NCBI RefSeq assembly: GCF_029894425.1
Contig: NZ_JARXYJ010000001.1
Span: 124,001-188,000 of the forward strand
Direction: 5' to 3'
Length of the DNA stretch: 64,000 nt
From: Streptomyces sp. SAI-127
GTDB taxonomy: Bacteria; Actinomycetota; Actinomycetes; Streptomycetales; Streptomycetaceae
Shown: one piece after another, positions 1 through 64,000 of the stretch
Numbering within the stretch: position 1 is the first letter of the stretch
How the letters are laid out: each line of letters starts with the position of its first letter
Made by a program: the position numbers and the translations under genes
The notes under the pieces: generated by a model
The model's input: only the letters and a program-made list of their open reading frames with translations
Databases searched by the model: none
What the model was told of the DNA's origin: nothing

Positions 1-893
1 GATTCCTCCGCGCTGTCCTGGAGAACTTCCTGATGAGCCCGTGCGGTGTACGGATAGATCCGGGTGAAGTCGGCGCCCGGCTCGGCGGTCGCGAAGTCGT
101 CCCACACCTGGCCGGTGACCGGGCCGACCCGCCCGGCACCCCCGCCTCCCTGACCGGCGACGGCCTCCAGGTAGAGCGCCACGTCCTTCGCCATCAGCGT
201 GTTGGCGAACCCGGAGGCATAGCGCCCGGTCAGCACGTGGTGCGGGAACTTGTCGGAGGTGGCCGCCGACCGACCGCTCGAGGTGTTGAGGACGTCGAGG
301 ACCGTGGCCAGGTCGAGTCCGAGCGCGCAGGCGAAGGCCACGGCCTCGCTGGTCGCGGCGAGGGCGGTCGCGGAGAGGAAGTTGTTCGCCAGTTTCAGCG
401 CCTGCGCCAGCCCCGGGCGGTCCCCCACCCGTCGGCGCCGGTCGCTCAGGCCGGCCAGGACCGGCTCGACACGGGCGCACGCCTCGTCGCCGCCCGCGTA
501 CATGACCATGAGGGTGCGGGCGCGGGCCCCCGCCACGCCGCCCGAGACCGGCGCGTCCACATAGCCGACACCGGCCTCGGCGAGCAGGTCGGCGACGCTG
601 CGGGCGGCCGCGACGCCGATGGTGGAGGTGTCGATGACGTGGGTGGCGCGCCGCCCGGCGGCCATCGCGATCTCACGGGCGACCTTCTCGCAGGCCGCCC
701 CGTCGGGGAGGCTGAGCACCATCACGTCGCAGCGGCGTGCCACCTCCGCGACCCCGGACGTCATCGCCGCACCGGCAGGCAGTCCGCCGGCTCCGGCGGT
801 GTCGTACGCCAGGACGCCGTGACCCCGCTGCACCAGGTTGGCGGCGAGGGCGCCGCCCATGTTGCCCAGCCCGATGAACCCGACCGTGCTCAT
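1..893 (-). CDS. NAD(P)-binding 3-hydroxyisobutyrate-dehydrogenase-type oxidoreductase (3' end off window)
   Basis: About 297 codons are visible and the C-terminus runs off the left edge. The ATG at 893 overlaps the stop of the upstream gene (ATGA), so translation is probably coupled. The N-terminus has a Rossmann GFIGLGNMG motif. Later come the substrate-binding DAPVSGG segment and the catalytic-Lys region LKLANNFLSA typical of beta-hydroxyacid dehydrogenases, which oxidise 3-hydroxy acids to semialdehydes or oxo acids. It is the last visible gene of a minus-strand operon (SDR, aldehyde dehydrogenase, CMD protein, this gene). It is one of three members of this family within 11 kb. The substrate is unknown; the family call is firm. 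Confidence 0.88.
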   Translation of the reverse strand, partial: MSTVGFIGLGNMGGALAANLVQRGHGVLAYDTAGAGGLPAGAAMTSGVAEVARRCDVMVLSLPDGAACEKVAREIAMAAGRRATHVIDTSTIGVAAARSVADLLAEAGVGYVDAPVSGGVAGARARTLMVMYAGGDEACARVEPVLAGLSDRRRRVGDRPGLAQALKLANNFLSATALAATSEAVAFACALGLDLATVLDVLNTSSGRSAATSDKFPHHVLTGRYASGFANTLMAKDVALYLEAVAGQGGGGAGRVGPVTGQVWDDFATAEPGADFTRIYPYTARAHQEVLQDSAEE

Positions 894-1318
894 ACCCCGG
901 GCGCCTCTCGCCCGCCCTGCACGTCCGGTACGTCTTTGAGAGCACGCCGTGCGGCCAGTCCTGCGGGCGCCCCGCAATAGCCCGCGATCTGGAAGAGCAG
1001 TTCGTCCAGCTCCTCGTCCGTGACACCGGTCCGTTCCCGTACGGAGGCGTGCAGACGGAACTCCTCCATGCGCCCCATCGCGGCCGTCATGGCGAGCACC
1101 AGCAGGCTGCGGTCGCGCGGGCTCAGCGCACCGCCTCTGGCCCATGCGCCCCAGGCGACGGTGGTGATGTAGTCCTGGAAATCCGCGGCGACGGTGCCCG
1201 CGGGGGCCGCGTTGGCGTCGACGTACGCGTCGCCGAGCATGGCCCGGCGCAACGCTCGGGCGGCCTCCGGAAGCGGGGCCGCCTGTGGCGAAGGCGTGGG
1301 CGGGTCGGCCTGTGGCAT
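890..1318 (-). CDS. carboxymuconolactone decarboxylase (PcaC/AhpD-like) family protein
   Basis: This is a 142-residue all-helical protein of the CMD family. It has the characteristic WGAWARGG segment, an RSLLVLAM helix and the EEFRLH motif with the conserved His, followed by GVTDEELDELLFQIAGYCGAPA. The pattern resembles gamma-carboxymuconolactone decarboxylase more than AhpD, because the CxxC redox pair is absent. In this context it may act on a lactone or oxo-acid intermediate rather than in the protocatechuate pathway, since no other pca gene is visible. Its stop overlaps the ATG of the downstream dehydrogenase. It starts 40 bp after the aldehyde dehydrogenase ends. Confidence 0.85.
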   Translation of the reverse strand: MPQADPPTPSPQAAPLPEAARALRRAMLGDAYVDANAAPAGTVAADFQDYITTVAWGAWARGGALSPRDRSLLVLAMTAAMGRMEEFRLHASVRERTGVTDEELDELLFQIAGYCGAPAGLAARRALKDVPDVQGGREAPGV

Positions 1319-1358
1319 GGGGTCTCCCGGGTCGGTGACGGTTCGGTGACGGTTCGGT

Positions 1359-2810
1359 TCATGAGCTGCCCAGCGCGAGGCTGACCGTCTTGACCTGCGC
1401 GTACTCGTGCAGCGCTTCGAGGCCCTTCTCCCGGCCGTAACCGCTCTGCTTGTAGCCGCCGAAGGGGGTCTCGATGGTCAACGGGCCGCCGTTGACGGTG
1501 ACTTGGCCCGCCTGGATCCGCTCGGCGAGGCGCAGTCCGCGGGCGGTGTCGCCGCTCCATATGGAGGCGACCAGCCCGTACGCGGTGTCGTCGGCCAGAG
1601 CCAGTGCGTGGCCCTCGTCGGTGAACGGCATGGTGACGAGGACCGGTCCGAAGATCTCTTCGCGGGCGAGCGGCAGCTCGCGGGGCACGTGGGCGTAGAG
1701 GGTCGGCCGGATGTACAGACCGCCGGCGGGCGGCCCGTCCTCGTACGCTCCGCCGCCTGTCAGCGGACGGCAGCCTGCCTCGCGGGCGCGGTCGAAGTGG
1801 TCGAGGACCTTGGCGTACTGGGCCTCGGTGATGATCGGGCCGAAGTCCGTTGCCGGTTCGAGGCGTTCGAGCCGTGCGGCGACCTCGCGTACGAAGGGGT
1901 CGTGCACGGAGGACTCGACGAGCAGCCGCGTCGTGGCCGAACACACCTGTCCGGCGTTCGCGGCGACGGCATTCACGGCGGCGGCAGCCGCGCGCTCCAG
2001 GTCGGCGTCGGCGAAGACCACCAGCGGTGACTTGCCGCCGAGTTCGAGGGTGAGCGGGATCAGGCGGTCGGCGGCCACGGTCGCCAGATGCCGACCGGTG
2101 GGCACGGACCCGGTGAACGCGACGCGACGCACCTCGGGGTGCGACGCCAGCGGGGTGCCCACCTCGCGGCCTGTCCCCGTCACCACGTTGAGCAGCCCGT
2201 CGGGCAGGCCCGCCTCGCTCGCGATCCGCGCCAGGCACACCGTCGAGGCCGACGTCAGCTCCGACGGTTTGACCACCACGGCGTTGCCCGCAGCGAGAGC
2301 CGGGGCGAGCGCGCGGCAGGCCTGGTTGAGCGGCAGGTTCCAGGGAGTGATGACCGCGACGACGCCGTACGGTTCGAGCCGGGTGTACGTGAGGGCGCCC
2401 GCGCCCTGATCGATGGTCCGGCCGTGGTGGGCGGGCAGCGCCCCCGCGTAGTAGCGGAAGTACGCCGCCGACATCTCGGTCTCCAGACGCAGTTGAGCGT
2501 CGGTCTTGCCCGTACAGGCCCGTTCCAGGGCGGTCAGCTCGCCGGTCTGTGCCGCGATCGCGTCCGCGACGCGGTGCAGGACCGAGGAGCGGTCGGCTGC
2601 GGGCAGGGCGGCCCACGCGCGGTACGCGGCGCGGGCTGCGGCCACGGCGCGGTCCACGTCGTCGGAGCCGCCGGCCGCGACCTCGTCACCCGGCTCGCGG
2701 GTGGCCGGCCGGAGCGTCGGCAGGTATCTGCCGCGGGAGGGTTCGCTCGGTTTCCCGTCGATCCAGTGGTCATGACGGACCGTCGCCCGCGGGGGCGCGG
2801 AGGCACCCAT
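1359..2810 (-). CDS. NAD(P)-dependent aldehyde dehydrogenase
   Basis: The 483-residue product has full family length. It carries the cofactor-binding FTGSVPTGRHL loop, the general-base motif ELGGKSP and the catalytic Cys within NAGQVCSATTR, followed by the C-terminal PFGGYKQSGYGRE signature. It oxidises an aldehyde to a carboxylic acid using NAD(P)+ in the cytoplasm. The ATG lies one base after the stop of the upstream SDR, so the two are co-translated. An alcohol-to-aldehyde-to-acid relay with that SDR is the simple reading. The exact substrate cannot be read from the sequence. Confidence 0.93.
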   Translation of the reverse strand: MGASAPPRATVRHDHWIDGKPSEPSRGRYLPTLRPATREPGDEVAAGGSDDVDRAVAAARAAYRAWAALPAADRSSVLHRVADAIAAQTGELTALERACTGKTDAQLRLETEMSAAYFRYYAGALPAHHGRTIDQGAGALTYTRLEPYGVVAVITPWNLPLNQACRALAPALAAGNAVVVKPSELTSASTVCLARIASEAGLPDGLLNVVTGTGREVGTPLASHPEVRRVAFTGSVPTGRHLATVAADRLIPLTLELGGKSPLVVFADADLERAAAAAVNAVAANAGQVCSATTRLLVESSVHDPFVREVAARLERLEPATDFGPIITEAQYAKVLDHFDRAREAGCRPLTGGGAYEDGPPAGGLYIRPTLYAHVPRELPLAREEIFGPVLVTMPFTDEGHALALADDTAYGLVASIWSGDTARGLRLAERIQAGQVTVNGGPLTIETPFGGYKQSGYGREKGLEALHEYAQVKTVSLALGSS

Positions 2811-2811
2811 G

Positions 2812-3573
2812 TCAGGTGTTCCGCCCGCCGTTGACCCCTATGACCTGACCGGTGACGTACCCCGCCTCCTCGCTCACCAGATACGCGCAGGCCGCCGCGA
2901 TGTCCTCGGGCAGACCCGCACGCCGCACCGGGGTGCGGGCCGCGTGGTTCTCGATGGTGTCGCCGAGCAGCCCCTTCTCCTCGCTGCGCCGCGACATCGG
3001 GGTGTCGATGAAGCCGGGCGGGATGGTGTTGACGGTGATGCCCTCGGGGCCGAGTTCGAGTGCGAGGGCCTTGGTGAAGCCGATGACGCCGGCCTTCGAC
3101 GCCACGTAGTGGGTCATGAGCGGCTGGCCGCCCTGAGCGCTGGAGGAGGAGATGTTCACGATCCGGCCCCAGCCGGCGTCGAGCATGTCGGGAACCGCTG
3201 CCTGGCAGCAGTGGAAGGTGCCGGTGAGGTTGACCGCGAGGATCCGTTCCCACTGCTCGGCGGTGATGTTCAGGAACCGCTTGAAGCCGTCGATCCCTGC
3301 CGAGTTGACGAGGATCGCGATCGGGCCGAGCTCTTCGCGGACCTGCGCGTACGCGGCGTCGATGCTTGCACGGACGGCTACGTCCACCCGTACCGCGAGC
3401 GCCGTTCCGCCGTCGGCGCGCACCTTGGCCGCGGCGGCTTCGACCGCTTCGGCGTCGAGGTCGAGCAGGGCCACGGCGGCCCCGTCGCGGGCGAGGCGCT
3501 GGGCGACGGACAGGCCGATCCCCGAGGCGGCGCCCGTAACGACCGCCACCTTGCGTCGAGTTGCTGCGTGCAC
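2812..3573 (-). CDS. short-chain dehydrogenase/reductase, first gene of minus-strand catabolic operon
   Basis: This 253-residue classical SDR has the TGAASGIG cofactor loop, NSAG, an active-site Ser in NISSSS and the catalytic YVASK (YxxxK). The GTG at 3573 is chosen because AAGGAG lies 7 bases upstream and the Rossmann beta strand starts immediately after; the open frame runs much further upstream without sense. A palindrome at 3635-3649 sits about 62 bp before the start. The gene leads an operon with aldehyde dehydrogenase, CMD protein and a HIBADH-type enzyme, suggesting stepwise oxidation of an alcohol or hydroxyacyl substrate. Confidence 0.9.
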   Translation of the reverse strand: MHAATRRKVAVVTGAASGIGLSVAQRLARDGAAVALLDLDAEAVEAAAAKVRADGGTALAVRVDVAVRASIDAAYAQVREELGPIAILVNSAGIDGFKRFLNITAEQWERILAVNLTGTFHCCQAAVPDMLDAGWGRIVNISSSSAQGGQPLMTHYVASKAGVIGFTKALALELGPEGITVNTIPPGFIDTPMSRRSEEKGLLGDTIENHAARTPVRRAGLPEDIAAACAYLVSEEAGYVTGQVIGVNGGRNT

Positions 3574-3634
3574 GCGGGCTCCTTGGTGTGTCGTGGGCGT
3601 CTGCCCTCGGGCGGTACGAACGCTTCCTTGTTTC

Positions 3635-3649
3635 GAGAATACGATTCTC
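3635..3649. promoter_or_regulatory. palindromic operator-like site 1 (GAGAAT-ACG-ATTCTC)
   Basis: Two perfect 6-base arms, GAGAAT and ATTCTC, flank a 3-base spacer. The site lies in the divergent intergenic region between the minus-strand SDR (start 3573) and the plus-strand dehydrogenase (start 3784). A near-identical palindrome lies 110 bp away and a related one precedes the operon at 11716, which suggests a shared TetR- or GntR-type repressor. No regulator gene is visible in the cluster. Confidence 0.6.
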
Positions 3650-3744
3650 TTCAGTCGACAGCAATGACTCCGATCATCCGGAAACAACCCAACCGCAGAG
3701 CCCAGCGAAGAATCCGACGACCGAGGGGTTCCGCGCCCACAAGC

Positions 3745-3765
3745 GGCGAGATTACGATTCTCGCC
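3745..3765. promoter_or_regulatory. palindromic operator-like site 2 (core GAGATT-ACG-ATTCTC)
   Basis: The arms extend to nine bases (GGCGAGATT and ATTCTCGCC, one mismatch) around the same ACG spacer as site 1. The 15-base core differs from site 1 at one position. It ends 18 bases before the GTG of the plus-strand operon, a position where a bound repressor would block transcription or ribosome access. Confidence 0.6.
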
Positions 3766-3783
3766 ACCGGAAGGGAGATTCTT

Positions 3784-4617
3784 GTGCGCCTGGGATTCAT
3801 CGGCGCCGGCCGCATGGGGCTGCCGATGGTGCAGCGGCTCACGGCGGCCGGGCACGAGGTGAGGGCACTGGGGCGCACGCCCGCGGCGCGAAGCCGCATC
3901 GCCCGAGCCGCACCCCGAGTCCGCTCCGAAAGCGGCATCCGAGAGGTCGCCGAGAACTCCGAAGCGGTCCTGGTGTGCGTGTTCAGCGACGATCAGGTCC
4001 GCGAAGTGTGCCTCGCGACGCCCCTGCTCGACGCCCTGGCGCCGGACGCGGTCGTCGTCGTGCACACCACGGGCAGCCCCGCCACGGTCGAGGCGATCGC
4101 CGCCCAAGGTGCCAGGGTGGTGGACGCCCCCGTGAGCGGCGGCCCGCACGACATCGCGGCAGGACGCCTCACGCTCTTCGCCGGCGGCGCGGACGGCGCC
4201 GTAGGCCACGTACTGCCCGCGCTGGCGGCGTACGCGGATCCGGTGCTGCACCTGGGGCCGCTCGGCTCGGGGCAGCGCCTGAAGTTGATCAACAATGCTC
4301 TGTTCGCCGCCCAGTTGGGCCTGCTCGACGAGACCGTACGGCTCGCGGCGGCGCTCGGGGTGGACGAGACGGCACTGCTCACCGCCCTGCCGCACGCAAG
4401 CGCCGAGAGCCGCGTGGCCAGGGCGGCGGCCGCCAGGGGTTCGGTGGCGGCGTTCACCGACTCGGTGCGCTCCTTCCTCGAGAAGGACATCGCGGTCGTA
4501 CGAGAGGTCGCGACCGAACTCGGCACCGATCTGGGCCTGTTGGAGGTGGCCATCCGTACGGCTCACAGCAAGCAGTCACTACGACACCAAGGGGACACCG
4601 CTCATGGGACGTGTTGA
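3784..4617 (+). CDS. NAD(P)-binding HIBADH-family oxidoreductase, first gene of plus-strand catabolic operon
   Basis: The 277-residue product has the GFIGAGRMG Rossmann motif at its very N-terminus, DAPVSGG for substrate binding and LKLINNALF with the catalytic Lys and structural Asn of 3-hydroxyisobutyrate dehydrogenases. The GTG at 3784 is preferred because it places the beta1 strand at residue 2, and GGGAG lies upstream. The stop overlaps the next gene (mycofactocin-type SDR) by 14 bases. It is a paralogue of the enzymes at 1-893 and 10347-11159, probably acting on related hydroxy acids. Cofactor preference cannot be told from the sequence. Confidence 0.9.
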   Translation: MRLGFIGAGRMGLPMVQRLTAAGHEVRALGRTPAARSRIARAAPRVRSESGIREVAENSEAVLVCVFSDDQVREVCLATPLLDALAPDAVVVVHTTGSPATVEAIAAQGARVVDAPVSGGPHDIAAGRLTLFAGGADGAVGHVLPALAAYADPVLHLGPLGSGQRLKLINNALFAAQLGLLDETVRLAAALGVDETALLTALPHASAESRVARAAAARGSVAAFTDSVRSFLEKDIAVVREVATELGTDLGLLEVAIRTAHSKQSLRHQGDTAHGTC

Positions 4618-5464
4618 GGGCAAGGTCGCGTTCATCACCGGAGCGGCCCGCGGCCAGGGCCGCAGCCACGCCGTGCGGCTCGCCGAAGAGGGCGCCGACA
4701 TCATCGCGGTGGACCTGTGCCGCGACTACGAGACCGTCGGCTACAAGATGGCCACGCCCGACGACCTCAAGGAGACCGTGCGGCTGGTCGAGGCGCAGGG
4801 CCGCCGGGTCGTCGCGCTCCAGTCGGACGTGCGCAGCATGGCCGACATGCGCGAGGCCGTGCGGCGCGGGGTGGCCGAGCTGGGCGGACTCGACATCGTG
4901 GTCGCCCAGGCCGGTATCGCGCCGCTGCGCGGGGAGCCGAAGCTCCAGGCCTGGTGCGACGCCGTCGACGTCGACCTCATCGGCACGATCAACGCCATCC
5001 AGGCCGCCCTGCCCCAGTTGCGCGAGGGCGCCTCCGTCATCGCCACCGGCTCGACCGCGGCCCTGATGGACCACGGCATCGTCGCCGAGCCGGGATCGAA
5101 TCCGGGCGGCGCCGGCTACGCGTTCGCCAAGCGGGCGCTGTCGGAGTACATCCACGAACTCGCCCGCAACCTGGCCCCCTTGAAGCAGCGGGCCAATGTG
5201 GTCCACCCGACGAACTGCGACACTCCGATGCTGCAGAGCGAGCCCATGTACCGCTCGTTCCGCCCGGATCTGGACAACCCCACGCGGGCGGACGCCGAGC
5301 CCTCCTTCGCGGTGCAGCAGGCGATGCCCGTCCCGTACGTGGAGCCGCTCGACATCAGCAACGCGGTGCTGTTCCTCGCCTCCGACGAGGCCCGGTACAT
5401 CACCGGCACGCAGCTGCGCGTGGACGCCGGCGGCTACCTCAAGTGGCACGACTGGCGCCGCTGA
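4604..5464 (+). CDS. mycofactocin-coupled-type SDR oxidoreductase (carveol dehydrogenase-like)
   Basis: The 286-residue product opens with VEGKVAFITGAARGQGRSHA. This signature, with the long insert after the second strand (AVDLCRDYETVGYKMATPDD), marks the mycofactocin-dependent SDR subfamily (TIGR03971-like), whose NAD is held tightly and recycled by mycofactocin. The catalytic motif is YAFAK (YxxxK), and the C-terminus has YITGTQLRVDAGG. Known relatives oxidise carveol and other secondary alcohols. The gene lies directly before a ferredoxin and a P450, so it could oxidise the hydroxyl the P450 introduces. No mycofactocin biosynthesis gene is seen in this window. Confidence 0.88.
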   Translation: MGRVEGKVAFITGAARGQGRSHAVRLAEEGADIIAVDLCRDYETVGYKMATPDDLKETVRLVEAQGRRVVALQSDVRSMADMREAVRRGVAELGGLDIVVAQAGIAPLRGEPKLQAWCDAVDVDLIGTINAIQAALPQLREGASVIATGSTAALMDHGIVAEPGSNPGGAGYAFAKRALSEYIHELARNLAPLKQRANVVHPTNCDTPMLQSEPMYRSFRPDLDNPTRADAEPSFAVQQAMPVPYVEPLDISNAVLFLASDEARYITGTQLRVDAGGYLKWHDWRR

Positions 5465-5524
5465 ACCCGTGGCCCGCCCCGCACCCGTACGACACCCATG
5501 TACCCGTACGAAAGGAGAGAGGCC

Positions 5525-5725
5525 GTGAAGGTGCGCGTGGATCCCGAGCGCTGCCAGGGCCACACCCTGTGCGCCATGGTCGCGCCCAAGGTGTTCCGGC
5601 TCGACGAGGTGGACGGCCACTCGTCGGCCGTCCACGAGGACGTACCGGCCGACCAGGAGGAGACGGCGAGCGAGGCCGCGCACTCCTGTCCCGAGCGTGC
5701 CATCACGGTATGGGGGGACCGTTGA
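5525..5725 (+). CDS. small 3Fe-4S-type ferredoxin, P450 electron donor
   Basis: The 66-residue protein begins MKVRVDPERCQGHTLC and ends with the HSCPERAI motif. The three cysteines, with His in the position where a fourth Cys would sit, are typical of actinobacterial 3Fe-4S ferredoxins paired with P450s. The GTG at 5525 is chosen because AAAGGAG precedes it at a good distance; an in-frame ATG at 5498 would add a nine-residue extension unlike the family. It lies directly before and overlaps the P450 gene, its evident partner. A ferredoxin reductase is not present here. Confidence 0.9.
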   Translation: MKVRVDPERCQGHTLCAMVAPKVFRLDEVDGHSSAVHEDVPADQEETASEAAHSCPERAITVWGDR

Positions 5726-7080
5726 GCGAGGAACGCGAGGAACGGAAGAAGCCCGTCTACGCCTTCGACCGCCACGCCCCGGGCTACCGCGAGCGGTTCG
5801 AGGCGATCACCGAGGAGATGCAGAGCCGCTGTCCGGTGGCCTGGTCCGACACGCACGGCGGGCACTGGGTGGTCAGCGGCAACAACGAACTGTTCGAGAT
5901 CGCACGGGCGGCCGAGCATCTCTCCAACGACCATGACGTCACGGGCGACGGCACCGGCTACCAGGGGATCAGCATTCCCGCCCCGACGCGCGCCCGGGGG
6001 TTTCGCGGCGGCTTCCTGGAGATGGACCCGCCCGAGCAGCGCCACTACCGCCAGGCCCTCAACCCGTACCTCTCCCCCGCCGCCGTCCAGCGCTGGATCC
6101 CCTTCCTCGACGAGGTGGTGCGCGCCTGCCTGGACGAGCACATCGATCACGGCCGAATCGACCTGATCGACGACCTGGCCAACGTCGTGCCGGCGGTGCT
6201 CACGCTCGCCATGCTGGGCATTCCGCTCAAACACTGGACCATCTACAACGAGCCCGCCCACGCAGGCGTCTACACGCCGCCCGACTCCCCGGACATGCCG
6301 CGGGTCATCGAACTGCACATGGCGATGATGCGGGACATCGCGCAGCAGATCGCGTCCGTACGCGTGCAGCCGCGACCGGGCCTGATCGACGCCCTGGTGA
6401 AGGCGGAGATCAACGGCAAGAAGCCCGACGAGATGGAACTCATCGGCGTGGTCGCCCTGTTGATCGGCGGCGGCTTCGACACGACGACCGCACTGACCGC
6501 CCACGCGCTGGAGTGGCTGTCACAGAACCCGAAGGAACGCGAGCGGCTCAGCGCCGAGCGCGCGAGGCTGCTCGACCCGGCGACCGAGGAATTCCTGCGC
6601 TTCTACACACCGGCGGTCGGGGACGGCCGCACCGTCTCGCAGGACTGTGCGCTCGCGGGCACCGAGTTCAAGGAGGGCGACCGGGTGTGGCTGTCCTGGT
6701 CGATGGCCAACCGCGACCCGGCACAGTTCCCCGACCCGCACCACATCGACCTGGCCCGCAAGCACAACCGGCACAACAGCTTCGGCCTCGGGATCCACCG
6801 CTGCATCGGATCCAACGTGGCACGGACGGTGTTCAAGCGGATGCTGCTCGCCGTGCTCGACCGCATGCCCGACTACGTATGCGACCCGGACGGCACCGTG
6901 CACTACGAGACGATCGGGGTCATCAACGGGATGCGACATCTGCCCGCCACGTTCGCACCGGGCGAGCGGCTCGGTCCGGGGCTCGACGAGACACTGGAAC
7001 GGCTACAGAAGGCGTGCGACGAGCAGCGGCTCGCGGAGCCGGTCACCGTACGCAAGTCCCGTGCGGAACTGGGCGGTTGA
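5710..7080 (+). CDS. cytochrome P450
   Basis: The roughly 456-residue product has the I-helix GGGFDTTTAL (near residue 253), the ExxR pair in EEFLRF (near 293) and the haem ligand loop FGLGIHRCIG (near 357). It is a soluble bacterial class I P450 that hydroxylates its substrate with electrons from the adjacent ferredoxin. The start is uncertain: ATG 5710 overlaps the ferredoxin by 16 bases, while TTG 5722 gives the common 4-base overlap and follows a G-rich ribosome-binding stretch. The N-terminal region is acidic and polar, with no membrane anchor. The CYP family cannot be assigned by eye. It probably carries out the entry oxidation of the pathway. Confidence 0.93.
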   Translation: MGGPLSEEREERKKPVYAFDRHAPGYRERFEAITEEMQSRCPVAWSDTHGGHWVVSGNNELFEIARAAEHLSNDHDVTGDGTGYQGISIPAPTRARGFRGGFLEMDPPEQRHYRQALNPYLSPAAVQRWIPFLDEVVRACLDEHIDHGRIDLIDDLANVVPAVLTLAMLGIPLKHWTIYNEPAHAGVYTPPDSPDMPRVIELHMAMMRDIAQQIASVRVQPRPGLIDALVKAEINGKKPDEMELIGVVALLIGGGFDTTTALTAHALEWLSQNPKERERLSAERARLLDPATEEFLRFYTPAVGDGRTVSQDCALAGTEFKEGDRVWLSWSMANRDPAQFPDPHHIDLARKHNRHNSFGLGIHRCIGSNVARTVFKRMLLAVLDRMPDYVCDPDGTVHYETIGVINGMRHLPATFAPGERLGPGLDETLERLQKACDEQRLAEPVTVRKSRAELGG

Positions 7081-7085
7081 GGCCC

Positions 7086-8768
7086 GTGCCCGAACAGAAC
7101 GGTGAGGGCGTGCGTCCGCTGCCCTCACTCACCGACGACTCCGCGTTCTTCTGGACGTCCGGGGCGGACGGGCGGCTGCGCTTCCAGGAGTGCGGCGCGT
7201 GTGCCGCACTCATCCATCCGCCTCAGCCGGTGTGCTCGTACTGCCGCAATCATGACACCCGCGTCACGGCGGTCTCCGGGTACGGCACGCTGGTCGGCTT
7301 CACCGTCAACCAGCGCTTCGGCCTGCCGGGCCTGCCCGCCCCGTACGTCGTGGCGCAGGTGGCGATCGAGGAGGACCCGCGGGTCCGTCTGACCACGAAC
7401 GCGGTCCAGTGCGATCCGCAGGACCTGACGCTCGGGATGCGGATGGAGGTCGTCTTCGAGCAGGTCGAGGATGTGTGGCTGCCGCTGTTCCGGCCCGTCC
7501 CGGAGCAGGGCGAGCCCACCGAACTGCCTGCCGACGAGACAGGACCCGCCGAGATCACCCGGCTGATCCGGCCGCCGGTCCGAACCGCACGCAAGTTCGA
7601 GGAACAGGCGGCGCTCACCGGGGCCGGTGCCTCGCGGATCGGGCGCCGCCTCATGGTGGCCCCGCTGGCCCTGACCGTCGAGGCCTGCGAACAGGCGGTC
7701 GCGGACGCCGGGTTGACGCTCGACGACATCGACGGGCTCGCCACCTACCCTGGCGCCGGCCCCTTTGGCGGCTTCGGGGAGGGCGGGACGACAGCCCTCG
7801 AGTCGGCGCTGCGGATCCGCCCTACCTGGCACAACGGCGGCGGTGAGACCTTCGGCCCGGGCGGTTCGCTGATCGCGGCGATGCTGGCGGTGGCGGGCGG
7901 GCTCGCCCGGCATGTGCTGTGTTTCCGTACGGTGTGGGAGGCCACGCACGGCGCACTCGTGCGCCAGGGCCGTCTCACGGCGGCGCTTCCCGCCAGGGTG
8001 GAGGGAACGGCCGCATGGCGGATGCCGTTCGGCGCCACCTCCGCCGCGCACCTGCTCGCGCAGAACGCCCAGCGCCATATGCACCGTTACGGCACGACCC
8101 GCGAAACGCTCGGCTGGATCGCCCTCAACCAGCGCGCGAACGCCGGGCTCAACCCCGCGGCGGTCTACCGCGAACCGATGTCCATGGACGACTACCTCAC
8201 CGCCCGTCCCGTCACCAGCCCTTTCGGTCTCTACGACTGCGACGTGCCGTGCGACGGCGCGGTCGCCGTCGTGGTCTCCGCCGTCGACGCGGCCCGCGAG
8301 CTGCCCAAGCCGCCCGTCCTCGTCGAGGCGGTCGGTACGCAGATCGTCGAGCGCCTCGACTGGGACCAGTCCACCTCCACCCACGAGCCGCAGGTCCTGG
8401 GGCAGGCGGCCCATCTGTGGACCCGTACGGACTTGCGTCCCGAGGACGTGGACGTGGCGCTGCTCTACGACGGCTTCACCTTCAACTGCCTGTCCTGGAT
8501 CGAGGCTCTCGGCTTCTGCGGCATCGGCGAGGCGAAGGACTTCCTCGACGGCGGCAAGAACATCGCCCGAGACGGGATCCTGCCGCTCAACACGCACGGC
8601 GGCCAGCTCTCGCACGGCCGCACCCACGGCATGGGCCTCGTCCACGAGGCGGTCACCCAACTGCGCGGCGAGGGCGGAGCGCGGCAGGTCGCGAACGCCC
8701 GGGTGGCCGTGGTGAGTTCGGGTGGTCTCACTCCCAGCGGCGTACTTCTGTTGAGGACGGACACGTGA
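7086..8768 (+). CDS. DUF35 (Zn-ribbon/OB-fold) - SCP2-type thiolase/aldolase fusion
   Basis: The 560-residue product is a natural fusion. Residues 1 to about 140 form a ChsH2/DUF35-like module with zinc-ribbon cysteines at about 36, 39, 50 and 53 and an OB-fold segment. Residues 175 to the end are a lipid-transfer-protein thiolase. The usual nucleophilic Cys loop is replaced by a Gly-rich GGGETFGPGGS segment, while the C-terminal GGQLSHGRTHGMG loop keeps the His region. Steroid side-chain aldolases of the Ltp2-DUF35 type likewise lack the thiolase Cys and are split into two genes. A retro-aldol cleavage of a beta-hydroxyacyl-CoA is therefore more likely than thiolysis; this is inference. The GTG start follows the P450 stop by five bases. 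Confidence 0.85.
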   Translation: MPEQNGEGVRPLPSLTDDSAFFWTSGADGRLRFQECGACAALIHPPQPVCSYCRNHDTRVTAVSGYGTLVGFTVNQRFGLPGLPAPYVVAQVAIEEDPRVRLTTNAVQCDPQDLTLGMRMEVVFEQVEDVWLPLFRPVPEQGEPTELPADETGPAEITRLIRPPVRTARKFEEQAALTGAGASRIGRRLMVAPLALTVEACEQAVADAGLTLDDIDGLATYPGAGPFGGFGEGGTTALESALRIRPTWHNGGGETFGPGGSLIAAMLAVAGGLARHVLCFRTVWEATHGALVRQGRLTAALPARVEGTAAWRMPFGATSAAHLLAQNAQRHMHRYGTTRETLGWIALNQRANAGLNPAAVYREPMSMDDYLTARPVTSPFGLYDCDVPCDGAVAVVVSAVDAARELPKPPVLVEAVGTQIVERLDWDQSTSTHEPQVLGQAAHLWTRTDLRPEDVDVALLYDGFTFNCLSWIEALGFCGIGEAKDFLDGGKNIARDGILPLNTHGGQLSHGRTHGMGLVHEAVTQLRGEGGARQVANARVAVVSSGGLTPSGVLLLRTDT

Positions 8769-9673
8769 CCCCTTGCGACACCCAGTCCCCCGCGCAGCCT
8801 CACGGGGACGTCGTCGACGCCGACGGCGTCCCCCTGTCGGCGCTGGTGTGCGAGGTGCCCCGGCCTCGGGCCGTGGTGCTCGCCCTGCACGGCGGCGGCA
8901 CCACCGCGACGTACTTCGACTGCCCCGGCCGTCCCGACCTGTCCTTGCTGCGCCTGGGCGCCGCGCTCGGGTTCACGGTCATCGCGCTCGACCGGCCCGG
9001 ATACGGAGCTTCGGAGGCGTACGCCGAGAAGGTCCGCGATCCGGCGCGCCGCGTGGACCTGGGCTTCGCGGCCCTCGATGCGCTCCTCGCGCACCGGCCC
9101 GGCGGCGCCGGAGTCTTCCTGCTCGCGCACTCGGCCGGCTGCGAACTGGCCATGCGGATGGCCGCGGACGAGCGCGGCTGTGACCTCATCGGCCTGGAGA
9201 TCGCGGGTACCGGCCTCGAACACAACCGGTCCGCCGTCGACACGCTCGACACGGCCGAGCGCGACGCCGGCGGACGGCCTCTGCGCCCACGCGGGTTGCG
9301 CGAGGTGCTGTGGGGTCCCAGCCGGCTGTACGCCCCCGAGGTGTACGACGACGCGGCGATTGCCGGACCCTCCCCGCTCTACGAGGCGGAAGCGCGCCAC
9401 TGGGTGGACGAGTTCCCTCAGCTGGCTGCCCTGGTCGGGGCGCCGGTCCAGGTAAGCCTCGGTGACCACGAGACGGTGTGGCGCTCGGGGCCCGCCGAAC
9501 TCGACCGCCTCGCGGCCCTGTTCACCGGTTCGCCTCGCGCCTGCGGGCACGAACAGGCGGGCGCGGGCCACAACTTGAGCCTTGGGCTCACCGCTCGCGC
9601 CTACCACCTGCGGGTGTTGTCGTTCGTGGAGGAGTGCGCGGTGCTGCGCGAGTCGGAAGAAGGACGGCGATGA
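8765..9673 (+). CDS. alpha/beta hydrolase
   Basis: The 302-residue alpha/beta-hydrolase has an HGGGTT oxyanion-hole segment, the nucleophile elbow LAHSAGCEL (Ser) and a C-terminal GAGHNLSLG with the catalytic His. LGDHE probably supplies the acid. There is no signal peptide, so it is cytoplasmic. GTG 8765 overlaps the preceding fusion enzyme (GTGA), and its own stop overlaps the DoxX-like gene. It may hydrolyse a lactone, ester or C-C bond made by the upstream P450/SDR steps. The substrate is not identifiable. Confidence 0.85.
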   Translation: MTPCDTQSPAQPHGDVVDADGVPLSALVCEVPRPRAVVLALHGGGTTATYFDCPGRPDLSLLRLGAALGFTVIALDRPGYGASEAYAEKVRDPARRVDLGFAALDALLAHRPGGAGVFLLAHSAGCELAMRMAADERGCDLIGLEIAGTGLEHNRSAVDTLDTAERDAGGRPLRPRGLREVLWGPSRLYAPEVYDDAAIAGPSPLYEAEARHWVDEFPQLAALVGAPVQVSLGDHETVWRSGPAELDRLAALFTGSPRACGHEQAGAGHNLSLGLTARAYHLRVLSFVEECAVLRESEEGRR

Positions 9674-10350
9674 CCGGGGCCGAGTCGACGGCGGTGCTGC
9701 TGCTGCGGGTGGTCCTCGGCGTCACGGTGATCGTCCATGGCCTCAACCACTGGCGGGGCGGCGGGAGGATCGCCGGGACGGCCCGCTGGTTCACCGGGCT
9801 CGGGCTGCGGCACGGGCGGTTGCAGGCCTGGCTGAGCGTGGTCACCGAGGTGGGCGCAGGGGCCCTGCTCGTGCTCGGTTTGCTCACGCCGCTGGCCGGC
9901 GCGGCCGTGGTGTCGGTGATGCTCGTCGCCGGGTTCCTCGCGCACCGCCGCAACGGCTTCTTCGTGTTCAAGGACGGATACGAGTATGTACTCGTGCTCG
10001 CCGTGGCCTGCGTGGCGCTGGCGATGCTCGGCCCCGGAGACGTGTCGCTGGACGCCGCGGCCGGGATCGACATCGACGGCTGGGCGGGCGGCGGGCTCGC
10101 AGCGGGGGTCGGAGCGGCGGGCATGGCGGGGCTGCTCGCGGCCTTCTGGCGGCCGGGTGCACAGCTGCCGGAGGCGACAGCCGGCGAGGCAGCTGATGGG
10201 CCACTCGGCGAGGCACCGAATGGGCCACGCGCCAAGACACCTCATGCGACTCCCGCCGGGACAGCCGATACGCCGCCCGCCGAGACACCTGATGCGACCC
10301 GGGCCGAGACACCGCAAGAGTCACCCGACGAAGGGCAGGAACCATCGTGA
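9670..10350 (+). CDS. DoxX-family membrane protein with repetitive hydrophilic tail
   Basis: The first 160 residues contain four predicted membrane helices with the DoxX features: an early VHGLNHW segment, then GLGLRHG and a helix ending near FLAHRRNGFFVFKDGYEY. Residues 165-226 form a low-complexity tail rich in Pro, Ala, Thr and Glu, built from degenerate repeats such as PPAETPDATRAETP. DoxX proteins are small integral membrane proteins of uncertain redox role. This gene is coupled by ATGA to the hydrolase before it and by GTGA to the dehydrogenase after it. The tail is unusual and may be cytoplasmic. Confidence 0.8.
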   Translation: MTGAESTAVLLLRVVLGVTVIVHGLNHWRGGGRIAGTARWFTGLGLRHGRLQAWLSVVTEVGAGALLVLGLLTPLAGAAVVSVMLVAGFLAHRRNGFFVFKDGYEYVLVLAVACVALAMLGPGDVSLDAAAGIDIDGWAGGGLAAGVGAAGMAGLLAAFWRPGAQLPEATAGEAADGPLGEAPNGPRAKTPHATPAGTADTPPAETPDATRAETPQESPDEGQEPS

Positions 10351-11159
10351 CGCACGTCGGATTCATCGGTCTGGGCAGCCAGGGCGCCCCCATGGCCCGC
10401 CGCATCATCGATGCCGGCTATTCCACGACGTTGTGGGCGCGCCGCTCGGCGACGCTCGCACCGTTCGCGGACACCCCGGCGAAACGGGCCGCATCGCCCG
10501 TCGAACTCGCCGCCGACTGCGACCTGGTGTGCGTGTGCGTCGTCGACGACGCCGACGTGGAGCACGTGATCCTCGGCGAGCACGGGGTGCTGGCCGGACT
10601 CCGCAAGGGCGGGGTGATCGCGGTGCACAGCACGGTCCATCCCGACACCTGCCGCCGCCTGGCGGAACAGGCGCGTACGCACGGTGTCGAGGTGATCGAC
10701 GCACCGGTCAGCGGCGGCGGACCGGCCGCCGAGGCAGGCAGGCTCCTCGTCATGGTGGGCGGGCAGAATCCGACGTTCGCGTTCTGCCGCCCGGTGTTCG
10801 AGACCTTCGGCGATCCGGTGGTCCATGTCGGTCCGCTGGGTTCGGGACAAGCGGCGAAACTGCTCAACAACGTACTGTTCACGGCCCACTTGGCCGCGGC
10901 CGCCGACACGCTCGCGCTCGGGAACGAGCTGGGCCTGGACGCGGGTCGGCTAGCGGAGGTGCTCGGCCATGGCAGCGGCGCGAGCTTCGCGCTGGGACGG
11001 GTGGCCGCGGCGGGCGGCACCCTGACGCCGCTGGCGGGCCGCGCCGGCCCGTTGCTACGCAAGGACGTCCGGCTCCTGGCACAGCTCGTCGGGCGAGTCG
11101 AAAGCGCCACGCTCACGGCCGCCGACGACGCCTTGGGCCGCATGGAACATCCTCGTTGA
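10347..11159 (+). CDS. NAD(P)-binding HIBADH-family oxidoreductase (third paralogue)
   Basis: The 270-residue protein has GFIGLGSQGAPMA for dinucleotide binding, DAPVSGGGPAAEAG for substrate binding and AKLLNNVLFT containing the catalytic Lys. The GTG at 10347 overlaps the DoxX-like stop and puts the Rossmann strand at residue 4. It ends the plus-strand operon that begins at 3784 with another member of the same family. Having such enzymes at both ends suggests two hydroxy-acid oxidation steps or two stereoisomers. The family call is firm and the substrate unknown. Confidence 0.88.
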   Translation: MTHVGFIGLGSQGAPMARRIIDAGYSTTLWARRSATLAPFADTPAKRAASPVELAADCDLVCVCVVDDADVEHVILGEHGVLAGLRKGGVIAVHSTVHPDTCRRLAEQARTHGVEVIDAPVSGGGPAAEAGRLLVMVGGQNPTFAFCRPVFETFGDPVVHVGPLGSGQAAKLLNNVLFTAHLAAAADTLALGNELGLDAGRLAEVLGHGSGASFALGRVAAAGGTLTPLAGRAGPLLRKDVRLLAQLVGRVESATLTAADDALGRMEHPR

Positions 11160-11178
11160 CATCGGAAGGCGGTACGTC

Positions 11179-11558
11179 ATGCACGAACCCTCATTGATCT
11201 CCCATGCGTTGAGGTGTCAGCGCTCCGGCTCGGTCCTCACCCTCCGCCTGTTCTCCGACTGCTCGCGGGCCGTGCGCCGTTGCCGGTGGTCGGAACCGCG
11301 ACGGGCATCATCTCGGGCAGCGGTCTCGAACTCCTTCTTGGCTGCAATGTCATCGTGGCGTCCACAGCCGCACGGTTTTCCTGTCCGCAGCTGCGCCAAG
11401 GCGTGATTCCGGTCCAAGGCGGGGCCATTCCGGGCGCACGGGTACCGATGGGTGCCGCACTGGAACTGCTACTGACCGGAGACTCGGTCGACGCGCAGCG
11501 CGCCCTCGAACCAGGCCCCGTCAACCGCGTCGTATCGCCCGACGCGCCGTGGAGTTGA
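11179..11558 (+). pseudogene. decayed enoyl-CoA hydratase/isomerase (crotonase)
   Basis: Two pieces of a crotonase are visible in different frames. From 11179 the reading ALRCQRSGSVLTLRL matches the family N-terminus. After a deletion of roughly 50 codons and a frame change, 11274-11558 reads the oxyanion-hole core (TGIISGSGLELLLGCN, then FSCPQLRQGVIP), ending prematurely after GPVNRVV. A normal crotonase is about 260 residues, so both the middle and the C-terminal third are missing. Its place between two catabolic operons suggests that a hydration step was once encoded here. It is almost certainly non-functional. Confidence 0.75.
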
Positions 11559-11674
11559 CGGGGTTCACGCCGGCCGCGCGGATCGCCGAAGGCTCCGCCC
11601 ACGGACTTGAGCGGGCCCCGATTCACGTCGGGACTCTGGAGTTCCTTCCAGGCGGGTATTAGATTTCCTATTTG

Positions 11675-11689
11675 GAGAATCACATTTTC
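11675..11689. promoter_or_regulatory. palindromic operator-like site 3 (GAGAAT-CAC-ATTTTC)
   Basis: The arms GAGAAT and ATTTTC (one mismatch to a perfect repeat) flank a 3-base spacer, 26 bases before the aldehyde dehydrogenase start. It matches site 1 at 11 of 15 positions. The surrounding AT-rich stretch (11656-11698) stands out in this GC-rich sequence and probably contains the promoter. Confidence 0.5.
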
Positions 11690-11715
11690 ATCGAGTACAC
11701 GACGCAGGAGGCGGG

Positions 11716-13218
11716 ATGCCTGTCCACGGAAACGATCCAGGCGAACCGGGCCGCGCACGGCGACGCCTGTTGATCGACGGACGACTCGTCGACACCAAGG
11801 AGCACTTCGAGAGCCTCAACCCGGCCACCGGCGCCGTACTCGGCCATGCGCCCGACGCCACACCCGCCGACGCCGAGGCCGCGATATCCGCCGCACACCG
11901 CGCGTTCGACACCACCGACTGGGCCACGGACCGGGACCTGCGCATCCGCTGCCTCGACCAGCTGCACCAGGCTCTGCTCGACCAGGTGGAGGAGCTGCGC
12001 GAGCTGACCATCGCCGAGGCCGGTGCCACGCGCATGCTTACCCATGGCGCTCAACTCGAGGATCCCATCGGCATCGTGCGCTACTACGCGGACCTGTTGC
12101 GCACCTACTCCTTCACCGAGGACCTGGGCGAGGTCGAGAAGCACGGTCAGCGCCACCACCGCTGGCTGGAGAAGGAGGCGGTGGGCGTGGTGGCGGCGAT
12201 CCTGCCGTACAACTACCCCAACCAGCTGGCCCTCGCCAAGCTCGCCCCCGCCCTCGCGGCCGGCTGCACGATCGTCCTCAAGGCCGCGCCCGACACCCCG
12301 CTGATCACCCTGGCGCTCGGCGAGTTGATCGCCGAGCACACCGACATCCCGCCCGGCGTGGTCAACGTCCTGTCCTCGTCCCGCGCGGACGTCGGCGAGG
12401 TGCTCACCACGCACGCGGACGTCGACGCGGTCAGCTTCACCGGATCCACCGTGACCGGCCGCCGCATCATGGCCGCGGCGAGTGAGACGGTGAAGAAGGT
12501 CTTCCTCGAGCTCGGTGGCAAGTCCGCGATGGTGGTCCTGGACGACGCCGACTTTGCGGTGAGCGCCCAGTTCGCCGCGTACATGATCTGCGTGAACGCG
12601 GGCCAGGGCTGCGCGCTGACCTCCCGTCTCCTTGTTCCGCGCTCCCGCCACGACGAGATCGTCGAGCTGATCGCGGGCCACTTCGCCCGTATCCGCCCCG
12701 GCGACCCGTCGCATCCGAAGACGTATCTGGGCCCGCTGATCAGCGCCAAACAGCGCGACAAGGTGGACGGCATGGTGCAGCGGGCCGTCGCCGACGGCGC
12801 GAAGCTCATCACCGGCGGCGAACGCGTCGACCCCGGCTTCTTCTACGCGCCGACGCTGCTCGTCGGGGTCGACCCGGACAGCGAGATCGCGCAGGAGGAG
12901 GTGTTCGGACCGGTGCTCGCCGTCATCCCGTACGACGACACCCAGGGCGACGACGACGCCGTACGGATCGCGAACAACTCGGTGTACGGCCTGTCGGGCG
13001 CCGTGCACAGCCGCGATCAGGAGCGGGCGGTGCGGGTGGCGCGCCGCATCCGCAGCGGCACGTTCAGCATCAACGGCGGCAACTACTTCCACCCGGACGT
13101 GCCCTTCGGCGGCTACCGGCAGTCCGGCATCGGCCGCGAGAGCGGAGTGGCCGGCATGGAGGAGTTCCTGGAGACCAAGGCGTTCGGCGCGCCCGTGGCC
13201 GCGGGGGTGAAGGCATGA
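11716..13218 (+). CDS. NAD(P)-dependent aldehyde dehydrogenase
   Basis: The 500-residue aldehyde dehydrogenase carries FTGSTVTGRRI for the cofactor, ELGGKSAMVV for the general base and catalytic Cys within NAGQGCALTSR. The C-terminal signature is PFGGYRQSGIGRE. AGGAGG at 11705 fixes the ATG at 11716. It is distinct from the enzyme at 1359-2810. It is followed with an ATGA overlap by a CoA-transferase, a natural order in which an aldehyde is oxidised to an acid and the acid is loaded onto CoA. A palindrome shared with the neighbouring operons lies just upstream. Confidence 0.93.
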   Translation: MPVHGNDPGEPGRARRRLLIDGRLVDTKEHFESLNPATGAVLGHAPDATPADAEAAISAAHRAFDTTDWATDRDLRIRCLDQLHQALLDQVEELRELTIAEAGATRMLTHGAQLEDPIGIVRYYADLLRTYSFTEDLGEVEKHGQRHHRWLEKEAVGVVAAILPYNYPNQLALAKLAPALAAGCTIVLKAAPDTPLITLALGELIAEHTDIPPGVVNVLSSSRADVGEVLTTHADVDAVSFTGSTVTGRRIMAAASETVKKVFLELGGKSAMVVLDDADFAVSAQFAAYMICVNAGQGCALTSRLLVPRSRHDEIVELIAGHFARIRPGDPSHPKTYLGPLISAKQRDKVDGMVQRAVADGAKLITGGERVDPGFFYAPTLLVGVDPDSEIAQEEVFGPVLAVIPYDDTQGDDDAVRIANNSVYGLSGAVHSRDQERAVRVARRIRSGTFSINGGNYFHPDVPFGGYRQSGIGRESGVAGMEEFLETKAFGAPVAAGVKA

Positions 13219-14429
13219 GCGCCACCGGCCCGCTGGCAGGGATCCGAGTCGTCGAGGTCGCCATGTACGGCTTCGTTCCATCCGCGGGGGCGGTGCTCTC
13301 CGACTGGGGCGCCGATGTCGTCAAGGTCGAGCACGCGGTGACCGGCGACCCGCAGCGCGGACTGCGCCAGACCGGCGCGATGCGCGTCGAGGGAGACCCG
13401 AACCCGAACATCGAGCACGCCAACCGCGGCAAGCGCAGCATCGGTCTCGACATCGCGCGCCCCGAGGGCATGGAGGTGCTGCGCCAACTCATCGCACGCG
13501 CCGACGTGTTCCTCACGAGTCTGCTGCCCGCCGCCCGCCGCAAGCTCGGCATCGAGGTGGCCGACGTACGCGCGATCAACCCGGGCATCGTGTACGCGCG
13601 CGGCAGCGCACTGGGCCCGCGCGGCCCGGAGGCCGAGCGCGGCGGCTACGACATGACGGCGTTCTGGGCCCGCGCGTCGACGGCGGCGAGCATCACCCCT
13701 GCCGGCATGGAGGGCATCGTCTCCGCGCCGGCGCCCGCGTACGGGGACACCATCTCGGGCACGAACCTGGCCGGCGGCATAGCGGCAGCGCTGCTCAAGC
13801 GTGAGCGGACGGGCGAACCCTCGGTCGTGGACGTGTCGTTGCTCGGCAGCGGGGTGTGGGCGATGGGCCACGGCATCGCGCTGTCCCTGCACCTGAAGCA
13901 GGCATGGGAGATGGCACCGCCGGGCGTGCACAGCTCACCGGTCAACCCGCTGACCGGCCTGTACCGCACGGCCGACGACCGCTACCTGTCCTTGGTGATG
14001 CTGCAGCCCGCGAAGTACTGGGCTGAGGTGTGCCGCCATATCGACCGTCCCGAGCTGGCCGACGATCCGCGCTTCGCCACGTCCCAGACCATCGCCGAGC
14101 ACACGGCCGAGGCAGTGGCACTTCTGCGGGAGGTCATCGCGACGCGCACCCTGGCCGAGTGGTCCGAACGGTTCGCCACCCTGACTGGGCCCTGGGCGCC
14201 GGTCCAGGACTCACTCCAGGTCGGCGACGACGCACAAGTACGGGCGAACGAGTACCTCGTACAGGCCGGCGAGCTCCAACTCGCCGCAAATCCCGTGCAG
14301 TTCGACGTCGCATCCCCCACACTGCGCCCGGCCCCGGAGTTCGCCGCACAGACGGAGGAGATCCTGCTCGAACTGGGTCTGGACTGGGAGCGGATCGCCG
14401 CGCTCAAGGAGGCTTCGGCGGTCACGTGA
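13215..14429 (+). CDS. CaiB/BaiF (family III) CoA-transferase
   Basis: The 404-residue product begins GPLAGIRVVEVAMYGFVPSA and continues with DWGADVVKVEH and NRGKRSIGLDI, all family III CoA-transferase signatures. The catalytic Asp is expected near GGYDMTAFWARAS, where GYD is present. Such enzymes move CoA between carboxylic acids without ATP. Coupled to the aldehyde dehydrogenase before it, this one probably activates the acid product for C-C cleavage by the DUF35-thiolase fusion. The length is normal and there is no sign of damage. Confidence 0.9.
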   Translation: MSATGPLAGIRVVEVAMYGFVPSAGAVLSDWGADVVKVEHAVTGDPQRGLRQTGAMRVEGDPNPNIEHANRGKRSIGLDIARPEGMEVLRQLIARADVFLTSLLPAARRKLGIEVADVRAINPGIVYARGSALGPRGPEAERGGYDMTAFWARASTAASITPAGMEGIVSAPAPAYGDTISGTNLAGGIAAALLKRERTGEPSVVDVSLLGSGVWAMGHGIALSLHLKQAWEMAPPGVHSSPVNPLTGLYRTADDRYLSLVMLQPAKYWAEVCRHIDRPELADDPRFATSQTIAEHTAEAVALLREVIATRTLAEWSERFATLTGPWAPVQDSLQVGDDAQVRANEYLVQAGELQLAANPVQFDVASPTLRPAPEFAAQTEEILLELGLDWERIAALKEASAVT

Positions 14430-14601
14430 GACCGCGCAGGGGCGAGCTCCCGACCAGAAATCCGGGAGCGCGTCCGGCCTATTCCGGCAGACCCGAACCA
14501 TCCAGGGTGATCGACCGCAGCGGGCAGTCCGCGTACTGGCGCAGCCGGCCCGTCATGTCGTACGCGTCCGGGCCGAGAGCTTACTGGCGTGCAAGCCGTC
14601 C
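14430..14601. other. gene-free spacer between catabolic cluster and transposase remnants
   Basis: No complete gene is visible. On the minus strand the frame ending at about 14479 reads a plausible short C-terminus (RLRQYADCPLRSITLDGSG), which could be the end of a lost ferredoxin-like or other protein. I could not identify it. Confidence 0.3.
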
Positions 14602-14848
14602 ATGACGGCGGCGAGGATCGGGGCACCCCTGGCTGCGAAGTACCAGGTGTCGTTGCCGCATCTGGACGAGCGTCAGCGGCGGCCGGCCATAGGCGCGGAA
14701 GCGCGGCCGCTGGGGCATGGCGGGATCAGGCTCGTCGCCGCTGCGGCTGGAGTCCGGGCGGGCACGGTCTCGCGGCGGGGTGGCTGAACTGAAGTCTGGT
14801 CAGGCCCTGTTGGGGCGAATCCGGCGTCCTGATGGAGGCCGGATGAAG
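14602..14848 (+). pseudogene. ISAzo13-like transposase N-terminal remnant, frameshifted
   Basis: From 14602 one frame reads KYQVSLPHLDERQRR followed by EARPLGHGGIRLVAAAAGV, the N-terminal HTH part of ISAzo13-family transposases. Near 14780 the homologous reading jumps to the next frame (GVAELKSGQALLGRIRRPDG). The DDE catalytic domain is absent. It abuts an IS701 fragment. Confidence 0.7.
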
Positions 14849-14866
14849 GTGTGCTGGCCACAGCCT

Positions 14867-15400
14867 CGCTACCACCGTCGCCTGGCGCAACGGCTCTCGA
14901 GGAGAGTTACGGTCCCGCTTCGCCGCCATGCACATCCGACCTGCGGGCAAGGCCGTCGAGCATCCGCTCCGAACCGCTGCCGCGGCCGGGCAGGCCTGGT
15001 GGGACGGGGTTCTGCCGGACTGCTGGCTGCTGGTCGAGGGCCCCGAAGAGGCCGAGGCTCCCACCGACTACTGGCTGTCCAACCTGCCGGCCGACGTGGC
15101 GATCGCCGACCTGGCCCGTCTGGCCAAGGTCCGCCGGCGCATCGAGCACGATTACCGCGAACTCAAGCACGGCCCGGGCCTGGACCACTTCGAAGGCCGC
15201 TCGTGGCCCGGCTGGCACCACCACGTCACCCTCGTGACCGCCGCCCATGCCTTCCTCACCGAACAACGCCTGGCCCCAAAAGCACCCGGACCGGCCTCAC
15301 CCTCTACCAGATCCTCGATGCACTCCAGGACGCCTTGAGGTGCTGGACCGGCATCTGCACCCCTTGCCAACAACCCTTGCCCAGCAGGACACACAGAACA
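14867..15400 (+). pseudogene. IS701-family transposase C-terminal remnant
   Basis: The reading TTVAWRNGSRGELRSRFAA leads into RPAGKAVEHPLRTAAAAGQ. It then gives EAPTDYWLSNLPAD and RRIEHDYRELKHGPGLDHFE, the last containing the acidic residue of the DDE domain. These are typical IS701 C-terminal sequences. Near 15285 the match shifts frame to TGLTLYQILDALQDALRCW. The N-terminal half and the element ends are missing. A separate IS701 N-terminal piece occurs at 29185-29391 on the other strand. Confidence 0.8.
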
Positions 15401-15486
15401 CCTAGATCAAGAACGACCGGAGTCCTACCAGGCCAATCCGGCATGCTCCTGACTGTCCGCTACGCAGTACCGTTCGACATCCAGCC

Positions 15487-15523
15487 GCCCCCGCCGTGCG
15501 GGGGCATCCAGCTCCCGCACGGC
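15487..15523. terminator. two mutually exclusive GC-rich hairpins downstream of the methyltransferase gene
   Basis: GCCCCCGC and GCGGGGGC (15487-15505) form an 8-bp stem with a 3-base loop. CCGTGCGGG and CCCGCACGG (15495-15523) form an overlapping 9-bp stem. They sit between the convergent IS701 remnant and the DUF574 methyltransferase and could end transcription. No U-tract is present, which is usual in Streptomyces. Confidence 0.45.
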
Positions 15524-15540
15524 GGCTTCCCGCGGCTGCG

Positions 15541-16356
15541 CTACGGCTTGATGCCCACCCCGGTCCACAGGCTGACCTCGGCGTCCGAGGCGATGGGCTC
15601 CTCGTCCGGGCGCCAGCGGTGACCGACCGTGACCCCGGGGTCGAGCAGCTCAAGACCCTCGAAGAAACGGGCGACCTCCGCCTGGCTGCGGAACTGCACC
15701 GGCGTGCCGGCGTTGGTGTAGATGTCCGTGACCTTCTGCCACGTGCCCGGGTCGAAGTCCGGCGTGCAGTGGCTCAGGGCCAGTGCGCTGCCCGAGGGGA
15801 GCACCTCCAGCAGACGGCTCACGATGCCGTACGGGTCCTGCGCATCCGTGACGAAGTGCATGAGAGCGTTGAGGGACAGGGCCACGGGCCGGTCCGTGTC
15901 CAGCACCTGGGCCAGCTCCGGCGCGTTCAGCAGCGCGCCCGCGTTGTTGACATCCGCCTCGATGTACGTCGTGCGGCCCTGAGGCGTGCTGCGCATCAGA
16001 CGCTCGGCGTACCTGAGGACCAGCGGGTCGTTGTCGGCGTACACCACCCGGGCGTCGGGCACCACCGACTGGGCGACCTGGTGCAGGTTCGGCTCGGTGG
16101 GGATGCCGGTGCCGATGTCCAGCCACTGACGGATGCCGTGTTCACGAGCAAGGACGCGGGTGGCCCGATGCATGAAGGCACGGTTCTCGCGGGCGCAGGT
16201 GAAGATGCCGGGGTAGACCGCCGCGACCGTCTCGGCCGCCTGCTTGTCGACGTCGAAGTGGTCCTTGCCGCCGAGGTAGTAGTCGTACATCCGGGCCGAG
16301 TGGGGCCGGCTGGTGTCGATCTCCCGCGCGGCGTGCGAGTTGGTCATCCTGTCCAT
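15541..16356 (-). CDS. DUF574 family SAM-dependent methyltransferase
   Basis: The 271-residue product has the family N-terminus PHSARMYDYYLGGKDHFDVD and the SAM-binding loop WLDIGTGIPTEPN, followed by ARVVYADNDP. These cytoplasmic methyltransferases are numerous in Streptomyces and have no assigned substrates. The ATG at 16356 is used; a second ATG at 16347 has a better-spaced AAAGG and could be the true start. It lies downstream of, and in the same direction as, an HTH/DUF397 pair, a recurring three-gene arrangement in the genus. Confidence 0.88.
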   Translation of the reverse strand: MDRMTNSHAAREIDTSRPHSARMYDYYLGGKDHFDVDKQAAETVAAVYPGIFTCARENRAFMHRATRVLAREHGIRQWLDIGTGIPTEPNLHQVAQSVVPDARVVYADNDPLVLRYAERLMRSTPQGRTTYIEADVNNAGALLNAPELAQVLDTDRPVALSLNALMHFVTDAQDPYGIVSRLLEVLPSGSALALSHCTPDFDPGTWQKVTDIYTNAGTPVQFRSQAEVARFFEGLELLDPGVTVGHRWRPDEEPIASDAEVSLWTGVGIKP

Positions 16357-16429
16357 ACCTTTCGGTGCTGTGCGTGGGGGTGCCGGGAAGGTGGTGGCCC
16401 GAGGCAGGCTCAGTCCCACCGGTCCGGAT

Positions 16430-16681
16430 TCAGCCGACCGCCAGATGGTCGGCGAGGCCGTGTTTGATGCCCGCGACGAACGCGGCGATCTCCTGCGGGG
16501 TGTAGATCAGCGCGGGTCCGGCCGGATCGGTCGACTGCCGCAGCGCCACCCGGCCGTCGGCCAGCAGCTTCGTCTGGACGCACTGGCCGCCGTTGGGCCC
16601 GCTCCACGGGGACTCCCAGCCCTGCTCGCCCAGGTCGGTGGCCGGCATCCCGTTGTAGACGTGACAGTCGGTGCTGGTCAT
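16430..16681 (-). CDS. DUF397 domain protein
   Basis: The 83-residue protein has the DUF397 pattern: a central Trp (GWESPWSG), a GGQCVQTK segment, VALRQSTDP and a final helix TPQEIAAFVAGIKHG. DUF397 proteins are small partners, often toxin- or antagonist-like, of the Xre-type regulator encoded immediately upstream. The two genes overlap by four bases (ATGA at 16678-16681), so they are made together. The pairing resembles the WhiJ/BldB-type developmental systems of Streptomyces; the specific role is unknown. Confidence 0.88.
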   Translation of the reverse strand: MTSTDCHVYNGMPATDLGEQGWESPWSGPNGGQCVQTKLLADGRVALRQSTDPAGPALIYTPQEIAAFVAGIKHGLADHLAVG

Positions 16682-17553
16682 GAGTACTCCTTGCGCATGC
16701 GGTTCAGCAGCGCCTTGCTGTCCGCGTCCGAGGTCAGCAGCGACATGCGGTTGTGCGCCTCCAGATGCGCCGACACGTCCGAGCGCTGGTCCAGGTACAT
16801 CGCGCCGGAGAGGACCTCGGTGTACACGATGTCCGGCAGTTCCGGCTCCTCGAAGCGGAAGTAGGTGAACGGCGCGCACGCGCCCACGTGGGCGCCGGCG
16901 GTGAACGGCACCACGTCGACGCTGACGTGCTCCAGCTCCGAGACCTCCAGGAGCCGTTCGATCTGCTCCCGCATGACCTCGGGGCCGCCGACCACCCGGT
17001 GCAGCACGGCCTCTTCCAACACCACCCACAGCGTGGGCGCGTCGGGTCTCTCCAGCAGACTCTGGCGGCGCAGCCGCAGGTCCACGCGCCGCCCGAGGTC
17101 GTCGTCTGCCTCGCCCGGGAACCCGCCGCGCAGGACGCCGCGCGCGTAGGCGTGGGTCTGCAGCAGCCCCGTGACGTAGTGGGGCTCGTAGGCGCGCAAT
17201 GTCCTGGCCCCGGCCTCCAGGCTGACGTAGGCGCTGAACCAGTTCGGCAGGACGTCCCGGTAGGTGTGCCACCAGCCGGGCTCGTTGGCCCGCTCGGCCA
17301 GGACGACGAACTCCTCGATCTCCTGCTGGTCGGCCCCGTAGGTCTCCAGCAGCTTCTCCACGTAGAGGGGCTTGAGGGCGACCTCGGCCTTCTCCAGGCG
17401 GCGGATCGTCAGGGATGTCACCCTCAGGGCCCTGGCCGCGTCCTCCAGCGAGGCCCCCGCGCCCTGGCGCCGCTCCTGAAGACGCCGGCCGAGGATCATA
17501 CGGAGAACGGTGGGGGCACTACCGCTACCCGCAGCCGACCGGCCGTCGCTCAC
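16678..17553 (-). CDS. Xre-family HTH regulator with DUF5753 domain
   Basis: The 291-residue product has an N-terminal helix-turn-helix (GRRLQERRQGAGASLEDAA, then TSLTIRRLEK). A C-terminal DUF5753 domain follows, with the typical EPHYVTGLLQTHAYAR and VPFTAGAHVG segments. GTG 17553 is selected because CAGGAGG stands 8 bases upstream; the open frame extends 21 codons further without a ribosome site. It is the regulatory partner of the overlapping DUF397 gene. Its targets are not visible in the sequence. Confidence 0.9.
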   Translation of the reverse strand: MSDGRSAAGSGSAPTVLRMILGRRLQERRQGAGASLEDAARALRVTSLTIRRLEKAEVALKPLYVEKLLETYGADQQEIEEFVVLAERANEPGWWHTYRDVLPNWFSAYVSLEAGARTLRAYEPHYVTGLLQTHAYARGVLRGGFPGEADDDLGRRVDLRLRRQSLLERPDAPTLWVVLEEAVLHRVVGGPEVMREQIERLLEVSELEHVSVDVVPFTAGAHVGACAPFTYFRFEEPELPDIVYTEVLSGAMYLDQRSDVSAHLEAHNRMSLLTSDADSKALLNRMRKEYS

Positions 17554-18704
17554 TCTGGCACCTCCTGAGGCGCTGTCATGTGCTTGAGTCTGACACCTAC
17601 TTGAGGGCGTGACCACATGGACGCCAGCTATCTGAAATTATCAGAAGGCTTGTTTCAGATTGAACTTGGGTGCGGGGGTCGCTACTTGTGGAGCACTTGC
17701 CTTCGAGCAAGGACACGGCGCAGCCAACCGCGGCTTGGCAGCGCGTGTTGGCAAGCCTTCGGGTTCACGACTCCCCCAACCTGGCATCCCATCGCACGGA
17801 AGGCCGGCATCGTCTGCCCACACGGCCTCCCCCTCAACCCAACCGCCGCCCTGACGGCGCTCTGGTTCGGTTGCAGAGTCCGTCGCCGCCGCCCGGGCTC
17901 GGAACCGTCAACTGACGCATCTGGCAATCGACACCTGGCGGCAACACGCCACTGACGCGCATGCGCAGGTCCGGCGATAGGTCACCACACTGCACCCGCC
18001 CTGACGCCAGCCTCAAAGGTGCCAACAGGGCCGCCGGCCCGGTCTGGCCATCGATACCGCCGGGGCGTGCACGACCCACACGGCAGATGACCTCCTGCCC
18101 TGGGCGGGTCGGATATAGGGCGCGAAAAGCCGAGTTGTCGGTGCAGGCCCCGATACTCGTGCCATGCGGTGTTGAGGGGACGCCGGTGGCGCGGCCGCCG
18201 GTCGTGCTGTTCGCTCTGACAGCAGTGGGGTTGGGCATGGCGGCGGCAGTTGCCGACCTCGATACGTCCACCCAGCCGGCAACCGTGGCTTCAGCAGCGG
18301 GCAGTCTCATCGTGGCGGCAGTAAGCAGCCACGATGAGCCTTCGACCTTCTGCAAGCAGCTCTGCACAGGCCAGGACCGCCGCCGTGACCGCGCACGCTT
18401 GGCTGCTCCTCCGGCGATGCCCGCGACGGGAACCTCGGGTCCAGCGCAGCCGACGAAGAGCGGGGGTCGCGGCTGGGGGCGCGTTCGGCGAAGCGGTCAC
18501 GGGGTACGGCGCACGCGTATGAAAGGGCGGAAGCAGCCGGAAGCGGCATTCAATATGCGCGACGCCCCACAGTCCCCTGCCAACGGCCTCCAGTTCGGCG
18601 GCATCGGGCTCCCCGTCCGGAGCCAGCCCCTGGGCGGTCAAGGTGTCGATGATCGCGGGCGCCTTGCCCGGCTAGATCACGCCCGCACGTATCTCATCGA
18701 CGGA
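17554..18704. other. 1.15-kb region without a recognisable gene
   Basis: No frame shows a convincing family match. On the plus strand, GTG 18186 opens a frame with one hydrophobic stretch (PPVVLFALTAVGLGMAAAVA), possibly an eroded membrane or secreted protein start. On the minus strand, 18560-18670 reads a protein-like segment (IIDTLTAQGLAPDGEPDAAE) that stops making sense near 18550. Both look like remnants. GC-rich long frames crossing this region lack family matches. Confidence 0.4.
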
Positions 18705-20066
18705 TCAGAGGCTGAGGTGCCCGATGCCCTCCCGGATGGTGATCTCCGTGCCGAACGGCTTGGAGAGCCGCTGCAGACGGAGCAGGATCCGCTGCGCGGT
18801 GGGCCGGTCGGCGAGCCGGGGAATGCCACGGTCCGCATCGCGCGGGCCGTCCCAGTGCAGTTCGATCGGATGCAGCTCCACGGCCCGGAGGGCGCCGTCG
18901 CCGTCGAAGCGGCTGACCGCGACCACGGACTCGTACCAGATCTGCTCGCCGAAGACGCCGTGGACCCTTTTGCGTTCCAGGAACTCGGCCTCGGTCTCGT
19001 GTTCGCGGCTGCCGTCCTTGTCGTAGGCACCCGGAGTCAGCGGCTGCTGGGTGTTTTCCATGAAGACGAAGTTGCCGAGGGAGTAGAAGATCGGGCGTCC
19101 CCGGTGCACCTCGATGCCGCGCAGCTGGTGGGGGCCGTGGCCCAGGAAGGCGTCGGCGCCGTTGTCGATCGTCTCGCGGGCGATGAGCGGGAGGAAGTCG
19201 GGGGGCTCTTGGCTGTAGTTGCCCGGCTCGTGGGTGTGCATCGTGGCGATCGTGAAGTCGGAGGTCTGCTTGGCCTGCCGGACGGTGTGCAGCACCTCGT
19301 GGCGGTCCGACTCGTGCACGTTGAAGTGGAACTCCACGGCGTCGGTGTGGGGTTGGGGACCGGGCTTGGCCGCGTAGCGGGTGCCGAACAGGGTCACGGT
19401 GGCGTCCCGGCGGTCGGCGGCGAGGATGGAGGCGCGGACCGAGCCGGGCGGCAACGCGTCTCGGATCAGGGCGAGTTCGCGAAGACGGCGGGCCGGGACG
19501 AGTACATGGCGGGTGGTGCGCAGGGCGTTGACGCCGGGGCGGCCGGGGACGCGGCCGAGGGGGTCGGCGGCCCGGGACATGGGCTCGAAGCGGGAGGCGA
19601 CGGAGATCAGGGACACGCGGCCCGCGGCCGTGGTGAGGAAGCGCGCAGAACGTGCGTCGGCGAGGGTGTCGCCGGTGCCGGCGTGGACGATGCCCGCCTC
19701 GGTGAGCAGACGGTCGGTGGAGCGCATGCCGGCCACGCCCCAGTCGGTGGTGTGGTTGTTGGCCCTGGCCATCAGGTCGAACCCGATCCGGCGGAGATCC
19801 GCGGGCACCCGCGAGCTGCTGATCAGCCATGATCCGCCGGATTCGGCCTCGGGCCAGCCGTCGAAGTCCGTCAGGTCGACGGCTGTGCTCTCGAAGTTGC
19901 CGAAGGTCACGTCCGCCGACCGCAGCAGTTCCAGCAGGCGGGGCGAGCGGGTTTCCAGCAGCGGGGCGAGCGCGTCGTCCACGACCAGGTCACCGACGGC
20001 GGCCAGGGTGAAGCCGTCGCGCACATTCGCCTTGCGCCAGGAAGGGGACAGCCTTCCGTCGGTCAT
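18705..20066 (-). CDS. CapA-family protein (poly-gamma-glutamate synthesis-type metallophosphoesterase fold)
   Basis: The 453-residue product carries CapA signatures: AAVGDLVVDD, GNFESTAV, MARANNHTTDWG, LGHGPHQLRG and FYSLGNFVF. The His and Asp residues in these segments are the expected metal ligands of the calcineurin-like fold. No signal peptide or membrane helix is visible, unlike capsule CapA, so it is probably cytoplasmic. The ATG overlaps the stop of the CocE-like hydrolase (ATGA). As the last gene of an ABC importer operon, it may process an imported peptide- or gamma-glutamyl-type compound; that role is inferred from context only. Confidence 0.85.
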   Translation of the reverse strand: MTDGRLSPSWRKANVRDGFTLAAVGDLVVDDALAPLLETRSPRLLELLRSADVTFGNFESTAVDLTDFDGWPEAESGGSWLISSSRVPADLRRIGFDLMARANNHTTDWGVAGMRSTDRLLTEAGIVHAGTGDTLADARSARFLTTAAGRVSLISVASRFEPMSRAADPLGRVPGRPGVNALRTTRHVLVPARRLRELALIRDALPPGSVRASILAADRRDATVTLFGTRYAAKPGPQPHTDAVEFHFNVHESDRHEVLHTVRQAKQTSDFTIATMHTHEPGNYSQEPPDFLPLIARETIDNGADAFLGHGPHQLRGIEVHRGRPIFYSLGNFVFMENTQQPLTPGAYDKDGSREHETEAEFLERKRVHGVFGEQIWYESVVAVSRFDGDGALRAVELHPIELHWDGPRDADRGIPRLADRPTAQRILLRLQRLSKPFGTEITIREGIGHLSL

Positions 20067-21958
20067 GCGGGGCGTCCTTCGGGCTTCGGGCGGAGGGTGG
20101 ACAGGGTCAGCCACGAACGGCCGTCCGTGTGGACGCGGTTGGTGGCGACGACCTTGCGCCGGTCGCCGACTTCCGTACCACCGGTGTTGGAGTTGACGTC
20201 GAAGCGCGGGAAATTGCTGGAGCTGACGTCGAGCCGCAGCCGGTGGCCGGCCAGGAACAGGTTCGCCGTGTCCGGCGCCTCCACCGTGATCTCGTACGTC
20301 TCCCCCGGCGTCATCAGCTCCGGGTCGCTGAAGGAGTTGCGGTAGCGGCAGCGCAGGATGCCGTCGGTGAGGTTCATCGCGAAACCCTGCGGATAGTCCT
20401 CGCTGGGCGGGTGGACGTCGATCAGCTTGATGGTGAAGTCGGTGTCGCGGGCCGTCGACGACACGGCCAGGTGCACGGCGACCGGTCCCACGACCGCCAG
20501 GTCCTCGGTGAGCGGTGGGGTCTGGAACACCAGCACGTCGGGTCTGCTGTCCAGGGGCAGGTGGGGCTCGCTCACGCCGAAGAACCGGTCGTCGGGGTGC
20601 TGGTGGAAGGCGCCGCCGCTCATCACCGGTTCGCCGGAGGTGATTTGGCCGCCGAGGGTCGGCACCGGGTCGCGGGGGTCGAAGTCGTATTCCAGGAAGG
20701 AGCCTTGGGCGTCGCACGTCTCGCAGGCCGTCGCGAGGGTGCCCGCGCTGCCGAGGACGAGGGTGAGGTTCGCGCTCTCCTCGGGCGGCCACGAGGTCGC
20801 CGTGCACCAGTGGCCGCCGTGGTCGAGGCGCCCCTCGGCGGTGCGCCGGCCGGAGCCGCCGCCCATGAGGAAGTACCGCACCGCAGGCGGCGGTTCCGCC
20901 ATGCCGTCCGGGCCGAGGTGCGCGTCGAACCAGCTCAGCCGCATGGCCGCGTAGTGCTCGGCGAGGCTGCCGTCCAGCCGGGCCTGCGGACCGAAGTCGA
21001 CGTCACCGGCGAAGCTGTGGCTGCGCCCGCCGTGGGTCCACGGGCCCAGCACCAGATACGCCGGACTGTGCTTCTTGCGGCCGAGCTCGCGGAAGTTCTC
21101 GGTGGCGGTGCGGACGTAGGGGTCGTACCAGCTGGACATGTGCAGGCTGGGGACGTCCGGGAAGTCGTCGTAGAAGCCGCGTGCGTAGATGCCCGGCTGC
21201 TGCCAGTAGGGGCCGAAGGCGCCGTTCTCCCACTGTTCGAGGAGGTAGTCCTCGTACTCGGGGACGAAGCGGAGCGGGCTCGCGCCGCGCCGCCACGGCA
21301 TGCGGGTGAACCATGCCGGCAGGTCCTCCGACTCCAGTGAGGCGCGCAGGACCGGATCGGTGCGCACCGTCTCGCTCACCTTGGCCCGGTGGAACGCCCA
21401 GGTGGCCTGCTTGAGTTCGAAGGCCCCGCCCATCCGGGTGCCGGCCTCGTAGGCGCTGGCGAAGCCGCCGGAATCGAGGAACATCGCGGCCAGGTGCGGC
21501 GCGCCCAGGGAGGCCAGGGCTGCCTGGGCGTGTGCGGAATAGGAGACCCCCATGGTCGCGACCCGGCCGTCGCACCAGGGCTGGGCGGCGATCGACTCGA
21601 TGGTGTCGTAGCCGTCGGTCGCCTCGTTCAGGTACTTGACGAAGGTGCCCTGCGAGTCGCCCCGGCCGCGGCAGTCCTGCCGTACGATCCGGTACCCGCC
21701 GCGGGTGAACACCTCGGCCACGGTCTCGGGCGCCGGCGGGTTCTCGCCGCCGAGGGCGCCGTCCGAGGTGCGCGCGGCCCGGCGGCCGTACGGCGTGCGC
21801 TCCAGGATGACCGGGCCCGGCCCCGGGTCGGGCCGGTCGGCGTAGACGTCCGCGACGAGCTGGATGCCGTCGCGCACCGTCGTCCGCAGCACGCGCCGCC
21901 AGCACGTCCGCCCGCCGGGCAGCAGGACCGGCTGCCACTCGTCGTCGGCTGCGGGCAT
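20063..21958 (-). CDS. CocE/NonD family hydrolase (X-Pro dipeptidyl-peptidase-like)
   Basis: The 631-residue protein has an N-terminal alpha/beta-hydrolase domain with DCRGRGDSQG and the nucleophile elbow MGVSYSAHAQ (Ser near 139). LGPWTHGG supplies the His, and the C-terminal jelly-roll domain includes LRLDVSSSNFPRFDVN. This matches cocaine esterase and alpha-amino-acid ester hydrolases. The Gly after GxSYx is replaced, a small deviation. ATG 21958 overlaps the stop of the substrate-binding protein; an ATG 13 codons upstream is less likely. No signal peptide. It probably cleaves an ester or amide imported by the upstream ABC transporter. Confidence 0.88.
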   Translation of the reverse strand: MPAADDEWQPVLLPGGRTCWRRVLRTTVRDGIQLVADVYADRPDPGPGPVILERTPYGRRAARTSDGALGGENPPAPETVAEVFTRGGYRIVRQDCRGRGDSQGTFVKYLNEATDGYDTIESIAAQPWCDGRVATMGVSYSAHAQAALASLGAPHLAAMFLDSGGFASAYEAGTRMGGAFELKQATWAFHRAKVSETVRTDPVLRASLESEDLPAWFTRMPWRRGASPLRFVPEYEDYLLEQWENGAFGPYWQQPGIYARGFYDDFPDVPSLHMSSWYDPYVRTATENFRELGRKKHSPAYLVLGPWTHGGRSHSFAGDVDFGPQARLDGSLAEHYAAMRLSWFDAHLGPDGMAEPPPAVRYFLMGGGSGRRTAEGRLDHGGHWCTATSWPPEESANLTLVLGSAGTLATACETCDAQGSFLEYDFDPRDPVPTLGGQITSGEPVMSGGAFHQHPDDRFFGVSEPHLPLDSRPDVLVFQTPPLTEDLAVVGPVAVHLAVSSTARDTDFTIKLIDVHPPSEDYPQGFAMNLTDGILRCRYRNSFSDPELMTPGETYEITVEAPDTANLFLAGHRLRLDVSSSNFPRFDVNSNTGGTEVGDRRKVVATNRVHTDGRSWLTLSTLRPKPEGRPA

Positions 21959-22830
21959 CACTTGGCTCCGGGGAACTGGGACTTCAACGCGGGCCATGCG
22001 GCGAGGAGTTCGGGCTGCGGCCGGGTGGTGAAGTACTTGCGGTAGAGCTTGGCGTAGGTGCCGTCGGCGACCATGGCGCCGATCTCCTTGTCGAGCGCCT
22101 TGAGGAAGGCGCCATGGTTCTTGGGCACCGCCATCGAGGTCGGGTGGTCCACCGGCGCGGACACCGCCTGGCGCAGGCCCTTGTACTGCTTGATGAACTC
22201 CGTCGCGTCGGGTCCGCCCACCAGGAAGGCGTCGATGCTGCCGTTGAGCAGCTGGCTGACCGCAGCGTTCTGGGCCTGGAAGCGGACCGGCTGCGCCTTC
22301 GGTATCCGCGTGGGCAGCTGAGCCTCCTGCGAGGATCCGGTGACCACTCCGACGCGCTTGCCGTTGAAGCCGTCGAAGGTGGAGATCGTGCTCTTCGAGG
22401 TCGTCAGCACGGTCACGGTGCTCCAGAACAGCGGCTTGGTGAAGTCGACGCTCTTCTGCCGCTCCTCGGTGACCCCGAGCCCGGACGAGGCCAGGTCGTA
22501 CTGACCGGCGGTCAGGCCGGCCAGCGACCCGGTGACCGACGTCGACTTGTAGTCGACCTTGAGTCCCAGACGCTTCGCGGCCTCGTCGGTCACGTCGACG
22601 ATGAAACCGGCGGGCTTGCCCGAGTCCTCGGCGTAGGCGAAGGGGGGCTGGCCGGTCTGGGTGGCGGATCTGATGGTCCCGGCCTCGATCAGACCGTACG
22701 GGTTCGATGCCTTGCCGGTGTCGGCGCTGCCGCTGCCTCCGCAGCCGGTGAGCGGAAGGACGAAGCTGGAGAGGGCGGCGAGGGCGAGCAGTCTGCGACG
22801 CCCGAGAACATTACGGGATGATATGGACAT
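21958..22830 (-). CDS. amino-acid-type ABC transporter substrate-binding lipoprotein
   Basis: The 290-residue product starts with an RRRLLALAALSSFVLPLTGC signal containing a lipobox (LTGC). The Cys will be lipidated and the protein tethered outside the membrane. The mature part has the family-3 binding fold: PFAYAEDSGKPAGFIVDV, LTAGQYDLASSG and GKRVGVVTGSSQEA. ATG 22830 is preceded by GAGGAG. It lies 61 bp downstream of the ATPase gene and overlaps the CocE-like hydrolase. Polar amino acids or related compounds are the likely ligands. Confidence 0.9.
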   Translation of the reverse strand: MSISSRNVLGRRRLLALAALSSFVLPLTGCGGSGSADTGKASNPYGLIEAGTIRSATQTGQPPFAYAEDSGKPAGFIVDVTDEAAKRLGLKVDYKSTSVTGSLAGLTAGQYDLASSGLGVTEERQKSVDFTKPLFWSTVTVLTTSKSTISTFDGFNGKRVGVVTGSSQEAQLPTRIPKAQPVRFQAQNAAVSQLLNGSIDAFLVGGPDATEFIKQYKGLRQAVSAPVDHPTSMAVPKNHGAFLKALDKEIGAMVADGTYAKLYRKYFTTRPQPELLAAWPALKSQFPGAK

Positions 22831-22891
22831 GGAGGAGTCTCCTCGAGGAAGGGGTGGGCGGTGAAAGGGACGGATTCGGAGAAGCGGCGCT

Positions 22892-23677
<786 letters not shown>

Positions 23678-23680
23678 GGC

Positions 23681-24442
23681 TCAGACCTCCATCACGGCGG
23701 GGGCGGGCGTGCCGGCGACCTGAGGGGCCGAGGGTTTGTTCGTCTTCCGTCCCCCGGTCCGCAGGCGCAGATCGAGCCGGTTGACCAGGAAGGTGAGCGG
23801 GACCGTCAGCATCAGATAGCAGGCGCCGGCGGCCACGAGTGCGGAGGAGTTGTACGTCGCCGCCTGCCGCTCCTGTGCGATGAAGTAGAGCTCGCGCTGC
23901 CCGAGGCCGAGCCCGAGCAGATACACCAGCGCACTCTCCTTGATGTCGATGATGAACTGGCCGGCCAGAGCCGGCAGCACGTTCCGTACGCCCTGCGGAA
24001 CGACGATCACCCGCATCGCGGTCAGATAGGACATGCCCAGGCTGCGGGCCGCGCTGAGCTGCCCGGACGGGACGGCCTGGATGCCCGACCGGAAGATCTC
24101 CGCCAGATAGGCCGCCGATATGAGGCCGATGGCGAGAACGGCATAGCCGAGCGGGTCACGGCCGAACGGCCGGATCCCGGCCGACGGCAGACCCAGGCCC
24201 ACTAGGCTGACGGTCACGATCGCGGGCAGACCGCGGAACACGTCCACGTAGATCCGCGCGGGCAGCCGCACCCACCGGCGGTGCGACAGCAGCAGCATCG
24301 CGAGCAGCACACCGAGCACGACACCGAAGACGATCGCCAGCCCGGCGATCAGCAGCGTGTTGCGCAGGCCCTCGGTCAGCAGGACGGGAAATGCCTTGAG
24401 TAGTTCGTCGGGATTGAAGAACGTCTGCAGAAACAGGTGCAT
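23681..24442 (-). CDS. amino-acid-type ABC transporter permease
   Basis: The 253-residue integral membrane protein has about five helices. It carries the HisM-family loop EIFRSGIQAVPSGQLSAARSLG, which contacts the ATPase, and a preceding VDVFRGLPAIV segment. The C-terminus is a short hydrophilic tail. It is the first gene of the minus-strand operon permease-ATPase-binding protein-CocE hydrolase-CapA. Its upstream region, shared with the divergent ArsR-like regulator, contains an inverted repeat. A single permease gene implies a homodimer. Confidence 0.92.
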   Translation of the reverse strand: MHLFLQTFFNPDELLKAFPVLLTEGLRNTLLIAGLAIVFGVVLGVLLAMLLLSHRRWVRLPARIYVDVFRGLPAIVTVSLVGLGLPSAGIRPFGRDPLGYAVLAIGLISAAYLAEIFRSGIQAVPSGQLSAARSLGMSYLTAMRVIVVPQGVRNVLPALAGQFIIDIKESALVYLLGLGLGQRELYFIAQERQAATYNSSALVAAGACYLMLTVPLTFLVNRLDLRLRTGGRKTNKPSAPQVAGTPAPAVMEV

Positions 24443-24542
24443 GGCCGGAGCCTCTCGCTGCTCGGACAGCTCAGAGCGGAAACGACTGCTCGGAGCGGCA
24501 TGAATTGGACGCAGCCTAGGTCGGCCGGCCGACGGCGGCAGT

Positions 24543-24570
24543 GATGCTTACCGCACACGCGACAAGCATC
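24543..24570. promoter_or_regulatory. inverted repeat GATGCTT-(14 nt)-AAGCATC before the ArsR-like regulator
   Basis: Perfect 7-base arms flank a 14-base spacer, ending 18 bases before the ATG at 24589. The site is about 100 bp from the divergent ABC operon start. It is a plausible operator for the regulator encoded next to it, controlling itself and the importer. Confidence 0.45.
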
Positions 24571-24588
24571 CGCTGTACGCTGCGCCGC

Positions 24589-25671
24589 ATGGCCGTGGTC
24601 ATCACCTTGCAGGGCGCGGTTCCGGCGGACGTGGCCGTCGGTCTCTCACCGCTGGCCGAGCTGATGGCGTGCCTCCACTCCATCGCCGAGCCCGAGCACC
24701 ACCTCGCCGTACGCCCATGGCTGGAACGCGTACGCACCGACCTGTCTGCGGAGGCCCAGAGCCTGATCGCGGTCTACGCACCCCTGTGGACCCGGCGGCG
24801 CTGCCGCCTGCTGATGCCGCTGGAACCGCCCCTGGGACAAACACTTGAGCAAGAACTCGACCGCCTGGAGGCGTTGCCGCTGAACGACTTCGTTCTGGGT
24901 GTCGCGCCGAGTGTGCACGGCGGCGTCTTCGACACCCGCGCCCTGCTCACCGACCAGGCCGTCCGTGACGCCTACACCGTCTCCAGCGAACGGCGCTCCT
25001 TCACCCGCGGCGAGCTGGCCCGCAGCCTGCTCCAGGCCCCCGAGCGGATGCGGGCAGGACTGCTGGAGCTGCTGCGGCTCTGTGCCGCCGAGTTCTTCGA
25101 CGCCGAATGGGCGCGGGTACAACACCGGCTGGAAAGCGAATGCACCCGCCTGAGAGCCAGGGTCCAGGCCCTGCCGCTCCCCGAGGCACTGGCCTCGCTC
25201 AGCCCGAACGCCGTCGTCCGGCACAACCCACCCGCGGTCGTCTACGACAAACTGCAGTCACTCACAGCCGACCTGCGCGGCCGTCGCTGCCTGCTCGTAC
25301 CGTCCGCCCACTCCCGACCCCATCTGATCGTCAAGGACGACCCGCCCTACCCGCTCGTCGTGCACTTCCCCGTCGAAAACACCACCCAGGTGGAACGGGC
25401 CACACTGGCACAGGTACGGCTCAGACTCGCGGTCCTGTCCGACCCAGCGCGGCTGTCACTGTGCCGGCACCTGGTGAACGAGCCCATCACCACATCCGAC
25501 CTGGCCGTACGCACCGGGATGACCCTGCCCCAGGTCTCCCGCCACCTCGGACGCCTCCGCGAGGTGGGCCTGCTGACCTCCCGGAGGGACGGCCGGCAGA
25601 TCCACCACCGGCTGGATACGGACCGCCTCATGCACCTGGGCGTGGACGTGCTGACCTCGATCATCCGCTGA
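24589..25671 (+). CDS. DUF5937/ArsR-type winged-helix transcriptional regulator
   Basis: The 360-residue protein has a long N-terminal DUF5937-like sensor region starting GLSPLAELMACLHSIAEPEHH. A C-terminal ArsR winged helix follows: LSDPARLSLCRHLV, TTSDLAVRTGMTLPQVSRHL and LLTSRRDGRQIHHRL. The ATG at 24589 is chosen over a GTG 16 codons earlier because the latter would place the coding start on top of the inverted repeat. It is divergent from the ABC/CocE/CapA operon and probably regulates it. The metal-binding cysteines of classic ArsR are absent, so its signal is likely a small organic molecule. Confidence 0.85.
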   Translation: MAVVITLQGAVPADVAVGLSPLAELMACLHSIAEPEHHLAVRPWLERVRTDLSAEAQSLIAVYAPLWTRRRCRLLMPLEPPLGQTLEQELDRLEALPLNDFVLGVAPSVHGGVFDTRALLTDQAVRDAYTVSSERRSFTRGELARSLLQAPERMRAGLLELLRLCAAEFFDAEWARVQHRLESECTRLRARVQALPLPEALASLSPNAVVRHNPPAVVYDKLQSLTADLRGRRCLLVPSAHSRPHLIVKDDPPYPLVVHFPVENTTQVERATLAQVRLRLAVLSDPARLSLCRHLVNEPITTSDLAVRTGMTLPQVSRHLGRLREVGLLTSRRDGRQIHHRLDTDRLMHLGVDVLTSIIR

Positions 25672-25892
25672 GGCCGTCGGCTACGAAGCGCCCGCGGTTT
25701 CGTCCTCGCACAGCGGCCGATTGAGGCATGCGGGGCGGCAGAGCCGCACCCCGTCTCGTGGCATCAACTCCACCCAAGTCAGGCAGTCTGGATCCTCCAT
25801 CAGACCCGGGGCGCTTCATGGGAGACGCGGTCCGCCGGAACGTGACGACGACTACGCTGGCTGAGGCCGTTCATAGTCTTGGGGGGCGTCGG
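25672..25892. other. intergenic region before the NACHT gene
   Basis: No gene is apparent. An in-frame ATG at 25818 could extend the NACHT protein by 25 residues, but the sequence upstream of 25893 lacks family-like character. A G-rich stretch (25881-25886) could serve as the ribosome site for ATG 25893. Confidence 0.4.
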
Positions 25893-28724
25893 ATGGATCC
25901 CGCAGTCATCGGCACACGCCTGGCTTCGAGTGTGGTTGCTCCGCTGGTGAAAAAGCTGCTCGTCAAGGAGGAACCGGGCGCCGGGCTGGTCGACAGGCCG
26001 CCCGTGCGGTTATCGGCCCTCGTCTCCTTCCGTGGCCAGAAGCGGACCTTGACCGAGAAGGACGTCCGCGTGCTCGCCGCCCGCCTGGTCCAGGAGGCGG
26101 TGGAGTCGCCGGGAGAGCCGCCCTTTCCTCCTGCCGAGGAGGCAGCGGTCACAGATGCGCTGACGGCCAGGTTACTTGTGCTGGGTGAGCTCGACATGGA
26201 TGACGTGCAGGCGGTACGGCTCGGCTACCGGGAGCTGGCGCGCAAGCTTCACCACCAGGCTCCAACCCGCGACCTGTCCACCGACGCCTCGCTGTTCCTG
26301 GACTCCCTCGCCGAGTGGGCCTGCGTTCACATCATCAACTTCTTCACCCAACGCTCGACCTTCGTGGCCCGCACGCTTGTGGAGCAGAGCCGTGATCAGG
26401 TCGAGCTCCTCGCCAAACTAGACGAGCTGATCACCCGGAATCCACGGCCTGACGCCCGTGACGCCGCCTTCGAGCGACGCTTCCTCTCGTACATCACCAA
26501 GAAGCACGGCCGGTTGCAGATCTACGGCATCGACCTGATCAACTCACCGGGCAGGTGGCCGCTGGACGTGGCTTACATGCGCTTGGAGACCACATCGCCC
26601 GTGGACGCGTATGAGGACTTCCTGCGTCGGCACCCCCGGTACCGGCAGGGGCACCAGCCCGCTGACGAGGCCCTCGCCGACAACGACCGCGTCCTTCTGC
26701 GCGGCGAGGCGGGATCCGGCAAGACCACGCTCATCCAGTGGCTGGCCGTCTCCGCTGCACGCCGGAATCCTGACGACCGCATGGCGTATCTCGCCGGCCT
26801 GATCCCCTTCGTCCTCCCACTGCGCAGCCTGACCCGCCACGGTGGCCATCTCCCCGCCCCAAAGGATTTCCTGACTGCTGTGGGCGCGCCCCTTGCGGGT
26901 GAGGAGCCGCCCGGCTGGCAGTCCCGCGTCCTCACGGCAGGACGCGGACTCCTCCTTATCGACGGCATAGACGAAGTCCCCGAGAGTGAGCGGGCACACG
27001 CACGCGGCTGGCTCGGTGACCTGGCCGAGGCCTACCCGGGCAACCGCTGGCTGGTCACTTCCCGCCCGTCCGCCGTGCCCGAGGAGTGGCTGGCGGCTGA
27101 GGAGTTCGTCGAACTGAGGCTGTCGCCGATGCGCCCTTCGGATGTTCAGTCTTTCGTTGGACGTTGGCATACAGCCGCCCGCACGGGGGCGTCCGAGGAA
27201 GACGAGGTTCTCGCCTGTTACGAGACCCAGCTCCTGCACGCCATCCGTACCAAACCCGATCTGGGGCGACTTGCCACCAACCCGCTGATGTGTGGCCTGA
27301 TTTGCGCCCTGCACCGGGACCGCCACGGCTTCCTGCCGATCGGCCGCAAGGAGCTGTACCAGGCCGCGCTCAGCATGCTCCTCACTCGCCGTGACCGCGA
27401 GCGCGGGGTGACGGGGGCCGAGCTGAGGGAGGAGCCGCAGCTCCAGATCCTCCAGCGGCTCGCTTACTGGTTGATCAAAGACGGCCGTACGGAGGTGACC
27501 CGCGACCGGGCGCTCACCGAGATCGGCAAGGCACTGCCCGCCCTGCCCGAGATAGCGGCCTTGGGCGGGCCCGAGACCGTTCTTACCTACCTGCTCAATC
27601 GCAGCGGTCTGCTGCGCGCCCCGGCTCCTGAGACCATCGACTTCTGCCACCGCACTTTCCAGGACTTCCTGGGTGCGCGTGCCCTCCTGGACGAGGGCAC
27701 GTTCGGTATGGTCCGCAAGCACGCCGCCGACGACCAGTGGGAGGACGTGATCCGCATGGCGGTGGCGCAGGGGCGTCCGCGCGACCGGGCGGACATCCTG
27801 CGCGAGCTATTGCACGACGGGTCGGCCCGGGCCGTGGTGCTGGCCGCATCCTGCCTCGAACAGGCTACGGAACTGGACCCGGCTGTACGGGCCGAACTCG
27901 AACGCAGCATGTCAGCGCTGCTTCCGCCACGTACACCCGAAGCGGTGAGCGAACTCACTTCAGTGGGACCGCTCGCCCTCGGCTTCCTGCCGGGACCGGA
28001 GGAACTGGCCGGCGCGTGGCCTGCCTCGGATAGCGACGAGTATGCCCAGCTGTGCGTTCGGACGGCGTCCCTTATCGGAACCGACGAGGCGATTCCGTAC
28101 TTGGCTCGCTTCAGAAACCATCCATCTGTGAGAGTGCGAGGTCAACTTGCCCTATTTTGGCACCGGTTCGGCATAGAGGCCTATGGCCGGGAAGTCATCG
28201 CTCACCTTTCGTACGGCGACCTCTACCTGATAGCTCACTCCGTGGCAGAGCTTCGTGCCCTCCAACAGCTGGGCGGGCGCCCATGGATGAGGCTGGTGGG
28301 CGACTTCCTGGCCGTCAACCTCCTCGTCTACCTAAATCCGGACCAACTCGCCCGCCTCGACCTGCGCGGCACCGTCGACGACATGTCAGTACTGGGCGAA
28401 TTCCCGCTCTTGGAAGTTGTCTCGGTCTCCGAGTGTCCTGATGACACCTCGCTGGCGAGTCTGCGGGAGCTGCCCAGGTTGCGACAGTTGGGCCTGTCGG
28501 CACGGCACGCCTCCCACGCTGCCCAATCGGGTCTATGCCTACCTCAGGTCCGCCGTCTCGACCTCCACGAAACGGCAACCGAAGCTGCGCTGGAGCCGCT
28601 CCCGCAGGCCTTCCCCACGGTTGAAGCGCTACGCCTGTCCGTCGGCTCGGGCCCAGGTCACCGCATGGACCGTGATCGCCTCCGCGCCCTTTTCCCCCAC
28701 GCGTCGATAAGCGTGACTGAGTAG
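25893..28724 (+). CDS. NACHT-domain NTPase with C-terminal LRR-like region (bacterial NLR-like, candidate antiphage protein)
   Basis: The 943-residue product opens with a helical module (about 1-230, starting MDPAVIGTRLASSVVAPLVK). A NACHT NTPase follows: Walker A GEAGSGKTTL near 270, Walker B GLLLIDGIDEVPESE near 351, then LVTSRPS and later FCHRTFQDFLGARALL. HEAT-like helices occupy about 600-800. The last 130 residues form leucine-rich repeats (LLEVVSVSECPDDTSLASL, then LRQLGLSA). Related bacterial NACHT proteins sense phage infection and trigger abortive defence; that function is inferred here. The gene contains two TTA codons (26010 and 26172), implying control by the bldA tRNA. There is no signal peptide. 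A PemK-like toxin lies 0.8 kb downstream. Confidence 0.88.
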   Translation: MDPAVIGTRLASSVVAPLVKKLLVKEEPGAGLVDRPPVRLSALVSFRGQKRTLTEKDVRVLAARLVQEAVESPGEPPFPPAEEAAVTDALTARLLVLGELDMDDVQAVRLGYRELARKLHHQAPTRDLSTDASLFLDSLAEWACVHIINFFTQRSTFVARTLVEQSRDQVELLAKLDELITRNPRPDARDAAFERRFLSYITKKHGRLQIYGIDLINSPGRWPLDVAYMRLETTSPVDAYEDFLRRHPRYRQGHQPADEALADNDRVLLRGEAGSGKTTLIQWLAVSAARRNPDDRMAYLAGLIPFVLPLRSLTRHGGHLPAPKDFLTAVGAPLAGEEPPGWQSRVLTAGRGLLLIDGIDEVPESERAHARGWLGDLAEAYPGNRWLVTSRPSAVPEEWLAAEEFVELRLSPMRPSDVQSFVGRWHTAARTGASEEDEVLACYETQLLHAIRTKPDLGRLATNPLMCGLICALHRDRHGFLPIGRKELYQAALSMLLTRRDRERGVTGAELREEPQLQILQRLAYWLIKDGRTEVTRDRALTEIGKALPALPEIAALGGPETVLTYLLNRSGLLRAPAPETIDFCHRTFQDFLGARALLDEGTFGMVRKHAADDQWEDVIRMAVAQGRPRDRADILRELLHDGSARAVVLAASCLEQATELDPAVRAELERSMSALLPPRTPEAVSELTSVGPLALGFLPGPEELAGAWPASDSDEYAQLCVRTASLIGTDEAIPYLARFRNHPSVRVRGQLALFWHRFGIEAYGREVIAHLSYGDLYLIAHSVAELRALQQLGGRPWMRLVGDFLAVNLLVYLNPDQLARLDLRGTVDDMSVLGEFPLLEVVSVSECPDDTSLASLRELPRLRQLGLSARHASHAAQSGLCLPQVRRLDLHETATEAALEPLPQAFPTVEALRLSVGSGPGHRMDRDRLRALFPHASISVTE

Positions 28725-28784
28725 GTCAGCCCAGGATCGCCCGGATCGGGGAGGGCATCTGCTGCCGGCAGTTCGAGCCGTCAG

Positions 28785-28952
28785 ACAGTCGAGGCCGAGG
28801 TACGGAGGTATCGGGACGCCGGCGCCACCGAGGTCGTGTTCTCCGGCACCGAGATCGCGGGAGAGACGGACCGCCCACGCACCTGGGCACTTCTCGGCGA
28901 ACTCGCCGGCGGAGTACGCCCGTCGGGCCGTACGCCCGACATGCCGCTGTAG
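28785..28952 (+). pseudogene. C-terminal fragment of an F420-dependent LLM-class oxidoreductase
   Basis: The frame ending at TAG 28952 reads VRRYRDAGATEVVFSG and then RTWALLGELAGGVRP, which matches the last strand and helix of luciferase-like F420 enzymes. The rest of the gene (about 250 residues) is missing upstream, where the NACHT gene ends. It is non-functional. Confidence 0.55.
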
Positions 28953-28969
28953 CCCTCGAAGGAGAACCC

Positions 28970-29190
28970 ATGACCACCGAAGCCACCGCAACCGACCTCC
29001 AGGCCTTCACCGAGAACTGGCTGGACTGGTACCGCGCCCAGGACGTCCGACTCGCCGACCCGCACGGGTTCCTGGCGATCACCGGCCTGCACTGGCTCGA
29101 CGACCGGCCGCAGCGCTTCCCGGACGCGCCCGGCGCCTGGCACACCGGCCGCGACGGAGTCGTCGTAGACCTCGACGACGGCGAGGTCTC
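28970..29190 (+). pseudogene. DUF1684 protein, N-terminal quarter only, cut by IS701 remnant
   Basis: The start is good: AAGGAGAA precedes ATG 28970. The first 70 residues include ENWLDWYRAQDVRLADPHGF and LAITGLHWLDD, typical of DUF1684 proteins of about 270 residues. Near 29190 the homology stops abruptly and the frame continues as the antisense of an IS701 transposase. Insertion followed by deletion is the likely history. Confidence 0.7.
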
Positions 29191-29391
29191 GCCGGCCCAC
29201 TCCGCGATGGTCCAGCAGTTCTTGCGCGACAGGTCGGCCGATAGACCGAGCACCAACCGCGCCGCCCTGCGCCGGGGTTCGACCCGGGCGAAGCGCCCCG
29301 CGATCCGGCCCATCAGGCCCTCAACCGCGTCCCGCCAACGGGTGGGTTCTATGCTGTGACCTGCGGCCACCGTCTCTTCGTCAGTCCACAC
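29185..29391 (-). pseudogene. IS701-family transposase N-terminal remnant
   Basis: The reading EGLMGRIAGRFARVEPRRRA followed by LSRKNCWTIAEWAGETSP matches the first 70 residues of IS701 transposases. It ends exactly where the DUF1684 fragment begins. The remaining transposase is absent. Confidence 0.75.
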
Positions 29392-29480
29392 AACTCGCGA
29401 TGATCAACGGTGGCCGCACCCGTCTCCACAACGTGTCAGGGTCGCGCAGTTCCGCCTGCCGTCCTGAGTCAGGAGGACAT

Positions 29481-29813
29481 GTGCAACGTGGCGAAGTCTG
29501 GTGGGCGGAGTTCGACGAGCGGCGGCTGGTCGTACTGCTGGCGGCAGACGACGCGTCCAGGATCCGGGTGATGCAGGTCGTCGCTCCGGCGGGCGTCGAC
29601 ATCAGCGGTCTGGGCGTCGAAGTGCACGTAGGTGCCATGGAAGGACTGCCCTTTGAAGGCGTGCTGCGGTTCGCGTTCCCGCGCCCGGGCTTTACCCCCT
29701 GCACTTGGCTGACCACCGTGTCCCGGGACGACCTGATCGAGCGGGCGGGCGTCCTGTCCTCCGCGAAGCTCAGCGAGATTGAGGACGCCCTCCGTCTCGG
29801 TGAACTCGGGTAG
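29481..29813 (+). CDS. PemK/MazF-family toxin-like protein
   Basis: The 110-residue protein begins VQRGEVWWAEFDERRLVVLL, the characteristic first strand pair of PemK/MazF endoribonucleases. It continues with VMQVVAPAG and TPCTWLTTVSRDDLIERAG, the latter like the conserved SxxR-type region. GTG 29481 follows AGGAGG at an ideal distance. No antitoxin gene is recognisable immediately upstream, where transposase debris lies. It may be an orphan, a solitary regulator or a decayed toxin-antitoxin pair. It sits near the NACHT gene. Confidence 0.7.
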   Translation: MQRGEVWWAEFDERRLVVLLAADDASRIRVMQVVAPAGVDISGLGVEVHVGAMEGLPFEGVLRFAFPRPGFTPCTWLTTVSRDDLIERAGVLSSAKLSEIEDALRLGELG

Positions 29814-30054
29814 GCGGAGAGGCGCCACTCACCATCGAGATCACGATCTACGGCTGGAGTAAAACCCCTGTTCGCCGGTTCACCGCCCGTGAGGAAGCAC
29901 GGGACGAGGTCGCCCACCTGGTCGGGAGTAAGCCTGAAGGTGTGCGAGGAAGCAGGCAACCTGGAGGACGCGTCCGTGCTGACGCGTTGCCAAGGGCCCC
30001 ACCGGGGCGAGTATCGGTGCCGTCGAGAACCCACACGCCCCGGTCACGCGGGCC
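29814..30054. other. gene-free spacer between toxin-like gene and protease pair
   Basis: I see no gene, strong palindrome or repeat in this stretch. Confidence 0.4.
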
Positions 30055-30303
30055 TTACTGGATCGGGGAGTCGGGTGGGGGGAGGTGTATGGTGCGGTCC
30101 CGGTCGACGGCTGCTACGCCGGCGACCTCCTCAAGAGCCGGGATCCGGTCCTCGGCAATGGTTCCGGACAGCGTGCCGAGCATCGGTTGCTCGCCCGTGA
30201 CGTTCAGCCCGGCCCGTCGCACGGCCTCGGTCACTTCCGCGAACCGGCCGGGGTCGACTGCGAGGATCACTCCGACCGGTTCGGACTGCGAAGACTCGCT
30301 CAC
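30055..30303 (-). CDS. small inhibitor/prodomain-like protein paired with subtilisin
   Basis: The 82-residue protein starts MSESSQSEPVGVILAVD. It has an alternating strand-helix pattern, with AEVTEAVRRAGLNVT, GTLSGTI and EEVAGVAAVDRDRTIHLPPP. This resembles the propeptide/inhibitor-I9 fold, whose C-terminal strand enters a subtilisin active site. It overlaps the subtilisin gene stop by four bases. A role as trans-acting chaperone or inhibitor of that protease is a reasonable inference; similar small proteins are sometimes mis-annotated as aldolases. Confidence 0.6.
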   Translation of the reverse strand: MSESSQSEPVGVILAVDPGRFAEVTEAVRRAGLNVTGEQPMLGTLSGTIAEDRIPALEEVAGVAAVDRDRTIHLPPPDSPIQ

Positions 30304-31505
30304 GGGGCCTGGAGCAGGCCATGGCCGACGTCCTCGACGGGTTGCGTCAGCGGGAAAGTACCGGACAGGAGAGTACCCTTGAGGCCGTCCGCACTGGCGT
30401 TGGGGTTCGCCTCGGCGAGCAGTGCGACGACACCCGCGACGTGCGGCGTGGCCATGCTGGTACCCGACATCGACTGGTAACCGCCGCCAGGGGCTGCCGA
30501 ATGCACGTCCCTGCCGGGTGCGGCGATGTTGACCTCGCCGCCGGCACCGTTGAGGGCACCGCAGGAGAAGAACGATGTCGTGAGCGACTGATCGAGCGAG
30601 GCCACGGCGAGGATGGAGGGGCAGTTGGCGGGTCGGCCGACGGGCTCGACGGACTGAGGGCGCCGGCTTTCGTTGCCCGCGGCGGCGACGATCAGGGTCC
30701 CTCGCTGGAGCGCGCGCTGGGCCAACTGCTCGTACGTCTGGGGGAAGAGTTCACCTGGCCGGACGCGAGCACCGAGCGACATGGAGATCACCCGGGCACC
30801 GCGGGCGACTGCCCAGGCCATGCCCGCCAAGATCTGGCCGTCGGCGCCGCTGCCCGCGTTACTGAGCACCTTCCCGGCGAGTATCCGGGCCTCGGTCGCC
30901 ACGCCGTAGCGGGGCCCCTGCTGTGGGCTGGCCGGGCCGGCAGCGGTGCCGATGCAGTGGGTGCCGTGGCCGTGGCCGTCCTCGACGGTCTCGCCGGGCA
31001 CGAAGGAGGCCGTGTCCTCGATCCGCCCGACCAGGTCCGGGTGGTCGGGGTCCACGCCGGTGTCGAGGACCGCGATCGTCACACCGCGTCCGGTCAGGCT
31101 GGACAGGTTGGCCCGGATCGCCTGGAGGCCCCAGGTCCACTTCTGCTCGTCAACGGCCGGGCCCTGCGCAACGGCCATCTCGGTCTTGGTGTGGCGTTCG
31201 ACCGTTTCCTCGTCGCTGCGGTAGGCCGGGAAGAACTCGGTCGGCGCCTGCTGCGGGGCGGTGATCACCGAGGCGTAGACCATGCGTTCCGGTTCGGCCG
31301 CGATGATCGACGGATCGGCCTCGGCCGTAGTCACCAGCGCGTGGCGCTGGTCGGCCCGCACTTCGACGACGGCGGCGCCGAGTTCCTCGAAGTGCACCGA
31401 TACGCCAGGGTCCTCTAGGAGGTCGGCGACGGTGGCGGTCTCGGCTCCACTTACCAGCTGCACGGGCGCGATGTCGGCGGCCGAACGCAGTGCGCTCAGT
31501 CCCAC
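30300..31505 (-). CDS. S8 family serine peptidase (subtilisin-like), 5' end probably frameshifted
   Basis: The 401-codon frame contains the complete catalytic triad: Asp in AVLDTGVD (near 148), His in GHGHGTH (near 183) and Ser in GTSMATPHVAGV (near 353). The N-terminal 120 residues look like an I9-type prodomain. The frame opens with a GTG at 31505, but the preceding 130 bases in another frame (31506-31635) read a plausible start with EYTGRYVVLLDPGN, which normally leads straight into this prodomain. A one-base insertion (or two-base loss) near 31506 therefore splits the gene. Initiation at the internal GTG, which has AGGAG close by, remains possible. No signal peptide is seen. Confidence 0.8.
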   Translation of the reverse strand: MGLSALRSAADIAPVQLVSGAETATVADLLEDPGVSVHFEELGAAVVEVRADQRHALVTTAEADPSIIAAEPERMVYASVITAPQQAPTEFFPAYRSDEETVERHTKTEMAVAQGPAVDEQKWTWGLQAIRANLSSLTGRGVTIAVLDTGVDPDHPDLVGRIEDTASFVPGETVEDGHGHGTHCIGTAAGPASPQQGPRYGVATEARILAGKVLSNAGSGADGQILAGMAWAVARGARVISMSLGARVRPGELFPQTYEQLAQRALQRGTLIVAAAGNESRRPQSVEPVGRPANCPSILAVASLDQSLTTSFFSCGALNGAGGEVNIAAPGRDVHSAAPGGGYQSMSGTSMATPHVAGVVALLAEANPNASADGLKGTLLSGTFPLTQPVEDVGHGLLQAP

Positions 31506-31635
31506 TCTCCTGATTGCCCGGGTCGAGCAGGACCACGTACCGCCCGGTGTACTCCGCGCCCCGGCCCGACGGTGCCCCGTTGGCTCGGGGCGGCTGTGCG
31601 CCGAAGGCGTGCCTGTCCAAGGGTCCGTTCGTCAT
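31506..31635 (-). pseudogene. 5' segment of the subtilisin gene, out of frame with the rest
   Basis: ATG 31635 opens MTNGPLDRHAFG and continues to EYTGRYVVLLDPGNQESG, matching the usual N-terminus of this actinobacterial S8 protease group. Continuing in the same frame gives Arg-rich nonsense, whereas shifting by one base restores the prodomain. This is either a true mutation or a sequencing error. Confidence 0.6.
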
Positions 31636-31771
31636 TGCATTTCCCGCTTTCTGTGCGCTTCCCCGGCCAGTGGACGCACGCCGACGCACACAGTGCCAGG
31701 CTCCAGGGGTGGTGGGGCGCGGTTCGGCCGCGTATCGACGCGCGAGCCGTCCGCCTGCAGGGCTGTCCCTG

Positions 31772-31804
31772 CTGGGCAGTTGTCTGGGCAGTTGTCTGGG
31801 CAGT
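31772..31804. repeat. 12-bp tandem repeat, 2.75 copies (CTGGGCAGTTGT)
   Basis: Two exact copies and nine bases of a third lie head to tail, upstream of the subtilisin gene. They are too short and too few for a CRISPR or variable-number locus of known kind. Confidence 0.85.
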
Positions 31805-32781
31805 GCCCTCTTTCCACCGTCGCACCGGGTACGGGGGCCCGCAACAAGACGGTGCGTCGGCACGTTCCAGAGGCGCTGACTGCCCGTTGTGGCACCGGAG
31901 TTGACAGCGGACCGGCCACGTCTCAGTATCGGCTCCGCCCCTCGCGCCACGGCGACCTGGCGCAACCTCGCCATCGGCACCGTTCGCCTCGCCGGGACGA
32001 GCAGCATCGGGGCCCGCCCCCGGCACAACGCCCGCGACGCGAGCCGGCCGCTCGGCATCCTCGCACTCACATGAGACGTGCTACGCGACTCCGCGCGGCC
32101 TCGCGGACGTCGGGTTGGCTGGCCAGTACCGCACCGACCGCACCGTCCACGTGCTGGGCTTTGCGGCAGGTCAGCGCGGTCATTTCGGGAAGAGCGTCGA
32201 GGACTTGGCTCTGGTGCCAGCTGTCTGTGGTGGCTTGGGCGTTGGCGGTCATGATGGACGCGTAGGTGGGGAACCGGCTGGGTGGAAGGAGGGCTGGCAC
32301 AGTCGCCGCTGGAGGGCGGTCGTGTGTGATCCGTTGCGAGTGATGGGGGGCGGGGTCGCCGGCCCCGTACGCAGCCCACCTGTTCGCCGGGTGCCGTATC
32401 ACGCTGTCGGCCCACCTCCCAGGTGGCCAATACACCGCCGGTCAAAGTCCCGGACAAGAACAGTGAGTTGGGGTTCAGGACGAAACAGCGGCGAGGTCGC
32501 GGGCGACGTACAGGCGGCCGTCGTGAATTCGGTGGGGCTCGGCCGGCACACGGTCGCGATCCTGTACGAGACGGGGTTGACGGGGACGTACGAGACGATC
32601 GTGTTCCACCGGGTGCCGCTGGAGGCGCTGGACCAGACGTGACCAACACCCGAAGTGCGAAACCGGTACAGGAAGTTGAAACCAATACGGTAAGAATCTC
32701 CCGTTTGCTGGCATCTGCTCCGGGTGTGAGTATGTTATGGGGAGCCTGAGCACGTGTGGGGGGCCGGGGCAGGGAGCACCC
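31805..32781. other. about 1 kb with only fragments before the GMC cluster
   Basis: No full gene is clear apart from the doubtful small frame at 32067-32252. At 32505-32642 (plus) the tail HTVAILYETGLTGTYETIVF reads like the C-terminus of a lost protein that I cannot name. The last 80 bases (32655-32740) are AT-rich compared with the surroundings and probably hold the promoter of the GMC operon; TATGTT at 32731 could be its -10 box. Confidence 0.4.
32067..32252 (-). CDS. hypothetical 61-residue protein
   Basis: The frame from ATG 32252 encodes a soluble helical peptide beginning [20 protein letters not shown] and ending [17 protein letters not shown]. Its composition is protein-like and it has no Arg/Pro-rich shadow character. 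I do not recognise a family and see no strong ribosome site. It may be a small gene or the end of an eroded one. Confidence 0.3.
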
Positions 32782-35370
32782 ATGGCCGACGCATCGCACG
32801 ACAGTCAGGACACAGCCCTCGTCGACACCGTGGTCGTCGGCTCGGGCTTCGGCGGGGCGGTCACCGCGTACCGCCTCGCCGAAGCCGGCCAGTCGGTGGT
32901 GGTGCTGGAGAGGGGCAAGCCGTACCCGCCGGGCGGCTTCCCCCGCAGCCCCGCCGACATGGCCCGCAACTTCTGGGACCCGAGCAACGGCCTGCACGGA
33001 CTGTTCGACATCTGGTCCTTCCGCGGTCTGGAAGGCGTCGTCTCCAGCGGCCTGGGCGGCGGATCCCTCATCTATGCCAACGTCCTGTTGCGCAAGGACG
33101 AACGGTGGTTCGTGAACGAGTCGCCGCTGCCCGGCGGCGGTTACGAGAACTGGCCGGTCGGCCGCGCCGACCTCGACCCGCACTACGACCGGGTGGAGCG
33201 CATGCTCGGCGCCGCCACCTACCCGTACCAGAACACCCCGAAGACACTCGCCCTGCACCAGGCGGCCCGCCGGCTCGACCTGCCGGTGTTCCGGCCGCCC
33301 CTCGCCGTCTCTTTCGCGCCCCGGCCCGGTGCGCCGCCCGTGCCGGGCGCGCAGATCACCGACCCGGACTACGGCAATCTGCACGGCCTGCCCCGCAGCA
33401 CCTGCCGACTGTGCGGCGAGTGCGACATCGGCTGCAACTACGGCTCCAAGAACACCCTCGACCACACCTACCTGTCGGCCGCCCGGCACCACGGCGCCGA
33501 CATCCGCACCCGCTGCGAGGTACGAGGTTTCACGCCCCGTCCCGGCGGCGGCTACGACGTCTCGTACGTCGTGCACGACCCGGCCCGGGAAGGCCGCCGT
33601 ACGGCCACCGACCGGCTGCCCCTGCACCGCATCGGCTGCCGTCGCCTGGTGCTGGCGGCCGGCACCTTCGGCTCGACCTATCTGCTGCTGCGCAACCGGG
33701 CGGCACTGCCCGGCCTCAGCAGCGCGCTGGGCACCCGGTTCTGCGGCAACGGCGACCTGCTTGGGCTGGTGCTGCACGCCACAGCGGGCGCCGACGGGAG
33801 CCGTCCCTTGAAGCTGGACGCCAGCAGGGGACCTGTCATCACGAGCGCCGTGCGCGGCGGCGACGCACTCGACGAGGACGGCTCGTCGGGGCGCGGCTTC
33901 TACATCGAGGACGCCGGCTACCCGGACTTCGTGGCGTGGCTCGCCGAGTCCTCCCGACTGCCGGGCGGCGCCCGCCGCCTTCTCGGGTTCGGACTGCACC
34001 GGCTGCTGGCCCGGCTCGGGGTGGATCCGGCGAGCCGCGTCGGCGGGCAGCTGGCGCTGCTGCTCGGGCCCGCCGTGTTCTCCGCGACCTCCCTGCCCCT
34101 GCTGGGCATGGGGCGGGACGTGCCGGACGGCCGGATGCGGCTGCGCCGCGGCCACCTCGACGTCGACTGGACGACGCTCACCTCACGCGCGTACTTCGAG
34201 CGGGTCCGCTCGACCATGCGGGACATCGCGGGGGCGCTGGGCGGCGACTTCCTCGACAACCCGCTGTGGTGGTGGGGCAACCGCGTGATCACCGTGCACC
34301 CGCTCGGCGGCGCCCCCATGGGCCGTCATCCCGGGGAGGGCGTGTGCGACGACATCGGCGAGGTCTTCGGGTTCCCGGGCCTGCATGTGCTGGACGGGGC
34401 GCTGCTGCCGGGCGCGGTGGGCGCGAACCCCTCCCTGACGATCGCCGCCGTCGCGGACCGGGCCTGCGACCGGATCCTGGAAGGGAAAACGGCGCCGCGT
34501 ACGGCCGGTCGGGCGCCGCACGCGGCCGGCCGGGCCCCGGCGGGACGTACGGCACACCAGGGGCCGGCGGCCGGCGGGACCGCGCCGCGCACACCGGCCG
34601 AAGCCGCCCCGTCGGCCCCCGCGACGCCGGCCACCCACCCTGGACGCGGCCGCTCCGGCACCCCGGCGGGCTCCACCGGTACTCCGTTCGGCTTCACCGG
34701 AGCCCCGGCGGACTCCGCCCACACCCCGCCCGTCGAGCCACCGACCAGCCTCAGCTTCACCGAGGAGATGAAGGGCCATGTCGCCCTCGACGTCGACGAT
34801 CCCGAAGAGGGCCGCGCGCTCGGACGCTCGCTCGGGCAGCGGCTGAACTTCCGGCTCACCATCACCGCTGCCGACGTGGACCGCTTCGTCGCCGAGCCGG
34901 CGCACGCGGCGGACGCCGCCGGCCACGTCGACTGCGACATCCTCGGCGGACGGCTGGAGGTGGAGCACGGCTGGTTCAACCTCTTCACCCAGGACGGCGA
35001 CGCGGGCCGACGGCGCATGCTGTACAGGCTCCACCTGCGCACGCAGGAGGGCACTCCGCTCACCCTCACCGGGCACAAGGACGTCCACGACGACCCCGGC
35101 GCCGACGTCTGGCCCGACACCTCCACCCTCTACGTCCGCCTGCTCGCCGGGCACACCCACCCCGACGACGACGCCACCGCGCCCGTCATCGGCGCCGGGA
35201 TCGTCATCATCCGGATCGGTGACTTCCTCCAGCAGCTGACCACCTTCCGCACCACCGGCCCACACCCGGCGCGGGCGATGGAGCTCTTCGGCAAGCTGTT
35301 CCTGGGCGAACTGTGGGCCGTCTACGGCGGACGCCTGGCACGCGCCGTACCCGGGAAGGACAGGCCGTGA
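32782..35370 (+). CDS. GMC-family (cholesterol-oxidase-like) FAD oxidoreductase with C-terminal accessory domain
   Basis: The roughly 862-residue product has an FAD-binding VVVGSGFGGAVTAYRLAEAG at its N-terminus, GLGGGSLIYANVL, a Cys-rich RLCGECDIGCNYGSK segment and the C-terminal GMC motif HPLGGAPMG with GALLPGAVGANPSLTI. It resembles the cholesterol oxidase/GMC group that oxidises sterol or alcohol groups using O2. A Pro/Ala-rich linker (about 575-655) joins a further domain of some 190 residues starting FTEEMKGHVAL and containing GHVDCDILGGRLEVEHG. ATG 32782 is chosen with AGGGAG upstream. It is the first gene of a tightly overlapping operon. Confidence 0.9.
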   Translation: MADASHDSQDTALVDTVVVGSGFGGAVTAYRLAEAGQSVVVLERGKPYPPGGFPRSPADMARNFWDPSNGLHGLFDIWSFRGLEGVVSSGLGGGSLIYANVLLRKDERWFVNESPLPGGGYENWPVGRADLDPHYDRVERMLGAATYPYQNTPKTLALHQAARRLDLPVFRPPLAVSFAPRPGAPPVPGAQITDPDYGNLHGLPRSTCRLCGECDIGCNYGSKNTLDHTYLSAARHHGADIRTRCEVRGFTPRPGGGYDVSYVVHDPAREGRRTATDRLPLHRIGCRRLVLAAGTFGSTYLLLRNRAALPGLSSALGTRFCGNGDLLGLVLHATAGADGSRPLKLDASRGPVITSAVRGGDALDEDGSSGRGFYIEDAGYPDFVAWLAESSRLPGGARRLLGFGLHRLLARLGVDPASRVGGQLALLLGPAVFSATSLPLLGMGRDVPDGRMRLRRGHLDVDWTTLTSRAYFERVRSTMRDIAGALGGDFLDNPLWWWGNRVITVHPLGGAPMGRHPGEGVCDDIGEVFGFPGLHVLDGALLPGAVGANPSLTIAAVADRACDRILEGKTAPRTAGRAPHAAGRAPAGRTAHQGPAAGGTAPRTPAEAAPSAPATPATHPGRGRSGTPAGSTGTPFGFTGAPADSAHTPPVEPPTSLSFTEEMKGHVALDVDDPEEGRALGRSLGQRLNFRLTITAADVDRFVAEPAHAADAAGHVDCDILGGRLEVEHGWFNLFTQDGDAGRRRMLYRLHLRTQEGTPLTLTGHKDVHDDPGADVWPDTSTLYVRLLAGHTHPDDDATAPVIGAGIVIIRIGDFLQQLTTFRTTGPHPARAMELFGKLFLGELWAVYGGRLARAVPGKDRP

Positions 35371-37283
35371 ACCTCAAGCACCTGCGCGCCCACGCCAAGG
35401 AGCTCGACTTCACCCCGTGCGAGCCGGTGCGCTGGCTGGACCCGGCCTCCCTCGTACGGACCGGCGTCAAGGTCGCACTGGCCGACGTGTTCGCCGCGTA
35501 CGCAGACAAGCGGGAGATCCAGGGCACGCTCAGGGCCGAGCCCCTGCGGGCCCCGCTCGACGACCCGGACGCGCGCGAGATGTGGATCGACTACGTCGCC
35601 GACCTCGGTGACGGATTCGACGCCACCGCGTCGGTGGCCGGGTCCCTCGCCGCCCCCGGCCTCACCGTCCGCCGTGAGCGGCTGCCGCGCGGCTCGCTGC
35701 TCGTGCTCGGCGGCGACGAGACCTACCCGGTGGCCTCGATGAAGCTCTACCGCGACAGCATGACCGGCCCCTACGCCTCGGCCCTGCCGAGCACCGAGGG
35801 CGCTCCGCCGCTGATGCTGGCGTTGCCGGGCAACCACGACTGGTACGACGGCCTCACCGCGTTCCTGCGCACCTTCGCCCTGCGCCAGCCCGTCGGCGGC
35901 TGGCAGACCCGGCAGACCCGCAGCTACTTCGCCGTACGACTGCCGTGCAAGTGGTGGCTGGTCGGCCTCGACAGCCAGCTCGGCGCCTACCTGGACGACC
36001 CCCAACTGCGCTACTTCCAGAACCACCTGTCGGCCCGTCTGCGACCGGGCGACGGAGTGATCGTCTGCTGCGCCGAACCCACCTGGGTCAAGTGTGCCGA
36101 CGACGCCGACGCCTTCGACACGCTGCACTGGTTCGACCGCGCCGTAATCCGCACCCGCACCGACCCGCGCACCGGCGAGCCGGTGCCCACCGGCGCGTCG
36201 ATCCGGCTGTGGCTGACCGGCGACAAACACCACTACACCCGCTACGCCGAGCGCCTGCCCACGGATCCGCCCGAGCGCGAAGACCTCCCCCCGGATCCCC
36301 GGCGCCGGCAGATGGTGACGTGCGGTCTCGGCGGCGCCTACCTGGCGTCGACCCACACCCTGCCCCGCAGCCTGTCGCTGCCACCGGCGGGGACCCAGCT
36401 GCGGGAGAAGGACAACCCCGCGGTGACCTTCACGCGCGCCGACGAGAGCACCTACCCCGAGGTCCGGGAGTCCCGTCGGCTCGCCCGCCGGATCGCGGCG
36501 CCGTGGTCCCCGTACTGGCTGCCCCGGCGCAACCCCGGCTTCTGCCGGCTCACCGCGGCCGTGCACACCGCCGCCTTCGTCGTTCTCGGCTTCCTGTTCG
36601 CAGTGGCGCGGGACCAGCTCCAGCCCGTCGACGCCGTACGGCACGGGAGCGCCGCGGACCTGGGCCTGTTCACCGCAGTGACCGGCGGTGTCCTGGTGGT
36701 GCTGTGGGGTCTCCTGCGCCGGACCTGGCGCCCGCGCCCGGCCAAACCCCGGGCAGCCGACGCCGTACTTCTTCAGGCCCTGGTGGCGCTGGGAGCTCTC
36801 GCCGTCACCGTCGCGCTGCCGTTCCCCGCGCACTGGCCCGGCTGGGCGGTGCTGCTGGTCTGTCTCGCGGTCGCCGCGGTGCTGGGCGCGGTGGCCGGCT
36901 CGCAGGCCTTCGCCCTGTGGGTGCTGTCGGCACGCGGCGGCGCCGTCGCCGACTGGCAGATGTCCGGCCAGGCCGTCGAGGACCACAAAGGCTTCCTGCG
37001 TCTGCACATCGCGCCGAACGGCGACCTCACCCTGCACGCCCTGGTGCTCGACGGGATCTGCCGCCGGTGGAACCTGGCCGACGCACCGGGCGGCCGGAAA
37101 CGCGTGGTGCCCGCCGAGCCCCTCACCGTACGGCTGATCGAGGACCCCGTCGTGATCGCCCGGGAGGCGAAACGCCATGACCGCACGCCCCCAACCGAAC
37201 CCGCGCGGCCACGGCAGCAGCGGCCCCCGGACCGGGACCGGCGTCGTCCGGCGCACGCCCACGCGCCCCACGACCCGCCGTGA
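35367..37283 (+). CDS. membrane-anchored metallophosphoesterase
   Basis: The 638-residue product has calcineurin-like motifs spread over residues 90-300: ADLGDGFDAT, LGGDETYP, LPGNHDWYDG and LTGDKHHYTRY. Together they supply the metal-binding Asp, Asn and His residues. Three or four hydrophobic helices lie between about 390 and 530 (AAFVVLGFLFAVA, LVALGALAVTVALPF, AVLLVCLAVAAVLGAVAG). The GTG overlaps the GMC stop (GTGA). The last 35 residues are Arg/Pro-rich and overlap the next gene by 107 bp, which suggests that an original stop was lost. It probably cleaves a phospho- or pyrophospholipid headgroup; this is inference. Confidence 0.85.
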   Translation: MNLKHLRAHAKELDFTPCEPVRWLDPASLVRTGVKVALADVFAAYADKREIQGTLRAEPLRAPLDDPDAREMWIDYVADLGDGFDATASVAGSLAAPGLTVRRERLPRGSLLVLGGDETYPVASMKLYRDSMTGPYASALPSTEGAPPLMLALPGNHDWYDGLTAFLRTFALRQPVGGWQTRQTRSYFAVRLPCKWWLVGLDSQLGAYLDDPQLRYFQNHLSARLRPGDGVIVCCAEPTWVKCADDADAFDTLHWFDRAVIRTRTDPRTGEPVPTGASIRLWLTGDKHHYTRYAERLPTDPPEREDLPPDPRRRQMVTCGLGGAYLASTHTLPRSLSLPPAGTQLREKDNPAVTFTRADESTYPEVRESRRLARRIAAPWSPYWLPRRNPGFCRLTAAVHTAAFVVLGFLFAVARDQLQPVDAVRHGSAADLGLFTAVTGGVLVVLWGLLRRTWRPRPAKPRAADAVLLQALVALGALAVTVALPFPAHWPGWAVLLVCLAVAAVLGAVAGSQAFALWVLSARGGAVADWQMSGQAVEDHKGFLRLHIAPNGDLTLHALVLDGICRRWNLADAPGGRKRVVPAEPLTVRLIEDPVVIAREAKRHDRTPPTEPARPRQQRPPDRDRRRPAHAHAPHDPP

Positions 37284-38301
37284 CCACATCACCGAGGTGC
37301 GGCCCCTCACCGCCCGCGACGGCCGGCCGCTGACCGTCGTCCATGTGCAAGGCCGGCATCCGCCGACCCGTGGGCCGGTGCTGGTCGTGCACGGCGCGGG
37401 CGTACGGGCCGAACTCTTCCGGCCGCCGCTGCCCAGGACCTTCGTCGACGCCCTCATCGACGCCGGCTGGGACGTGTGGCTGCTCAACTGGCGGGCCTCC
37501 GTCGACCTGGACCCGATGCCCTGGACCCTCGACCAGGCCGCCGCCCACGACCATCCGGCCGCCGTCGAGCATGTCCTCGCCGCCACCGGCGCGGACCGGC
37601 TCAAGGCGGTCGTGCACTGCCAGGGCTCGACGTCGTTCGTGATGGCCGCCGCGGCCGGGCTGCTGCCCCAGGTGGACACCGTGGTCAGCAACGCCGTCTC
37701 GCTGCATCCCGTCGTGCCCGCCGTGTCCCGGTTCAAGATCAGCAAGGTGGCACCGGTCGTCGGCCGCGTCCTGCCGCAACTCTCACCGGCCTGGGGCGAC
37801 CGGCCCGAGGGCTTCGCCGCCCGCTGCGTCGCCGGCTTCGTCCGCGCCACCCACCGGGAGTGCCGCAACGGCGTCTGCCGCATGGTCAGCTTCACCTACG
37901 GCTCCGGACGGCCGGCCCTGTGGTCCCACACGAACCTCGACGAAGCCACCCACGACTGGATCCGCGGCGAATTCGCCGACGTCCCCATGACCTTCTTCGC
38001 ACAGATGGACGCCTGTCTGCGCGCCGGCCATCTCGTGACCACCGGCGAGGTCGAGGGCCTGCCGCCGTCCTTCACCGACCAGGCACCGCAGACCGACGCC
38101 CGCTTCGCGCTGTTCGCCGGCGAGGACAACCGCTGCTTCCTCGCCGAGAGCCAGCGCCGCACCTTCGACTTCCTGCACCGTCACCGCCCCGGCCGCGACA
38201 GCCTGCACATCCTGCCCGGATACGGCCACCTGGACGTCTTCCTGGGCCGCCGCGCGGCGACCGACACCTATCCGCTAATCCTGGAGGAGCTGGCGCGATG
38301 A
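37177..38301 (+). CDS. alpha/beta hydrolase with Cys at the nucleophile position (PhaC/lipase-like)
   Basis: The 374-residue alpha/beta hydrolase has an oxyanion segment VVHGAGVRAELF. Its elbow is VHCQGSTS, in which Cys replaces the usual Ser, as in polyhydroxyalkanoate synthases. FAGEDNRCF carries the acid and GYGHLDVF the His. WLLNWRAS also resembles PhaC relatives. The first 35 residues are disordered and overlap the phosphoesterase gene, so the true start may be later than ATG 37177, though no better start is evident. The gene is coupled to the next by ATGA. An acyl transfer or lipid hydrolysis role fits the neighbours. Confidence 0.8.
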   Translation: MTARPQPNPRGHGSSGPRTGTGVVRRTPTRPTTRRDHITEVRPLTARDGRPLTVVHVQGRHPPTRGPVLVVHGAGVRAELFRPPLPRTFVDALIDAGWDVWLLNWRASVDLDPMPWTLDQAAAHDHPAAVEHVLAATGADRLKAVVHCQGSTSFVMAAAAGLLPQVDTVVSNAVSLHPVVPAVSRFKISKVAPVVGRVLPQLSPAWGDRPEGFAARCVAGFVRATHRECRNGVCRMVSFTYGSGRPALWSHTNLDEATHDWIRGEFADVPMTFFAQMDACLRAGHLVTTGEVEGLPPSFTDQAPQTDARFALFAGEDNRCFLAESQRRTFDFLHRHRPGRDSLHILPGYGHLDVFLGRRAATDTYPLILEELAR

Positions 38302-39227
38302 ATCCCGCACTGGGCCTGGCCCGGCTGGTCCTGTCCGCGACACCGTCCCCGGTCCCGCGCCGGCAGCGACGACTTGCCGGACGGCACGCTCTCGTCGACG
38401 GCATCCCGTTCGTGCTGCCGGTGGATTCCACCGACACGCCCGCGCTGATGGCCGCGTTCCCTGTCGACCGCGGGGCGGCGGCCCGGCTGCTGCCCGGCGG
38501 CGAGCTGCACCCGCTGGCGATCCCCGGCGGCCGCGGTCTGCTCGTCGTCACCGTCGTCGACTACGCCCGCACCGACATCGGCCGCTACATCGAGTTCTCC
38601 GTGGCCATCGCCTGCACCCACGGCTCCCGGCCCGCGCCGCCGCTGCTGCCCGGGCTGCTGCGCGGCAGCTTCGGCACCGGCCAGTACGTCGTGGACCTTC
38701 CGGTGAGCAGCGAGATCTCGGTCAAGGGCGGCAAGGGCATCTGGGGCATGCCGAAACACCGGGCCAGCCTCGACTTCCAGGTGAGCGACCGGGCCGTCTC
38801 GAGCCAGTACGAGGACGACGGCCGGCTGGGCATGCTCATCGAGGTCGAGCGCCCGCCCGAGACGCGGCTGCCGCTGCGGGTGGCCGCGGTCAACTACTGC
38901 GCTTTCCGGGGCATGCTGATGAAGTCGTCCATCTACTTCGAAGGCGCCGCCGACATCGCCCTGGGCAGGCGGGCCCGCGCCCGTCTCGTCCTCGGCGACG
39001 CCCCCGGAGCCGCCGCACTGCACGGCCTCGGGATCGCCGAACAGCCGCTGTTCACCTGCTTCCTGCCGTCGACCCGGGGCATCCTCGACGACCACTTCGA
39101 ATCCTGGTTCCTCACGGCTGAGGAGGCCGGGCGCACGTTCGGCGAACCACTCCAGAGCGTCGTCGGCCTGGGCCTGTCGGAGGAGTGGCCCGCACCACCG
39201 CAGATCGACGTGGGAGCCCGGCCATGA
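38298..39227 (+). CDS. acetoacetate decarboxylase-like protein
   Basis: The 309-residue product belongs to the acetoacetate decarboxylase-like (ADC) superfamily. It has PFVLPVDSTDTPALMAAFPV, YIEFSVAIAC, then SVKGGKGIWGMPKHRASLDF, where a Lys expected to form the Schiff base lies. Many ADC-like proteins in actinobacteria have unknown reactions. The ATG overlaps the previous stop (ATGA) and its own stop overlaps the next gene, so it is an integral operon member. Decarboxylation or retro-aldol chemistry on an oxidised lipid is possible but unproven. Confidence 0.8.
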   Translation: MNPALGLARLVLSATPSPVPRRQRRLAGRHALVDGIPFVLPVDSTDTPALMAAFPVDRGAAARLLPGGELHPLAIPGGRGLLVVTVVDYARTDIGRYIEFSVAIACTHGSRPAPPLLPGLLRGSFGTGQYVVDLPVSSEISVKGGKGIWGMPKHRASLDFQVSDRAVSSQYEDDGRLGMLIEVERPPETRLPLRVAAVNYCAFRGMLMKSSIYFEGAADIALGRRARARLVLGDAPGAAALHGLGIAEQPLFTCFLPSTRGILDDHFESWFLTAEEAGRTFGEPLQSVVGLGLSEEWPAPPQIDVGARP

Positions 39228-39706
39228 ACACCTTGCTGCTGGTGAACGCGCTGTACTTCCTCTTCGGCGCCACGATGTACATGGGCACCATGTGGGTGCT
39301 GCGTCTCTTCCTGTATCCCACCTGGCGTGCGCTGACTCCCGAGAACGTCGACGTGCACTTCGGCGTGCCCACGACGCTGGCGACCCGGTTCTTCACGGTC
39401 GTCGTACCGCTGATGTTCATCTCCGGCATCGTGCTGGTGTGGAGCGAGTGGGGCAGTTGGTACGTCGTGCTGGCGGCCGTCTGCCTGGTCGGTATCGCGC
39501 TGCTCACCTGGGTCGGGCAGGGGATCATCATCCCGGTCAACAAGCGGATCCGGGGCGGCCAGTTCGACGGCCAGGCCGGCCTCACCCCGCTGCTGGGGCG
39601 GTGGATGCGGCTCAACGACATTCGGTTCGTCGGTGCCACGGTGACCTGGGCGGCGATCGTCTGGTACATCGCGGCCAAGGGGGATCTGTGGGGTGCCCTC
39701 TCATGA
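39224..39706 (+). CDS. four-helix integral membrane protein (DUF1772/DUF2269-like)
   Basis: The 160-residue protein has four predicted membrane helices: residues 5-25, 55-75, 80-100 and 137-155. A conserved-looking MYMGTMWVLRLFLYPTWRAL loop follows helix 1 and HFGVPTTLATRFFT precedes helix 2. The arrangement recalls DUF1772 (anthrone-oxygenase-like) or DUF2269 membrane proteins, though the family cannot be fixed by eye. It is coupled by ATGA to genes on both sides and probably works at the membrane with the GMC enzyme or decarboxylase. Confidence 0.7.
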   Translation: MNTLLLVNALYFLFGATMYMGTMWVLRLFLYPTWRALTPENVDVHFGVPTTLATRFFTVVVPLMFISGIVLVWSEWGSWYVVLAAVCLVGIALLTWVGQGIIIPVNKRIRGGQFDGQAGLTPLLGRWMRLNDIRFVGATVTWAAIVWYIAAKGDLWGALS

Positions 39707-40164
39707 CCCCGCTCCCAGCACGGGTGAGCGGTGACCCGCTCCGGCTGGTCCTCCTGGCCATCGCCGCGGTGACGGTGGTGACCGGGGCGTGCCAGATGGT
39801 GGCCCCCGGCCCCGTGCTGGAGCTGCTCTCCACGGACTCGGCCCGCTCCTCGTCCCTGAGCCGGCATCTCTTCGCGACCGTCGGAATGTTCATGATCGTC
39901 ATTGGTGGGCTGCTCGCCCAGCAGCTGCTGTCCCCGGGGGCGCCGTCCTTCCCGCTGCTGTGGGTGGGGCTACAGAAGTTCGGCGCGTTCGCCCTGGTGA
40001 CGGCTGGGGTGGCGCGGGACCTGTTCACCGGCCTGGCACTGCTCGTGGCGCTGTTCGACCTGGCCACGGCGGGGCTGTGCTGGCTGCTGTGGCGCCGGCC
40101 GCCCCGCCCGGCCGAGTCCCGCGTCGCCGCGGACGCCGATACGGCAGGGCCCGGGATCCGGTGA
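39703..40164 (+). CDS. small integral membrane protein of the lipid cluster
   Basis: The 153-residue protein has three to four hydrophobic helices (LVLLAIAAVTVVTGACQMV, FATVGMFMIVIGGLLAQQL, ALLVALFDLATAGLCWLLW) and a short charged tail. It resembles the small DoxX/DUF4149-like proteins but I cannot name the family. It overlaps the preceding membrane gene by four bases. A TnpB element begins 25 bp after its stop and separates it from the patatin gene, which has the same orientation. Confidence 0.65.
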   Translation: MTPLPARVSGDPLRLVLLAIAAVTVVTGACQMVAPGPVLELLSTDSARSSSLSRHLFATVGMFMIVIGGLLAQQLLSPGAPSFPLLWVGLQKFGAFALVTAGVARDLFTGLALLVALFDLATAGLCWLLWRRPPRPAESRVAADADTAGPGIR

Positions 40165-40169
40165 GGCGG

Positions 40170-40330
40170 TGATCGGCGTTGACTTCCTCCCCCGCCTAAA
40201 GGCGGGGGGTTCCAGCGGTCGCCCGCTGGGGTTCCTGTTTCACCGACGACTGCCCCGTCCGGGAGGACTCCCGTTGAGGTCTTACACCGTCTCCACAGGC
40301 AGACGCCGCCAGCCCGGCGGCCAGAATGTT
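40170..40330 (-). ncRNA. predicted omega (guide) RNA region of the TnpB element
   Basis: In IS200/IS605 elements the guide RNA spans the 3' end of tnpB and the right end of the element. Here that region includes a perfect 8-bp hairpin (40189-40208) overlapping the tnpB stop, followed on the minus strand by AGGAAGTCAA. The guide would begin in the host sequence at about 40180 reading leftwards. Placement is inferred from the family. Confidence 0.4.
40189..40208. repeat. TnpB element end hairpin (CCCCCGCC-TAAA-GGCGGGGG)
   Basis: A perfect 8-bp stem with loop TAAA (TTTA on the minus strand) lies over the tnpB stop codon, next to CTTCCTCC. A second hairpin with the same loop and flank but a compensated stem lies at 41525-41544. 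Such subterminal hairpins are recognised during single-strand transposition of IS200/IS605 elements. Confidence 0.75.
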
Positions 40331-41404
40331 ACGTGCCGCGTTCACGTCGCGGTCATGCACCGCGCCGCAGACGCACGTCCATTCGCGGACGTTCAGCGGC
40401 AGCTTCGCCGCGACCGTCCCGCAGGTTCCGCACAGCTTGCTGCTGGGGAAGAAGCGGTCGATCACGACGAGTTCACGCCCGTACCAGGCGCACTTGTACT
40501 CCAGCAGGGAGCGCAGTTGCGTCCAGGCCGCGTCACTGATGGCGCGTGCGAGCGTGCCGTTCTTCAGCAGGTTGCGGACGGTCAGGTCCTCGATCACGAC
40601 CGTTTGGTTCTCACGGACGAGTCGAGTCGACAGCTTGTGCAGAAAGTCACGGCGCCGGTCGGCGATCCGCGCATGCACGCGGGCGACGCGACGACGGGCT
40701 TTCTCCCGGTTCGCCGAGCCCTTCGCCTTGCGCGACAGCTCACGCTGCGCTCGCGCCAGGCGCGCGCGGTCCCGCCGCTCGTGCTTGGGGTTGGCGACCT
40801 TTTCCCCGGTGGACAGCGTCACCAGGGACGTGATCCCGGCGTCCAGGCCGACGGCCGCTGTGGTGGCGGGGGCCGGGGCGATGCTGTCCTCGCACAGCAG
40901 GGACACGAACCAGCGTCCCGCCGCGTCCCGGGACACGGTCACCGTCGTGGGCTCACCACCGTCCGGCAGCGGACGCGACCAGCGGACGTCCAAGGGCTTG
41001 GCCATCTTCGCCAAAGTCAGGTGCCCGTCGCGCCACGTGAAGGCGCTGCGGGTGTACTCGGCCGACGCCCGGGACTTCTTGCGGGACTTGTAGCGCGGGT
41101 ACTTCGCACGCTTGGCGAAGAAGTTCCCGAACGCCGTCTGAAGATGACGCAGCGCCTGCTGCAACGGAACCGAGGACACCTCCGCCAGAAACGCCAGCTC
41201 TCCGGTCTTCTTCCACTGCGTGAGCGCGGCCGAGGACTGCACATAGGAGATCCGGCGCTGCTCGCCGAACCAGGCCCGGGTGCGATCCTCCAGCGCCTTG
41301 TTGTAGACGAGGCGGACACAGCCGAACGTGCGCGACAACTCAGCCGCCTGCTCGTCCGTGGGGTAAAAGCGGTACCTGAACGCCCGCTTGACCTGCTCCG
41401 CCAT
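40196..41404 (-). CDS. tnpB: TnpB RNA-guided nuclease (IS200/IS605 orfB)
   Basis: The 402-residue protein has the N-terminal YRFYPTDEQ segment and RuvC residues Asp188 (VGLDAGI), Glu272 (VIEDLTV) and Asp353 (HDRDVNAARN). A zinc ribbon has Cys pairs near 325/328 and 344/346. All catalytic residues are present, so it may be active as an RNA-guided DNA nuclease. No tnpA transposase gene is nearby, so movement would need a transposase in trans. It lies opposite to the surrounding operon and separates the patatin gene from its upstream partners. The start is clear; upstream sequence on the minus strand is non-coding until 41525. Confidence 0.93.
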   Translation of the reverse strand: MAEQVKRAFRYRFYPTDEQAAELSRTFGCVRLVYNKALEDRTRAWFGEQRRISYVQSSAALTQWKKTGELAFLAEVSSVPLQQALRHLQTAFGNFFAKRAKYPRYKSRKKSRASAEYTRSAFTWRDGHLTLAKMAKPLDVRWSRPLPDGGEPTTVTVSRDAAGRWFVSLLCEDSIAPAPATTAAVGLDAGITSLVTLSTGEKVANPKHERRDRARLARAQRELSRKAKGSANREKARRRVARVHARIADRRRDFLHKLSTRLVRENQTVVIEDLTVRNLLKNGTLARAISDAAWTQLRSLLEYKCAWYGRELVVIDRFFPSSKLCGTCGTVAAKLPLNVREWTCVCGAVHDRDVNAARNILAAGLAASACGDGVRPQRESSRTGQSSVKQEPQRATAGTPRL

Positions 41405-41524
41405 ACCTCACAACCTATCAATTCCCGGGTGAGCAACGGATGTCGATCCATGGACGGTGGACGCCGGTCCGCCCTGGCGGCGAACCGGCTTCCCCTGCCC
41501 TGCTCCGCAGGAGCTTCGCTTCCT

Positions 41525-41544
41525 CCCCGGCCTAAAGGCCGGGG
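41525..41544. repeat. TnpB element end hairpin (CCCCGGCC-TAAA-GGCCGGGG)
   Basis: This is a perfect 8-bp stem with the same loop and the same CTTCCTCC flank as the hairpin at 40189-40208. At stem position 5 both strands changed together (C-G to G-C). It marks the other side of the element, 22 bp before the patatin start. Confidence 0.7.
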
Positions 41545-41565
41545 TATCCACGAAGGACAGACCCG

Positions 41566-42912
41566 ATGAAACGGTCGTTGGTCCTGGCGGGCGGCGGGAT
41601 GCGGGTGGCCTGGCAGACCGGCGTGGTCCGGGCACTCGACGAGTACGGCACGGAGTTCGACCACGTCGACGGCACCTCCGGCGGGATCCTCACCACCGGC
41701 ATGCTGCTGTCCGGCCAGGACCCGGCGGAAATGAGCCGGCGCTGGTCCGACCTGCGCGTTCGTGACTTCAACTCGCCGCTGCCGCTGTCGGACTACCTGC
41801 GCGGGCCCTGGGCGCTGCCCGCGCTCGGCGACGCGGACGGGGTGATCCACCGCGTCTTCCCCGCGCTCGGCATCGACCCGGACGCCATCCGCTCCTCGCC
41901 GCTGCCCGGTACCTTCAACCTGGTCGACTTCGCCACCAAGACCTGCGTCGCCGTACCGCACACCGAGGTCGACGCGGAACTGCTGGCCGCGGGCATGTCG
42001 CTGCCGCTGTTCATGCCACCGCTGCATCGCGACGAGCACATCTGGACCGACGCCGTATGGGTCCAGGACGCCAATGTTGGGGAGGCCCTGCGCCGCGGCG
42101 CCGACGAGGTCTGGCTGGCCTGGTGCATCGGAAACACGCCGTACTGGGGCGACGGACCGCTCGAACAGTACGTCCACATGATCGAGATGTCCGCGAACGG
42201 GGCGCTGTTCGCCGAACTGGCCACCGCGTCCCGGCCGTTCACGCTGCATGTGGTCAAACCGGAGTACCCGCTGCCACTGGACCCCGAGTTCTTCGCAGGA
42301 CACGTCACCGCCGACACCCTGATGGAGATGGGCTACCGCGACGCCTGGCACTACCTCGACGGCGCCGGCCCGGAGGGCGTGCCGAAGGACTCCGAATGTA
42401 CGGCGATGCGGGTTCCCCCGCGCGGCATGCGGTACCGGGAGCGCCTGCACGGCGAACTCGACGGCGCCGACCTCGTGCTGGAGGCCGCCGTCGACCTGCC
42501 GCTGCCCGACGACGACGCCCCGTCACCCGGAGCCCGGCTGGTCGGACACATCGACCACGACCCGTGGGGCGGCCGGGTGCTGCTGGCCGACGGTCGCGCG
42601 GAGGCGGACGGCAGCGCGCTCACCTACACGGCCCGGGTGCGCCTGGCGGGTCGGTGGCACGAGGTCCGGGCCCGCCGCGCACCGGCCGACGCGACGGTAC
42701 CGGCCCTGTGGACCCGGACCGGGCCCGTGCCCTTCCGGATCGCCGACGGCAAGGACGTCACACTCGAGCTGGGCCTGCGCGACGCGGCACACGCACTGGC
42801 CTCCGTGACCCCCTTCGGCACGCACGGCATCCGCGACCGCGCCGACACCGTCACCGAACTGGCCGACATCCCACTGCGCAGAACGGTGACGGGCGCGCAG
42901 GGCACCCGCTGA
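41566..42912 (+). CDS. patatin-like phospholipase with C-terminal accessory domain
   Basis: The 448-residue product starts with the patatin oxyanion loop LVLAGGGMR and has the nucleophile elbow VDGTSGG (Ser38). The catalytic Asp is probably in WTDAVWVQD, where the usual DGG/DGA is replaced by DAV, a notable deviation. The last 180 residues form another domain containing RERLHGELDGADLVLEAAV, GHIDHDPWGGRVLLADG and YTARVRLAGRWHEVRARR. These segments look homologous to the C-terminal domain of the GMC oxidoreductase at the other end of the cluster. AAGGA precedes the ATG. The TnpB insertion lies directly upstream, so expression may have been altered. Confidence 0.88.
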   Translation: MKRSLVLAGGGMRVAWQTGVVRALDEYGTEFDHVDGTSGGILTTGMLLSGQDPAEMSRRWSDLRVRDFNSPLPLSDYLRGPWALPALGDADGVIHRVFPALGIDPDAIRSSPLPGTFNLVDFATKTCVAVPHTEVDAELLAAGMSLPLFMPPLHRDEHIWTDAVWVQDANVGEALRRGADEVWLAWCIGNTPYWGDGPLEQYVHMIEMSANGALFAELATASRPFTLHVVKPEYPLPLDPEFFAGHVTADTLMEMGYRDAWHYLDGAGPEGVPKDSECTAMRVPPRGMRYRERLHGELDGADLVLEAAVDLPLPDDDAPSPGARLVGHIDHDPWGGRVLLADGRAEADGSALTYTARVRLAGRWHEVRARRAPADATVPALWTRTGPVPFRIADGKDVTLELGLRDAAHALASVTPFGTHGIRDRADTVTELADIPLRRTVTGAQGTR

Positions 42913-42933
42913 CGACGACGCCCTACGGCCCCT

Positions 42934-42953
42934 CCGGGAAGGGAAAGTCCCGG
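42934..42953. terminator. hairpin between convergent patatin and STAND genes
   Basis: CCGGGA and TCCCGG arms enclose an 8-base loop in the 61-bp gap between two converging genes. A bidirectional terminator is plausible, although the stem is short. Confidence 0.35.
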
Positions 42954-42973
42954 TAAGTTGCAAGAAGGCCCGG

Positions 42974-45900
42974 TCATCTTCCGCGATGGCTGTTCAGCGC
43001 CCGCTTTGCCATCCGCTCCCAGAACAGCCTCAGTTCGGCGAGGTCCGTGCCCCGTTGCCAGCGCGCCTCGGGTCTCGCGAGGGATCGCCACCGCGACCGT
43101 GACAGCAGGGTCAACTGGCCCCGGCAGAAGGCCTCGGACAGCTCTGGGCGGTAGCCGTCCAGCCCCGAGGGAGGATAGGGACACAGCTCGAAGGCACAGT
43201 CGTCGCGGCAGTTGGAGCCGGCGTGGGCGGCGGCCGTACGCACCAGGGAGCGGCCCGGGTCGAGAGGGCGGCGGTCCTTGGTCAGGCACGGCGGCAGCTC
43301 CGGCCGGGCAGTGCGGTGCAGGCGCCGCAGCCGGTCCTTGGGCCAGTCGCCGCGGCCGGCGAGGTTGAGCAGCAACATGACGTCGGCGAGGAGTTGCTGG
43401 GCGCGCGGATGCAGGGTGCTCCAGCCGGTGGAGGGCGGAATCCACAGCTGGTGCTTGCGCACCTCCCCGTCCCCGGCCGTCTGGGAACCGACGTGCGCGG
43501 ACACACCGGACTCGTCGATCCACAGGAACCGATCGGGCCGACGGGTCCTCAGGGCCCAGACACACAGCTCGGCGGCGGCCTCGACGAAGGGATGCTGCGG
43601 CGTGCCGTCGGGCAGCGCGAGCCACTGACGTACCTGTTCCGCCGGGTCGAAGCCGTGATCCTCGGGGCCCGGGGCCGCACTCGCGCCGTCGGGCAGCTCC
43701 CACAGCGTCAGCGCGTGCAGCAGCGTGACGCGGGTGAACCAGAACCGGGAGCGTCTGAGCATGTCCCAGGCCTGTTCGCTGAGGTACTCGCGGGCCTGGG
43801 GACGGGCGTGCGGATGGCGGGCACGGCGGTTGGCCGCGTACTTGAAGCCCTGGGCGAGGGCGATCTCCAGGGTGAGGTCCAGGCCGGAGCCGTCGTCGTT
43901 CTCGTCGGAGGCCCTGACCCGCCGCACCCAGCTCTCCAGGATCTCGTACGGGGTGTCGTGGTGGCGGCGTGTGGTGACGGAGCCCACGAGCAGGGGGATC
44001 AGCCAGGCGCACAGCACATTGTCCCGCCACTTGTGTTCCTCCTCCTCACGTTCCTCCTCCTCTCGCCTGCGCAGCCGCGCGATGTCGTCCTGCGTGCCGT
44101 CGGGTCCATCGGGTCCGGGGCTTCGCTGCCACTCGGGCCTGTCGTCCCACAGGTCCACCAGCCACTCCGGTCTGCGTCCCAACGGCTGTTCACGGATGAT
44201 CTGAGGACCGCGCAGCCGTGGCTCGAGCACGTCGAAGGCGCTGTCGCCGCCCGCGCCGATCTCCTGCGCGATGGCGACCCGTACGTCGTGCGACGGCTCC
44301 TGGCGCCCGATCTCGAAGAGTTCCGGATACGCGGGCTGAAAGGAGTTGCGGCGGGCGACGCTGCGCACGGCCTCACCGAAGCGGGAGACCAGAAGCGCCT
44401 TGGCCACGCGCAGCGTGTACGGGTCGCGTGCCCGCAGGTCCGACCACGACGTCGTCAGTTCCATGGCGATTCGGTGCTGCTGCGGGTCCGCGGCTACGCC
44501 GTCGATCTCGAGGGCGGCGGCGTACAGCTCGAGCGCCTTGGTGTGCAGGGTGCGACCGAAGACGTGCCGCGGATCGACCGCCCCCTCGGGGCGCCCGGCG
44601 TCCTGGGCGCCGTTGGCGCCCTCGTGGCCGGTGACGCCCTGGTGGCCGGTGACGGCTGACTGTGCCCGGCATGCCGCGCGCAGCAGGAGGTCCCGCGCCG
44701 AGGCCACCGGGCACCAGGTGCGGTCGCCCGCGGGGGACGCCGGGTGCGCGCAGGAGCCCTCCGGCGTACGGGAGTAGAGCACCAGTGCGATCAGCAGTTC
44801 GCGACCCGGGCTCTCCAGCGCCGCCGGGAAGTACGAGCCCTCCGTGGGCTCTTCGGGCACGTGCGGATGGATCACCGCGTTCATGAACCGGGCACCCAGA
44901 TGGGCCTGGATCACGCTGTGCTGGAACCGCACGCGGTCCCCTTCGAGTTCGACCAGGCCCATACGGGTGCCCCAGTGTGCGGCCAGGCGGATGTCCATCC
45001 GGCTTGCCTGGGCACGCTTGGCCAGCTCCCGGACGATCTCCGGGAAGCGGGACCCCGCCGGATCGTGTTCGTCGACCACTTCGGTGATACGGATCTCGGC
45101 CGCGTCGTCTGCCAGCGCCGCGCACGCCAGCGCCGACAGGTAGTCCAGCACCACCCTGCGTTCGTCCTGGCCGAGCGGCAGTTGCGGGGACAGTCTTCCG
45201 GCGACGAGGGCGCTCAGCCACGTGTCGAGCAGGTGCAGGCGCAACGCCGCCCGGTCGCCGCCGCGTGTCTCCACGCCCTCCTCGAACCGACCGGTGAGGG
45301 CGCGTACCAGCAGGCCCTCCTCGTGCAAGTCGCTCGCGACCTGCAGATAGGTCGGGGCCTCGGCGATCCCCGCCTTCTCGACGATCCAGTCGAGCCGCTG
45401 CCGGTCCTCCCAGGCGGTGCCGGAGGAGATGTAGGCGAGGGCCGCCTCCTCGCTGAGCGGTTCCAGATCGGTCAGTGAGGCGTCCAGGCCACGCAGCGCG
45501 TCGTGCGGGCGCGAGGTGATGATGAGCGGCAGGCGCTCCTCGTTGGCACGGCGGATCGCCAGCCGGATGACCGTGTCGCGCTCCTCCTCCTGGTCGTCCT
45601 CCGTCAGGGCGTCCTCGAGGCCGTCCGCCAGGACCACGATGCGGCCCTGCTGGCACAGCCGCTGCCACACCTTCTCCGCTTCGCCCTCGGATCGGATGTG
45701 CTCCTGCACCTCTCGCTTGAAGCGGTCGTAGGCCAGCTGCCGAAAGTCCAGATCGCTCCCCGCGCTGCGCAGCCGCAGCGGGACGGGCACCGCCTTGCGC
45801 TGTGCCAGCCGCTCCGTGAGAAGCACGAGCAGCGCGGTCTTGCCCGCACCGATGCCGCCGACCACCACATGGGTGCGACGGAATCGGCTGTCCCTCAGAT

Positions 45901-46327
45901 CCTCCATGAGCACGTCGCACAACTGGTCCCGGCCGACCACCCGCCCGAAGATGCCGCCCGCCGTCTCCACCAGATCCAGTGGTGCTTCCCGGGCCTTCCT
46001 GAGGTACGCCCCGCTCACCTGCCGGAAGCGGAAGAACAGGTACGTGAAGGTGGCCAGGGCCAGGGTGAGCAGGGGCGTGAGGACGCCGGACAGGACGTCG
46101 CAGGCCTGCTCGTTGTTCCGGCACCGGCTCTCCACTTCACCGAGGGCCCAGTGCGCCCCGCCCAGTTCGGCCGCGGCCACGCCGACCAGGAACAGCTCGG
46201 CGAGCGCGCCCAGCACGGTCAGGGCGAGGACCGGGTAGTACCAGCGGCTCTTGCGGACCCGCCAGGTACGGGCCGGCTCGGAGCCCCGACGGGCCAGTTG
46301 GGAGGAGGACGTCCGGCGGAGGTTCAC
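42974..46327 (-). CDS. membrane-anchored STAND/NACHT-like P-loop NTPase
   Basis: The roughly 1117-residue protein has two N-terminal membrane helices (YYPVLALTVLGALAELFLVG and VLTPLLTLALATFTYLFF). An NTPase follows with Walker A VVGGIGAGKTALL and a Walker B-like segment RIVVLADGLEDALTEDD, in which the usual hydrophobic-D-D/E is modified, then IITSRPHDALRGL. A long helical repeat region fills the C-terminal 600 residues, with a very acidic stretch (RRREEEEREEEEHK) near 840. Family start sites vary; GTG 46327 is used because upstream codons are Arg-rich nonsense, but its ribosome site is weak. Such proteins often sense stress or infection. No effector domain is recognisable. Confidence 0.75.
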   Translation of the reverse strand: MNLRRTSSSQLARRGSEPARTWRVRKSRWYYPVLALTVLGALAELFLVGVAAAELGGAHWALGEVESRCRNNEQACDVLSGVLTPLLTLALATFTYLFFRFRQVSGAYLRKAREAPLDLVETAGGIFGRVVGRDQLCDVLMEDLRDSRFRRTHVVVGGIGAGKTALLVLLTERLAQRKAVPVPLRLRSAGSDLDFRQLAYDRFKREVQEHIRSEGEAEKVWQRLCQQGRIVVLADGLEDALTEDDQEEERDTVIRLAIRRANEERLPLIITSRPHDALRGLDASLTDLEPLSEEAALAYISSGTAWEDRQRLDWIVEKAGIAEAPTYLQVASDLHEEGLLVRALTGRFEEGVETRGGDRAALRLHLLDTWLSALVAGRLSPQLPLGQDERRVVLDYLSALACAALADDAAEIRITEVVDEHDPAGSRFPEIVRELAKRAQASRMDIRLAAHWGTRMGLVELEGDRVRFQHSVIQAHLGARFMNAVIHPHVPEEPTEGSYFPAALESPGRELLIALVLYSRTPEGSCAHPASPAGDRTWCPVASARDLLLRAACRAQSAVTGHQGVTGHEGANGAQDAGRPEGAVDPRHVFGRTLHTKALELYAAALEIDGVAADPQQHRIAMELTTSWSDLRARDPYTLRVAKALLVSRFGEAVRSVARRNSFQPAYPELFEIGRQEPSHDVRVAIAQEIGAGGDSAFDVLEPRLRGPQIIREQPLGRRPEWLVDLWDDRPEWQRSPGPDGPDGTQDDIARLRRREEEEREEEEHKWRDNVLCAWLIPLLVGSVTTRRHHDTPYEILESWVRRVRASDENDDGSGLDLTLEIALAQGFKYAANRRARHPHARPQAREYLSEQAWDMLRRSRFWFTRVTLLHALTLWELPDGASAAPGPEDHGFDPAEQVRQWLALPDGTPQHPFVEAAAELCVWALRTRRPDRFLWIDESGVSAHVGSQTAGDGEVRKHQLWIPPSTGWSTLHPRAQQLLADVMLLLNLAGRGDWPKDRLRRLHRTARPELPPCLTKDRRPLDPGRSLVRTAAAHAGSNCRDDCAFELCPYPPSGLDGYRPELSEAFCRGQLTLLSRSRWRSLARPEARWQRGTDLAELRLFWERMAKRALNSHRGR

Positions 46328-46448
46328 GTCAGGTGAGGTTCCATGCGGAACTCCCGGAGATTCCCTCCCGGCCAGGGGTTTCGTCCTCCGCCGACCGACT
46401 TTCACCCGCCCGGACCAGCGAACCGGGGGGCGCCTGGCGGCCCGCCGC

Positions 46449-46600
46449 TCACAGCAACCCCGCACCGGCCAGGTACTTTCCCACCCGCTCCACCTCCTCC
46501 GCCGACAGCGGCACCTGAGGCTCCGTCGTCGCCGGACAGGCGATGACCCCCCGCAGATGCAGCGCCGCCTTGAATGCGCCCATCGCCGATGAACGGCCAC
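46449..46600 (-). pseudogene. C-terminal fragment of a DapA/dihydrodipicolinate-synthase-family gene
   Basis: The minus-strand frame ending at 46449 reads MGAFKAALHLRG and PLSAEEVERVGKYLAGAGLL, the last helices of DapA-type aldolases. Nothing upstream matches; plus-strand fragments start there instead. It is a remnant of about 45 residues. Confidence 0.6.
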
Positions 46601-46612
46601 CCATCCGCTCGG

Positions 46613-46867
46613 ATGGCAGCTTCGTACGACTTCCCCCAGGACCTGACCGACGCTCAGGACAAACTCCATCGGGTCCGTGCCGATCTGCAGACGCTCTTCC
46701 GGCGGATGCCGTGGTCGGTCGAACTGCTGAAAGCGTGGGAGAGGCACGAGAACGCCTGGCGGCCGTCGTCGTCCCGACCCGCCTCCCCTGGCTGGGAACC
46801 TCAGGACGCGGCGGAGATCGCCCGGCTTCGGGCGCGGGAAGTCGAACTCGCCACGGCAATCGTCATC
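46613..46867 (+). pseudogene. N-terminal fragment of a small conserved actinobacterial protein
   Basis: ATG 46613 opens MAASYDFPQDLTDAQDKLHR, continuing with RRMPWSVELLKAWE and AAEIARLRAREVELATAIV. This layout recalls a conserved hypothetical protein of about 130 residues common in Streptomyces. After about 85 residues the sequence joins an IS701 fragment, so the end is lost. Function unknown. Confidence 0.5.
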
Positions 46868-47045
46868 GGTCCGGGAGGACTCGGAGGCGTTCGCGGCGGG
46901 GTTGTTCGACGGGTTCTTCAGTGCGGATCAGCGGCGGTGGGGGCAGGCGTGTGGGCGCGGGCTGCTGCTGGACGGGCGGCGCAAGTCGGTGAGCCGATGG
47001 CGGCCCGGTTGGGTGAGGACGGCAACCGTCAGGCGCTGGCGCACT
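46868..47045 (+). pseudogene. IS701-like transposase N-terminal scrap, frameshifted
   Basis: One frame reads FAAGLFDGFFSADQRRWGQA and GLLLDGRRKSV. The next frame continues EPMAARLGEDGNRQALAHF. Together they match residues about 20-75 of IS701 transposases, with a frameshift near 46990. Confidence 0.65.
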
Positions 47046-47360
47046 TCACTCCGCCTGGTCCCCGGCGACGACACCGCCACCGTCACCGCCCGGCAGCTGC
47101 GCGATCTGCTTCAGCGGCTGATCACGGCCGGGCAGCGGCAGACGCGCGACCCGGACACCCCTGTCGTCGCGGACGCCGGATACGACGCACCCCGCCTCGG
47201 CTTCCTCCTCAGAGACCTGCCGGTCCAGGTGCTGGCCAGGATGCGATCCGACCGCGTCCTGCGCAGGGCTGCCCCACCCCGGCTGCCGCACACCCAGGGC
47301 CGGCCGCCCCGGCACGGAACGAAGACGCCAACCACCCCACGACCGCGTCCAACAGGTTAA
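47046..47360 (+). pseudogene. fragment of a second transposase type
   Basis: The reading VTARQLRDLLQRLITAGQ, then TPVVADAGYDAPRLGFLLRD and VLARMRSDRVLRRAAPP, matches the middle of a putative transposase family common in Streptomyces (NF041680-like). The start and catalytic end are missing. It is fused directly to the preceding IS701 scrap, giving a mosaic. Confidence 0.6.
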
Positions 47361-47402
47361 AGATCAAGCTAGCGCGTCGGGCACCTTCTCGTTGGCCGCT
47401 TC

Positions 47403-48134
47403 TCAGAGCTGGATGATCGGGCGCATCGCCAGTCCCTCGGTGCCGGCCCAGCCGTTCACCCGCGCCGCGTCGTCGACGGAGACGGTGTCGAGACCGTCGG
47501 GCAGGTCGAAGATGAGCGTGCCGCTCAGTTCGGTGCCCTCGCCGGCGACCAGGGTGGCGGTGAAACGGTCGGACTGGTCGTACTCCGCCTCGCCGCCCTC
47601 GTCGTTCCCGAAGACGTACAGGCCTGCGTACGCCTTGCCGCCTCCCTCGACGACGACGGGTTCGGTGTCCGGCTCTCCGAGCGTATCGACGATCGGGGCG
47701 TCGTTGCCGGCCTTGAGCCGCACCTGCGGCGCGTCGTTGAGGACGCACGGCGTCCTGGTGCTGTTGGTGACGGTCAGCAGGAAGTGGCGGGGGGTCTCCC
47801 CGGAACCGTCCTGAAGCTCGACCGCGGTGTTGAGCCCGGTGACCTCGCAGTCGGCATACGCGGTGCCGTTCCCGCCGCCTGTCTCGCCGCTGTCCCCGGT
47901 CCCCGCGCCCCTCGTGCTGCTGCTGCCGGTCCCGGAGCCGCCCGAGGGCTCCGTGCTCGCCGACGCACTCCCCCCGGCCGAGGCGGCGGCGGTCGGCGAT
48001 GCGGCTGCCTTGTCGTCACCCCCGGAGGGTTGGCAGGCGGTGGCCGTCAACAGAGCCGCGACCATGGTCGCGCCCAGGACGGCGCCGCGCAGTCCCCGAC
48101 GCGATGAACCGGCTCCGGCCGTCTTCGAGTGCAT
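47403..48134 (-). CDS. DUF4232 lipoprotein
   Basis: The 243-residue protein has a signal peptide ending in a lipobox (LLTATAC, Cys at about 34). A Ser/Gly/Thr-rich linker follows, then a DUF4232 domain beginning YADCEVTGLNTAVELQDGSG, with a second Cys in RTPCVLNDAPQV that may pair with the first. It should be anchored on the outer face of the membrane. GAGGAAA precedes the ATG. DUF4232 lipoproteins are frequent in Streptomyces and have no assigned role. Confidence 0.88.
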   Translation of the reverse strand: MHSKTAGAGSSRRGLRGAVLGATMVAALLTATACQPSGGDDKAAASPTAAASAGGSASASTEPSGGSGTGSSSTRGAGTGDSGETGGGNGTAYADCEVTGLNTAVELQDGSGETPRHFLLTVTNSTRTPCVLNDAPQVRLKAGNDAPIVDTLGEPDTEPVVVEGGGKAYAGLYVFGNDEGGEAEYDQSDRFTATLVAGEGTELSGTLIFDLPDGLDTVSVDDAARVNGWAGTEGLAMRPIIQL

Positions 48135-48554
48135 GCCGTTTCCTCTTCCCCCGTGACCGACCCGGAGGCGGTCGATGTGTACGCGACATGGCTAGTCTCG
48201 CCACTCGGGGGAGCCGGGTGACCGTCGTCCCGCGTTTGTTACAGCCCTCGCACGAACCGGCAGCCCTGGCGTGACCATGGCTCCTCGCCCATGAGAGCCA
48301 CTGCTGAAGAGGACCGGCCCAAATATGGCGGGTTGCAGCTCACGCCGCGTACAAGACATGGTGCCGAAGCGAAGGCCCACCCGTCATGTCCTCCCGCGCG
48401 TTCGCCGCCCGCGCCCGCGAACTGACCGGGGTCGCCTCACCCAGCGGGATGATCCGGTCCAACCAGCGCAAGTACTACCCGAGTTTCGGACTGCTCGCCG
48501 ATGCCGAGACGGAAGCCACCACGTGAGTTGCTGATGCCTCACGGTCCTGGGTGC
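48135..48554. other. region with one small doubtful frame
   Basis: No established gene is present. ATG 48385 opens a 46-codon frame (MSSRAFAARARELTGVASPS to SFGLLADAETEATT, stop at 48525) with normal codon character. I cannot assign it; it may be a gene fragment. Confidence 0.3.
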
Positions 48555-49157
48555 TCAGCCCGCTGCTCCCATCGCCGCAGGCGGCTGAAGGATTCTGGCG
48601 GTGAAGGCCACGAGGTCTGCCCGCAGTTGCTCCCGGGGCATGTGCTGGTGGCCGACGAGGTGTTCGACGAGGTCGGCGCGGGTGGCGGCCAGCAGTGCGT
48701 GAGCGGTGAAGGCGCTGTCGGTGAGACCGGGGATCCGTTCCAGTACGGCTTGAAGCGTGCTGTGCCACCGTTCGTAGTGTTCGGCCTGGTAAGGGCTGCC
48801 GCTGCCGGTCTCCTCCAGGGCCAGGGCGAGGTGGCGGTTGTCCAGCTTGAAGCACAGGAGCGCGTCGAGCAGGGCGGGTACGCGCTCCAGCGGCGGGGCG
48901 GCGGGGCCCAGGGGCGGCGGCCCCTCTTCGACGGCGTTCCTGACCGGTTCGAGTCGTTCCGCGTACAGCGCCTGGATCAGGCCGGTGCGATCACCGAAGG
49001 CGCGGAAGAGCGTCCCTTTGCCGACGCCGGCCGCTGCCGCGATGTCGGCCATGGTGACGGCCTCCGGGCTCTCGCAGCGGGCGAAGAGGCTGTCGGCCGC
49101 CGCGAGGACGGCCGCCCGGTTGCGCACTGCGTCCTTGCGTGGCCTGCGTTCGGGCAT
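48555..49157 (-). CDS. TetR/AcrR family transcriptional regulator
   Basis: The 200-residue regulator has the N-terminal HTH (AVRNRAAVLAAADSLFAR, then VTMADIAAAAGVGKGTLFRAF) and a helical ligand domain. GGAGG stands before ATG 49157. It is divergent from an NTF2-like/NmrA gene pair, and two CGGACC-GGTCCG palindromes lie in the 91-bp gap. It is therefore very probably the repressor of both itself and that pair, released by a small hydrophobic ligand. Confidence 0.92.
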   Translation of the reverse strand: MPERRPRKDAVRNRAAVLAAADSLFARCESPEAVTMADIAAAAGVGKGTLFRAFGDRTGLIQALYAERLEPVRNAVEEGPPPLGPAAPPLERVPALLDALLCFKLDNRHLALALEETGSGSPYQAEHYERWHSTLQAVLERIPGLTDSAFTAHALLAATRADLVEHLVGHQHMPREQLRADLVAFTARILQPPAAMGAAG

Positions 49158-49180
49158 GCGGTTTTCCTCCGATTGCAAAA

Positions 49181-49195
49181 CGGACCCCGGGTCCG
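49181..49195. promoter_or_regulatory. TetR operator 1 (CGGACCC-C-GGGTCCG)
   Basis: A perfect 15-base palindrome with 7-base arms lies 23 bases before the TetR gene start. It shares its arms with the second site 16 bases away. Confidence 0.75.
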
Positions 49196-49211
49196 TATCG
49201 TCGCAACGAAC

Positions 49212-49226
49212 CGGACCCACGGTCCG
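49212..49226. promoter_or_regulatory. TetR operator 2 (CGGACC-CAC-GGTCCG)
   Basis: Six-base perfect arms CGGACC/GGTCCG surround three bases. The centre-to-centre distance to site 1 is 31 bp, about three helical turns, allowing cooperative binding. Confidence 0.75.
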
Positions 49227-49248
49227 CATCTTACGGGACGGAGTACTC

Positions 49249-49677
49249 ATGACCACGCACACGGCACCGGCGGACCTGTACCGCCACGGCCTGAAACTGC
49301 TGCTCGACAAGGACATCGCCGCCTGGATCGACCTCTGGGACGACAACGGGGTCTTCGAGTTCCCATTCGCGCCCGACGGCTGGCCCAAGCGGCTGGAGGG
49401 CAAAGCCGCGATCGCCGACTACATGCGCGGCTACCCCGACCACATCGACCTCCACGACTTCCCCTACGTGGAGATACACCAGACCACCGCTGCGCAGACC
49501 ATCGTGGTCGAGATGCGCGCTGTGGGCCGGCTCGTGGAGACCGGCAGCCCCTACGACATGACGTACATCGCCGTGGTGACCGTCGAGGACGGCAGGATCA
49601 CCCGCTACCGCGACTACTGGAACCCGCTCTTGGTGCTCCAGGGCTCCATGAGCGACTTCACGCGGAGCAGCCGATGA
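49249..49677 (+). CDS. SnoaL/NTF2-like protein
   Basis: The 142-residue protein has the cone-shaped NTF2-like fold pattern: a leading helix (LYRHGLKLLLDKDIAAWIDLW), FEFPFAPDGWPKRLEGKAAI and strands ending GRITRYRDYWNPL. Members bind or isomerise small hydrophobic molecules. It overlaps the following NmrA-like gene (ATGA) and is divergent from a TetR gene with operators between them. Substrate unknown. Confidence 0.85.
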   Translation: MTTHTAPADLYRHGLKLLLDKDIAAWIDLWDDNGVFEFPFAPDGWPKRLEGKAAIADYMRGYPDHIDLHDFPYVEIHQTTAAQTIVVEMRAVGRLVETGSPYDMTYIAVVTVEDGRITRYRDYWNPLLVLQGSMSDFTRSSR

Positions 49678-50513
49678 GCACCCCCGGTACGACCCTGATC
49701 ATCGGAGCCACCGGCACCACCGGCAGCCGGGTCGTCTCCCGGCTCGTGGCGGCTGGGCACCCTGTCAAGGCCGCCGGCCGGCATGCCACCAACGTGGGCG
49801 GCGCTCAGGCCGTCCGTTTCGACTGGAACGACCCTGCGACGTTCGACGAAGCCCTCGACGGTGTGGACCGCCTGTATCTCATCCCGCCGCTCGGTTCCCG
49901 GGAGCCGGCCGCCGTCATGCTGCCCTTCCTCCGGCGGGGCCGCGCGGCCGGGGTGCGCCGCGTGGTGCTGCTCAGCGCGTCGGCGATCCCCTCCGGAGGT
50001 CCAGCTGTAGGGCAGGTCCACCAGGCCCTTCCCGGCCTGTTCGACGCGTGGGCGGTCCTGCGGCCCTCATGGTTCATGCAGAACTTCACCGGCGACCACC
50101 CGCACGCGCAGAGCATCCGCAAGGACGGAACCCTGCTGACCGCGACCGGCGAGGGCCGTGTCGGGTTCGTGGACGCCGACGACATCGCCGCGGTCGCCGT
50201 GCACGCCCTGACCACCCCTCAGGCCCCCAACACCGATCTGGTCATCACCGGGCCGCAGACGTTGAGCTACGGCGACATCGCAGCGGTCCTCACCGAGGTC
50301 ACGGGCCGGAGCGTCACCCATCGGCAGCTGACCTACGAGCAGATGCGCGACCGCCTGGCCGCCGGGATGCCAGCTGAGTTCGCCGAGTTGCTCGCCGGCA
50401 TGGACCTCGCCATCGCCGAGGGAGCGGAGGACCGCACCACCGACACCGTCGAGCGCCTCACCGGCCGCCCACCGCGCAGCTTCCGTGCCTTCGTCGAGCG
50501 GGAATTGCTTTGA
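49674..50513 (+). CDS. NmrA-like NAD(P)-binding protein
   Basis: The 279-residue product has the atypical SDR glycine motif LIIGATGTTGSRV. No catalytic YxxxK is seen. SASAIPSGGP replaces the usual active-site strand and FVDADDIAAVAVHAL is the typical NmrA C-terminal feature. Such proteins act as redox sensors or reductases of quinones and ketones. It is coupled to the NTF2-like gene and probably controlled by the divergent TetR. Confidence 0.85.
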   Translation: MSTPGTTLIIGATGTTGSRVVSRLVAAGHPVKAAGRHATNVGGAQAVRFDWNDPATFDEALDGVDRLYLIPPLGSREPAAVMLPFLRRGRAAGVRRVVLLSASAIPSGGPAVGQVHQALPGLFDAWAVLRPSWFMQNFTGDHPHAQSIRKDGTLLTATGEGRVGFVDADDIAAVAVHALTTPQAPNTDLVITGPQTLSYGDIAAVLTEVTGRSVTHRQLTYEQMRDRLAAGMPAEFAELLAGMDLAIAEGAEDRTTDTVERLTGRPPRSFRAFVERELL

Positions 50514-50724
50514 GGAGCCGGGCGTCCGAGGAGGACACCCGCGCCCCCGGGGCGGAGACGTGCCGGCCCCGGGGGTGCGCCACCCGCTCCAGGGCCAACC
50601 GACGAAATGCGCTGAGCTGCTGAAACGCGGCCTCTGCCGGGTAAGGATCCCGTGTGGGGGTGTAAGGGTTCCCGGTGATCGGCCGTACGCCGACGCCCGT
50701 TCCTTCGGGCCGGTCCGCCGCCGG
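50514..50724. other. spacer with no recognisable feature
   Basis: I see no gene or repeat here; the next 340 bases hold a transposition-protein fragment. Confidence 0.4.
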
Positions 50725-51063
50725 ACCGCACCCGATGGGAGGGCTGGCAGCAGTGGCGGAAGATCCGCGGCACCTTCGTGCCCGCACCGCCGCTCACGCC
50801 GGCCTTGTACCAGAGCCTGAGCCCCCGGCGTCGGGCCCTGCACGACCTGCACCGCACCGCGACGCACGTCAACATGCGGCTGAAGGAGACGCCGATGAGC
50901 GCGCGGGTCGCGAACCTGATGCGCGGCCGGCTGCAGAACAATGGGGTGAACTGGCTCCGCACAACGGACTACCAGCCCTACTACGGCGCCCTCAAGCCGC
51001 TGCTCGAAGACCACGCCAGGCTCCTGGCCGAGGCGATCGACAATCGTTCGCATCGGCGGTGAC
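50725..51063 (+). pseudogene. N-terminal fragment of a TniB-like transposon ATPase
   Basis: The frame through 50778 reads EGWQQWRKIRGTFVPAPPL, SPRRRALHDLHRTATHVN and TPMSARVANLMRGRLQNN. This is the usual entry region of TniB/ATP-binding transposition proteins. The Walker A region that should follow is missing, and the frame stops at 51063. The assignment rests on the N-terminal pattern only. Confidence 0.45.
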
Positions 51064-51080
51064 AACCAACCGCTTGGTGA

Positions 51081-51464
51081 TCAGCCCGCGAACTCGTCCG
51101 CGGAGCGGGTGTCGTGGGCCTTGCGCAAGGACAGGACCTCGTCGACGTGTTCCTCGGCCCAGGTGGTGATCGGCTCCATGACGGGCCGCAGGGAGTGGCC
51201 CAGCGGGGTCAGTTCGTACTCCACGCGGGGCGGGACCTCGGCGAAGACCGTGCGGGTGAGCAGGCCGTCGCGTTCCATCCCCCGCAGTGTGTAGGTGAGG
51301 ACCTTGGGCGTCACGTGGTGAAGCACCTCCCGCAGTTCGCTGAACCGCTTGGGGCCGTCGCCCAGGTTCAGCACGATCAGCACCGACCATTTGTCACCGA
51401 TGCGGTCGAGCACCAGCCGGGACGGGCAGCAGATCTCGGAGTCGTCGGCAGCTTCTTTCACCAT
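51081..51464 (-). CDS. HxlR-family transcriptional regulator
   Basis: The 127-residue winged-helix protein has SEICCPSRLVLDRIGDKWSV, FSELREVLHHVTPKVLTYTL and ERDGLLTRTVFAEVPPRVEY, the HxlR signature. Two adjacent Cys near the N-terminus suit a redox or electrophile sensor such as YodB/QorR. ATG 51464 is chosen because it directly precedes the family domain; the frame extends further upstream through the operator region. It is divergent from an NAD(P)H-binding reductase gene with two palindromes between, a common quinone-response layout. Confidence 0.9.
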   Translation of the reverse strand: MVKEAADDSEICCPSRLVLDRIGDKWSVLIVLNLGDGPKRFSELREVLHHVTPKVLTYTLRGMERDGLLTRTVFAEVPPRVEYELTPLGHSLRPVMEPITTWAEEHVDEVLSLRKAHDTRSADEFAG

Positions 51465-51474
51465 ATCCAAAGGG

Positions 51475-51495
51475 TACTTCAGTATCTTTGAAGTA
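51475..51495. promoter_or_regulatory. HxlR operator candidate 1 (TACTTCA-n7-TGAAGTA)
   Basis: Perfect 7-base arms with a 7-base spacer lie 10 bases upstream of the HxlR start and are AT-rich against the genome average. Confidence 0.6.
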
Positions 51496-51499
51496 ACCA

Positions 51500-51514
51500 G
51501 TATCCCATTGATAC
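51500..51514. promoter_or_regulatory. HxlR operator candidate 2 (GTATC-n5-GATAC)
   Basis: Perfect 5-base arms lie 4 bases beyond the first palindrome. Together they could bind two regulator dimers and control both the HxlR gene and the NAD(P)H-binding protein at 51570. Confidence 0.5.
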
Positions 51515-51569
51515 CTTCCCGGTGAAGGCGTGTGCGCGGCACACGCGATGACTACCAGGAGGTCATGAG

Positions 51570-52193
51570 ATGCGCATCTTGCTGTTCGGAGCCACCGGGA
51601 TGATCGGCAGCCGGATCGCTGCCGAGGCGGGCAAGCGGGGCCACGAGGTGACGGGTGTCACGCGCAGCGGGAAGGACGGCACCCTCGCGGCGGACGCGAG
51701 CGACGCCGACACCGTCGCGCGCCTGGCGGCCGGCCACGACGCGGCGGTCCTGGCGGTGTCACCGCCACGAGCCGGCATCGAGGCCACCGAGTCACTGCTG
51801 GAGGTGGGCCGCGGCGTACTGGACGGCGTACGCAGGGCCGGGGTGCGCCGCCTGGTGGTGGTGGGCGGCGCGGGCATCCTGGAGGTCTCCCCCGGTGTAC
51901 GGGTCGTCGACACCCCCGGGTTCCCCGAGGACCTCCTGCCGCCGGTTCGCGCCCAGGTGGCGCTGTTCGAGCTGGTCCGGGACAACGCCGACGACCTGGA
52001 ATGGACCTACCTCTCCCCGCCCGCGGTGATCACGCCTGGCGAGCGCACGGGCGCGTACCGGACAGGCGATCACCAACTGCTCAGCGACGGCGAGGGCAAC
52101 AGCCACATCAGCACCGAGGACTACGCCGTCGCTCTCGTCGACGAGTTGCAGCGGGGCGAGCTCACCCGCCGCCTCGTCCACGTCGCGTACTGA
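51570..52193 (+). CDS. NAD(P)H-binding (NmrA/SDR-a) reductase-like protein
   Basis: The 207-residue protein has RILLFGATGMIGSRIA at the N-terminus, GVRRLVVVGGAG in the middle strand and ISTEDYAVALVDEL near the end, typical of NAD(P)H-binding domain 10 proteins. AGGAGG precedes the ATG. It is divergent from HxlR and likely induced through it, suggesting a role against reactive aldehydes or quinones. Confidence 0.88.
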   Translation: MRILLFGATGMIGSRIAAEAGKRGHEVTGVTRSGKDGTLAADASDADTVARLAAGHDAAVLAVSPPRAGIEATESLLEVGRGVLDGVRRAGVRRLVVVGGAGILEVSPGVRVVDTPGFPEDLLPPVRAQVALFELVRDNADDLEWTYLSPPAVITPGERTGAYRTGDHQLLSDGEGNSHISTEDYAVALVDELQRGELTRRLVHVAY

Positions 52194-52274
52194 CCGGCTC
52201 ACACAAACGGAAAAGTTGGCACGTCACCGGCACGTGTGGTGTGGGTTGCCAACCAAATATCAGAGGAGCACCAC

Positions 52275-52673
52275 ATGACGAACAACAACAGCACCGCCGA
52301 CGCGGTCGGCGTAGTCGAGGCGTACATGCAAGCGCTGCAGATCAAGGACACTGACACGATCTTGCGGCTCTACGCCGACGAGGCCGAGATCATCCCCGAG
52401 AACTTGCCCAGCCTGCGCGGCCGCGACGCCATTGACTCCTTCTACGCCAGCACCTTCGCCGCCATCGGGATGGAGGTCAACGTGAAGGTGGTCTCGACCG
52501 AGGTCTACGACGAGATCGCGATCGTCCGATCCGAGCAGCCCGTCACGGTGATTGCCGTGGCCGACGGCACTCGCTCCCAGGCCTACTTCCGCGAGCTGTT
52601 CGTGCTGCGTCGCACCCCGGACGGGTGGCGCATCCACAAGTACATGTTCTCCCAGAACCCGGCGCAGGCCTAG
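52275..52673 (+). CDS. SnoaL/NTF2-like protein
   Basis: The 132-residue protein shows the NTF2-like layout: VVEAYMQALQIKDTDTILRLYADEA, PSLRGRDAIDSFY and the final strands with RELFVLRRTPDGWRIHKYMF. GAGGAG lies before ATG 52275. The role is unknown; proteins of this type often accompany small oxidoreductases. It may be co-transcribed with the gene 80 bp upstream. Confidence 0.85.
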   Translation: MTNNNSTADAVGVVEAYMQALQIKDTDTILRLYADEAEIIPENLPSLRGRDAIDSFYASTFAAIGMEVNVKVVSTEVYDEIAIVRSEQPVTVIAVADGTRSQAYFRELFVLRRTPDGWRIHKYMFSQNPAQA

Positions 52674-52910
52674 AAGGATCTGGGCCGGCTGCGGCTCGAG
52701 CGCGCCGAGGCCGGGGACACCGACGGCGTGCTCGCGCTGTACGAGCCCATCGGGGCCCTGTACTTCCAGGGTTCGGCCAGCACCGGCTACAGCGGACTGC
52801 GCAAAGCCTACGAGGCGATGCCGGCCGGCACCCCGAAGATGCCCTCACATCCCCATAGCGAACCGCTGCTGGAGCTAGGCCGTCATATGGGCTTGCAGTC
52901 CGGCCGGTGA
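52674..52910 (+). pseudogene. second NTF2-like reading, probably a remnant
   Basis: Directly after the previous stop, the same frame continues with LRLERAEAGDTDGVLALYEP, LYFQGSASTGYSGLRKAYEA and MPAGTP, similar to another NTF2-like domain. It has no own ribosome site and lacks the C-terminal strands. It is probably a fragment left by recombination. Confidence 0.5.
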
Positions 52911-52986
52911 CAACAAGCCTGCCTATGTGACAACTATCGCGCTTCGGCTCAAATACGGTTTACAGCAGGCCATTAATTCCTCATGG

Positions 52987-53450
52987 TCAGAACTCAAAAT
53001 CTATCGACCGTACGTGCGTGAAATCCGCTCTGAGGCCGTCGGTGCGGGTGCCCCACTCCGTGAAATACGACTCGGTGATCGCCTCCGCGACGATCGGATG
53101 CGGATCATCCTCCGTCGCACCGGCCTCCTGAAGTTGGAGGATCTGCGCGGCGTAGGTGGGCGAGATCGGCGTGGTGATGTGCGCTCGCGGCCGTCGTCCG
53201 AGCTACCTGTGCAGGTGAATCCGAAGTAGGCCGTCACCTCCACCATCATGCCGCTGGAGGTCGCGGCGCGCTCCCGTGCTTGTGCTCTGACCTGTGGTTG
53301 CCACTGAGATTCAGCCTCCTCCACCAGCGTGGCCTGCAGGCGCTTCTGAGGCTTCGTCTGCTGTCCGGCGTGGTAGCGCTGCACCGTGCGGGTCGAGACG
53401 CGCCAAGTAGTTCGGCCAGGGCCTTCGTGGAATGCTTCGCGCGCGCAGAG
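52987..53450 (-). pseudogene. telomere terminal-protein gene (tpg) remnant, multiply frameshifted
   Basis: Three frames must be joined to read a Streptomyces terminal protein. 53400-53450 gives STKALAELLG; 53200-53390 gives STRTVQRYHAGQQTKPQKRL and SSGMMVEVTAYFGFTCTGS. 52987-53175 gives SPTYAAQILQLQEAGATEDD, IVAEAITESYFTEWGTRT and a final DFTHVRSIDFEF. At least two frameshifts and a missing N-terminus make it inactive. Intact Tpg proteins are covalently attached to the ends of linear replicons. Confidence 0.75.
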
Positions 53451-53500
53451 GAATTCAGGCCCGGCCCCGGCGATGGAGTGGCCTCCGCGCCCCGTCAGCG

Positions 53501-53971
53501 CTACCTGACGGTGTTCGCCCGCGGCACCCCCGGGCCGCGCAACGGGAGCGTCCGGCTGAGGACGAGGTTGGTGGTGGTGCTCCCGAACTCGGCCAGCTCG
53601 TCGACGATCTCCTCCAGGTGGGCCATCGACGTGGCCACCACCTTCATGACGTAGCAGTCGTCTCCGGTGGTGCGCAGGCACTCCAGGATCTCCGGGCGCT
53701 CTTCCAGCAGCCGGCGCAGCGGCTGGTGCCGGGTTCCCGGCCCCGGGTACTTGAGCCGGACCACCGCCATCACCGGGTAACCGGTCCGCTCCGGGTTCAC
53801 CTCCGCCCGGTACCCAGTGATCACCCCAGCCTCCTCGAGCCGACGCACCCGCTCCTTGGTTGCCGAGGCGCTCAGGTTCACCCGCCGCGCCAGCTCGGTG
53901 AACGGGATCCGGCCGTCCCGTTGGACTTCTGCCAGGATCGCCCAGTCCGTCACGTCGAGACTCTCGGTCAT
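53501..53971 (-). CDS. Lrp/AsnC family transcriptional regulator
   Basis: The 156-residue protein has an N-terminal HTH (LDVTDWAILAEVQRDGRIPFTELA, SASATKERVRRLEEAGVITG) and a RAM-type sensor domain ending with STTTNLVLSRTLPL. It is divergent from an F420-type oxidoreductase gene across 95 bp and probably regulates it and the deaminase that follows. An amino acid or nucleobase-like ligand is possible. The start and length fit the family. Confidence 0.92.
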   Translation of the reverse strand: MTESLDVTDWAILAEVQRDGRIPFTELARRVNLSASATKERVRRLEEAGVITGYRAEVNPERTGYPVMAVVRLKYPGPGTRHQPLRRLLEERPEILECLRTTGDDCYVMKVVATSMAHLEEIVDELAEFGSTTTNLVLSRTLPLRGPGVPRANTVR

Positions 53972-54052
53972 ACGCCCATTCTACCGGCGGATCCACGGCC
54001 GAACCGCCTCTGAACAGGCGGGAATCCCTTCTGGCGACCCATACGCCCTGCC

Positions 54053-54067
54053 TAGGGTTGGGCCCTG
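54053..54067 (+). promoter_or_regulatory. possible -10 box and leaderless start for the LLM gene
   Basis: TAGGGT at 54053-54058 stands 8 bases before the GTG at 54067, and no ribosome-binding site is present. This spacing is what leaderless actinobacterial transcripts show. No clear -35 element is visible. Confidence 0.4.
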
Positions 54068-54942
54068 TGAAGATCGGAGTGAACGTCCCCAATTTCGGCC
54101 CGGGCACCGACCCCGGAGTGTTGCGAAGCTGGGCCCAGACCGTGGAGGGCCTGGGCTTCGACCTACTGATGATCTCGGACCACATAGCCATTACGGAGGA
54201 TGTCGCCGAGCGCTACCCGGCACCCTTCTACGAGCCCTTCACCACCTTGTCCTGGCTGGCCGGCCTCACCACCCGTATCCAGCTCGGCACAACAGTCCTC
54301 ATCGCTCCCTACCGGCACCCGCTGCTCACCGCCCGAATGGCGGCCAATCTGAATGAGCTGAGCGGCGGCCGGCTGATCCTCGGCGTGGGAGTGGGCTGGG
54401 CGCGGCAGGAGTTCACCGCCCTCGACATCCCGTTCTCACAGCGCGGACAGCTGACCGACAGCCACCTGCGGGACATCCGGGCCGCCTGGAAGGACACCGC
54501 CTCATACGGAGACCGCCGGATCCCGGTGTGGGTCGGCGGCAACAGCGACGCGGGGCTGCGCCGGGCCGTACGACTCGGAGACGCATGGCATCCGCTGCAC
54601 CCCACCATGCCGTGGCTGCGCGAAGCCGCAGGCAGGCTGCAGACGTACACGGACGAGCAACACTTGCCCGTGCCCGCCCTGGCTCCCCGCATCGCCCTGC
54701 GACTCACCAAGGAACCGGTCGACGGAGCGGGACGGCTCGCCGGTGAGGGCACCATCGACCAGATCATGGACGACCTCGACCAACTGCGGCTGCTGGGCGC
54801 CGAGTCCGTCGTCCTCGACACCTACCAGGGCGACCCCCACACGACATGTCACCCGCAGGCGGCCTGGCAAGCCCTCGCCACCGTGGCCGCGCACCTTCTC
54901 CCGCCCAACATCCCACCCCGCACCACGAGGGAGCAGTCATGA
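54067..54942 (+). CDS. LLM-class F420-dependent oxidoreductase
   Basis: The 291-residue TIM-barrel protein starts VKIGVNVPNFGPGTDPG and has GFDLLMISDHI, TTRIQLGTTVLIAPYRHP and SGGRLILGVGVGWARQEF, all typical of luciferase-like F420 enzymes. GTG 54067 is selected over TTG 54058 because the first strand begins there. Its stop overlaps the deaminase ATG. The substrate is unknown; pairing with a nucleoside-deaminase-like gene suggests a heterocycle pathway. Confidence 0.9.
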   Translation: MKIGVNVPNFGPGTDPGVLRSWAQTVEGLGFDLLMISDHIAITEDVAERYPAPFYEPFTTLSWLAGLTTRIQLGTTVLIAPYRHPLLTARMAANLNELSGGRLILGVGVGWARQEFTALDIPFSQRGQLTDSHLRDIRAAWKDTASYGDRRIPVWVGGNSDAGLRRAVRLGDAWHPLHPTMPWLREAAGRLQTYTDEQHLPVPALAPRIALRLTKEPVDGAGRLAGEGTIDQIMDDLDQLRLLGAESVVLDTYQGDPHTTCHPQAAWQALATVAAHLLPPNIPPRTTREQS

Positions 54943-55367
54943 CCACACCCGACGACCACACCCTCCTCCGACAGGCCATCTCTCTCGCGGCCAAGGCACG
55001 CGCGAGCGGCAACCCGCCCTTTGGATCTCTGTTGGCAGGACCGGACGGGACGATCCTGGCCGAGGAGCACAACACCACCCTCACCGACAACGACGTCACC
55101 GCACACCCGGAACTCAAATTGGCGAGGTGGGCCGCAAGAGAACTCGACGCGCAGACGGCGGCAGGCACCACCATGTACACCAGCTGCCAGCCGTGCGGGA
55201 TGTGCGAGGCCGTCATCCAATGGGCAGGACTGCGGCGAGTGGTGTTCGCCCTGTCCAACGAACAGCTCCTGGACATCAGGCCGGGCAGCAGCCGACCGCC
55301 CGTGCCACAGGACGGCCCCGCGCTGCTCGACGAGGTACGGGCTGCGGTCGAGCCCTACTACCGCTGA
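54939..55367 (+). CDS. nucleoside/guanine deaminase-like zinc protein
   Basis: The 142-residue protein has the deaminase zinc site: HPELKLARWAA (His and catalytic Glu) and TSCQPCGMCEAVIQWAG (PCxxC). NPPFGSLL lies in the substrate loop. It belongs to the CMP/dCMP-type deaminases that hydrolyse amino groups of nucleobases. It overlaps the LLM oxidoreductase gene (ATGA), so both probably act in one pathway under the Lrp-type regulator. Confidence 0.9.
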   Translation: MTTPDDHTLLRQAISLAAKARASGNPPFGSLLAGPDGTILAEEHNTTLTDNDVTAHPELKLARWAARELDAQTAAGTTMYTSCQPCGMCEAVIQWAGLRRVVFALSNEQLLDIRPGSSRPPVPQDGPALLDEVRAAVEPYYR

Positions 55368-55939
55368 CCGCCCGGCTCAGGGCGGAGCCCGCCACCAGCG
55401 GAACGCACCTGGGAACGCTCGTCCCTCCAAAGGAGCCACACCCTTTTTCATTCTTCTGGGCTTTTCTGGCCACCTACCCGAGTGTTCTTTATTGCGTGCA
55501 ATAGCTGCTCGATCCTATGTGACGGTGACCGACAGGCACCTTGGAATGACGTCCCCAAACCATTCGCATTGCCGTGACGCGAGCCCACCTCCTTGGCTGA
55601 ATCGGTGGGGGCAGGCGGTGCATCACCATATTCACGTCGAAGCCAAGGCCGACGTGCTTCAGATGGCCCAGTTGCTAGTTCAGAGAAGTCACGAGACCGA
55701 AGCTGATCGCTCCGGACCAGATCGTTCGGGGCATGGCAAGCCTCCTGCGGTACGCCCCGAGCCCTCCGAGCCTGAAAGCACCACCGGCACCAGGCACCCG
55801 AGCAGCAGATGGCCGCGACGCTGGCGTCAGGGTTCGCCAGCGCGCTGGCCTGAGCCTATGAGGGCTGGGGCTTCCCCTCGTGGTGCGTTCGGAGCACCCT
55901 TGTCCGTGGGGGAGCCGAGTCCGGGTCAGGAGGCCCGCG
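55368..55939. other. gene-free region with inverted repeat and Ku scrap, before IS110
   Basis: The region is lower in GC at 55430-55520 and contains a perfect inverted repeat at 55490-55503 (TATTGC-GT-GCAATA). A Ku N-terminal scrap lies at 55674-55734. The last 80 bases before 55940 belong to the upstream non-coding end of the IS110 element. Confidence 0.5.
55674..55734 (-). pseudogene. Ku protein N-terminal scrap
   Basis: AGGAGG precedes an ATG opening MPRTIWSGAISFGLVTSLN and then a stop. The first 16 residues match the start of bacterial Ku proteins of the end-joining pathway. The rest of the gene is absent. Confidence 0.6.
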
Positions 55940-56812
55940 ATGCAGGCTTACGTCGGAATCGATGTGCACCGCCGCCGGTCGCAGATCGCCGTAATGGACG
56001 AGGGCGGCCGGACGGCGGTGAACCGCAACGTCCCCAACGGGCGCGAGACAGTGCTGGGAGTGATCGGGGACCTGCCGGTGGGCACGCAGGTGGCGTTCGA
56101 GGCCACATTCGGCTGGGGCTGGTTGATCGAGCTGCTTCAGGACTACGGCTTCGAGCCGCACCTGGCCCACCCCTTGCAGTGCAAGGCGATCGCCTCGGCC
56201 CGGCTGAAGAACGACAAGGTCGACGCGGCCACCCTGGCTCACCTGTTGCGGACAGATCTGCTGCCCGAGGCGTGGATCGCCCCGTCCGATGTCCGCGAGC
56301 AGCGGGCCGTACCGCGCCACCGTGCCCAACTCGTGCGGCTGCGAACGCTGTTGCGCAACCGCATCCACGCTGTCCTGGCCGATCACGGCTGCGACCGGGG
56401 CACCAGCTGCTGGAACGGAGTAGGCCGTCAATGGCTGGATGCGTTGCCGCTGCCGGACAGCGCCCGCCGAGCGGTGGCCGACCGGCTGGAGATCATCGAT
56501 GCGCTGCAGATAGTCATCGACCGGCTCGATGCCGCGCTCGCCCAGGTGGCGAAGGCGGATGCGGTCGGGAAAGTTCTCCCGACCGGTGAGGTTCTTGGGC
56601 CTGCCGCACTCGCCTATGTCACGGCCGATGGCTTCCGGCCGTCAGCGTCTGCAGAATTGCGCGTGGAGGAACTGCCCGCCGGTCATGCGGGTCTGGACGC
56701 CCTGGAGCATGCTGCCGGGGCGAAGGACGCCGGGGAGGCTGGCCTCGCCGAAATCACCTCGTTGTTGCTGCCGCCGGTTATCACGCCTGGCCGAGCTCGA
56801 CGGCTCACGTGA
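55940..56812 (+). pseudogene. IS110-family transposase, C-terminally truncated
   Basis: AGGAGG precedes ATG 55940. The first 200 residues match the DEDD domain: YVGIDVHRRRSQIAV (Asp), FEATFGWGWLIEL (Glu), KNDKVDAATLAHLLR (Asp), then LVRLRTLLRNRIHAVL. After about residue 210 similarity ends and the frame reads unrelated sequence, so the catalytic-Ser domain is lost. The element cannot move by itself. The sequence before the ATG would carry the bridge RNA in active relatives. Confidence 0.75.
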
Positions 56813-56955
56813 GCGTGCCGACTTCGCCTGGTGGCAGCCAGGTAGTCGGTCATCAAATACCTCGTTGGTGTGGATCGAGGCTGAGCAACAGGCCAGCGAC
56901 AGGGCAGGATCGTCCGAATGCGTTATGGATCATGCCAGCCTGCCGTCCGCGCCGG

Positions 56956-57063
56956 TCAGGCCACCATCCTGCGGTAGCGGAGCAGGGCGGCGGCAATGCC
57001 GGCGTACGCCAGGAAGTGGCCGGCCTTGCGTTCGTAGTGACGGTGCAGGCGACGGATTCGGAA
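56956..57063 (-). pseudogene. IS5-like transposase C-terminal scrap
   Basis: The minus-strand reading RRLHRHYERKAGHFLAYAGI and AAALLRYRRMVA with its stop at 56956 resembles the C-terminal helices of IS5-group transposases. Only about 35 residues remain. Confidence 0.5.
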
Positions 57064-57124
57064 ACACACGCCCGGCGTGTTGGCGTCAGTCGATGGCCGA
57101 CGGAGGTCGCCATGCCCGTGATCG

Positions 57125-58642
57125 CTACGTGGGTGTCGTCTCTCGGCGTCGGGCCGCCGTCGGCGCGGTGACGGCGCCGTTCAGGCATTGGTCGAGGAGT
57201 GCGTGCATGCGGTGGACGGGGAGGGACGGGTTGGCCGCGGCGCCCTGTGCGGTGCGGAGGTCGGTGAGGAGGGTTTCCAGGGTCTCCGGTGTCAGGGTCG
57301 GGTTGGCGGCGGCTGCCCGGCGTACTGCATCGTCGGGGTCTCCCAACGGAGGTTCGGGCAGGGTGGGGTCGGCTGCGGCCAGGGCGCGCATCTCGGGGTC
57401 CGGGTGGGCGATGAGGTGGGTCCGGCCGGTGCGGGGGAACGCGGGCAGCGTCAGCAGGTGCGGACGGTGGGCCGGGCGGGTCACGAAGACGTCCAGGAGG
57501 AGGTGCGGTGGAGCGAGCGGGTGGTGGCAGGCCAGCCGGATCCTCACCTCCTCGTCGTCGTCCTGCGCGAGGGTCTCGACGAGTTCCGCCGACAGGCCGG
57601 GCCAGCTTGCCGCGACCCGGCGGAGCATCGGTTCCTCGGACGCAGCGCAGGTGGCGTACCAGTCCGGCGACGGCTCGGTGGCCGGCTGCGTGATCGGGCA
57701 GGTGCAGTCGGGCCCATGATCGACGACCTTCTGGACCTCCTGGAATTCGGCCCAGGTACGGATGGAGGGCTGGAGGCGGGCACGCATCCGCACGTCCTCG
57801 TCCGGATCCTGCCTCAGCTGCGCCGCCTCCGGTCCCAGGTCGGGACGGGTGGCGACCAGCCCGCGGATCTCTGCATCGGGGTGGCGGGCGAGCCGGGCGA
57901 GGGCGTCGGCCGGGGTATGGCGGTTCCGGGCCAGCGGGGCTACCTCGTCGGCCGCGAAGCACTGTTCGACGACCGCGGGTGACAGGGCACAGGTGCTGAG
58001 CACGAACACCGCGTTTCGTGATCCGATGGGCGGCAGCTCGGCCTCCACCGCCTCCGGGTCCAACTGCCGGCTGCCCCTCCTGGCTGCTTCCCGTACGGCG
58101 GGGTCTGGGTCGTCGAGCAGGGCATGGCGCTGCGCAGCGGTGAGCGACTGCCACTGGAAGGCGGCGTACAGACGGAGTGCGGGGTGGTCGTGACCGGCCA
58201 TGTCCCGCGGGAAGGACAGAGGGACCTGCCGGGAGGACCAGAGCTCGCCGGCGATCTCCTTTTCGGTGACCCTGCCGTCCTCGCCTCCGTCCTGGGCGGT
58301 CAGGAAGGTGACGAGGATGTCGGCCGGCAGGGGCCGGACCCACCGGGGCTGGAGCCTGGTGCCGCCGGCGAGATACGCACGGACGAGTCCCGATGGGTCC
58401 GATGCCAAGGGAGCGAGTCGCGCCGGTTCGACGTGCAGGTTGCGGGCGAGGGCACGGCGGATCCGCTCGACCGGGTGGCGCAGGGCCGCGTCGATGACGG
58501 CGCCGGGCAGGTCCCGGCCCTCGCACATCAGCAAGCCGGCCTCACCGGCCGCTTCATCCAGGAGACGTATCAGCACGTCGGCGGGCGCCGCCGCGTTGAA
58601 GGCGATGCCGCGCAGCCACAGTTCACGGAGAGAGTCGGACAC
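57125..58642 (-). CDS. leucine-rich-repeat-variant (LRV) protein
   Basis: The 505-residue protein is built from irregular helical repeats of about 24 residues: DPDPAVREAARRG, HPDAEIRGLVATRPDLG, DPDEDVRMRARL, HPDPEMRALAAADPTL and DPDDAVRRAAAANPTL. These resemble LRV/HEAT solenoids. Three cysteines near the middle (DCTC and later ATCAAS) might bind metal. No enzymatic domain or membrane segment is seen. Such proteins are scaffolds for protein contacts. It stands alone, flanked by transposase scrap and a convergent-free gap, so context gives no function. Confidence 0.8.
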   Translation of the reverse strand: MSDSLRELWLRGIAFNAAAPADVLIRLLDEAAGEAGLLMCEGRDLPGAVIDAALRHPVERIRRALARNLHVEPARLAPLASDPSGLVRAYLAGGTRLQPRWVRPLPADILVTFLTAQDGGEDGRVTEKEIAGELWSSRQVPLSFPRDMAGHDHPALRLYAAFQWQSLTAAQRHALLDDPDPAVREAARRGSRQLDPEAVEAELPPIGSRNAVFVLSTCALSPAVVEQCFAADEVAPLARNRHTPADALARLARHPDAEIRGLVATRPDLGPEAAQLRQDPDEDVRMRARLQPSIRTWAEFQEVQKVVDHGPDCTCPITQPATEPSPDWYATCAASEEPMLRRVAASWPGLSAELVETLAQDDDEEVRIRLACHHPLAPPHLLLDVFVTRPAHRPHLLTLPAFPRTGRTHLIAHPDPEMRALAAADPTLPEPPLGDPDDAVRRAAAANPTLTPETLETLLTDLRTAQGAAANPSLPVHRMHALLDQCLNGAVTAPTAARRRETTPT

Positions 58643-58934
58643 CGCGTCATCCTGCCACCTCGCCTCCTGGACCGGGCCGCCCGATGGCTCCCTCGTCGGC
58701 GCTGACCGGCGGCTCCGTCCGCAGGGCTTCGGACCACGTCGCGAAAGCCTTGCTCATCATGCGTACCCTGACGGTACGCGGCACACCGCCAGGCTCCGCA
58801 TCCGCCCCCGCCGACGGATGCACGACAAACTGCGGTCAGAGCCCCCGAATACCTCAGCCAACGCGGACCCATGCGAACCGGCAACACACCAGGCCAGGCG
58901 CCGCCCGGTACACCGACAAGCCCCCCTCCGAGCG
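58643..58934. other. intergenic region between LRV and glycosyltransferase genes
   Basis: I see no gene or clear regulatory structure. The promoter of the LRV gene presumably lies here. Confidence 0.4.
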
Positions 58935-61109
58935 TCAGGACGGCTGAGGAGGAAGCATCACGTCTCCGGTGCGCTTGAGCCGCTGCCAGGGCAGACGGTA
59001 TCCGTTGATCGCGGTGAGGCACGCCTGGATGAGGACCAGATACATCAACTGGCGGTAGACCACCTGCTGCAGGGGAAGCGCCCACAGAGGTCGCACCCTC
59101 TCGCCGTCGAGACGGAACGCGTAGAGGGCGCACAGCGCCTGTACCGCCAGCACGGCAGTCCAGGCCAGCAGCGTGCCGAGCCGGTTTTGGAACACCAGAC
59201 CGTAGAGGGTCAGGATGTCAATCAGTGGGGCCAGGAGGGGGGTGAGGATCTGGAAGACGGCCAGCAACGGCAGGCCCAGACGGCCGAAGTGTCCCGCATG
59301 ACCTGACTCGAACAGTGCGTGACGGTGCTTCCACGCGGCCTGCATCGTGCCGTAGCTCCACCGGTAGCGCTGGCGCCACAGCTCCCGCAACGAGCCCGGT
59401 GCCTCGGTCCAGGCGTGCGCGTCCTGCGCGTAGCCGACCTCCCACCCGGCCCGGTGGAGAGCCATGGTGATGTCGGTGTCCTCGGCGAGGGTGTCGCCGC
59501 TCATCATCCCGGCTTCGCGCAGGGCCGTAGCGCGGAAGGCCCCCACGGCGCCGGGAACAGTGGGCAGGCAGCGCAGCAGATCGTACATGCGGCGGTCGAG
59601 ATTGAAACCCATGACGTACTCGATGTGCTGCCAGCGGCCGAGCAGACGCCGGCGGTTGCCGACCTTGGCGTTCCCGGCGACGGCCCCGACGCGGGGGGCG
59701 GCGAACGGCTGGACGAGGCGGCCAACGGTCGAGGAGTCGAAGACCGTGTCGGCGTCCATCATGACGATGAGGTCGTGGGAGGCCAGCAGGATGCCGGTGT
59801 TGAGAGCGAACGGCTTGCCGCCGTTGGGCCGGCGGATGACGGTGACGTTTGCGATGGCGAGTGCTTCCGCGATGTCGGCGGTACCGTCGTCGGAACCGTC
59901 GTCCACAACGATGATCTCCACGGGATGGTCGCTCGCGGCGAGGGAGCGGAGTGTCTTGGCGATGCACAGTCCCTCGTTGTAGGCCGGGATGACGACGCTC
60001 ACCGGTTCGGTGACGGGCCGGCCCGGGGCGGCCCGTGGGTGCGAGCGCCGACGCGCGTGGCGATGGGCCAGAAAGACGAGCAGCGCGCACCGTGCGAGCA
60101 CAAGCGATCCGACCGCCCACAGCAGCGCGCTGATGACGGGCACCGCCGTCCCGCACACGGCCACGGCCGCCACGAAAACCCTGCCCTTCCACTGGTCCAG
60201 GCCGTCGGCGGGGCGGGTGAGGCTGTCGGCGCCGACGACGTCAGCGAGGGTGGTGAAGCGATAGCCCTGCGCGGTGAGACGGGGAATCAGTGTCTCTATG
60301 GCTTCGACCGTCTGAGACCTGTCCCCGCCCGCGTCGTGCAGGAGGATGACCGCGCCCTTGCCCGGTACGTCTGGCATGGCCGCTTCGACGATCGCCCGGG
60401 CGCCCGGCCGCTCCCAGTCCCTGGTGTCCTGGTCGATGAAGGCCAGAAGGTACCCCTTGTCTCCCAGGCGCCGCGCCACAGACCATGCCGGGTCGTCCAG
60501 GGCGGAGGTGGTCGCGGAGTAGGGCATCCGCATGACCGAGCTGTTGAGGCCGCCCGCTCCGGCGATGGCCAGTTGGGTCAACGCCAGTTCACGGTCGACA
60601 GCGCCGGCGGACTGGGCGGCCAGGTCGGGGTGGGAGAAGGTGTGTACGCCGATCTCGTGGCCGGACCTGATCACATCGCGCAGCACGCCACGGTAGCGGG
60701 CCGCGTTCTGCCCGGTGACGAAGAAGGTGGCGGGTACGCCGAAACGGTCGAGTGTGGCCCTGATGCGCGGCGTCCAGGTGGGATCGGGGCCGTCGTCGAA
60801 GGTCAGCACGATGGTCTTCCTCGGCACGCGGAAGGTGCGCAGGTGATCACCGGTGGTGTCGACGATCGGGCCGCCGTCCACGACCTCCCTCGGAACGCGG
60901 GTGGCCGGCCGGTCGGCGCGCCCTTGCTGATCACCGGTGAAGCCTCGGGTGGTGTACCCCTCGACCAGAAGCACCGAGAGGAGAAGCATCAGCAGGGCCA
61001 GCGGAACGACGATGCGGAAGCGGTGCCGGGACAGCCGGGGCGCTCGGCTGCGCCCCGCACCGGGCCGAAGCGATGGGCGGTCGGCCGACCGGTGACGGCT
61101 GGCCCGCAT
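58935..61109 (-). CDS. polysaccharide deacetylase-glycosyltransferase family 2 fusion (MatB-like)
   Basis: The 724-residue protein has an N-terminal membrane helix (about 32-50). A NodB deacetylase domain follows, with TIVLTFDDGPDPT, HTFSHPDL (metal His pair) and LLHDAGGDR. A central membrane segment comes next, then a GT2 synthase with VVIPAYNEG, VDDGSDDGTAD, MMDADTVFD, AEDTD and QRYRWSYG. C-terminal membrane helices complete it. The layout fits beta-1,4-N-acetylglucosamine-type polymer synthesis with deacetylation, as in MatB of streptomycetes, which makes pellet-forming surface glycan. It overlaps the Pro-rich gene before it (TGATG). Confidence 0.9.
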   Translation of the reverse strand: MRASRHRSADRPSLRPGAGRSRAPRLSRHRFRIVVPLALLMLLLSVLLVEGYTTRGFTGDQQGRADRPATRVPREVVDGGPIVDTTGDHLRTFRVPRKTIVLTFDDGPDPTWTPRIRATLDRFGVPATFFVTGQNAARYRGVLRDVIRSGHEIGVHTFSHPDLAAQSAGAVDRELALTQLAIAGAGGLNSSVMRMPYSATTSALDDPAWSVARRLGDKGYLLAFIDQDTRDWERPGARAIVEAAMPDVPGKGAVILLHDAGGDRSQTVEAIETLIPRLTAQGYRFTTLADVVGADSLTRPADGLDQWKGRVFVAAVAVCGTAVPVISALLWAVGSLVLARCALLVFLAHRHARRRSHPRAAPGRPVTEPVSVVIPAYNEGLCIAKTLRSLAASDHPVEIIVVDDGSDDGTADIAEALAIANVTVIRRPNGGKPFALNTGILLASHDLIVMMDADTVFDSSTVGRLVQPFAAPRVGAVAGNAKVGNRRRLLGRWQHIEYVMGFNLDRRMYDLLRCLPTVPGAVGAFRATALREAGMMSGDTLAEDTDITMALHRAGWEVGYAQDAHAWTEAPGSLRELWRQRYRWSYGTMQAAWKHRHALFESGHAGHFGRLGLPLLAVFQILTPLLAPLIDILTLYGLVFQNRLGTLLAWTAVLAVQALCALYAFRLDGERVRPLWALPLQQVVYRQLMYLVLIQACLTAINGYRLPWQRLKRTGDVMLPPQPS

Positions 61110-61873
61110 CAGGGGGCCTGGGCCGCCGGTACGCCGGAGGGCGGGACGCTGCTGGAGCCCTCAGGCGGCCCCTCGGACGGCGCTTGGGGGGTGGCCGCCG
61201 ACGGTGTGGGCAGCGGCGTTTCCGGCGCGGGCTGGGGCAGCGGCGCAGCGGGCGGGGTGCCGGTGTCCGGAGCCGGTACTGGCGAAGGAGCATCGGGAGC
61301 CGGGGACGGGTCCGGTGGTGGCACAGGTGATTCCGGCGCTTCCGATGCGTCTGGGGCCTGCGGCGCATCTGGGACACGTGGTCCCTGGGGAGCTGCTGGT
61401 CCCGCCGTAGCGGGGGGCACCGGTGCACTGATGAACGGCGACGTCCCGGGCACAGGCGGGGGGAGAACACCGGGCGGGCCGCCGGTCACCGTGGTGAACC
61501 CCGGGACCAGCAGCGCGCTGGGACCCATCGCAAAGCCCGAGTCGCCGGCCATCCGGCCCCCCACTCCCGGCGCGCCGCCGGACAGCGGCGGCATCTGGCC
61601 AAGGGCTCCCGGTCCCGGCACGGCAGGCGCGGCAGGCCCACCGGAGACGCCGGAGACGCCGGGGACTGGCAAAAGGACCCCGGGCGCGAACGGCGTCGCT
61701 CCCAGCAGGCTCAGCCCCAGCACAACCACATAAGTGGAAGCCAAAGCGGCCAACCCGTATCCGGTGCGCCGAAACAACCGTGCGCGATGACCGCTGGAAT
61801 CGACGAACACCGGCCTGTCCGCGGTAGCCACCGCACTTCGCATATGCTGTGATATACGGGCATTAAGGGCCAT
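61109..61873 (-). CDS. single-pass Pro/Ala-rich membrane protein, partner of the glycan synthase
   Basis: The 254-residue protein has a cytoplasmic N-terminus, one membrane helix (about 40-60, YGLAALASTYVVVLGLSLLG) and a long extracytoplasmic tail dominated by Pro, Ala and Gly, with PAPDTGTPPAAPLPQPAPE-type repeats. It has no catalytic motif. The tail could span or bind the cell wall. Translational coupling to the deacetylase-glycosyltransferase gene implies a role in polymer export or anchoring. Confidence 0.8.
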   Translation of the reverse strand: MALNARISQHMRSAVATADRPVFVDSSGHRARLFRRTGYGLAALASTYVVVLGLSLLGATPFAPGVLLPVPGVSGVSGGPAAPAVPGPGALGQMPPLSGGAPGVGGRMAGDSGFAMGPSALLVPGFTTVTGGPPGVLPPPVPGTSPFISAPVPPATAGPAAPQGPRVPDAPQAPDASEAPESPVPPPDPSPAPDAPSPVPAPDTGTPPAAPLPQPAPETPLPTPSAATPQAPSEGPPEGSSSVPPSGVPAAQAP

Positions 61874-61916
61874 AAGAGTCAGCGTACGTCGCCGCTGGGC
61901 GTGACCCGCAAGAGAG

Positions 61917-62114
61917 CGTGTCTACAACCCTTCCACCGCACCCACCGGCAAGAAGCCGACGACGCGCGAGCACCACCCCCACGACGTGCTGGCAGGGCTC
62001 CTGGTGGGCGCTCTGGCTGCTCTGCTCGCTATGCCGGCACTGCGCAAGCGTGCGGAGGCCACAGCGCTGTGGCTCACGGCCACCCGCCGGCGGCCGCTGC
62101 TAGTGGTGTCATGA
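61917..62114 (+). pseudogene. PAP2 phosphatase C-terminal fragment
   Basis: The frame ending TGA 62114 reads EHHPHDVLAGLLVGALAALL, containing the third PAP2 motif (HxPxDVxAG), then a hydrophobic helix and a basic tail. The upstream two thirds, including the first two phosphatase motifs, are missing. Confidence 0.6.
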
Positions 62115-62129
62115 AGCGCGGCGAGATCG

Positions 62130-62400
62130 CCGAACTTCGATCGCCTGGGCGCGCGGCCGATGCGCGACATCACCGCCACACGCTTGCGCCGACTCGAGGA
62201 GCGCGACATTCCGAGCCGCTCGACGCGGACCGCCGGCCCCGACGGGCTGCGTGCCCGCGAGCGGGAAGTGCTCACCCTGCTTGGCGATGGACTGCGCAAC
62301 TCCGAGATCGCGCAGGTGCTGTGCCTGTCCACCCGGACCGTCGAACACCACGTCGCGGCGGTGCTGCGAAAGCTTGACCAACCGGGCGGAACCGGCTCGG
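62130..62400 (+). pseudogene. LuxR-type HTH C-terminal fragment
   Basis: The frame through 62160 reads [20 protein letters not shown], then [20 protein letters not shown] and [17 protein letters not shown], the end of a large LuxR-type ATPase regulator. Nothing of the N-terminal 700 or more residues remains, and the last residues after KLDQPG diverge. Confidence 0.65.
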
Positions 62401-63020
62401 TACGCCCGACGAAACGGCGTAGCCGGCCAGTGAACCGCGGCGCTGGTCGAGATGGTCCGTTCCGGGGACCAACTCAGCCCTGGCGTCAGACGGTGCCGAC
62501 TGGAGCGCCGACGATGACATGCGAGGCGAGGACCGCTGACCCCGTCGTCTCGGCGACGTACGTCGAGAGGGCGAGGAGAGTCCCACAGTCGGCGACGGCT
62601 CACTCGCACCTCCCAGAGCGCGCCCACCGCCACTCCCCCAGCGGCTGCGCCATGGTCACCGGAGCAGGCTGAGCACGCGACGCGCAGGGACGCGCAGGGA
62701 CGCGCCGACGCAGCGCAGCCTGAGCACGGCGTGCCGGGCGGCCTGTCCTGTTTCGTACGGCACGGGCTCTCACCCCGGTGGCACGCACGGTGTCAGTCGG
62801 CCCAGCCCAGAGGCAGGGCTGCCTGCCCAGGGTGCCCCGGAAGTTGGCGCGGAGCGCCGGCGTCCTGTGGTGGTCGACGACCGGCCGCCGGTGGCGCCTG
62901 ACGTTCCACCCGTCTCCTCCGGGACACCCGTTTCCGGGACGCCCGCGCAGTCGGCACATACCAGCAGCCTCGTGAGTCGCCGGGTACATGGATGCGCATC
63001 GCGCCCCGTGTGGCGCATCG
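62401..63020. other. 620-bp region without a gene
   Basis: No frame gives a family match. A 10-bp unit (GACGCGCAGG) is repeated two to three times at 62679-62708. The rest appears to be eroded sequence. Confidence 0.4.
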
Positions 63021-64000
63021 TCAGTCCGCCCTCGCCGGATGCGTAAGGTTGACTCCGTTCCCCGGGTCGAAAACGTGGGCCTTGGCCACGTCGACCTGCA
63101 GCTCCACGGGTTCCCCCTCCCGGGCACGCGTGGCGGCGTCCAGGCGGGCCACGAGGTGACTGGCGTCGGCGCCGGTGTCGCGCATGCCCGAGTCCGTTGC
63201 CAGCTCCTCCAGCTCGGCGCTCGTCGCGGGACCGCCCTCCGCGGTGAAGTAGACGTACACGTCGGAGCCCAGCGACTCCAGTACCTCCACGGTGGTGGTG
63301 AAGACCGGGCCCGTTCGGTCACGGTCGTGCGTCAGGGCCACGTCCTCGAATGCCTCCGGCCGAAGCCCGAGGATGACCTCGCGGGGGGCGTTCTGCCGTT
63401 CCAGCGCCTGTCTCGTGCGGTCGTCGAGGGGAAGGTCACCCACGGGCGAGCGCAGGACATCGTCCTCCAGGGTGGCATTCAGGAAGTTCATCGCCGGGGA
63501 GCCGATGAAGCCCGCGACGAAGATGTTGCGCGGGCGGTCGTACAACTCGGCGGGTGTGCCGATCTGCTGGACCAGGCCCTGCCTCATGACCACGACCCGG
63601 TCGCCGAGCGTCATCGCCTCGGTCTGGTCGTGGGTGACGTACACGGTGGTCGTGGCGAGGCGCCGCTGCAGCCGGGAGATCTGGGTGCGCATCTGTACCC
63701 GGAGTTTGGCGTCCAGGTTGGACAGGGGCTCGTCCATCAAGAACGCCTTGGGATCACGGACGATCGCCCGTCCCATGGCCACCCGCTGGCGCTGACCGCC
63801 AGAGAGGTTGGCGGGCTTGCGGTCCAGGTGCTCGGTCAGGTCGAGGATCCGGGCGGCTTCCGCCACCTTGGCGTCGATGGTGGCCTTGTCCACCTTGGCC
63901 AGGCGCAGCGGAAAGCCCATGTTCTCCCCGACGCTCATGTGCGGGTACAGGGCATAGCTCTGGAACACCATGGCGACGTCGCGTTCCTTGGGAGCCAGGT
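63021..64000 (-). CDS. sugar ABC transporter ATP-binding protein (MsiK/UgpC-like), 5' end off window
   Basis: About 326 codons are visible. The Q-loop AMVFQSYALYPHMSV, signature LSGGQRQR, Walker B AFLMDEPLSNLD and H-loop VTHDQTEAM are present, followed by the C-terminal MalK-type regulatory domain (LGLRPEAFEDV). Walker A lies beyond the right edge. Close homologues such as MsiK serve several carbohydrate importers in Streptomyces. No permease gene is seen downstream, which agrees with a shared ATPase encoded apart from its transporters. Confidence 0.92.
   Translation of the reverse strand, partial: LAPKERDVAMVFQSYALYPHMSVGENMGFPLRLAKVDKATIDAKVAEAARILDLTEHLDRKPANLSGGQRQRVAMGRAIVRDPKAFLMDEPLSNLDAKLRVQMRTQISRLQRRLATTTVYVTHDQTEAMTLGDRVVVMRQGLVQQIGTPAELYDRPRNIFVAGFIGSPAMNFLNATLEDDVLRSPVGDLPLDDRTRQALERQNAPREVILGLRPEAFEDVALTHDRDRTGPVFTTTVEVLESLGSDVYVYFTAEGGPATSAELEELATDSGMRDTGADASHLVARLDAATRAREGEPVELQVDVAKAHVFDPGNGVNLTHPARAD

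Follow-up and report, generated by a model that had tools for sequence, protein, structure and literature searches.

The enzymes encoded by the operon described here are members of known superfamilies. Among the closest described systems is the FAD glucose dehydrogenase of Burkholderia, in which Cys212, Cys218 and Cys222, spaced as C-x5-C-x3-C, are the ligands of a [3Fe-4S] cluster, and whose partners are a hitchhiker gamma subunit and a multihaem cytochrome c, according to the available parts of PMC6719666. Other relatives are cholesterol oxidase, the lysosomal and gastric acid lipases and the polyhydroxyalkanoate (PHA) synthase PhaC. The down-regulated genes of Leptospira interrogans given in the available sections of PMC13066512 include two whose locus tags are neighbours, one for a cholesterol oxidase and one for an alpha/beta fold hydrolase; this pair may be of the operon's kind. 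Word matching against open-access full texts retrieved no paper on the assembly, its barrel domain or its altered catalytic residues, and the accessible portions of PMC9045290, PMC13066512 and PMC3973600 do not describe the assembly.

We analysed a stretch of 64,000 nucleotides from Streptomyces sp. SAI-127 (hereafter the window), which begins 124 kb from the start of contig 1. The assembly has three contigs and totals 10.7 Mb. The features of the locus are collected in Table 1.

Table 1. Features of the seven-gene locus in the window and haem peroxidase genes in other loci. An open reading frame was found at each of the eight gene positions, TnpB included.
Feature	Positions	Strand	Remarks
GMC: GMC-family FAD oxidoreductase, 862 aa, C-terminal barrel domain	32782-35370	+	Pfam GMC_oxred_N/C above cut-off
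C-x5-C-x3-C motif, predicted [3Fe-4S] ligands	33403-33435	+	Spacing of FAD glucose dehydrogenase ligands
DOM: undescribed beta-barrel of ~195 aa, on GMC	34747-35331	+	AF2 pLDDT 86.5, pTM 0.84
MPE: metallophosphoesterase, 638 aa	35367-37283	+	GNHDWYDG invariant, GDxHH nearly invariant (19 aligned relatives)
ABH: acid-lipase-fold alpha/beta hydrolase	37177-38301	+	Predicted triad Cys 37618 (Cys148), Asn 38128, His 38227
ADC: acetoacetate-decarboxylase-like	38298-39227	+	Pfam ADC E 6.3e-16, 59.1 bits vs cut-off 29.8
MEM1: small hydrophobic protein	39224-39706	+	Weak Anthrone_oxy similarity, 24.3 bits vs cut-off 27.3
MEM2: small hydrophobic protein	39703-40164	+	Weak DUF4345 similarity, 17.2 bits vs cut-off 26.5
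TnpB-only IS200/IS605-type insertion	40176-41562	-	1387 bp; either end may be off by a few bases; absent at the Streptomyces torulosus site
TnpB CDS	40196-41404	-	NCBIfam NF040570 above cut-off
PAT: patatin-like phospholipase, divergent C-terminal barrel	41566-42912	+	Pfam Patatin E 2e-22, 80.7 bits vs cut-off 27.7
Distant DOM copy on patatin	42424-42852	+	hhalign vs GMC domain profile: probability 96.3, E 1.8e-9, 104 columns
Animal haem peroxidase, locus L139	985-3159		Beside/near GMC/ABH loci
Animal haem peroxidase, locus L141	14275-16818		Beside/near GMC/ABH loci
Animal haem peroxidase, locus L040	2-1063		Beside/near GMC/ABH loci

Organization and conservation of the gene unit

As the initial annotation had described, six overlapping genes on the plus strand are followed by a TnpB element and a patatin gene, with overlaps ranging from 4 to 107 bases. 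The successive overlaps from GMC to MEM2 are 4, 107, 4, 4 and 4 bases, of which the longest, between MPE and ABH, hinges on an ATG at 37177; the nearest in-frame ABH start in the window is a GTG 13 bases past the MPE stop, and in 17 of 20 seven-gene loci this overlap is 4 bases. A scan for consensus promoters found none, which says little because the genome is high in GC.

A scan of a genome collection with MPE confirmed at least 545 relatives, the best 80 of which were kept and gave 79 loci. Together with L092, obtained in a search for relatives, and the window, these form a set of 81 MPE loci, which were annotated with iterated profiles. Within this set (the best 80 of at least 545 relatives plus two), all seven genes are present on one strand and in one order in 20 loci, belonging to Streptomyces, Arthrobacter, Paenarthrobacter, Glutamicibacter, Cellulomonas, Microbacterium and another member of the Microbacteriaceae; this count includes L065, whose GMC is truncated by a contig end, and L041, whose patatin is split over two ORFs. 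Partial sets occur in 10 of the 81 loci (five GMC-PAT-MPE, three GMC-MPE-ABH and two GMC-MPE-ABH-ADC), and these counts are lower bounds owing to contig ends. The “GMC” counted in the 4.8-kb locus L092 is just a barrel on the patatin, and in L039 and L040 ABH is divergent. Across 18 of the 20 complete loci (L041 and L065 excluded), the pairwise distances computed for the seven proteins correlate with one another, r lying between 0.82 and 0.97.

The seven genes could instead be an accidental or loosely linked neighbourhood, a reading that we consider scarcely credible. It can point to the 51 of the 81 loci (again from the best 80 of at least 545, plus two) in which MPE has none of its six partners within the retrieved flanks, often shortened by contig ends, and to the 4 of 20 regions in which GMC-DOM occurs without ABH or MPE. 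Against it stand the common gene order across genera, the coupled overlaps, the correlated protein distances and the cross-phylum fusions treated below. The linkage proposed initially is thus confirmed as more than a chance neighbourhood. MPE, which occurs without the operon in, for example, L019, L022, L025 and L037, and whose copies in Micromonosporaceae often lie beside the same chromosomal genes, would accordingly have a role of its own.

Among 61 genomes searched (37 of the window's genus, the window's included), strong MPE matches were restricted to the window genome and one congener; 12 other genomes gave weak matches. In Streptomyces sp. MA5143a (L018, 10840 onward), the operon ends a few codons into MEM1, apparently by a rearrangement near the contig end.

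The TnpB insertion upstream of the patatin gene

The patatin gene is joined directly to MEM2 in 19 of the 20 seven-gene loci, the window being the sole exception: the two genes overlap by 4 bases in 17 loci and by 1 base in L041, and are separated by 14 bases in S. torulosus and by 1401 bases in the window. S. torulosus has the empty site, and the insertion boundaries were taken from its pairwise alignment with the window. The patatin gene therefore belongs to the operon, as had been suspected.

The TnpB protein matches the family model NF040570 with 366 bits (cut-off 100) and the narrower model NF038281 with 389 bits, below its cut-off of 425. Like TnpB-only IS200/IS605 elements, the element combines this family match with a CCTAAAGG-type hairpin near both ends, and no TnpA was seen within its 1387 bp. 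Its location at a start codon is the only feature unusual for such elements. A weak Rfam match to HgcC (40166-40275, minus strand), possibly a guide RNA, lies at the 3' end of TnpB; it is one of two Rfam matches, both under their gathering scores, which may be due to chance.

As placed by the alignment, the element ends three bases before the patatin ATG, and the sequence AAGGA lies within its last bases. Because of this position, the insertion may provide a new ribosome-binding site for the patatin gene. If the ATG is taken as the boundary, the minus-strand sequence flanking the element on its 5' side is TTTCAT, the reverse complement of ATGAAA; a putative TTCAT-like target would explain why TnpB inserted at a start codon. 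Decay of the patatin gene after the insertion was considered and rejected: between the window and S. torulosus its dN/dS is 0.387, compared with 0.275-0.441 for the other six genes.

Enzyme families and the shared barrel domain

The kinds of enzyme encoded are well supported. GMC has the catalytic pair of its superfamily, His (34297) and Asn (34426), both invariant in 16 aligned GMC sequences. It resembles the catalytic subunit of the Burkholderia cepacia FAD glucose dehydrogenase (PDB 6a2u; available parts of PMC6719666) in its GMC scaffold, His/Asn pair and Cys spacing, with a profile match of E 8.6e-12 over residues 2-226. It differs in having an added barrel domain and, judged by eye, no signal peptide, and none of the seven operon proteins gave a Pfam match to the gamma hitchhiker or the multihaem cytochrome c. 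The C-x5-C-x3-C motif is present in 50 of 51 GMC sequences checked, the window's included (the exception is L152). Since this is the spacing of [3Fe-4S] ligands, the motif predicts a cluster, and cholesterol oxidase is a less likely identity for GMC than electron-transferring dehydrogenase.

Cholesterol oxidase is nevertheless the nearest PDB sequence (E 2e-38, followed by FAD glucose dehydrogenase at E 2e-16) and shares the HPLGG and GxNP motifs. The operon might serve catabolism of sterols or steroid esters, in which ABH or PAT would split the ester and GMC would oxidise the 3-hydroxyl as cholesterol oxidase does; we regard this as improbable. GMC scores 200 bits against the cut-off of 850 of the cholesterol oxidase equivalog NF058674, and the cholesterol oxidases in printed alignments lack Cys where the motif lies. 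Profile positions 317-488, and with them the sterol pocket, fell outside the aligned stretches. In 18 genomes, 14 with seven-gene loci and 4 with partial sets, KstD exceeded its cut-off only in those of the window and S. torulosus. Sub-threshold full-length relatives above 400 bits occur in four (G350, G351, G354, G361), partial matches of 116-273 bits in three, and merely fragmentary matches in nine, six of them seven-gene genomes. A KstD-linked steroid pathway was therefore rejected as a general role, although the window's own genome does carry KstD. The initial annotation had suggested remodelling or degradation of a membrane lipid or sterol; the lipid-type enzyme set is borne out, but a general role in steroid-ring degradation looks unlikely, judged on KstD as a single marker.

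ABH was initially called PhaC-like. It is indeed an alpha/beta hydrolase with weak PhaC HMM matches, but PhaC identity does not hold: it scores 19.6 and 15.4 bits with TIGR01836 and TIGR01838 (cut-offs 365 and 623), and its structural and sequence similarity to PhaC is lower than to the lysosomal and gastric acid lipases, whose fold it is predicted to have. It departs from these lipases in its predicted Cys-His-Asn triad, with Cys in place of Ser and Asn instead of Asp in the presumed catalytic-acid column. The three columns are Cys, His and Asn in all 30 aligned sequences, none showing Ser-His-Asp, and the Cys is present in 45 of 45 sequences checked (38 by motif, 7 by alignment). An acid lipase with a Cys-His-Asn triad would usefully illustrate how catalytic triads evolve. 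Turnover of PHA or another hydroxy-acid polyester would account for a Cys nucleophile as in PHA synthases, for the PHA synthase among the PDB sequence matches of ABH, and for the phaC and phaE genes annotated, with an alcohol dehydrogenase and a CoA-transferase, upstream of a Rhizobium GMC-barrel-ABH fusion (L134, 1-7198); we think it very unlikely.

MPE had no Pfam match above cut-off and a single sequence match among solved structures (E 0.82); its C-terminus contains hydrophobic, probably membrane, segments, as judged by eye. In ADC, a Lys at 38754 (GMPKH), presumably the equivalent of the Schiff-base Lys115, is invariant in 15 sequences; ADC had no PDB sequence match at E 0.1. The patatin has the G(T/A)SGG Ser (41677) and Asp168 (42067) expected of its family, both invariant in 17 aligned sequences.

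The barrel domain links several of these enzymes. In the window, the copy on GMC has no Pfam match at E 1 and no PDB sequence match at E 10, and Foldseek returned a weak, mixed list comprising 3c5o and 3g7g of unknown function, retinol-binding proteins, designed barrels, fluorescent proteins and MppR, which we take to have the ADC fold. DOM is at most a possible member of the closed antiparallel beta-barrels of avidin/lipocalin type. DOM is carried by GMC in the window, by the patatin in other Streptomyces and by the lipase (ABH) in Nocardioides, and in three other phyla it forms the middle of single-chain GMC-DOM-lipase fusions. The phosphoesterase preceding the Variovorax fusion is above the Pfam cut-off, and that preceding the Persicobacter fusion, below it, was identified by motifs only; phmmer matched neither to the other nor to the window's MPE family.

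DOM also occurs on an ACP-thioester reductase (three such sequences: hhalign probability 95.6, E 1.2e-8). In L156 (3-9342), from a congeneric genome, Pfam places this reductase between a polyketide synthase and a Cys-type ABH, and DOM is paired with ABH in two further congeneric genomes (L157, L126). An animal haem peroxidase adjoins ABH-ADC-PAT in L139 and L141 and lies near the Nocardioides locus L040. These links make a biosynthetic or oxylipin-like role possible, so that, instead of degrading a lipid, the operon might build or tailor one of oxidised or polyketide type. We consider this rather unlikely: the flanking sequence retrieved for the seven-gene loci contains nothing related to the L139 peroxidase, and phosphatase, lipase and decarboxylase activities fit breakdown equally well.

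Proposed function and genome surroundings

The reading that we favour, and to which we give an even chance, is an intracellular, partly membrane-bound multi-enzyme system for one hydrophobic acylated substrate held by the barrel. The patatin and the Cys-nucleophile ABH would cleave or transfer acyl groups, and MPE, acting at the membrane, would take off phosphate. The Fe-S GMC dehydrogenase would oxidise the freed hydroxyl, from FAD through the [3Fe-4S] cluster to some acceptor, and the ADC-like Lys enzyme would decarboxylate the resulting keto acid or perform related Schiff-base chemistry. The barrel would hold the hydrophobic substrate or hand it between enzymes, which would explain its presence on GMC, lipase, patatin and thioester reductase. 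From the gene unit, domain sharing, predicted folds and motifs, which were computed here, we infer the class of substrate, the order of steps, ligand binding by the barrel and a catabolic or biosynthetic direction.

Given the operon, the fusions and the domain swaps, one barrel-carried ligand for hydrolases, phosphatase, dehydrogenase and decarboxylase would be the simplest account; it predicts one common lipidome change across several mutants. The operon offers a testable entry point for naming the substrate. Should the barrel turn out to be a substrate carrier shared by these enzymes, a common lipid pathway would extend across Actinomycetota, Pseudomonadota, Spirochaetota and Bacteroidota. 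More tentatively, and with some doubt on our part, the locus may represent a new class of lipid-processing machine in at least four phyla, in which a [3Fe-4S] GMC dehydrogenase and a Cys-His-Asn ABH exchange one hydrophobic ligand through a portable barrel that also plugs onto patatins and thioester reductases.

Four operon proteins were scanned with anti-phage models, with nothing of note besides a 19.7-bit FAD-domain match of GMC. The operon region is flanked by NACHT ATPases, NNH1+NACHT at 25728-28724 (plus strand) and NACHT/nSTAND1 at 42974-46747 (minus strand), for which PADLOC gave one weak match only and which are possibly defence-type STAND proteins.
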